The position numbers were made by a program, and so were the translations under genes. Below the pieces are notes generated by a model. That model worked only from the letters and a program-made list of their open reading frames with translations, searched no databases and was not told the origin of the DNA. From IMG/VR virus record IMGVR_UViG_3300010373_000471, positions 1-25,282 of that record: a stretch of DNA of 25,282 nucleotides; one strand, written 5' to 3'. This DNA is from a virus. Of this stretch, positions 1 to 25,282 are shown piece by piece; position 1 is the first letter of the stretch, and each line of letters opens with the position of its first letter.

Positions 1-29
1 CTGGCGCTTTACCACGGAGCTACACGGAC
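1..29 (-). tRNA. tRNA, 5' part only (truncated by window edge)
   Basis: On the minus strand the first 29 bases read as a 7-nt acceptor half (GTCCGTG), the TA at positions 8-9, a D-stem GCTC, a D-loop CGTGGTAAA with the conserved GG, and a closing GCGC. The anticodon arm lies outside the window, so the isotype cannot be read. The base at position 14 is C instead of the usual A, so the tRNA could be degenerate or phage-encoded. It lies downstream of the leftward small-gene chain and could be part of a phage tRNA set or a host tRNA at an attachment site. Confidence 0.55.
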
Positions 30-40
30 CTATCATCTGC

Positions 41-121
41 TTACCACGTCTTAGTATGGCCTGCCTTAATCACCCAAAACGCGCAAAAACGCGTGGCGCC
101 CGTATTCGATTGCTCAGCCAT
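41..121 (-). CDS. 26-aa microprotein, function unknown
   Basis: A 26-codon frame begins MAEQSNTGA and ends in TAA. Its ATG overlaps the stop of the preceding gene by 8 nt (ATGGCTGA). A Shine-Dalgarno sequence (GAGAGGATT) lies about 5 nt upstream. Its first codons match the 24-aa frame at 1737-1811: both contain a GATYGAATACGG-type stretch giving S-N-T, and both follow the start pattern of the whole leftward chain. The remainder is aromatic and basic (FCAFWVIKAGHTKTW). I do not recognise a family. It could be a genuine phage microprotein or the decayed head of a lost gene that kept its start module. Confidence 0.4.
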   Translation of the reverse strand: MAEQSNTGATRFCAFWVIKAGHTKTW

Positions 122-335
122 TGATAATCCTCTCGAACCGGCCATCCATGAACTCGTAGGTTGGCCGCACCCAGACGACGCCGCCTGTCTCGGCTTGGTA
201 GATCGTCACCTGTTGGTCATCGAGCCGTTCGCTCTCAGCCGTCTGGAAGCAACCGGTGCCAATCTCGATGTAGACGGTGCCGCGTTTCTTGTGCCGCCAG
301 CGCGGGCGCGCCGTTTCAGTCTCGGGCTTGCTCAT
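114..335 (-). CDS. DUF1653-like small protein
   Basis: A 73-aa protein. The core (residues 12-70) reads RHKKRGTVYIEIGTG, then a central VTIYQAETGGVVWVRP segment and an EFMDGRFERI end. This pattern, K-x-G-x-x-Y, then V-x-Y-x-x-x-x-G and W-V-R-P-x-x-E-F-x-D-G-R-F, resembles DUF1653-like proteins common in phages and proteobacteria. Their function is unknown; a small beta-sheet fold is expected. The ATG overlaps the upstream stop by 4 nt (ATGA), and an AAGGGTG element precedes it. The first ten residues (MSKPETETAR) belong to the recurrent start module; the DUF-like part starts after them. Confidence 0.75.
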   Translation of the reverse strand: MSKPETETARPRWRHKKRGTVYIEIGTGCFQTAESERLDDQQVTIYQAETGGVVWVRPTYEFMDGRFERIING

Positions 336-556
336 GACAGCACCCTTATAACTGCCGCATAGATGATGACACCTACGACGAACGCGGCTCCCGCCAGGAA
401 CAGGCCGAACATGATCCTAGCCTCGATGGGGAACTTGTCTCCCATCGTTATCGGGCTGCCGTCCTCCGTGGTTGCGGGTTGATCTAACCAGCCCGGAGTG
501 CGAGCCCATTCCTCCAATCGAGCAACGCGCGCCTCGATGTCGGCCGTTTCAGTCAT
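332..556 (-). CDS. Small single-span membrane protein
   Basis: A 74-aa protein starting MTETADIEARVARLEEWAR. The N-terminal 20 residues are amphipathic helix and possible coiled coil. The C-terminal third (about residues 48-72) is one hydrophobic segment, FGLFLAGAAFVVGVIIYAAV, so the protein is probably anchored with its C-terminus in the inner membrane. I chose the internal ATG at 556 over one 18 nt upstream because AGGAGCAAGGCCC is a well-spaced ribosome site and the start then matches the shared MTETA module. It overlaps the preceding stop by 8 nt. No family recognised; a small phage membrane effector is possible but not shown. Confidence 0.7.
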   Translation of the reverse strand: MTETADIEARVARLEEWARTPGWLDQPATTEDGSPITMGDKFPIEARIMFGLFLAGAAFVVGVIIYAAVIRVLS

Positions 557-812
557 GGGCCTTGCTCCTGACATCAGGAGGCTCGGGGAACTCCGCCAAC
601 ATGACGTGCGTGTAGTAGACGAGGCCGCACATACTCTTCCCGATGATTAGACCATCGCCATCGAGTAGAGCTTCGTCCGTTGCCATCTTCTGCGTGCCAT
701 CCTCGTTCCACCACCAGACCAGAGGATCGCCTTCTGGATTCCCACGGAAGTCCTCTATGCGGACCCACACGCCGGGCGGCGTCGGTGCGGCCGTTTCCGG
801 ATCATTCGGCAT
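549..812 (-). CDS. Hypothetical phage protein, 87 aa
   Basis: The product starts MPNDPETAAPTPPG (shared start module plus a proline-rich linker) and continues with a beta-rich, tryptophan-rich body: VWVRIEDFRG, then DPLVWWWNEDG, then VYYTHVMLAEFPEPP at the end. The layout resembles small phage proteins that carry a W-x-x-I-x-x-x-P or W-W-N-E-D pattern, but I cannot assign a family. The ribosome site GAGGGGTGTAACCA before the ATG is nearly identical to the one before 2807. The start overlaps the upstream stop by 11 nt (ATGCCGAATGA). Confidence 0.7.
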   Translation of the reverse strand: MPNDPETAAPTPPGVWVRIEDFRGNPEGDPLVWWWNEDGTQKMATDEALLDGDGLIIGKSMCGLVYYTHVMLAEFPEPPDVRSKAHD

Positions 813-1140
813 TGGTTACACCCCTCTTCATCGCTTCCTCGGTGAATGCTTCTGGAATCAGTGCCTCGATCTTCCGAGCGATCTCGTCTCCGACGCCGCC
901 CCATAGATCGTCCATTGCCTCGTCAATCTCAGGACTATCATCGGCAACCCCCCTAATGCGCTTGAACTTCTGGCAAAGGACGATGGCGAACCCTTCGATC
1001 TTGTGAAGCCGACGAAGCTCGCGCTCGACCTCCAGCACGGCAGTTCGCATCTCCTTCGTCGTGCTGAACGTCTGGCAGTCGTCATCGCACAGCTCAATGA
1101 GATGCGCCCATGCCTCAAGCTGCTTGACCGAGCGGGCCAT
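802..1140 (-). CDS. Hypothetical helical protein, 112 aa
   Basis: The start is ATG at 1140 with GGAGG 8 nt upstream; a longer in-frame version to 1281 would overlap the preceding gene and has no ribosome site. The protein is mostly helical and charged (MARSVKQLEAWAHLIEL, then VLEVERELRRLHKIEG, then EIDEAMDDLWGGVGDEIARKIEALIPEAF). It has two cysteines in the CDDDC segment. It is one of the few genes in this chain that does not begin with the shared M-x-x-x-E-T-A module. No domain recognised. It is separated from the upstream gene by 19 nt and overlaps the downstream start by 11 nt. Confidence 0.7.
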   Translation of the reverse strand: MARSVKQLEAWAHLIELCDDDCQTFSTTKEMRTAVLEVERELRRLHKIEGFAIVLCQKFKRIRGVADDSPEIDEAMDDLWGGVGDEIARKIEALIPEAFTEEAMKRGVTNAE

Positions 1141-1159
1141 CAGTTCAGCCTCCGTTTGC

Positions 1160-1357
1160 TTAATCCACCAGCACGGCACCGGCTTCACCGCAATCCTGCA
1201 TCTCGTAGGCAGACGGGCAGGCATCGCACTCACGTCCGTCCGGCAGTTTGCCGTAGCCGCCATTGCAGCAATTATTCCCACACTTGCCGCAAACCACCAT
1301 GCGTCCGCACATCGGACAGTCCGACCAATAGTGTTCGGCGGTTTTCGTATCGCTCAT
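1160..1357 (-). CDS. Cysteine-rich zinc-ribbon-like protein
   Basis: A 65-aa protein starting MSDTKTAEHYW. Residues 14-50 hold C-P-M-C-G-R-M, C-G-K-C-G-N-N-C-C and C-D-A-C motifs. Four CxxC or CC groups suggest one or two structural zinc sites, as in small phage zinc-ribbon proteins that bind nucleic acid or host proteins. The ATG overlaps the stop of the previous gene by 4 nt. AGGA with a GATGTCAGGAACATG context provides the ribosome site, and this stretch resembles the one before the start at 556. The partner or target cannot be told from sequence. Confidence 0.65.
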   Translation of the reverse strand: MSDTKTAEHYWSDCPMCGRMVVCGKCGNNCCNGGYGKLPDGRECDACPSAYEMQDCGEAGAVLVD

Positions 1358-1626
1358 GTTCCTGACATCCTCGAATAGTCATGCGCTCGGCGCGGGCATC
1401 CGAACCCCTTGCACGTCTGCTCGGCTCCCGCTGGACAGACGCAGCCGTGCGCGCCAATCAGAGACGCGACATCTCTGGACGGGCTCTTGACGGTCAAAGC
1501 CTCCAGAGATTCAAGCCGGCGGCGGATGTCCTCTAGGACAGCTCCGATCAGAAAGCCGGGCGGCGGCTTCGGCTCATCGGATGGTGAATAGGTCGCCGTA
1601 TCCGATTGCGACTTTGTTTCTGACAT
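1354..1626 (-). CDS. Hypothetical protein with C-terminal four-cysteine cluster, 90 aa
   Basis: The frame is open upstream to 1740, but ATG at 1626 has the good ribosome site (GGGAGGGAATATAGG) and starts MSETKSQSDTAT, matching the chain's start module. Residues 13-24 are a Pro/Ser linker. Residues 25-47 form a helix (FLIGAVLEDIRRRLESLEAL). Residues 61-80 hold C-V-C-P-A-G-A-E and C-K-G-F-G-C-P-R-R, four cysteines likely to bind a metal. No family name can be given. The 110 nt upstream, to the 24-aa frame, are GC-rich with C/G runs and no clear gene. Confidence 0.65.
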   Translation of the reverse strand: MSETKSQSDTATYSPSDEPKPPPGFLIGAVLEDIRRRLESLEALTVKSPSRDVASLIGAHGCVCPAGAEQTCKGFGCPRRAHDYSRMSGT

Positions 1627-1736
1627 CCTATATTCCCTCCCTACCCCGACGACGGCCGGGGACAATCCGGGGACGCCCGGCACCGGGGACTGATCAGCCT
1701 CGGTGTTATTCAGACCCGAGGAACGCGAGAGCGGCC

Positions 1737-1811
1737 TCAAATCCAGACCCCGCCCATTGTGGCGGGGTTCTGTGTTTCGGCCGTATTCGATCGCTCAGTC
1801 TTTGCTGACAT
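1737..1811 (-). CDS. 24-aa microprotein, function unknown
   Basis: The frame begins MSAKTERSNTAET and ends GGVWI before TGA. AGGGAGAG lies 6 nt before the ATG, and the start overlaps the stop of the gene at 1795-1986 by 17 nt. The N-terminus has the shared S-N-T-A-E-T motif. The second half is encoded by a perfect 8-bp inverted repeat, so this may be a translated leader or terminator stem and not a functional protein. Similar in size and start sequence to 41-121. Confidence 0.35.
   Translation of the reverse strand: MSAKTERSNTAETQNPATMGGVWI
1747..1768. repeat. Perfect 8-bp inverted repeat (hairpin) inside a micro-ORF
   Basis: ACCCCGCC and GGCGGGGT are separated by 6 nt. The stem is strong and GC-rich. 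No run of T follows on either strand, so a classical Rho-independent terminator is unlikely. It sits between the 24-aa frame's start and stop, inside the leftward transcript. It could attenuate or stabilise RNA at this break in the overlapping gene chain. Confidence 0.5.
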
Positions 1812-1986
1812 ATCGCTCTCCCTTCATCGCCTTCGCGGTGGCGCGTGCCGCCGCGCGAGCGATCCCGTATTCCTTCGCTCCCCAGGCGCGCTGGCCCATC
1901 GGACGGGACGCGACGTAATCCGCAGCGCACTCGATCCCGCACTCAATGGCGTCCTCGATCTCGGCAGTTTCTGGTTTGTCAGACAT
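1795..1986 (-). CDS. Hypothetical small protein, 63 aa
   Basis: ATG at 1986 is chosen because GAGGATGTC precedes it and the product begins MSDKPETAEIEDAIECG. The longer frame up to 2091 would overlap the neighbouring gene. Residues 8-30 form an acidic helix with two cysteines, and residues 40-58 an alanine-rich basic helix (YGIARAAARATAKAMKG). No family recognised. The start overlaps the upstream stop by 8 nt (ATGTCTGA). Confidence 0.6.
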   Translation of the reverse strand: MSDKPETAEIEDAIECGIECAADYVASRPMGQRAWGAKEYGIARAAARATAKAMKGERYVSKD

Positions 1987-2212
1987 TGGCGACATCCTCA
2001 TGCACGGGAAGCATCGGAATATCCTTCCAATAGACAATGCGACTTTCCGGAAATCCGATTCCGGTGCTCCTCCATGGGTATCGTGGATCACCAGCAGACC
2101 ACCACACGACCAAAGGCTCGAATGAACCGTCGTTCAGATCGTAGGCCGCGAGGATGGATGTTCCGTCGCGCGGGGCCGTCGAGATAGGCCGCCAACCTGC
2201 CGTATCCGTCAT
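1979..2212 (-). CDS. DUF551-like phage protein
   Basis: A 77-aa product starting MTDTAGWRPISTAPRDGTSI. The pattern W-x-P-I-x-T-A-P-x-D-G-T followed by a hydrophobic strand, a V-V-W-W pair and a closing Y-W-x-x-I-P-x-L-P is typical of DUF551 and related phage proteins whose role is unknown. The ribosome site and start (GGGAGCAAACGCC-ATG) clearly resemble those at 556. The start overlaps the previous stop by 4 nt. An in-frame ATG 18 nt upstream is less well placed. Confidence 0.75.
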   Translation of the reverse strand: MTDTAGWRPISTAPRDGTSILAAYDLNDGSFEPLVVWWSAGDPRYPWRSTGIGFPESRIVYWKDIPMLPVHEDVANV

Positions 2213-2439
2213 GGCGTTTGCTCCCGGCACCCGCGCTCATAAGCGGCTTGAAGGTTCAGCCAGAACTCGGCCGTCGTGCCCTGCGACCGTGAAAGGATTC
2301 CCGCAATCTCCGGTGTCATCTTTGCCTGCATCCTATGTAGGACTTCCCAGGGGCTCATCGGCTTGATGCCAGCCTCTATCAATGCGTCGCCTGGCATAGG
2401 ACGATCGTCGGCGGGCGCGGTTTGTGAATCATTGGGCAT
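2209..2439 (-). CDS. HigA-like antitoxin fragment lacking an evident HTH
   Basis: A 76-aa protein. Residues 1-13 are the shared start module (MPNDSQTAPADD). Residues 15-22 (MPGDALIE) look like the H-P-G-E-x-L-x-E opening of HigA/VapI-type XRE antitoxins. Residues 41-69 (MTPEIAGIL, then TTAEFWLNLQAAYERG) match the C-terminal half, with the characteristic A-E-F-W-L-N-L-Q-x-x-Y. Between them only about 20 residues remain where the family has its complete helix-turn-helix. No HigB-like toxin gene is adjacent. Seen: the end motifs and the short middle. Inferred: a decoy or anti-toxin protein that no longer binds DNA, or a decayed antitoxin. The start overlaps the upstream stop by 11 nt. Confidence 0.6.
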   Translation of the reverse strand: MPNDSQTAPADDRPMPGDALIEAGIKPMSPWEVLHRMQAKMTPEIAGILSRSQGTTAEFWLNLQAAYERGCREQTP

Positions 2440-2578
2440 TGATGAGTGTCCTAGCTGCGCGTGCGAAGCGCCAGAAGCCACAACCCGGATTTGTTCGGTA
2501 AACCCACTCTCCAGGGAATACGGTTGACGGTCTTATTTCCCAGAATAAGGGGCGGCAGCCATTCAAAGGATCAGACAT
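2429..2578 (-). CDS. Hypothetical protein, 49 aa
   Basis: A complete 49-codon frame starts MSDPLNGCRPLFWEIRP, continues with PGEWVYRTNPGCGFWRFARAA and ends before TGA at 2429. It fills exactly the 130-nt gap between its neighbours. Its ATG overlaps the upstream stop by 8 nt (ATGTCTGA) and its stop overlaps the downstream start by 11 nt, the same junction geometry as the rest of the chain. The protein is rich in Trp, Arg and aromatics with two cysteines. No family recognised. Its fit into the overlap chain is the main reason to consider it real. Confidence 0.6.
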   Translation of the reverse strand: MSDPLNGCRPLFWEIRPSTVFPGEWVYRTNPGCGFWRFARAARTLINAQ

Positions 2579-2807
2579 AGCTCATCTCCATCCTGATCGC
2601 CTCGTAGATCGAGTAGCCGTCCTCGGCGTAGGCGTCCCATACCGAGCGCGGCGTCTGCGCCCAGATGTGGAAGCGCGTTGCGTCACGCTCCAGACCTTCA
2701 TGGGGGCCGAAGCCGCCGCGCGAGGATGCGTCGGCGCGCTGAAAGCCGAGCGCGAGCAAGCCTTCGCATCCGGGCTGGCACATGGCCGTATTCGGATCAG
2801 TGCTCAT
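2571..2807 (-). CDS. Hypothetical protein, 78 aa
   Basis: It starts MSTDPNTAMCQPGCEGLLALGF (shared start module followed by a C-x-x-x-C) and ends with RFHIWAQTPRSVWDAYAEDG and a short helix. The ribosome site GAGGGCTGTCACCA before the ATG is almost the same as the one at 812. The start overlaps the previous stop by 11 nt. No domain could be named. Confidence 0.65.
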   Translation of the reverse strand: MSTDPNTAMCQPGCEGLLALGFQRADASSRGGFGPHEGLERDATRFHIWAQTPRSVWDAYAEDGYSIYEAIRMEMSYV

Positions 2808-3000
2808 TGGTGACAGCCCTCAGCGTTGACTTGTAGGCGGACAGTGAGCCGTCGCCGAACTCTGTCCGCTCGATGCTTTCGAGGTAGACGATCTCGTCAG
2901 TGAGCCACGCGACAATGCCATCTCGCGCCACGGTCGGGCGCCTCTTGTGCTCACGAAGGAAGGGCTCGGCTACGCGGTAGCCCGGTTCGGTTTCAACCAT
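2797..3000 (-). CDS. Hypothetical protein, about 67 aa
   Basis: The frame is open to 3183 but overlaps the gene at 2993-3220. I place the start at the ATG at 3000 (MVETEPGYRVAEPF). GGAG lies 9 nt upstream, and the 8-nt overlap ATGGTTGA has the same geometry as other junctions here. ATGs at 3006 and 3015 are alternatives. The body is RPTVARDGIVAWLTDEIVYLES and a C-terminal LSAYKSTLRAVTNEH. No family recognised; the length and charge pattern suggest a small mixed alpha/beta protein. Confidence 0.6.
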   Translation of the reverse strand: MVETEPGYRVAEPFLREHKRRPTVARDGIVAWLTDEIVYLESIERTEFGDGSLSAYKSTLRAVTNEH

Positions 3001-3220
3001 GACCATGTGCTCCATACTTTGCCCGGCGCGTCGCCCATGCACGGGCTCTAATCTCCGCCTCCACACCCGGAAGTTTGGGTGACGCCTTCTTCCTGGAGGG
3101 ATAGAGGTCAGGTCCATCATCAAGCCCGCTGTTGTCCGCCTTGTGATCGTGCGGAAATGACGTTTCGTAGCCGCAGCCGGCACAGACGTGCTTTGGTGCC
3201 GTTTCTGATTTCTCGGTCAT
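2993..3220 (-). CDS. Small protein with N-terminal zinc-binding-like motif, 75 aa
   Basis: The product starts MTEKSETAPKHVCAGCGYETSFPHDHKAD. The C-x-x-C at residues 13-16 with H-x-H at 24-26 could form one zinc site. The C-terminal half is basic (RKKASPKLPGVEAEIRARAWATRRAKYG). A short nucleic-acid-binding protein is plausible but unproven. It begins 3 nt after the upstream stop, with GTGGAGTGTGAGG as ribosome site, so translation is probably coupled to the PAPS-reductase-like gene. Confidence 0.65.
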   Translation of the reverse strand: MTEKSETAPKHVCAGCGYETSFPHDHKADNSGLDDGPDLYPSRKKASPKLPGVEAEIRARAWATRRAKYGAHGHG

Positions 3221-3223
3221 TCC

Positions 3224-4102
3224 TCACACTCCACAGTGGCCGTCCATGCACGGCCGCATGATGTCCTCGTATGTCAGGTCGAGCCGGCCTTGGTCGCGAA
3301 CCGTGCGCGCCATCGTGGCATAGTCCTCCCGATCGGCTCGGAACGTCCCGCCCGCGCCGGCCCCGTGCGGCAGTGCCTCCATGTCTTGCCACCAACGCAT
3401 CCGGTCGGGATGTTCCAGCAGCATCCGCTCGATAGCGGCGCGGCTCTTGAGGAAGCAGCCGTCACAGTTTCCTTCCCAGGAGCCGCTCAGCGCGAGATCG
3501 AAAGGCTGGGATTTCCAGAAGCCAATCACATCCAGAACGTCGATACCGGCAGCCGCGAGAGGACAGGCGTTGTGCCAACGGTCTTTCTTCGTGCGCTCCC
3601 GATCCAGCGCGCGCTCTACGCGCTTCGGCTCATCGGCACGAAGCCCGACCAGGCTTGTCCAATGCTCCCATCCAATCTGGCGTAGGAACCGCTTCTGCGT
3701 CCTGATCTTGAGTTCGATCGTGCAGAACCGTGAAACCGGATTGGGCAGCATGGATTTGCTGCGAAGCAGCGCCTCGAACGGCTCGCCGTTGCGACTGGCG
3801 CTGTTGTGCGAAACTTCAACCACGGATGGACCACCCGGCGCCCAGCGATATTCGAGCCAATGGACATGCACGTTCCAAGCTGCGGCGCAGTCGCGAACGA
3901 AGTCGAGCGTTGCAGGCATCTCACGGCCGGTGTTCGCGAAGCAGACCAGCACGTTATCTGGCAGAGTGCCGCCGTGGGACTGAAGGATGCGCCAGAGCAT
4001 GTATGCGCTGGTCCTGCCTCCCGAGAACGAGACCACCGCAGGCCCGGTGATGAAGAACGGATCGGCCTTTGCGTCGATCTGGATGGGCGTGAGAGAGTTC
4101 AC
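3224..4102 (-). CDS. PAPS reductase / DndC-like PP-loop protein
   Basis: A 292-aa adenine-nucleotide alpha-hydrolase-like protein. Visible motifs: PP-loop SFSGGRTS at 25-32, FANTGRE at 55-61, CTIELK at 127-132, GLRADEPKR at 153-161, and cysteine pairs at NCDGC (213, 216) and CMDGHC (285, 290), which could hold an iron-sulfur cluster as in DndC-type enzymes. Family knowledge: these proteins activate sulfate or use ATP in sulfur transfer. Phages often carry a stand-alone copy of unclear role. No DndB/D/E-like partner is seen here. The start is GTG at 4102, overlapping the recombinase stop (GTGA), with AAGGAG upstream. Confidence 0.85.
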   Translation of the reverse strand: MNSLTPIQIDAKADPFFITGPAVVSFSGGRTSAYMLWRILQSHGGTLPDNVLVCFANTGREMPATLDFVRDCAAAWNVHVHWLEYRWAPGGPSVVEVSHNSASRNGEPFEALLRSKSMLPNPVSRFCTIELKIRTQKRFLRQIGWEHWTSLVGLRADEPKRVERALDRERTKKDRWHNACPLAAAGIDVLDVIGFWKSQPFDLALSGSWEGNCDGCFLKSRAAIERMLLEHPDRMRWWQDMEALPHGAGAGGTFRADREDYATMARTVRDQGRLDLTYEDIMRPCMDGHCGV

Positions 4103-4782
4103 TTCTTCTCCTTAGCAGCACGTTCAATGGCATCCATGCGCCGCATAATCGTCACTTTGGAATAGCCCAGCTCTTTTGCAGCCGCAGCCAAGGCGCCAGC
4201 CTTGAGCAACCCTCCGTGCTTCTTGACAACGGCCGCCACGTCCTCATCCGAGATGCGCTTGGCAACGCCCCCCGTTACCCCGCGCTCACGAGCTTTCTGT
4301 AGCCCGTGCATGGTGCGTTCCAAGCTCCATTCCCGCTCGAATTGCGCCACGGTCAGGAGGATGTGGAAGATCAGCCGCCCCGCTGTGGTGCCCGTGTTGA
4401 TGTCCTGCGCGAGCGCCTTGAGTGTCACGCCCTTCTCGCGGAGTTGCGCCTCGATCTCGATCACTTCCTTGAGGTTGCGGCCCAGCCGATCGAGGCTATG
4501 GACAACGAGGATGTCGCCTTCCCGCAGGTCCATCCAGCAGTATTGCCAGCCGACCCGATCCATATTCTTGCCGCTCGCCTTGTCGCTAAAGATGTTCACG
4601 GCGGCCACGCCATACTTCACCAGTTCATCGACTTGGCGTTGCAAGGACTGCTCTGACGTGCTCACGCGGGCGTAGCCGACCATGTGCGGATCGTCTGGCC
4701 CCTTCTCCCTATCCTTCACGGTGGAGGTGAGGATTGGGACGATCCGAGGCTTGCGTTTTCGGGTTTTCCGGGGTGCCTTCAT
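4099..4782 (-). CDS. Serine recombinase (resolvase/invertase family)
   Basis: A 227-aa protein from ATG 4782. Residues 35-45 (VGYARVSTSEQ) contain the nucleophile Ser41 and Arg39. HSLDRLGRN at 95-103 supplies the conserved Asp/Arg residues of the catalytic domain. Residues 104-170 contain the long E-helix region, and 176-217 a Hin-type HTH (ISDEDVAAVVKKHGG to GYSKVTIMRRM). A basic 33-residue extension precedes the usual start. ATG at 4683 (MVGYARV) is a real alternative, and neither start has a strong ribosome site. It could invert DNA, resolve multimers or integrate; no pair of recombination sites was found. The open frame up to 5346 is antisense to other genes and is not included. Confidence 0.85.
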   Translation of the reverse strand: MKAPRKTRKRKPRIVPILTSTVKDREKGPDDPHMVGYARVSTSEQSLQRQVDELVKYGVAAVNIFSDKASGKNMDRVGWQYCWMDLREGDILVVHSLDRLGRNLKEVIEIEAQLREKGVTLKALAQDINTGTTAGRLIFHILLTVAQFEREWSLERTMHGLQKARERGVTGGVAKRISDEDVAAVVKKHGGLLKAGALAAAAKELGYSKVTIMRRMDAIERAAKEKK

Positions 4783-4810
4783 GCTTACGGGGTAGCACTT
4801 CCCGCCATCC

Positions 4811-4832
4811 GATGCAACATTTCTGTTGCGTC
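4811..4832. promoter_or_regulatory. Palindrome 1 in the divergent control region (operator candidate)
   Basis: GATGCAACA and TGTTGCGTC flank a 4-nt centre and match at 8 of 9 positions. The right arm covers the -35 element of the rightward promoter. This is a typical site for a dimeric HTH repressor. The regulator is unknown; the HTH protein at 5106-5312 is the nearest candidate. Confidence 0.5.
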
Positions 4833-4854
4833 CATCCTCGGGGTTCTGTATAAG
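4826..4854 (+). promoter_or_regulatory. Rightward sigma70-like promoter
   Basis: TTGCGT (4826-4831), a 17-nt spacer and TATAAG (4849-4854) lie 45 nt upstream of the first rightward gene. Both boxes are overlapped by inverted repeats, which suggests repression. The opposite strand has TATACA in the same area with only a weak -35, so leftward transcription of the recombinase may start nearby too. Confidence 0.5.
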
Positions 4855-4874
4855 AATGGGCAAGCGATACAGAA
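4844..4874. promoter_or_regulatory. Palindrome 2 in the divergent control region (operator candidate)
   Basis: TTCTGTAT (4844-4851) and ATACAGAA (4867-4874) form a perfect 8-bp inverted repeat with a 15-nt spacer. The left arm overlaps the -10 box and the right arm lies just past the expected transcription start, so binding would block the rightward promoter. Confidence 0.5.
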
Positions 4875-4898
4875 ACACCAGCTTCGGAAGCGCCCCAC

Positions 4899-5099
4899 AT
4901 GACCGAGTTCCAGAAGTTCCTCCGCAAGCTCTCCGATTGCCGCTTGGAGCAAGAGATTGAGCGTGCCGAAGTAAGCCTCGCGGAAGCACACGCGGAGACT
5001 GCGTGGACCGCCAAGGAGCGCTCTCGCAATCTCGATACAGCCAAGTGCCTGTGCCAAGCCTTGCAGGCTGAAAGCCAGCGTCGGACGGCGCAACACTAA
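4899..5099 (+). CDS. Small helical protein, 66 aa
   Basis: It starts MTEFQKFLRKLSDCRLEQEIERAE and stays helical and highly charged to the end (LAEAHAETAWTAKERSRNLD, QALQAESQRR). A coiled-coil dimer is likely. It is the first gene behind the palindrome-covered promoter, which is the usual place for a phage early regulator or anti-repressor, but no DNA-binding motif is visible. GGAAG about 7 nt before the ATG is the ribosome site. Family not recognised. Confidence 0.65.
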   Translation: MTEFQKFLRKLSDCRLEQEIERAEVSLAEAHAETAWTAKERSRNLDTAKCLCQALQAESQRRTAQH

Positions 5100-5105
5100 C
5101 CCCGG

Positions 5106-5312
5106 ATGCCGATGACCCCTGAGCGCATGAAGGAAATACGCGAGAGGATGCACCTGCCGGTGCGTTCGCTCGCGCGCTGGTGCGATAGGGCGGAGAGCAC
5201 GTTGCGCGCGATGGAAGCCGGCCAGCGCGCCATACCGGCTGATCTCGGGGCATGGCTGGAACGGCTTGGCCGGTGGATAGAAAAAAATGAACCGCCGGAA
5301 AAAACCCGTTGA
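5106..5312 (+). CDS. Cro/XRE-like helix-turn-helix protein
   Basis: A 68-aa product (67 or fewer if the ATG at 5112, MTPERMKEIRE, is used). Residues 3-55 show the small phage HTH layout: helix MTPERMKEIRERMHL, helix SLARWCDRAESTLRAMEAG with the turn at D-R-A-E, then IPADLGAWLERLGRW. This is the XRE pattern in which the recognition helix holds S-T-L-R-x-M-E-x-G. It probably binds operator DNA, perhaps the palindromes at 4811-4874. It is separated from the previous gene by a 6-nt linker beginning with the repeated TAACCCC junction. Repressor or Cro role cannot be separated by sequence. Confidence 0.7.
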   Translation: MPMTPERMKEIRERMHLPVRSLARWCDRAESTLRAMEAGQRAIPADLGAWLERLGRWIEKNEPPEKTR

Positions 5313-5337
5313 CATGAGCGCGGAGTGCGCGCATATT
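5309..5337 (+). promoter_or_regulatory. Strong sigma70-like promoter
   Basis: TTGACA (5309-5314, consensus -35), a 17-nt spacer and CATATT (5332-5337). It overlaps the last codon of the HTH gene and would start RNA near 5344, giving a leader of about 125 nt before the gene at 5470. This is the best promoter sequence I see in the window. Confidence 0.65.
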
Positions 5338-5343
5338 GTTGGA

Positions 5344-5469
5344 CATGGAAGCGGGACATGCCGCTTCCCCTCCCGGTGCGAGGCACCACCGGCGCTACCC
5401 CGGACACCCGAGCTGGGGAGCGGAAAGACAGGGAGCAGGGCATTCCGCCGCTGCTAAGGAGACTACCCC
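5344..5469 (+). ncRNA. Structured mRNA leader (regulatory RNA candidate)
   Basis: Four possible stems lie between the promoter and the gene at 5470: GGAAGCGG/CCGCTTCC (5347-5368, 8 bp, perfect), CCGGTG/CACCGG (5373-5392), GCT-CCCC/GGGGAGC (5394-5421, one bulge) and GCGGAA/TTCCGC (5420-5448). The last two share two bases and so exclude each other, as in a switch. No open frame with a ribosome site is present. No known riboswitch class is recognised. Confidence 0.35.
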
Positions 5470-5658
5470 ATGCGTGACTTCTCTTCCGCTACCCTCCGCC
5501 GCCTCGCCCGCAAGGGCATCACCCTCACCGGCTTGACGGTGATCCCGAACATGGCTTCGGCCATGCCCTTCGCCAACGGCGACCGTGGCTACAAGGTCAA
5601 CGACAACGGCTGCGGCCGGGTCTGGACTTTCGCGGAAGTCTTGGAGGCCGCGCGGTGA
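5470..5658 (+). CDS. Hypothetical protein, 62 aa
   Basis: Starts MRDFSSATLRRLARKGITLTG with AAGGAG 8 nt upstream. Residues 1-18 form a basic helix. The middle (VIPNMASAMPFANGDRGYKVND) is polar, and the end (NGCGRVWTFAEVLEAAR) is a short strand plus helix. It is the first gene after a strong promoter and a structured leader. I do not recognise a named domain. Its TGA overlaps the GTG of the next gene, so the pair is likely coupled. Confidence 0.65.
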   Translation: MRDFSSATLRRLARKGITLTGLTVIPNMASAMPFANGDRGYKVNDNGCGRVWTFAEVLEAAR

Positions 5659-5942
5659 GCGCGGTTCTCGCCTGGCGCACGGTAACGCCATCCAATTCGC
5701 ATAAGTTCATGGTCCTCGGGACCGAGCTTTCCGTTGCTATCTTTGGCCCGCAATCGCGCTTCGCTGTCTATGAGGTTCGGTGCCGCGATGAGGACGGCGC
5801 GATGCTCGGCCGCGAATACGTGGTCCGCGATGCGGAAGCGGTTTCGGACGCTGACCTAGCAGTGGGGAAGCGCCCGCCGATCGTTGGTCGGACTACCGAC
5901 TACGAAAAGCTTCTGGCGTTCGTCGCCAGCCGCGCGACATAA
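5655..5942 (+). CDS. Hypothetical protein, 95 aa
   Basis: GTG start (GTGA overlap with the previous stop). The sequence is strand-rich: VLAWRTVTPSNSHKFMVLG, LSVAIFGPQSRFAVYEVRC, then GREYVVRDAEAVSDADLA and a C-terminal helix FVASRAT. It resembles small beta-rich phage accessory proteins, with no named family. It ends ACATAA followed by the repeated linker ACCCCACTCTGAGGAACG that leads into the next gene. Confidence 0.65.
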   Translation: MSAVLAWRTVTPSNSHKFMVLGTELSVAIFGPQSRFAVYEVRCRDEDGAMLGREYVVRDAEAVSDADLAVGKRPPIVGRTTDYEKLLAFVASRAT

Positions 5943-5963
5943 ACCCCACTCTGAGGAACGCCG
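5934..5963 (+). repeat. Intercistronic junction repeat, copy 1
   Basis: The end of one gene, stop codon, AACCCCACTCTGAGGA and the ribosome site form a unit that recurs nearly unchanged at 6179-6209. Shorter relatives are at 5093-5103, 6385-6403 and 6571-6598. The shared 16-nt core AACCCCACTCTGAGGA is identical in the two full copies. Confidence 0.7.
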
Positions 5964-5966
5964 ACG

Positions 5967-6188
5967 ATGGACCATGATCGCCTTCAACGGGAGCGCCTTC
6001 AACGCACCGTCTATTTTCGCAAGAAGGATGGGCGTGGGACAGCGACGTGGGGACGCGGATACACGTCAGACTCCGACGCGATCAACGCCCGCGACGAGTG
6101 CTACTTGATGACCCCAAGCGCAACGATGGTATGGGTGGTCAAGGAAGGATGCTCAGGCGCGCTAGGGTGCGTCCTGACGCGCGACTAG
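5967..6188 (+). CDS. Hypothetical protein, 73 aa
   Basis: MDHDRLQRERLQRTVYFRKKDGRG begins with a basic helix. It is followed by WGRGYTSDSDAINARDECYLM and a hydrophobic end (TMVWVVKEGCSGALGCV) with two cysteines. GAGGAA from the junction repeat is 9 nt upstream of the ATG. No family recognised; a beta-hairpin plus helix is likely. Its end (GCGCGACTAG) repeats the end of the preceding gene at the nucleotide level. Confidence 0.6.
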   Translation: MDHDRLQRERLQRTVYFRKKDGRGTATWGRGYTSDSDAINARDECYLMTPSATMVWVVKEGCSGALGCVLTRD

Positions 6189-6209
6189 AAACCCCACTCT
6201 GAGGAGCAC
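6179..6209 (+). repeat. Intercistronic junction repeat, copy 2
   Basis: GCGCGACTAGA followed by AACCCCACTCTGAGGA and GCACG. It matches copy 1 at 5934-5963 across the stop codon, spacer and Shine-Dalgarno region, while the genes on both sides are unrelated. Confidence 0.7.
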
Positions 6210-6215
6210 GCACAC

Positions 6216-6389
6216 ATGACGCCAATTGCTTCCCAAGAAGACCTGATCCGTCGCGCAAGCAGCCTGCCGCTCGCGGATGGCCTGCGCCTCGCCAAGCTCT
6301 GGAAGGACGGACATCAGGACGTGGTTATCCATGAGGTCGAGACGCGCGTGCCGCATCCGATCATCCGGCCATCCAAGACAGTTCACTAA
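6216..6389 (+). CDS. Hypothetical protein, 57 aa
   Basis: A complete frame starts MTPIASQEDLIRRASSLPLA, then a helix with RLAKLWKDGHQDVVIHEVETR and a basic, proline-rich end (VPHPIIRPSKTVH) before TAA. GAGGAG from the junction repeat lies 9 nt before the ATG. It fills the space between two genes of the operon in the same direction. No family recognised. It was found by reading the gap directly. Confidence 0.6.
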   Translation: MTPIASQEDLIRRASSLPLADGLRLAKLWKDGHQDVVIHEVETRVPHPIIRPSKTVH

Positions 6390-6411
6390 CCCCACTAAGG
6401 GAACGACGCCC

Positions 6412-6582
6412 GTGGAAGATTACTTGAAACCGGAATGGGCTGTGTCAGCCGTAAGCTCTCCGGACCCAGATCAACCGGGAACGAGGATCGTCGGGTTCCG
6501 CGTGCGGGAGGACAAGACATACCCCTCCGAGTGGCTGTTCCGGCTGCAAGCCTATCTGCGATCTCTACGAGACGCGACATAA
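6412..6582 (+). CDS. Hypothetical protein, 56 aa
   Basis: GTG start (GTGGAAGATTAC) with AAGGGA 9 nt upstream; a longer frame to 6277 overlaps the previous gene and has no ribosome site. The product MEDYLKPEWAVSAVSSPDPD continues with strands (TRIVGFRVREDKTYP) and a helix (WLFRLQAYLRSLRDAT). No family recognised. It ends in GCGACATAA and the linker CCCCCAGGAGG. Confidence 0.55.
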   Translation: MEDYLKPEWAVSAVSSPDPDQPGTRIVGFRVREDKTYPSEWLFRLQAYLRSLRDAT

Positions 6583-6598
6583 CCCCCAGGAGGCGAAC

Positions 6599-6787
6599 GT
6601 GGCCCGCGAAGGTATGCTGATCGATCCGAAAAGCTACGATCTTGCAGAGCACTTCCTCAATCCAGACGCCACAAACGCGATGAAGCAGGAGCTTGCCGAG
6701 TGGATACAGTGGCAGGTTGAGCTTTGGCTTTACGACGATAAGAAGGGCGCCCATGAGGCTGCCGACAGCCTTGGCGATCCCGTGTGA
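6599..6787 (+). CDS. Hypothetical protein, 62 aa
   Basis: GTG start behind a strong AGGAGG (6 nt spacing). The sequence MAREGMLIDPKSYDLAEHFLN is followed by a tryptophan-rich helix (KQELAEWIQWQVELWLYDD) and an acidic helix (GAHEAADSLGDPV). Similar short proteins with a D-L-A-x-x-F-L opening occur in phages without known function. Last gene of the small-protein run; 72 nt without a gene follow, holding only a direct repeat (GATTGCAAATA/GATTGCGATA). Confidence 0.65.
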   Translation: MAREGMLIDPKSYDLAEHFLNPDATNAMKQELAEWIQWQVELWLYDDKKGAHEAADSLGDPV

Positions 6788-6859
6788 CCGATTGCAAATA
6801 AGATTGCGATATGCCAACCTACGGCCAACGAACTAATACAAAACGGGAGGGACGAACCA

Positions 6860-7417
6860 ATGAAAGCCACAACCATAACCGCAGCCGCCGCCTGCCTGCT
6901 CATCGCCCGAGCGCCGCCTGCTGCCGCCAATGTCACATACCGATGGAGCGATCCGGCATTCACGTTACCCTTTAACGACAGCTCAATCACCGTGAGCGAC
7001 GCGGCTTATCGTTCTGGCTCATTGATGTTCGATGCCAGTTGCGGTCAACCCTTCCCGCCCTGCAATCCGCCATGCTGTGACGCGCAGCCGCCACCGGCCG
7101 GCTGGATTTCCGGGTTCCAGTTTCCCAACGTCGAATCGTCCGCATCCGTCATTCTGACATTCGAGGGCGAATTGCTCGCCGGCTCCTTTCACATCAACCT
7201 TAGCTCCGATCAGGCTTTCACCTATGAAGGTGACGGAATGAACTGGAACGCCTCATTCATCGATGGCGTCGAGACATTTACGGAAACCGGCTTCTATCAG
7301 CGGGTCGGTGATCCGCCGCCCGATCCGGTGCCCGAGCCCGCATCAATCGCTGCGCTGTTGACTGGCCTGGCAGGGGTGGTGATCGTACAACAAAAAAGGC
7401 GCCGGGCTCGCGCCTGA
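6860..7417 (+). CDS. PEP-CTERM sorting-domain secreted protein
   Basis: A 185-aa protein with a Sec-type signal peptide (residues 1-23, ending AAA), a beta-rich ectodomain and a C-terminal PEP-CTERM tripartite signal: VPEP at 157-160, a hydrophobic stretch ASIAALLTGLAGVVIV, and the basic tail QQKRRRARA. Cysteines (C61, C68, C72, C73) lie in a proline-rich loop. Family knowledge: exosortase processes such proteins at the cell surface in bacteria that make exopolysaccharide. No exosortase gene is in the window, so a host enzyme would be needed. GGGAGG lies 9 nt before the ATG. Finding this gene between phage gene blocks is unusual; it may be a moron or a host gene at a boundary. Confidence 0.75.
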   Translation: MKATTITAAAACLLIARAPPAAANVTYRWSDPAFTLPFNDSSITVSDAAYRSGSLMFDASCGQPFPPCNPPCCDAQPPPAGWISGFQFPNVESSASVILTFEGELLAGSFHINLSSDQAFTYEGDGMNWNASFIDGVETFTETGFYQRVGDPPPDPVPEPASIAALLTGLAGVVIVQQKRRRARA

Positions 7418-7425
7418 CGCCTTTT
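7394..7425. terminator. Bidirectional Rho-independent terminator
   Basis: AAAAGGCG and CGCCTTTT bound a 16-nt interior, and AGGCGC/GCGCCT offers an alternative stem. A-rich and T-rich tracts on the two sides allow termination both ways. It sits between two convergent genes: the PEP-CTERM stop codon is inside it, and the leftward holin-like gene ends at 7448. Confidence 0.75.
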
Positions 7426-7447
7426 GCTCTACACTCTAACCGCATGC

Positions 7448-7906
7448 CTACCGCACCAGCGCCTTTACGTCCACCACGGGCACGACGGGTTCAGGCACTT
7501 CAGGCGTTGCCGGCGACGCCGCGGCAACCGTAACGGCCTCGGGAAACTTTCTTTCCATAACGTCGGCCAGCTTCTGCGCGGCCTCGATCGGCTTTGACGT
7601 ATCCACGCCAACGCGCGCCAGCGAGTCAGGAAATTTGTCGATCGCATAGGCCGTGGCCGCTGCCAGGACGTGATCCTTGACATCGATATGGTCCCAGCCC
7701 TTCGCCGCAATCTCGTGCTGTGCTTGGGAAATGCCGAAAGCAAGCGCCTTGCCAGCATTGTCTTCTAGCTCGGCCTTCTGCGCGACGGATAGCTTAACGT
7801 TCATCCATGCAAGCAAACGCTGGCCGAAGGCAATGAGCATACCGCCAATGGCAATGCCGACGCCGGTTAGGATTTGCGTTTCAATGCCGGTGAGATCGAA
7901 TGTCAT
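7448..7906 (-). CDS. Holin candidate (LLH-type layout)
   Basis: A 152-aa protein with one N-terminal membrane segment (residues 13-34, VGIAIGGMLIAFGQRLLAW). A helical cytoplasmic part follows (KLSVAQKAELEDNAGKALAF, then DVKDHVLAAATAYAIDKFPD), ending in a proline/valine-rich tail (VPEPVVPVVDVKALVR). One TM followed by an A-helix-rich soluble domain resembles phage holins of the LLH superfamily. The position at the end of the structural operon agrees. No endolysin is next to it. An alternative is a general phage membrane anchor protein. Confidence 0.55.
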   Translation of the reverse strand: MTFDLTGIETQILTGVGIAIGGMLIAFGQRLLAWMNVKLSVAQKAELEDNAGKALAFGISQAQHEIAAKGWDHIDVKDHVLAAATAYAIDKFPDSLARVGVDTSKPIEAAQKLADVMERKFPEAVTVAAASPATPEVPEPVVPVVDVKALVR

Positions 7907-7909
7907 ATG

Positions 7910-8092
7910 TCACCAGCGCCCGTGATAGAAGAAACCGTATCCACCACCGAACAGGAGCACGAGTACGACGATGATTAGGAGGATTGGCAGCATACCGCTG
8001 GCGCCGAAACCGCCGCCACCATAGCGATTGTATCCGTAGAAACCACCGCCAAATATGAGACAAAGGACGACGATTATCAACAGCAATTCCAC
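7910..8092 (-). CDS. Small glycine-rich membrane protein, two spans
   Basis: A 60-aa protein: hydrophobic residues 1-17 (MELLLIIVVLCLIFGGG), a Gly/Tyr-rich loop (FYGYNRYGGGGFG) and a second hydrophobic stretch (LLIIVVLVLLFGGGYGFF). The start is GTG with AAGGAG 9 nt upstream. Proteins of this shape are common in alphaproteobacterial phages and genomes and have no settled role. A pinholin or lysis helper is possible by position only. Confidence 0.65.
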   Translation of the reverse strand: MELLLIIVVLCLIFGGGFYGYNRYGGGGFGASGMLPILLIIVVLVLLFGGGYGFFYHGRW

Positions 8093-8108
8093 GGCACTTT
8101 ACTCCTTG

Positions 8109-8231
8109 CTACAACCAACACACGAAGGCAAGTGCAATAGCAACCGCCAAAGCCTGAAGCCACGCACGCTTGCGCGGTGGCTCCATGTGAGACATTTCCC
8201 GTTCCTCAAGGACAGACATGCGTTGCATCAT
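8109..8231 (-). CDS. Small membrane protein, 40 aa
   Basis: A complete frame starts MMQRMSVLEEREMSHMEPPRKR and ends with one membrane span (WLQALAVAIALAFVCWL). The ATG overlaps the preceding stop by 4 nt (ATGA). A charged cytoplasmic part before a C-terminal span is typical of small accessory lysis proteins, but no spanin motif or lipobox is seen. The ribosome site is weak. Confidence 0.5.
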   Translation of the reverse strand: MMQRMSVLEEREMSHMEPPRKRAWLQALAVAIALAFVCWL

Positions 8232-8848
8232 GGTGTGGTCTTCTTCGGCTCGACGGTCACGGCAGGAGCAGAAAAACCTTGCGGCGCTGTAGCCACGCGC
8301 TGACTGTTCAGATAAGCCATGCCGATACCGAACGCCGCAATAATCAACGCGCCGATGGCGATGTTGCGCGCCGTGTCCGCAGCACGGCCAGTCTGCGCGC
8401 CCTCACCCCGATTGAGGCGTGAGTTGATAGCCTCGATCTTGTCATTCATCACGTTCTTGGTTTCGGCAAGCTGGCCGTAGATCGTGTCAATCTGCTTTGT
8501 AACGGCAGCCTCACTTTTCGTTACCGCTGCAACATTGCTGGTATTCTGCGCGGCCACAGCATCCTTCATCGCGGTCAATGCGGCAATAACCGAATCCCGC
8601 CGCTCAGCAAACGTCGAATCCACAGTTGCGAACTTCTGATCGGTCAGAGCGCGAAGGTGAGCAACTTGTTTTTCAACCTCCGTAGGAACACGCATCAGGT
8701 TGGTTTGGAACGTCTCGCTGGCCTTTTCGACGGAATCAATCCGCGTGCTCAGCAACTCCCGAAGGCCGCCCAACTCACGCCGCAGCATGTCAACTGTCAG
8801 CGCAGTAGGGTCAGGAACAGGAACAAAGGAATGCTGAGGAGCCACCAT
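8228..8848 (-). CDS. Coiled-coil protein with C-terminal membrane anchor
   Basis: A 206-aa protein: proline-containing N-terminus, long alpha-helical region (residues 15-150) with heptad-like runs (RIDSVEKASETFQTNLMRV, EKQVAHLRALTDQKFATVDS, IDTIYGQLAETKNVMNDKIE), then a membrane segment at 161-180 (NIAIGALIIAAFGIGMAYL) and a short tail. This form is frequent in phage lysis or tail-assembly clusters, often called a hypothetical membrane coiled-coil protein. It is separated by 3 nt from the tail-fibre gene before it, so it is likely co-transcribed. Role uncertain. Confidence 0.7.
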   Translation of the reverse strand: MVAPQHSFVPVPDPTALTVDMLRRELGGLRELLSTRIDSVEKASETFQTNLMRVPTEVEKQVAHLRALTDQKFATVDSTFAERRDSVIAALTAMKDAVAAQNTSNVAAVTKSEAAVTKQIDTIYGQLAETKNVMNDKIEAINSRLNRGEGAQTGRAADTARNIAIGALIIAAFGIGMAYLNSQRVATAPQGFSAPAVTVEPKKTTP

Positions 8849-8851
8849 AAC

Positions 8852-9763
8852 CTAACTCTTGCCAGCCTCCAGCGCCGCGACACGCGCACGCAACTTCTGC
8901 ATCTCAGCCCACAGCAGCGGCACCAGCGAGGAATGATCAACCTGTTGCGGAATGATGCCACCGCTTTTGCCAACCGCGTCCTTCTCGCCTTGCACGGCCC
9001 ACGGCGCGCGCGCCTGTAGCTCGTGCGCGAGAAACACCGGCCGCCGAACGGACAGAGCAGCGTTGAACGCGCCATCGTAGACGGGCACGGTGTCGATAAG
9101 GCTTTCCGGCGCATACAGCCCGAACGTTGTTTTCAGGCGGTAGTCCGATGTGGTGTTGTAGGACGTGGTTGCGCCATCGCGGGACGTGATGCTGCCGACG
9201 TTCGTTCCCAAATATCCAAACCAGGCATGGTTAGAATTGACAGACGTAAGATTAGTTACAAAGATACTCGTATCTGCGGCTCCCGCCACCATCCATCCGG
9301 TAAACATATTGAAGTTATTTGCAGAAATCGTAATCGAGCCAGTCGGCCCGCTGTAAAAACCGTCACCGCTGAACGTCGCTGCGCCGAGCGTAGCAGTCCC
9401 AGGAACGGTAATCGTGCCAGCGCCAAGATCACCACCGATCGACACATCACCGCTGGCCGTGATGTTTCCTGTGACAGTAATGTTGCCTGTGGAACTCGTG
9501 CCATCGGAGGTTTCCTGATCCCAAATCAGGTTGCCGGCCGCGTCCGTCAGCACCTGGCGGTAAATCCCCTGCCCGAACAGCACCGCCTCCCCGGCGCTAT
9601 CCAGCACAACCGGGTTGGTGTTCAGGATCGTGGCAGCGGAGTCCTGCCAGGTGTCCTTGCGATCGCTGGTCCCAGGGACAAAGAAGTCGATTGTGGCGCC
9701 AGCGAGCGGTTTGCCATCACTGTCGCAAAACTGAAGCTTGCCGGGGGGGAGCAGAGTCGCCAT
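8852..9763 (-). CDS. Tail fibre with C-terminal S74 intramolecular chaperone
   Basis: A 303-aa protein from ATG 9763. Residues 5-85 form the N-terminal virion-binding type domain (LPPGKLQFCDSDGKPLAGAT, FFVPGTSDRKDTWQDSAATI, VLDSAGEAVLFGQGIYRQVL). Residues 90-200 are a repetitive beta region with short T/G-rich strands. Residues 205-300 carry the S74/endosialidase chaperone signature: SDYRLK with Ser206 and Lys211, and a closing coiled coil (LWAEMQKLRARVAALEAG). In this family the chaperone folds the trimer and cuts itself off at the Ser. The ribosome site is weak, and the 267 nt upstream hold an oppositely oriented gene. Receptor binding is the likely role. Confidence 0.8.
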   Translation of the reverse strand: MATLLPPGKLQFCDSDGKPLAGATIDFFVPGTSDRKDTWQDSAATILNTNPVVLDSAGEAVLFGQGIYRQVLTDAAGNLIWDQETSDGTSSTGNITVTGNITASGDVSIGGDLGAGTITVPGTATLGAATFSGDGFYSGPTGSITISANNFNMFTGWMVAGAADTSIFVTNLTSVNSNHAWFGYLGTNVGSITSRDGATTSYNTTSDYRLKTTFGLYAPESLIDTVPVYDGAFNAALSVRRPVFLAHELQARAPWAVQGEKDAVGKSGGIIPQQVDHSSLVPLLWAEMQKLRARVAALEAGKS

Positions 9764-9793
9764 GTTGAATCCGAAATGTAAGGGGGATGGTTC

Positions 9794-10093
9794 GTGGTCT
9801 GGATCGCAGGCGGCTTGCTGGCGCTGGCGCTGCTCTATTGCTGGCTTGCGGGAGGCCAATTCGCCCGCATCCTAGCCTTCCTCGTCTTTTCCGTCCTGTT
9901 CGGCTTCGCCGCTGTCGTGTTCTTTGTCGGCAATCATGGTGACTTCAAGAACTTTGCCGGGATCGGCGTTGCCGTCGTAATCGCTTGGTTTGTCGCCTCT
10001 TTCCCGATCGAATATCAGAAAAGCCCCCGCCTATGGCGGCGTTCCACCGGCTCCTTGGAAACGCTGCCCGGCGAGAATGGCCGCCGGCTGTAG
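9794..10093 (+). CDS. Rightward membrane protein inside the leftward virion operon
   Basis: A 99-aa frame from GTG 9794 with AAGGGGG about 6 nt upstream. Two to three hydrophobic spans are visible: residues 1-19 (IAGGLLALALLYCWL), 24-46 (ARILAFLVFSVLFGFAAVVFF) and 56-70 (GIGVAVVIAWFVASF). A basic C-terminus follows. Third codon positions are GC-rich, as expected for a coding frame. It fills an otherwise empty 267-nt stretch and overlaps the end of the leftward gene by 63 nt. A superinfection-exclusion or lysis moron is possible. No family recognised. Confidence 0.6.
   Translation: MVWIAGGLLALALLYCWLAGGQFARILAFLVFSVLFGFAAVVFFVGNHGDFKNFAGIGVAVVIAWFVASFPIEYQKSPRLWRRSTGSLETLPGENGRRL
10019..10039 (-). 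terminator. Rho-independent terminator after the transglycosylase gene
   Basis: On the minus strand CCGCC-ATA-GGCGG is followed by GGGCTTTTC. The stem contains the TAG stop of the leftward gene. It would end the long leftward transcript before the rightward gene 9794-10093. Confidence 0.5.
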
Positions 10094-12445
10094 CTGCGGT
10101 CCAATCACCGCCCCCAGCCTGTTGAGCATTGGCGTTGCGGCAGGATTCCCAAGGCCGCTCTGGATCAGTCGATTGACCACCGCCGGATTCTGCAACTGGT
10201 GCGCAAGTAGCCGTTGCCCTGCGATGGCGGTGCCGTAGGTGCCCGCGCCAGCCGCCGCCGCGAGCGGTGACAGATACGCGCTGCCTCCCGCCGCCCCAAC
10301 CGCCGCCAAAGGATTCTCCAAATACTTGAGCGCCCGCATTCCTGCCGGCGTGCCAGAGTCTCTCGGCCCCGTGACGAACGCTTGGCCGATCTGCGCCAAC
10401 TCCCCGAGATCGTCAGCACCTTGAAAGGCTCGGTTGCCAAAGCTCGTCGTCACACGTCCATTGAGCAAGGCAGGACTGATATCCCCCGTTGCGGATTTCG
10501 CGACCAGCGGCGCCACCGTCATCATATTCTTGTATTGCAATCTCGTCTGAGAAAGTAGCGCCTGATCGGACTGCCCCGCCGACCGTTGGAACGCATCATC
10601 CAACGCATTCCGAACGCCCTGAGCATAAAACGCAACGTCTGGATCGGTGCTATTCTCCAAGCGATCGAGCGGCCGATTGCTGCGCGTCAAGGACTGATAT
10701 ACGTCACCGGGAATGACGCCTTTGTTGCTCTGTAAGGCATCGCGAATATCACTGACCGCACTCGTCACCCGATTATAGTCCGCAGGATTGAGTACTCGCT
10801 TGGCATCCTGTGCGACGGCCCCGAGATCAGTAAGAAACTGCGGGTCCGGTACGATTGTCGTGCGCTGCGCGATGGCGTCAAATGTCTGTCCCAAACCTTT
10901 CTTGGCAGCCTGCATGACAGGCGCGGTAAACCGGCCGTCGCTTTGCGAAAGATCGGCACCAAACGTCTTTGCGACAGCCGCATTGAACGGCGCTTGCAAA
11001 TCCTTCGTGCCCATCCCCGTCATGGGCAGTTGTCGTAGCATCTGCCCGGCTTTCTGTGTGAACGGGTCTTGGCTTATCTGATCGACAGTTAGAGGAAGCC
11101 CATATTTGTTCACAGCCAAATCGGCCAGCTTCGCCCGCGGCGAACTAAGATTGCCGCCGGTCGCCACCGTGCGCAGCGCATTGCCTCCAGCGCCCAACGT
11201 TCCGAGCACTGGCCCGGCAACAGCGCCGCCCAGCGCCCCCATGCCGACCTGTGTGGCGAGCGGCACGTTGGACTGTCCCGACGTAGCGGCCCCAAGTGCG
11301 CCGCCCTGTAGCGCGCCCTGAGTGCCCATGGACAGGCCGCGAACGATGGCGTTGGCCGATCCGCCGACCGGAGCGCTCGCGGTGCCGCCGATGAAATCAC
11401 CGAGCGCATTTGTCGCCTGTCCGAGCACCGGAGCGATACGCCCCGCCCCCTGTGCCAAGAGATTGACGCCAGCCCCTGCGGCATCTCCAATCGGCCCCAT
11501 GGCTGGCGCCGTAACCGCCGTTTGCCCGACCAGACGCCCTGCCCCGCCAGCAAGCGATTGGCCCGCTGGGGATGCCTGAAACGCCTGTTGGCGGGCGGCA
11601 AGGTTCGCCTGCATGGCAGCAGGATCAATGCCCGTAGCTGCATCCAGGCGGCCCAGAAACGGCACCGCCTGATTGACTGCGCCAACACCACGCGCAAGCG
11701 TGTTGCTTACATCACGAACGCCTTGCGTCGTGCCCTCGGTGAACTGCTGCAAGGCAGGGCTGCCGAGCATTGGCCCCTGTGGCGCAGCGGCAGGAGCCGC
11801 CACGGGAGGAGCAGCGGCAGCCTGCGCGGGCGGTGGCGTGGCGCTCTGTTGCTGATCGAGCGCGCGCCCCAAGGCAAGATAAGGGTCTGCGCTGCCGTCA
11901 GACGCTCCGGCGGCTGCGGGTGCCGTGCCGCCAGTCCGCAGATTTTGCAGAACTGTATTCGCATCTGCGCCGCTAGGAACACTTCCCGCGTCCAGCGCCT
12001 TCCCAAGCTCAAGGTATGGATCGGCTGCCGGCTGTGGCACTGGCGCGGGTGTTCCTTGTGACGTGGGGTTAACCGCCATGGAGGGATACAGGCTCTGTCC
12101 CTTGGCGATGTAGGCTAGGGTTTTTGGCCCCCAACTTGCCGGATTGGCCGAGCCGGAAAAGTAGTATCCGAGCGCGCCAGCCGGCGTGCCCGTCTTATCG
12201 AGCCCTTCCCGCAAATAGGCCATTGCCGCTGGCACGGCCTGTTCCATCTTGTGCGGATCGGTGACGCCATAGTGCTTTTGCAGCGGCGGCATGAGCTGCA
12301 TCGGCCCTTGCGCGCCAACCTCAGAATCAACCGTGCCAGGATTGCCGCTGCTTTCTAAGTGAAAGACGGTTTTTGCAAGCTGCGGATCAACGTTGGCATT
12401 TTTCCCGACCAGATCAAATAGCTGATCGTATGCGCTGTTGGGCAT
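10031..12445 (-). CDS. Lytic transglycosylase / DNA-ejection virion protein
   Basis: An 804-aa protein. Residues 1-116 form an SLT lytic transglycosylase domain: catalytic Glu31 in HLESSGNP, GAQGPMQLMP at 44-53 and ALGYYFSG at 91-98. Residues 120-260 are a Pro/Ala-rich linker with two copies of DPYLxLGxALD. Residues 290-420 are Gly/Ala-rich and hydrophobic (GAGRLVGQTAVTAP, LGAAGGAVAGPVLGT type). The rest is helical. Family knowledge: large podovirus ejection proteins (P22 gp16 or T7 gp16 type) carry such a murein-cutting domain and enter the cell with the DNA. The start is 3 nt after the stop of the gene before it. Its end lies in a terminator hairpin. Confidence 0.8.
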   Translation of the reverse strand: MPNSAYDQLFDLVGKNANVDPQLAKTVFHLESSGNPGTVDSEVGAQGPMQLMPPLQKHYGVTDPHKMEQAVPAAMAYLREGLDKTGTPAGALGYYFSGSANPASWGPKTLAYIAKGQSLYPSMAVNPTSQGTPAPVPQPAADPYLELGKALDAGSVPSGADANTVLQNLRTGGTAPAAAGASDGSADPYLALGRALDQQQSATPPPAQAAAAPPVAAPAAAPQGPMLGSPALQQFTEGTTQGVRDVSNTLARGVGAVNQAVPFLGRLDAATGIDPAAMQANLAARQQAFQASPAGQSLAGGAGRLVGQTAVTAPAMGPIGDAAGAGVNLLAQGAGRIAPVLGQATNALGDFIGGTASAPVGGSANAIVRGLSMGTQGALQGGALGAATSGQSNVPLATQVGMGALGGAVAGPVLGTLGAGGNALRTVATGGNLSSPRAKLADLAVNKYGLPLTVDQISQDPFTQKAGQMLRQLPMTGMGTKDLQAPFNAAVAKTFGADLSQSDGRFTAPVMQAAKKGLGQTFDAIAQRTTIVPDPQFLTDLGAVAQDAKRVLNPADYNRVTSAVSDIRDALQSNKGVIPGDVYQSLTRSNRPLDRLENSTDPDVAFYAQGVRNALDDAFQRSAGQSDQALLSQTRLQYKNMMTVAPLVAKSATGDISPALLNGRVTTSFGNRAFQGADDLGELAQIGQAFVTGPRDSGTPAGMRALKYLENPLAAVGAAGGSAYLSPLAAAAGAGTYGTAIAGQRLLAHQLQNPAVVNRLIQSGLGNPAATPMLNRLGAVIGPQLQPAAILAGQRFQGAGGTPP

Positions 12446-12448
12446 CGC

Positions 12449-13984
12449 TTATTGCATTCCGCCGCCTGTCGGCGCTGCGCCTTGCGATCCGTTCAGCTTG
12501 AATGCAGCGGCCATTCCCATCGCGCGCAAGTAGCGATCCAGAGCCGGACCCTTCAGCGACTTTCTATAAGCGGCATTCTGCTCTGGTGTATAGAGATCAG
12601 TGACAAGGCCGCGCTGATCGATCTTGCCACCGAAGTTTGCGGAGTGCGACAGATAACCGGAGCCGGTTCGCTGATCCGGCGCGCTCAACACTTGCACCAC
12701 CGAATTGCGCTGCCTAGCAATCTCGTTCCGAAGCACTTCCTGATTGGCCGCAGTGCCGATGCCCGTTCCGGCATTCGATGCCGCTGTCATAGCTCGGCCA
12801 GCGTCGGTATTCTGACCACCAGAGCTATCGATCACATACTTTTCCGCGTATTTCCGGAAAAGATCATAGTTGGTCGAATTGTCTGCCATATCCTTCGGCA
12901 GCACACCTTGCGCATTGAGGAACGAATAGAGTTGGTGTGCGCCTTCAGTTCCGGGTCCAGTTGAGCTGATAAGCTTCAACGCATCATTTGCATGTGCAAG
13001 ATTGACCATATTTTGCCGAACGGCAGGAAGCCCCGCCTGATCCTGAACAAACTTGTTCTGATCCGCAACATTCGCTTCCGGCAGATTCTGCGGTGGTGCG
13101 GCGAGCGTCGATCCGGCCGGAGCCGTAGGCGCTACAGGAGGCGCGGCACCGCCGCCCGCCTGTGGTGCCGCGCCTGCGGGAACAGCGCCAGGAGCGGCAC
13201 CCGGCGGACGATAGCCGCCACTGCCCATGTTCGGAGCGGCATACTGGCTTGGCGCTGCGACATTGCGCGGCGTGTTCACTTGCAGATAGCGCGGTGCGCC
13301 GGGCGGCGAATTCGGATCAACGATATATTGCGGCTGCATTCCCTCATTAGGAACGGCACCGGGTTGCACAGTCATTGCGCCACCCATCGGGGCGGATGCC
13401 CGATTGACCGGAACAGTCGCAGCCCCTGTATCGACAGTCCCTTGCGTCCCGAAGATTGTTTGCACCTGTTGGGGACCAGCGAGATTCGACACCAAATGCC
13501 GAAGTGCATATTGCTTGTATGAAGCCGCAGGAGAACCATCCGGTGGCAGATCGGACTCGGCGGCTTGCGCATCCTGCGGTGTGATTGCGCCAGCTTGCGT
13601 CAGTGCAGCTATTTTTTGCTTAATGACCTGTCCGTTAAGCTGATCTTCGGGCAGCGTGAGCAGCGATGCGATGCCTTGATTAACCGCAGTCTGCGCCTGT
13701 TGTCCTCGCCCCTGTGACGTGTTCTGAAGATTCTGCCCAGCCTGCGCCGACTCCTGCGCCGACATGGCGGCATTCGGATTACCGGCCAGCCCCTGCAACA
13801 ACTTGTTTTGGTTGGGCAATCCGTCAGGACCGATCGAACCTTGAAACGCCTGCCCGGCAGCCTGCTTGCTCTTGAAAAGCTGATTCCGATAGAGCGCGCT
13901 TTGCAAGTCTGCGCCTTGCTGCGCAAGCGCGAGAGGATTCTGAAACTGCGGAATGAATACATTAGGCATGGTCTGGTCAGGCAT
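12449..13984 (-). CDS. Internal virion / DNA-ejection protein, Q/A/P-rich
   Basis: A 511-aa protein: helical N-terminus (NPLALAQQGADLQSALYRNQ), Gln/Ala-rich helices to about residue 190, a low-complexity Pro/Gly/Ala linker (about 235-300, e.g. GYRPPGAAPGAVPAGAAPQA), and a C-terminal helical domain (residues 305-500, with LKLISSTGPGTEGAH and KGPALDRYLRAMGMAAAF). No enzymatic motif is visible. Its place between the hendecad-repeat protein and the transglycosylase, and its composition, fit the ejection-protein set of podoviruses (middle member). Its ATG overlaps the upstream stop (TAATG). Confidence 0.65.
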   Translation of the reverse strand: MPDQTMPNVFIPQFQNPLALAQQGADLQSALYRNQLFKSKQAAGQAFQGSIGPDGLPNQNKLLQGLAGNPNAAMSAQESAQAGQNLQNTSQGRGQQAQTAVNQGIASLLTLPEDQLNGQVIKQKIAALTQAGAITPQDAQAAESDLPPDGSPAASYKQYALRHLVSNLAGPQQVQTIFGTQGTVDTGAATVPVNRASAPMGGAMTVQPGAVPNEGMQPQYIVDPNSPPGAPRYLQVNTPRNVAAPSQYAAPNMGSGGYRPPGAAPGAVPAGAAPQAGGGAAPPVAPTAPAGSTLAAPPQNLPEANVADQNKFVQDQAGLPAVRQNMVNLAHANDALKLISSTGPGTEGAHQLYSFLNAQGVLPKDMADNSTNYDLFRKYAEKYVIDSSGGQNTDAGRAMTAASNAGTGIGTAANQEVLRNEIARQRNSVVQVLSAPDQRTGSGYLSHSANFGGKIDQRGLVTDLYTPEQNAAYRKSLKGPALDRYLRAMGMAAAFKLNGSQGAAPTGGGMQ

Positions 13985-15279
13985 TAGTAGATACTCGCAC
14001 CAGAGAGGAAGGCGGGCTGATAGCCGATGCCTGTCGGGTCCATAGCTCCCGCTGTGGGATAGGCCGGAGTCTGCGCCATGTTAAAGTTCGTATTGGCTCC
14101 CGGTGCGCTTGCATAGGAGTTGGTCAGCAAGGGATTTTGCTGCGCTAGAACGCTTTGCAACATATTGGACTGTTGATACTGATTGACCGCATTCTGAATG
14201 CCGCCACTAAGCGCATTCCCCGTGTTCATCAAGCCGCTCGCTTGCGCGGCACCCTGTTGTGTCAGGAAGTTTCCGCTATTCGCTGCCGATGTGACTCCCT
14301 GCGATCCAAGCTGCGCCGCCGCATTCGATCCAATGGCCGTAGCCCCGAGCAGATTGGCAAATTGCTGATTGAGGCGGTTGGTCTGCGCCTGCCCGAGATT
14401 CATAAACCCGGTGGCTTGCGCTTGGTTGGTCTGGAAAGCATTGTTATACGCTTGCTGCTGCGTATTGAACTGGTTCTGATAGTTCTGCTGCACGTTCTGA
14501 AGCTGGTTCTGGTATCCTGTCTGCGCGGTGTTAAACGCATCCGAGTAATTTTGCTGCCCCGTGTTAAAGGCGTCCGTATATCCCTGCTGCGCATTGTTGA
14601 ATGCGTCAGTGTATCGCTGCTGTCCGGTATTGAACGCATCCGTGTAACCAGTCTGAGCATTGTTAAACAGGTCGGTGTAAATCTGCTGCGCGTTGTTGAA
14701 TTGGTTCTGATAGGTGCTATCGGCAAGGCCAGTCGCATAAGTGGAAGCGCCCTTTAGCGCCGCGCCGGAAACGCCAAGCCCTTTCGCCGCCGCCGCGCTC
14801 TGTGCTGCCTTGAGCCCTTGCGAGAGATTGAACTGATAGCCTGGCGTCGCCTCTAGCTGCGCCTGTGTCATGGGCGGCGGGGCGCCGGGCAGCGTCGGTG
14901 CCCCAGGCAAATTGGCCGTCTCGAAAGTCGGCGCACCCGGCAAATTGGCGTTCGGCAGATTCGGCGTATTCGGCAGCGTCGGAGCGCCAGGAAGATTGGC
15001 GTTCTGTGGCAGCCGGTTAAGGGCATCCTCGGCAGGACGATATTGCCAGGGCGTCTCGCCCATTTGCCCGCTGTTAACCAGATCAGTCAGCTTGTTTCCG
15101 GCGTTCTGTCCAATATCAACGAACGGATGCGCCGTGTTGTAATTAAGCTGAAACTCGGCAAGATTCTGCGCAGCCGCGTTTCCTGATGCTGCCGCCTGCG
15201 CGCCGCCCGCACTGCTCGATGCCGCAGCGCCGATGCCAGCCGCAGCTACCGCCCCGATAGCGCCAATTGCAGCTACCAT
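13984..15279 (-). CDS. Internal virion / DNA-ejection protein with hendecad repeats
   Basis: A 431-aa protein. Residues 3-20 are a hydrophobic Gly/Ala segment (AAIGAIGAVAAAGIGAAA). Residues 95-134 hold N-L-P-G-A-P-T type repeats. Residues 190-288 are nine consecutive 11-residue repeats, each beginning with Tyr (YTDAFNTGQQR type), exactly in phase at 190, 201, 212 and so on to 278. The C-terminal part is Asn/Gln-rich. Such Gln/Tyr-rich helices with a hydrophobic end occur in ejection proteins that build a conduit through the envelope (P22 gp7/gp20, T7 gp14 analogues); this is inference from layout. The ATG follows the GNAT stop by 1 nt. Confidence 0.65.
   Translation of the reverse strand: MVAAIGAIGAVAAAGIGAAASSSAGGAQAAASGNAAAQNLAEFQLNYNTAHPFVDIGQNAGNKLTDLVNSGQMGETPWQYRPAEDALNRLPQNANLPGAPTLPNTPNLPNANLPGAPTFETANLPGAPTLPGAPPPMTQAQLEATPGYQFNLSQGLKAAQSAAAAKGLGVSGAALKGASTYATGLADSTYQNQFNNAQQIYTDLFNNAQTGYTDAFNTGQQRYTDAFNNAQQGYTDAFNTGQQNYSDAFNTAQTGYQNQLQNVQQNYQNQFNTQQQAYNNAFQTNQAQATGFMNLGQAQTNRLNQQFANLLGATAIGSNAAAQLGSQGVTSAANSGNFLTQQGAAQASGLMNTGNALSGGIQNAVNQYQQSNMLQSVLAQQNPLLTNSYASAPGANTNFNMAQTPAYPTAGAMDPTGIGYQPAFLSGASIY
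14416..14712 (-). repeat. Nine in-frame 33-bp tandem repeats (11-residue hendecads)
   Basis: Nine units of 33 bp encode Y-x-x-x-F-x-x-x-Q-x-x. The middle units (YTDAFNTGQQR, YTDAFNNAQQG, YTDAFNTGQQN, YSDAFNTAQTG) are closely alike at both DNA and protein level; the end units have drifted. Periodicity is perfect, without insertions. It is a protein repeat, not a CRISPR array. Confidence 0.8.
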
Positions 15280-15280
15280 G

Positions 15281-15742
15281 TCATTCGCCTAGCCATTTGG
15301 AGTAAAACATTTCAATCGGCCTGAACCCGAGAGACAGAAACAACGCGCCTGCATCTTGATGCAGCTTGGTTCCGACAAACCACCGCTGCACACCGCGACG
15401 GCGCAACTCGTTCTCGACTCCACGAAACAGAATCTTTCCGGCGTTGCGCCCCCCCTTGCGACATTCCGGCACAACCCAGAAAATGTCCGTCCTGCATTCC
15501 AGGCACGTTGAGTAATGCAGCGACGGCATCACGAAGCCGACGAAATATCCTGCCATCTGACCGTCCTCCCGCACGGTCACGACAAGCAGCTTTCCGCCAC
15601 TTTCGAGCGTTCGATACGTGCCGTAATCCGGCGATAACGGTACGTGCTCTTGCTCTAGCGCCAGCGCTTTATAGTGCTCTGGGAAAAGCTCGATCATCTC
15701 GGGAAGGCACGACGACCACGCTTCGACCTGCGCTGTAATCAC
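15281..15742 (-). CDS. GNAT-type N-acetyltransferase
   Basis: A 153-aa product from GTG 15742, which overlaps the previous stop (GTGA). A TTG at 15748 is another possible start. The acetyl-CoA loop is VPECRKGGRNAGKILF (about residues 91-106), with the R-x-x-G-x-x-A-G variant. The C-terminal strand and helix (VQRWFVGTKLHQDAGALFLSLGFRPIEMFYSKWL) follow the GNAT pattern. It lies directly upstream of the ejection-protein genes. As I recall, GNAT-like proteins also stand at this place in some T7-like phages (gp13 position). It may modify virion or host proteins; the substrate is unknown. Confidence 0.75.
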   Translation of the reverse strand: MITAQVEAWSSCLPEMIELFPEHYKALALEQEHVPLSPDYGTYRTLESGGKLLVVTVREDGQMAGYFVGFVMPSLHYSTCLECRTDIFWVVPECRKGGRNAGKILFRGVENELRRRGVQRWFVGTKLHQDAGALFLSLGFRPIEMFYSKWLGE

Positions 15743-16299
15743 GGCCAAATCCGCAGATCGACTAGAAGATGAATGCGATCATCGGCACTGTTGTTCTCGA
15801 CCGAATGCTCAACCAGCGCATTGAACCACCATACCTCGCCGGTCAGCATCTGCACCGTCTCGTCGCCGCAGTGATAGAGCGATCCCGGCAACCCTTGCAG
15901 CACCACATGATAGCGCGAGCGGTCATGGTCGTTGACATACGAACCGTCGTTGTCCGCGTGCTGCGGAATGCGCCCGCCCGGCCGCAGCCGCGTAATCAGG
16001 CAGCGATCGAGCGCATAGGCGTCCACCGCACGCATAAGATCAAGAATGACCTGTCGCGCTTGCGGCAAGGCAATCGCTGCTTCGTGCCAAACCGGAAAAT
16101 CGTCACCTATGACAGTGCTGGTGGTGTCGCATTTGGTTTCATCGGAAAACCGCAGCCAGATATCGTCAACAGCGGAATGCGGCGTATTCGGATACGTCGT
16201 GCGAAACCGATGCGCATTCCACAAACCGGGCTGCCGCGCGACCGCATGAAGCAACGCCGCCACATTGACGTTGGATGAGAGGCGATGGAAAAAGCGCAT
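15739..16299 (-). CDS. Aspartyl/asparaginyl beta-hydroxylase-like Fe(II)/2OG oxygenase
   Basis: A 186-aa product; the start ATG at 16299 overlaps the preceding stop (TGATG) with AGGA upstream. The iron site is visible as H-A-D in IPQHADNDGSY (about residue 114), with the distal His in LVEHSVENNS. The 2OG-binding Arg lies in DDRIHLLVD (near residue 176). These match the cupin-like aspartyl hydroxylase family found also in phages. It is fused into the virion operon between the repeat-containing tail protein and the GNAT. Likely reaction: hydroxylation of a protein side chain; target unknown. A much longer in-frame opening to 17265 is antisense-free but lacks a start and reflects the repeat region. 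Confidence 0.75.
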   Translation of the reverse strand: MRFFHRLSSNVNVAALLHAVARQPGLWNAHRFRTTYPNTPHSAVDDIWLRFSDETKCDTTSTVIGDDFPVWHEAAIALPQARQVILDLMRAVDAYALDRCLITRLRPGGRIPQHADNDGSYVNDHDRSRYHVVLQGLPGSLYHCGDETVQMLTGEVWWFNALVEHSVENNSADDRIHLLVDLRIWP

Positions 16300-18002
16300 C
16301 AGGTTCCTATATTGCCGCCGCCTCGCAACCAAACCGATTGCATGAAGCGATACCAAGTCTCGTTGATTAGCCCTGTCTTGGGATCGACCATCGGATAACC
16401 GCGCTGTGGAAAGCCGATATCGACAATGTTCTGGAACGGAACAAACGGCTTCAGGGTCAGAGTGCCAGTGCCTTGCTGGCCGCCACGCACCATGCCGCCG
16501 TGTGCAAACGCCTGCCCTCTGGAATGCAGCGCCACGATAACAGGAAGGGTGAGAACGTCCTGGCCGTGACTGAACGCGATGCCGCGCGACACCAGCGCCA
16601 GCGGCGTGCTGCCGATCGTCAGAACGCCGCTGCCCCGGCTGAACGCAGACCCTTGCGATGTCAGTGCAAGGGATAGGACCAGGCTTCCCTTGCCCGTCGA
16701 TCTCGCGCTGCCGAGCGAGGTCAGAGCGAGGGGCAGAAACAGGGTGAGCGTGCCGCGCCCGCGCGAGAACGCCGCGCCACGCGAAGTCAGGGGCTGCGAA
16801 AGCGATAGAACACCCTGCCCCTGTGCCCGCGCGCTGCCCAGGGAGGTCAAAGCTTGGGCGAGCGAGAGCGCTCCCCGACCTTGAGAGAACGCCGCGCCAC
16901 GGGAGGCAAGCGTAAAGCTGAAAGTGAGCGCACTGCGCCCGTGGGAGAAAGCCGCGCCCCGCGAGGCGAGCGCCTGAGAAAGCGAGAGCGCGCCTCGTCC
17001 GTGGGAATAAGCGGCCCCCCGCGCAGCGAGGGGCTGAGTGAGCGAGAGCGCGCCCTGACCGCGCGAATATCCAGCGCCCCGCGATGCCAGAGCGAGGCTT
17101 AGAGTAAGTGCGCCACGCCCTCGGGAGTAAGCGGCCCCCCGCGCCGCAAGAGGCTGAGAAAGGGAAAGAGCGCCACGCCCAAACGAAAACGCAGAACCTT
17201 GACTCGTCAGTGGCAGCGATATGATAGAGCCAAAAACCGGCCGACGCACCGCCCGCAGCATACAAAACGGATCGGCGTCAAGAACCGCAATTTCGGCTGC
17301 TGAAAGCGCCCTGTTATAAGTCAGGGCAATAGCAATGCCGGTGTCGCTAATCCTAGTCGGAGAAGGAACATTCCCCCCCAACCCAGCAACCGGACTAACA
17401 TAACTCGGTCCCGCACCACTCCATGTGCCGGACCCGTATGGCAACGCGTCTTGATAGATCGCGATGGCACCGCCAGCGATAAACGAAACAGCCGCCGAAT
17501 GATGCCCTGTTGTGGGAGCTATAAACGACGCTAGTTGCGATACAGCAGTGCCGGCAGCATTATACGAAAATGCCAGCTTTTTAGTCGTAAAATCGACGAA
17601 TAAGCCATAATCTGTAAACGGAGACGTATTCGTGGCGCTGTGACTTAGACCCCACAGCCATCCATTTCCGACGCTCGGCGTAGCAAGAAAGTCCGCAGAT
17701 ACGAACAGCGTCCCTGCATTGGACAACTGCCATAGGGCGGGAATATTGGACGATGACGCCCCAGCAGTAGACGCCGTATTGACCAGCCCAGCGCCAGCGG
17801 ATGTGGGACCGATCTTCGCGCCGCTGCCCATCGTAAGCAGCGGGCCATTGCCAGCAAGATCGACAATTCCTCGCGTGCCACCCGGAACGTAGCAGGCAAT
17901 CAATCCGTTCGCGAGCGGATGCGACCAATCTATTTCGACTGGCAGTGTCGGAACGCGACCCGGCGTAACTATGCCGGCGCGACCCTTCCGCGCAACTGCC
18001 AT
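16299..18002 (-). CDS. LamG-like tail protein with tandem 20-residue repeats
   Basis: A 567-aa protein. Residues 24-255 look like a concanavalin/LamG-type jelly roll (WSHPLANGLIACYVPG, then LFVSADFLATPSVGNGWLWG, then IAIALTYNRALSAAEIAVLD, the typical LamG end). Residues 259-515 are twelve repeats of about 20 residues (consensus LSLSQPLASRGAAFSRGRGA). The C-terminus (VPFQNIVDIGFPQRGYPMVD, then WYRFMQSVWLRGGGN) is a motif I associate with tail proteins of alphaproteobacterial phages. The repeats predict a beta-solenoid or extended shaft. The gene starts 11 nt after the stop of the upstream gene. Ligand binding through the LamG domain is a reasonable guess. Confidence 0.7.
   Translation of the reverse strand: MAVARKGRAGIVTPGRVPTLPVEIDWSHPLANGLIACYVPGGTRGIVDLAGNGPLLTMGSGAKIGPTSAGAGLVNTASTAGASSSNIPALWQLSNAGTLFVSADFLATPSVGNGWLWGLSHSATNTSPFTDYGLFVDFTTKKLAFSYNAAGTAVSQLASFIAPTTGHHSAAVSFIAGGAIAIYQDALPYGSGTWSGAGPSYVSPVAGLGGNVPSPTRISDTGIAIALTYNRALSAAEIAVLDADPFCMLRAVRRPVFGSIISLPLTSQGSAFSFGRGALSLSQPLAARGAAYSRGRGALTLSLALASRGAGYSRGQGALSLTQPLAARGAAYSHGRGALSLSQALASRGAAFSHGRSALTFSFTLASRGAAFSQGRGALSLAQALTSLGSARAQGQGVLSLSQPLTSRGAAFSRGRGTLTLFLPLALTSLGSARSTGKGSLVLSLALTSQGSAFSRGSGVLTIGSTPLALVSRGIAFSHGQDVLTLPVIVALHSRGQAFAHGGMVRGGQQGTGTLTLKPFVPFQNIVDIGFPQRGYPMVDPKTGLINETWYRFMQSVWLRGGGNIGT
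16458..17228 (-). repeat. Twelve-unit ~60-bp tandem repeat inside the tail protein
   Basis: Units: one partial, seven consecutive units of exactly 60 bp (residues 279-418), then units of 22, 20, 23 and 22 residues. Conserved positions are L-(S/T)-L at the start, L-x-x-R/L/Q-G-(A/S)-A in the middle and (R/H/Q)-G-R/Q-G at the end. Copy number could change by slippage or recombination. Confidence 0.8.
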
Positions 18003-18013
18003 ACCACGTTACC

Positions 18014-18490
18014 CTAAGCGTTCAGATTTTCATTGAAGCTGCGATACTTCAAGGTCAGCGCCGCCGTAGCGTTGAGCGCAACGCCAAGGTTGTTCCCAAG
18101 CGCGAAAACAAAATTTCCGGGAGGCAAAACAATCTGGCGCCACATCGAGGAAATGGTGTTGCCGCTTGTAATTCCCGACTTCACCATGCACGATGCAGCA
18201 AGATAGCTCGCCACCGGCTGCACCGAACTTGACGACGCCGCGCCATCGCCATACGTCGTCCCATCTTGCTGCAATGGCAGAACATATAGAGTTAGGAAGC
18301 TGGTCGCAGTCGTCGTGCCTCCCACGGTCACAATGGCGGACACGTCCGCGTAAATGTCGAGCGCCGTACTATTCGTAATCGCTCCCGTCGAAACCGCACA
18401 TCCGCCACTTGCCAGCGAGTTGAGATCGCCAGCGGTGAACGTGGCCGCCGTCCAGTTGGTGTCGATAATCCATCGAGCCGTGCTCGCCAT
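18014..18490 (-). CDS. Phage tail-region hypothetical protein, 158 aa
   Basis: Small, Ser/Thr/Ala-rich beta protein: MASTARWIIDTNWTAATFTAGDLNSL, then YADVSAIVTVGGTTTATSFLT, VLPLQQDGTTYGDGAASSS and a closing LKYRSFNENL. The composition and its place in the tail operon suggest a structural or fibre-associated protein. No named family. It starts immediately after the neighbouring gene's stop and is followed by an 11-nt gap. Confidence 0.65.
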   Translation of the reverse strand: MASTARWIIDTNWTAATFTAGDLNSLASGGCAVSTGAITNSTALDIYADVSAIVTVGGTTTATSFLTLYVLPLQQDGTTYGDGAASSSSVQPVASYLAASCMVKSGITSGNTISSMWRQIVLPPGNFVFALGNNLGVALNATAALTLKYRSFNENLNA

Positions 18491-18898
18491 TTATGACGCA
18501 CTCCACTTGCGCGCAGCGAGCACTTCCTGATCGTTTACCGACACAAACCCAAGGCTCTTTGCAATCGTCTGCGTGACCGTAGCGAGCGCCAGCAAATTAG
18601 CCCGGCTAACAGTCGCAGCACCAAACGCATTCGCCAGAACCGTACGAGCGTTGGTGTTGGCCGATACGTCTATCCCATCGCCCAGCCCGAACACGTCCCG
18701 CACAAGCTGTTGCTGTGCAATGGTCAGCGCAGCGAATTCGGCCGGCACGATGGCATTGTAAATCTGCGCCCCATTCACTTGCAGCGGAGCAAGTTGCGTC
18801 GTGACAGTATTCGTATTGATGGCCGCGGCAATCTGCGCATCCGTCATTCCGGCATACGCAGGCTTGGCAATCTCAGCTTTGAGTCCTGCGTAATCCAT
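18491..18898 (-). CDS. Phage tail-region hypothetical protein, 135 aa
   Basis: Begins MDYAGLKAEIAKPAYAGMTDAQIAAAINTNTV. The ATG at 18898 overlaps the upstream stop (TGATG); a longer frame exists but would cut into the neighbour. Mostly helical: LTIAQQQLVRDVFGLG, then ANAFGAATVSRANLLALATVTQTIAKSLG and the end EVLAARKWSAS. The opening L-K-x-E-I-x-x-P-x-Y-x-G-M-T-D-x-x-x-A resembles a widespread small phage virion or tail protein of unknown function. Confidence 0.7.
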   Translation of the reverse strand: MDYAGLKAEIAKPAYAGMTDAQIAAAINTNTVTTQLAPLQVNGAQIYNAIVPAEFAALTIAQQQLVRDVFGLGDGIDVSANTNARTVLANAFGAATVSRANLLALATVTQTIAKSLGFVSVNDQEVLAARKWSAS

Positions 18899-19545
18899 CA
18901 GGCAAGCGTCAGCACGAATGCGCCAGGCGCGCCGCCAGCCCACGAAGGCGTCACGCCAGAACCGATTGTCTGCGCGACCACCTTGCGCACCATGCCGCTG
19001 CCGGTGCCGGTGGTGTTCACGCCGACATTGAAGGTGTCCGTAGTGACACCCGCCACGGTCAGGAGCCCGGCAAATGAGCCGCCCGTGGCAGGCAGCGTGC
19101 CGCCATCCTCCGCCGTAACCACCACGGTATCACCGTTGCTGTAGCCGTGCCCCGGCACCGTGAATACGCCGGGCGACGCGCTGGTGCATGTGAACGGAAG
19201 CCAGAGGAACCCCCCGAAGTAATCGGAGAAGATCATGTTGCCGGCCGTGGGAGCGTCATTCTGCGTCCATCCAACCACCGTCCCCCAGGAGCCTGTGGAC
19301 GTGGGGAACGTGATGGCGGAGGCGTTGCTTGTAGACGCCGGGGCGCTACCAGCCGCCGCGTTCCATGTGGCGCTAGAGGTCGCTACGCGGGCGTATGAGC
19401 CGGTCGAAACCTCAGTCCCGCCAGTCCCCGCGTCGCTCGGCAGCGTGGTCCATAGGCCCATGTATGCGGTCGGCATCGTCCAAGATGTCTTGCCCACCGA
19501 ATGATCGAGGATTTTGCGGGCGGCATAGTCAGAATAGCCAGTCAT
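18898..19545 (-). CDS. Tail fibre-like protein (Gp80-type N-terminus)
   Basis: A 215-aa product beginning MTGYSDYAARKILDHSVGKT, then MGLWTTLPSDAGTGGTEVST, GSYARVATSSATW and AITFPTSTGSWGTVVGWTQN. This series (A-x-x-x-L-D-H-x-x-G, Y-x-x-L-x-T-x-x-x-x-x-x-G-x-E-V, G-Y-A-R, F-P, W-G-x-V) matches small tail-fibre proteins of the mycobacteriophage Gp80-like group. The second half (residues 115-200) is a beta-rich insert resembling an Ig-like or carbohydrate-binding domain (GHGYSNGDTVVVTAEDGG). ATGA overlap with the gp10-like gene. Confidence 0.7.
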   Translation of the reverse strand: MTGYSDYAARKILDHSVGKTSWTMPTAYMGLWTTLPSDAGTGGTEVSTGSYARVATSSATWNAAAGSAPASTSNASAITFPTSTGSWGTVVGWTQNDAPTAGNMIFSDYFGGFLWLPFTCTSASPGVFTVPGHGYSNGDTVVVTAEDGGTLPATGGSFAGLLTVAGVTTDTFNVGVNTTGTGSGMVRKVVAQTIGSGVTPSWAGGAPGAFVLTLA

Positions 19546-20957
19546 GAGACAGCAACCTTCCCATCGATAAACGCGCCGTTCAGTGCCGTTTGTACCGGCT
19601 CACTCCACACCAGCTCGAAGACGCGATCGCGCGCCATGCCGAGCCTCTGCCACTGAATCGAAGTCAGGTATTCGCCAGTCGCGCCAAGGCTGCCCTGAAT
19701 TGGATTGCTCCAGCTCGCGCCCCGATCGTCTGACCACCGCAGGCTGACAGCCGGACTGCCAGAGGCAGTCGCAGCGCCAACCTGCATGTCAGCGATGAAC
19801 TGCCGATACATTACGCGCTTGCCGTCTTTCATCATGTGCGGAAAGCCACGCACGCGCTTGATAGGATCGCCATTGTCGGTATACGTGCCCATCTCTAGTG
19901 CATAGAGATTGCCGTTTTGCCAGTCGCCAACGACATTCTTGCCATAGGCAAAGGCGTAGCAATTTCCCCGGTGACGATGCTCGCGACCATCAGCATCAAG
20001 CCACGCCCATTCGTGCCATTGCTCGGTTGCGATATCGAATACCCAGGTTTTATCGGCCTGGGGAAAGATCAGGACATAGAAGACATGCCCTTGCATCTGA
20101 TAGCAGTATCCAATCGCATCCGATATCGAGCCGTATTTGGCAATCGCCTGCTCAATGGCATGAGTTGAAATGCGTTTGACCTCGTAGGACGCGCCGCGCA
20201 AAACAATCCCCTGCCCCGTCTTGTCTCGCGCCAGCCAGAACAGCGCATTGTCGGTTTTAGCAACCGAGTATTTAGCCGCACATCCGTAGTCGATAAACAC
20301 GCCTTGCATGGCTTGGTAGGGAAACGCAGGATTGCCAGCGTCAATCCACACTTCCGAAGTCGTCTGCCCGATCAACCATATCTCGCGATGCGCAACCGCC
20401 AGCGTTATCAGATAGTCCGCATACGCTACCTTGTTCGCAAACCACAGCGGATCGAAAATAAGCGAGTTGCTGTTGCTCGAATAGAATTGCGGCGTGCCGG
20501 GTTTGTTAAACAGAAAATACGTGTCGATATACGCCACATGATCGGCGCCATAAAATGCGTTGGATGTGATCCTTGTCATCGTCGTTGCGGCGAGGTCCAC
20601 CGCATAGCCGTTTGTCGATCCGTCCACGACAACCAGCGTAGTCGCGTTATCGTCCATGCTAACCGGGTTGAATGACGTTCCGATTGTGCCAATCGGAATG
20701 AATGTCCACCCCGGCGTTATCGAGTAGACTGTATTTCCACAAACGCCATACAGGTTGCCGTTCGTCGCGGTGTAGAGGCCGCGCCAACCGGAAGTCGGCG
20801 CTGCGCCGAGCAGTCGCGTTCCCGGTGTTGGGTAATAGGTGAAAGAGACAGGAGCGTCACCAGGGTTCTTCTCGCCAAACAAATTAAGGCTGCGCTGGCA
20901 ATTCGCGATAATGCTATGAGCGGTGTATGCGCCGCCTGCAAGCTGGACTCTGCTCAC
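19542..20957 (-). CDS. P22 gp10-like packaged-DNA stabilisation / tail hub protein
   Basis: A 471-aa protein with GTG start at 20957 (GTGA overlap). The N-terminus (QLAGGAYTAHSIIANCQRSL, NLFGEKNPGDAPVSFTYYPT, PGTRLL) and the following repeated beta-strands (LYTATNGNLYGVCGNTVYSI, HREIWLIGQTTSEVWIDAGN, GCAAKYSVAKTDNALFWLAR) match the Phage_stabilise family. In P22, gp10 is a six-fold beta-propeller hub below the portal that closes the head and holds needle and tailspikes. Length is close to P22 gp10. Its presence marks the particle as a P22-like podovirus. Gene order places it before accessory tail and ejection proteins. Confidence 0.8.
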   Translation of the reverse strand: MSRVQLAGGAYTAHSIIANCQRSLNLFGEKNPGDAPVSFTYYPTPGTRLLGAAPTSGWRGLYTATNGNLYGVCGNTVYSITPGWTFIPIGTIGTSFNPVSMDDNATTLVVVDGSTNGYAVDLAATTMTRITSNAFYGADHVAYIDTYFLFNKPGTPQFYSSNSNSLIFDPLWFANKVAYADYLITLAVAHREIWLIGQTTSEVWIDAGNPAFPYQAMQGVFIDYGCAAKYSVAKTDNALFWLARDKTGQGIVLRGASYEVKRISTHAIEQAIAKYGSISDAIGYCYQMQGHVFYVLIFPQADKTWVFDIATEQWHEWAWLDADGREHRHRGNCYAFAYGKNVVGDWQNGNLYALEMGTYTDNGDPIKRVRGFPHMMKDGKRVMYRQFIADMQVGAATASGSPAVSLRWSDDRGASWSNPIQGSLGATGEYLTSIQWQRLGMARDRVFELVWSEPVQTALNGAFIDGKVAVS

Positions 20958-23920
20958 TGGCGCTTCATCGCATACATAAGGCCGTTGTTGTTGCCGGGCG
21001 ACGTTCCTACGCCGTTAGGCCCTTGCAACGTCCAGTTGCACACATCGTTGGAATAGAAAGAGGCGATGAATGCGTTGATGCGATCGGCGATTTTCGTATA
21101 GACAGGAATCCCAGCCATCGCTCCCATCTCACACGCCGCACGCGTCGTTAATCCGTAGGCATTAGCCGTCCATGCCTGTCCACTCACACCCGGATTGCGA
21201 TACACGTAAGTCGTCTGCGACTGAGCGGAGAGAATTCCATGAATGAACAGCTTTGTCGGCGGCGGAATTACCGTGAACGCCTTGAACACGACAGGCACGG
21301 CAGTCCATCTGTTAGGAACTGTCAACATGAAGCTCGACTCGGCTGGCGGATTGACAGCCGATGGACTGGCTATGACAGTCCATTGAGCATCAATAAGCTG
21401 CTCACTCCCGCCAACATCGCTGTCATAGAGCGGAAGCCACGCCTTCCACAGATAGTTCTCGATGAAAGTCCTAAACCCAGGGCGATTGCCCTTTAGAACC
21501 TCGCCCAGCACAGCGATTTGCAGATAACCCATCATCCACGGCTCAAAGAAAACACCGTTAGGAGACGGAGGGGCGATAACGGATGGAATGAAACCTACTG
21601 ACTGACCATTTGGCCCGACATGAGCGTTGGTCCAAAGAGTCGCGAATACGGCGGTGTCATCCATTACATCCGTTAAATATGGCTTTGCCGGATGATTGTC
21701 GGGCCAAATCCATTCGCACTGAGAGAATATCTTGAGTGTGTGCGCAATTCCACGAACCTGCTCGAATAGAGGAAATGCTGCGGTATAATTCAGACCTCCA
21801 AAAACGCCCGTACGAATTTGTTGACCGGACCCTGACGAAGCCAGCACGAAACTCGCAAGCTCAAGAGACGCATCAAAAAACATCGGATCGCCAGTGGTTA
21901 TAGCCGGCCAATAGAAGATATGGGGAATGTGCGTGGCATCCCCTGTCTGATTGTCGGAATAACTCCCGCCATAACCATTCCAGCCCGAATATCTGATTCT
22001 AGCTGGCGAGCCGGTCGGACTTCCAGAATTGAGCGCCAGACCCGTATTGAGAGGCGGCATTCCCGGATAAGTGCTGTTCCCCAACCGAGTCGGCCCATAA
22101 TTCACAACAGGAATTTGCTGCGCTCTCTCGTCGCGCCAGAACAACTCCCGATCCATAAAGCTCAGAGCCATTAACCGACATGACATTGCCATGCCGACAT
22201 CCGTTGGCAGGCAGATCGAGGCAAATGCAGTAGGACTGAACATATTAATACGTTCGTCCATCGTCGCTTCACCGCCATCTCCGATATCGAAAAGACTTAG
22301 ATTGCCCGGCAGCAATGTCATATTCTGAACATAGCGTGGCAGCGTTCCAACCCAGGGAGTCGCTACAATCGCCGGATCGAGCGGAGGACAGCACTTGGTC
22401 TGCCCGACAACATAGTTGCGATCGTATCCAACAACGAGTTTCGGCAAGCTCCCCGCGCCACTCCAAAACGGATAGGTGTCCGGCGCCATAATCGGCGCCT
22501 TGCTTGCACCGGAAATGGCCGCTTTCATAACCATCGTATGCGTGCCGGTGCCTTGACTCGTGATCTGCGCCGAAATCAGAGTCCAAACGAGAGTCCCGCC
22601 CGCGCTGTTGTCAGCAAACACCGCTCCGGTTGGCTGCGCACCAGTGCTAACACCGGCCGCTGAGCTGTAGTAAACGCCGCCGTTGGAGTAAATCCACTTA
22701 TTAATCGCAACGCTTAGACCAGACGTAGGCGCAGCCATCTTGACAAAGCCAGCCCACACAATCCGCGTGGCAAAAAGCCGGCTTGTGCATGGAATGACGG
22801 TGCCGATCGCCCTGTTCGCTGGATCGATCGCAGCCCAATATGTCGTCGTAGATGCCGGCCCAAGGCCAGCCGGCAGAGTCCCCGTGGTAACGAACCCAAT
22901 AGGATTACGCGGAGTAGAGGAAAGAACCTGACTTGCAGTAAGGCCGCCTTGAAACGTCGGCGTCATACCAGCCTGAGAGATATTGACATTGGCCGGCGCG
23001 AACGTGCCGTTGTTAAGATCGTTCACACCGCCCAGGGCGCCGATGAAACTCGCTCCGTTGAACACGTCGATTGAATCGACAACAACAGGAGGCGCATCAA
23101 CCGCCACCGTCCCAACAGTCCCTTGCGGATTGGCTCCGTAAGACTGCACATCTTCCAGCAGCCCACGCACGATAAACGGACCAGTGGCGGAAAGTGCCGT
23201 CACATAGAGCTTCAGATAAGCCCACCGATGATATCCGCCATCGCTGTCACGTTTGAGATATTGCCCAAAGGACCATTCACACGCAGTCGGTCCAGACTTC
23301 CATTGCCGAATGGAACCTTGCGGATTCGTAGCAGGAGCACCCGAGAAATTTGCGATAATCGTATTGACCGAAACGGTAAAAGTGTCTGTGCCAATGACAC
23401 AAACTGCCTTGATATCACTGTTGGCGGCAAGAGTCGCCGTGGTGCAAACCGGCGTTGCGGGCGGCGTGCCAGCCTCTGCCTTAACCGTGAATGTCGCGGT
23501 AGCGCCCGCCGCCAGAGTCGTGCCCGTAGCGCGCCCGGTGATAACGGCATAGTTGCGCGAGCCATCCGGCACCCAACCCGAGGCGGTCTGATCGACCTGC
23601 AAGTCAGTGATCTTGGTTGAGCCCGGCGCATCATACAGCGCCAGCTTGAAGCCGGTTGCCGGATACTGACTGCGCGCGATCGGCAGGCCAAACGAAAAGT
23701 AGGGATTAACCTGCGTTGGCTGCCCTGCCGGGTTGGTCAGGGTGACTTGCGTGCTCAGCAGCCCACCGGCCGAAGGCGCCGGGACAGGAGGCGCCAGCAC
23801 CACGTTTCCGCCGCTGGTGACAATCTTACCACCGCTGGTCAGCACCTGGCCTTGCGCGCTGCCCGCAGTCAACGCTGCTGCGGCAACACCGCCAAGAAGT
23901 TTGCGCTGGTTCAGTTGCAT
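20954..23920 (-). CDS. Large surface/tailspike protein, possible polysaccharide lyase
   Basis: A 988-aa protein. Residues 1-25 look like a Sec signal peptide (KLLGGVAAAALTAGSAQGQ). Residues 55-155 have a RIFT-barrel-like pattern seen in exo-rhamnogalacturonan-lyase-type proteins: FSFGLPIARSQYPATGFKLA, then LQVDQTASGWVPDGSRNYAV and LAAGATATFTVKAEAG. The large remainder contains aromatic and Asp/His-rich helices typical of alpha/alpha-toroid lyases (QCEWIWPDNHPAKPYLTDVM, AVFATLWTNAHVGPNGQSVG, WMMGYLQIAVLGEV). A glycan depolymerase role is inferred, not shown. Its stop overlaps the gp10-like start by 4 nt, so it is part of the virion operon. Confidence 0.55.
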   Translation of the reverse strand: MQLNQRKLLGGVAAAALTAGSAQGQVLTSGGKIVTSGGNVVLAPPVPAPSAGGLLSTQVTLTNPAGQPTQVNPYFSFGLPIARSQYPATGFKLALYDAPGSTKITDLQVDQTASGWVPDGSRNYAVITGRATGTTLAAGATATFTVKAEAGTPPATPVCTTATLAANSDIKAVCVIGTDTFTVSVNTIIANFSGAPATNPQGSIRQWKSGPTACEWSFGQYLKRDSDGGYHRWAYLKLYVTALSATGPFIVRGLLEDVQSYGANPQGTVGTVAVDAPPVVVDSIDVFNGASFIGALGGVNDLNNGTFAPANVNISQAGMTPTFQGGLTASQVLSSTPRNPIGFVTTGTLPAGLGPASTTTYWAAIDPANRAIGTVIPCTSRLFATRIVWAGFVKMAAPTSGLSVAINKWIYSNGGVYYSSAAGVSTGAQPTGAVFADNSAGGTLVWTLISAQITSQGTGTHTMVMKAAISGASKAPIMAPDTYPFWSGAGSLPKLVVGYDRNYVVGQTKCCPPLDPAIVATPWVGTLPRYVQNMTLLPGNLSLFDIGDGGEATMDERINMFSPTAFASICLPTDVGMAMSCRLMALSFMDRELFWRDERAQQIPVVNYGPTRLGNSTYPGMPPLNTGLALNSGSPTGSPARIRYSGWNGYGGSYSDNQTGDATHIPHIFYWPAITTGDPMFFDASLELASFVLASSGSGQQIRTGVFGGLNYTAAFPLFEQVRGIAHTLKIFSQCEWIWPDNHPAKPYLTDVMDDTAVFATLWTNAHVGPNGQSVGFIPSVIAPPSPNGVFFEPWMMGYLQIAVLGEVLKGNRPGFRTFIENYLWKAWLPLYDSDVGGSEQLIDAQWTVIASPSAVNPPAESSFMLTVPNRWTAVPVVFKAFTVIPPPTKLFIHGILSAQSQTTYVYRNPGVSGQAWTANAYGLTTRAACEMGAMAGIPVYTKIADRINAFIASFYSNDVCNWTLQGPNGVGTSPGNNNGLMYAMKRQ

Positions 23921-24642
23921 CCGTAATCAAACTTTCCAGCGCCAAGCGACGACGCAAAGGTAACGGGAAGGGCTGTGGTGCTGGGGTTCGTGCCGTAGGC
24001 AATCGGGTTGCTCGGGGCAACCCAGCACCGCAGCGCCGGGGAATGGCTGGTCGAAAACGTGACCGTGCAAGCCGTGACGGTGCCCGACCCGACGTTGATT
24101 GTGCCGCTGTAGTCGGTTGATCCCGCCCCTACGGTTGGCGACGTACCGCAGGCCGTGACCGTGGGAGCGGCGCCGTTGCGCATAGCATTGCCGACCTGAG
24201 CACCGCTCAAAGTCAGAGTGCCGTCGCTCAGATCGGCTGCGGCGGGCTGCCCGAGCGAGGGAACGCCGCTGGTCGAGATTGAGGTAACGAACTGGTGCGT
24301 AACAGGTGCGATCGACTCCACGCCGCCAATCGTCACTGCCGTAGGCAATGGCAGACGTGCCGCGGCGAACGTGCCGGACGTGATCTTGGACGCTGCAAGG
24401 CTACAGACGAGCGAGACGACAGGACCACCGGACCCGGAGCAATCCCCGCTTGCGCCGGCCATGTTGTAGAGCTGCTGAACGGTTGCCTTGGCCGTGGTCG
24501 AAGGCGTTCGCCACAACAGCATTTCGTCCGTCGTAACCACCGGAGCAGAGATAGCCGCATGATTGTCGATCGTGTTGACAACCTGCGCGCTTGCCGTGCC
24601 CACGAATAGCAGCGGCAACGCAAAGAGAGCGTAACGCAACAT
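23911..24642 (-). CDS. Secretion-signal-bearing phage surface protein
   Basis: About 243 aa from ATG 24642, which has GAAGGATGGG upstream; ATG 24654 is an alternative. Residues 1-20 (MLRYALFALPLLFVGTASAQ) are a classical signal peptide. The body is Thr/Ser/Ala-rich: VVTTDEMLLWRTPSTTAKAT, then a GGVESIAPVTHQFVTSIS region, and a C-terminal part with the T-x-x-x-C-G-T-x-P-T-V-G-A-G-S-T pattern and several cysteines. This matches a group of phage proteins of unknown function common in alphaproteobacterial prophages. Its stop overlaps the next start by 10 nt. Confidence 0.6.
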   Translation of the reverse strand: MLRYALFALPLLFVGTASAQVVNTIDNHAAISAPVVTTDEMLLWRTPSTTAKATVQQLYNMAGASGDCSGSGGPVVSLVCSLAASKITSGTFAAARLPLPTAVTIGGVESIAPVTHQFVTSISTSGVPSLGQPAAADLSDGTLTLSGAQVGNAMRNGAAPTVTACGTSPTVGAGSTDYSGTINVGSGTVTACTVTFSTSHSPALRCWVAPSNPIAYGTNPSTTALPVTFASSLGAGKFDYGCN

Positions 24643-24657
24643 TCGATATCCCATCCT

Positions 24658-25282
24658 TCAGTCGGTTATCGCCGTGCCGCTATCGTCTGTAATGGCTGTG
24701 CCGCTGGCATCGGCCCATGCGCCGGCCGGAACGCCGCCACCGCCGCCCGTCGTGCCAGGAGGCACGGTCGCAAGCGTCAAGCCCAGCATCGCCAGCTTGG
24801 AGTTGATGACGGATAGGTTTAACGCCGGCCCATAAACCGTTTTGTAGGGCAGCGTTGTCGTATCGAGTGTCGGACGACTGCCGAGGAACGTGTTCCCCGT
24901 TTGGCTGTTCGGTCCCGTTCCACCAGCAACTTGCGGCGATGTGATGCCCCAGAAGCTGTTATTCGTCAGAACCGCAAGCGGCGTGCGCTGATTCCAGAAT
25001 GCAAGCGGTGAGCCGCCAACGAAATCGTTTACGAACGTGTTGCCGGATACCGCAATCGTCGTACCAGGGTTCTGCGTTACCAGTTCCTCGCCATAAGCGA
25101 TGATGTTGGGATTGGCCGATGCCGTGCCTTGCTGGATGATGTTGCCAGATACGGTCAGGTTGCCGCTTTGCGGCACATCGATCTCATAAGACGTAGCAGC
25201 CGTATTATCGAACAGCCGGTTATTCGTAACCGTGGTGTTCAGCGCCCGAGACTTGACGAGATGGCCGCCTAGAGCATCATGC
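24658..25282 (-). CDS. Right-handed parallel beta-helix protein (5' end outside window)
   Basis: The frame is open from the window edge, so the start is missing; a GTG at 25176 is not the real start. The visible 207 residues show beta-helix coils: HDALGGHLVKSRALNTTVTN, NNRLFDNTAATSYEIDVPQS, GNLTVSGNIIQQGTASANPN and IAVSGNTFVNDFVGGSPLAF. N-x-x and S-G-N turns mark pectate-lyase-like coils. The C-terminus ends in a Gly-rich linker and a repeated (S/D)GTAITD tag (SGTAITDDSGTAITD). In phages such proteins are tailspikes or capsule depolymerases. Confidence 0.7.
   Translation of the reverse strand, partial: HDALGGHLVKSRALNTTVTNNRLFDNTAATSYEIDVPQSGNLTVSGNIIQQGTASANPNIIAYGEELVTQNPGTTIAVSGNTFVNDFVGGSPLAFWNQRTPLAVLTNNSFWGITSPQVAGGTGPNSQTGNTFLGSRPTLDTTTLPYKTVYGPALNLSVINSKLAMLGLTLATVPPGTTGGGGGVPAGAWADASGTAITDDSGTAITD

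Follow-up and report, generated by a model that had tools for sequence, protein, structure and literature searches.

Gene P0001, carried by a virus record of 25,282 bases from IMG/VR (the whole stretch analysed, hereafter the window), encodes a protein that by its sequence is a member of the PEP-CTERM class of exosortase substrates, and genes with such tails recur at about 100 loci matched by a sequence pattern in viral contigs of what appear to be varied phages. The first-pass annotation of this DNA had regarded a phage that decorates its lysogen through the host exosortase as unusual, a wording that the recurrence calls for changing, and P0001 is of greater interest for belonging to a trait that recurs among phages than for being odd. 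We hypothesise that it is an accessory phage gene whose product would use the host exosortase and alter the host surface, most likely hindering further phages; on our own analysis this explanation is evenly poised between being right and being wrong. The features discussed are collected in Table 1.

Table 1. Features of the window and of the related phage G004
Feature	Position	Strand	Basis or remark
Phage-type PAPS-reductase-like protein	3224..4102	-	phrog_424, 189.9 bits; PF01507, 25.9 bits
Resolvase/invertase-family recombinase	4099..4782	-	PF00239, 131.6 bits, residues 223-357 of the called ORF
Small-gene run ahead of P0001	5470..6787	+	ORFs, codon usage; frames in 6217-6582 unsure
Small genes of this run	~5470-5658, 5655-5942, 5967-6188, 6599-6787	+	ORFs, codon usage
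Intergenic cassette AACCCCACTCTGAGGA.., three copies	5942-5963, 6190-6211, 6388-6409	+	73-100% alike
PEP-CTERM surface-protein gene P0001	6860..7417	+	ORF, TIGR02595; codon usage by a small margin
Putative Sec signal peptide, residues 1-23, cleavage near AAA/NV	6860..6928	+	by eye
PEP-CTERM sorting tail: VPEP, hydrophobic stretch, start of basic cluster	7328..7396	+	TIGR02595, 23.9 bits, E 2.9e-6
Terminator-like hairpin and T run	7397..7415	-	consensus scan; the opposite strand of the stem codes for RRRARA
Last late-operon gene, 152 aa, candidate holin-like membrane protein	7448..7906	-	phrog_17576 (unknown function)
Late (virion) operon: tail fibre, ejection proteins, head closure Hc3, others	8228..25176	-	PHROG matches; collinear with G003 and G004
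P0002 of G004, 230 aa, signal-peptide-like start, tail LPEPSSALVFLMGIAGAFVSYLKLRPTA (LPEP)	7248-7940 (G004)		between left and right operator pairs

A PEP-CTERM protein gene

The reading frame of P0001 has exactly the bounds given in Table 1, opens with an ATG preceded by GGGAGGG, and encodes 185 residues. Its beginning, MKATTITAAAACLLIARAPPAAA followed by NV, consists of a short basic start, a hydrophobic stretch and the AAA/NV junction, and by eye fits a Sec signal peptide. The middle part contains a Cys/Pro-rich loop, and the tail, PVPEPASIAALLTGLAGVVIVQQKRRRARA, runs up to the stop codon with VPEP, a hydrophobic stretch and KRRRARA, the near-invariant Pro-Glu-Pro of the substrate class standing at residues 158-160 of 185. 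The profile TIGR02595 matched P0001 with 23.9 bits in the record search and 22.0 bits in hmmscan, over its cut-off of 16, and Pfam PF07589 reached 18.7 bits, below its cut-off of 20.7. The earlier claim of a PEP-CTERM protein stands, by a tail over the TIGR02595 cut-off and a start that looks like a signal peptide. Among the 237 stop-to-stop frames of at least 60 residues in the window, P0001 is the only one to combine PxP, a hydrophobic stretch and a basic tail. Under the same lax rule, the shuffled window and G004 together (about 780 frames) gave 1.4 tails per shuffle, and G004 itself has four such frames, two with a literal PEP. Measured against the codon usage of the window's late genes, the frame of P0001 is the best of six, barely (0.083 bits per codon, the next having 0.059).

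No promoter for P0001 appeared in consensus scans, and no enzyme domain was found in its product by Pfam and NCBIfam-type profile searches. Scans based on short exact peptides or on limits to the tblastn E value, which would miss distant relatives, gave no homologue in viral contigs, phages or genome contigs. A structure model from P0001 alone had a mean pLDDT of 35 and was set aside. With no relative detected, a function can be proposed for the protein by analogy only. The PEP-CTERM tail was defined by Haft et al. 2006, who describe outer parts that usually have no relatives (PMC1569441), so that the isolation of P0001 is consistent with membership of the class.

The 3' end of P0001 overlaps a terminator-like hairpin, which the first-pass annotation had taken to close the gene. 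This part of the annotation does not hold: the hairpin and its T run belong to the minus strand and overlap the last codons of P0001, and the plus-strand side of the hairpin has TTTT only. Read on the minus strand, the T run would close the late operon. The same DNA (window 7397-7415) carries, on opposite strands, the late terminator stem and the basic-tail codons of P0001. Six terminator-like sites came out of the consensus scan of 5800-8900, where shuffles gave 3.4.

Phage genes on both sides of P0001

To the right of P0001, the late operon runs on the minus strand from 25176 down to 7448, with Hc3 (phrog_578, 378 bits), a head protein, ejection proteins and a tail fibre. A search with Hc3 gave five loci, two of which lie in long, close records, G003 (43,301 bases, 77%) and G004 (57,236 bases, 75%). 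Both are collinear with the late half of the window, with aligned segments about 66-83% identical at the DNA level. The product of the last late gene (7448-7906) is 53% identical to a homologue encoded at 48497-48859 of G004, while searches of G003 and of NCBIfam gave no match; we treat it as a candidate holin-like protein by inference only. Left of 7448, none of the window ORFs was matched in G003 or G004 (0 matches), which places P0001 in a segment special to the window's lineage.

This left segment also has the look of phage DNA. P0001 starts 72 bases past the last small gene (6599-6787) and faces the late operon. The product of 5655-5942 (95 aa) matches phrog_29363, and only five phage records match it (three phages), all from Sinorhizobium or Rhizobium, at 40-45%. 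The cassette AACCCCACTCTGAGGA sits ahead of three of the small plus-strand genes, between successive genes. Further left, the ORF called at 4099-5346 looks over-extended, a start at 4782 being our own reading of the translation. The PAPS-reductase-like protein is matched by 401 phage records, mostly of Vibrio, with Roseobacter phages as the best matches and Erythrobacter phages lower down. In the viral contig L274, too, a PAPS reductase occurs together with sequence that matches the region of the recombinase. The matches to Sinorhizobium, Rhizobium, Roseobacter and Erythrobacter phages give a weak hint that the host of the window is alphaproteobacterial. A scan of genome contigs for this host with an Hc3 alignment, using only two patterns, found nothing, and neither did one bacterial-genome scan for P0001 with short exact peptides, a weak search.

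By its surroundings, with the late operon on the right and a recombinase, a PAPS-reductase-like gene and a phage-matching small gene on the left, P0001 is encoded within a phage, and the placement between phage gene blocks that had been read from the letters is borne out. The first-pass annotation had also named two signs of a host-island boundary, absence from related phages and synteny shared with host chromosomes: the first was found, the sister phages having nothing akin to P0001 in sequence, and the second was not. The lack of relatives is not diagnostic, since homology among PEP-CTERM proteins is as a rule confined to the tail (PMC1569441). Neither an integrase nor a repressor was found among the genes scanned in the window, a 25-kb fragment, whereas G004 carries both.

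PEP-CTERM-like genes around the operators of G004

G004, a temperate phage, has an exact terminal repeat of 123 bp. Its integrase matches PF00589 with 68.7 bits and its CI-like repressor HTH_3 with 63.9 bits, while a Cro-like gene reaches 25.8 bits with P22_Cro, below the cut-off of 30.2, and 30 bits with phrog_35; genes resembling Sak4 and, weakly, SSB are present too. At 7139, 7173, 9067 and 9143, and nowhere else in its 57 kb, lie operator-like palindromes that differ from GTCGGACATTCCGAC by no more than one mismatch; 0.005 such sites are expected per shuffle. The two operator pairs (7134-7190 and 9061-9168; locus L072) enclose the gene with the LPEP tail, P0002, a 144-aa gene and the CI-like repressor, and the left pair matches the cro promoter region in inverted orientation over 46 nt at 80%. 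Across the left operators from P0002, a 177-aa ORF ends in VPEPAS..RRVRA. By hmmscan with TIGR02595 both tails are borderline (11.4 bits for the 230-aa protein and 15.1 bits for the 177-aa ORF, cut-off 16), and in the record search the 177-aa ORF reached 18.7 bits. With blastp, P0001 found the two tails at E 4e-5 (230-aa) and 7e-4 (177-aa), the reverse searches giving only 4.9 and 0.50. P0002 has no match among phages at E 10. In G003, a profile search covering 50 of 70 loci gave no PEP-CTERM match in the contig, which begins about 90 bases before the homologue of the 144-aa gene, just past the place expected for a counterpart of the LPEP gene. No operator of the G004 type lies near P0001, the only weak site in the window being at 1311.

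Recurrence of PEP-CTERM genes in viral contigs

We searched the IMG/VR viral contigs with the degenerate pattern VPEPA(S/T)xAL(L/F), which matched at 114 places. A strict test (motif at the C-terminus, a basic end and a preceding open stretch of 80 residues or more) was passed by 100 of these; 8 more have the tail and miss one of the cuts, and 6 are unrelated. As P0001 itself fails the pattern, 114 is an undercount. TIGR02595 was passed by 49 of the 50 pattern-selected records tested (50 of the 114 loci). Forty neighbourhoods of 20 kb, compared by the genes that they share, fell into at most 28 groups, a maximum because neighbourhoods may cover different parts of a genome. Among 110 of 126 flanking ORFs, taken from 33 of the 40 neighbourhoods as longest-ORF calls of which some are surely spurious, there are matches to terminase, portal, helicase and methyltransferase PHROGs. 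Of the 30 records examined for exact terminal repeats, 7 had them, with lengths of 95-127 bp in six and 17 bp in the seventh.

Further profile searches covered 49 records, namely 47 of the pattern-selected ones plus G003 and G004. The exosortase model TIGR02602, the only one used, matched none of these 49 virus records, a set outside which the window record lies, and its control matched in only 1 of 14 genomes, below cut-off. Tyrosine integrases were found in 11 of the 49 and were lacking in 38, a serine recombinase occurred in one, and HTH_3 matched in 27 at E <= 0.001, over its cut-off in 19. A search of the same records for T7-type RNA polymerase gave no match, and its controls were equally silent. 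The PEP-CTERM protein lies nearest to an HTH_3 gene, measured between midpoints, in G004 (1.4 kb), followed by G100 (1.7 kb) and G063 (2.2 kb), both under cut-off, and by G057 (2.7 kb), G064 (3.1 kb) and G095 (4.5 kb), each of which has an HTH_3 match over cut-off. From these distances, a position in the immunity region is seen for G004 alone. PEP-CTERM genes lie within 5 kb of the integrase in 5 of 11 records, against 2.8 expected (P 0.11, linear); if every record were circular, which is not established, this would become 7 of 11 against 3.2 (P 0.016), a weak signal. In G064 (locus L201), the integrase stands between two PEP-CTERM-like genes, of which one lies 100 bases downstream of an endolysin gene of the GH108 family.

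None of the 47 PEP-CTERM proteins in this set matched a PHROG, and 45 of the 47 matched TIGR02595 at E <= 0.001. The outer domains were compared for 73 of 76 proteins (3 being too short), and 52 fell into one loose cluster that includes a family of FGQTSG type (L078-L191). A model of the phage PEP-CTERM family A4, from 24 sequences (mean pLDDT 80.6), is mostly made of beta strands and a C-terminal helix, and Foldseek found no match to it at E <= 0.001 in the PDB or BFVD. Sigma-54-like sites were seen in 4 of 66 upstream regions (L114, L136, L138, L154), against 0.24 in mononucleotide shuffles, and none lies upstream of P0001 or of the G004 genes.

Discussion

We hypothesise of the following course of events. 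P0001 would be exported by Sec through its putative signal peptide and held in the inner membrane by the PEP-CTERM helix, where an exosortase supplied by the host could cut it and pass it on. The protein would then reach the outer surface or become part of the exopolysaccharide, and its variable outer domain could change the outward face of the infected or lysogenic cell. Most likely, further phages would adsorb less well or be impeded in bringing in their DNA, with a change in aggregation as another possibility. Superinfection exclusion is our leading guess for the role, favoured because of the precedent of the Ltp lipoproteins and of the position of the G004 gene. Since 38 of 49 records show no tyrosine integrase, the window shows no repressor and the immunity position is seen in G004 alone, we do not take lysogenic conversion as the general rule.

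The roughly 100 other phage contigs with such genes suggest that some phages may re-coat their hosts through the hosts' own sorting machinery. More tentatively, and with the balance tilted against it, we could consider a general, undescribed class of phages that re-coat exosortase-bearing hosts via the PEP-CTERM pathway, with fast-changing outer domains, a constant tail and repressor control in at least one temperate phage, P0001 being one such coat protein.

The main competing explanation, which we think unlikely and still weigh seriously, is that a host PEP-CTERM gene was acquired by chance, is maybe made and sorted, brings the phage no benefit and will be lost. Hosts with exosortase usually carry many PEP-CTERM genes (PMC1569441), and P0001 has neither a relative in the sister phages nor neighbours left of 7448 matched in G003 or G004. 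On the other hand, the trait recurs in phage contigs of varied kinds, of which six have terminal repeats of 95-127 bp, and no host relative was found, in the single short-peptide scan that makes this a weak objection. A role in lysis or release, with a membrane-held secreted protein acting on the envelope or exopolysaccharide late in infection, is improbable in our view. It could draw on the adjacency of P0001 to the last late gene, the candidate holin by inference, and on the G064 gene that lies 100 bases downstream of an endolysin gene, but P0001 is convergent to the late operon and outside it, shows no enzyme domain, and the G004 gene lies in the immunity region instead. More improbable again is an assembly chimera or the edge of a host island, with the left 7.4 kb foreign to the window phage. 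The left part indeed has no counterpart in G003 and G004, but it carries phage-type genes (phrog_424, phrog_29363, the recombinase) at similar G+C, and L274 also links PAPS reductase with recombinase-region sequence; no PAPS-bearing locus is closely joined to the window's late genes, so the junction at 7.4 kb itself is a presumed one. Very improbable, finally, is a chance reading frame with a basic tail supplied by the terminator stem. The stem of the late terminator does double as the RRRARA codons, and the codon usage fits modestly, but a single frame combines a fitting VPEP, helix length, tail and start, and most of the 1.4 tails per shuffle that the lax rule yields in about 780 frames would have neither PEP nor a signal peptide.

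Returning to P0001 as an accessory gene that acts through the host's exosortase, the roles of exosortase substrates are mostly unknown. If phages repeatedly supply their own substrates, the exosortase pathway would be a stage of phage-host conflict, phage genes would offer small, separable test cases, and a route that depends on a sorting enzyme would join the lipoprotein and membrane-protein routes of phage surface conversion. Phages could then also be linked to floc and biofilm behaviour.

Comparison with known systems

In phage lambda, rexAB is found in the space that separates the left operators from the repressor gene; it shares transcription with cI, and its action is intracellular. The LPEP gene of G004 is placed alike, and the likeness is one of position only: it runs opposite to its repressor, with a product that looks secreted, and P0001 is not so placed.

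The exosortase (EpsH) PEP-CTERM proteins (TIGR02595, PF07589), as defined in PMC1569441, share with P0001 the PEP, hydrophobic and basic C-terminus, a signal-peptide-like start and an outer part with no relatives; P0001 differs in being encoded by a phage, and no exosortase was found in the virus records searched. We found no literature on phage-encoded PEP-CTERM proteins in titles and the beginnings of abstracts, most subscription papers being outside this scope, and the PEP-CTERM passages of PMC12642866 and PMC4886054 concern host genes. Host PEP-CTERM proteins of the PepA flocculation type are described as needed for floc formation in activated-sludge bacteria (PMC9012009; PMC9850573), and one host PEP-CTERM gene as RpoN-dependent (PMC9850573). 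PepA (NF033554) has the same class of tail, with the P0001 match confined to it (13.4 bits against a cut-off of 80).

The Ltp lipoproteins of Streptococcus phage TP-J34 are described as phage surface proteins that exclude rival phages (PMC3952083). They are lipoproteins of a Gram-positive host, whereas the tail of P0001, from a phage known by its sequence alone, would need the sorting enzyme of two-membrane bacteria. In both cases, if P0001 is displayed as we propose, a phage gene product comes to lie on the surface of the host (PMC3952083).
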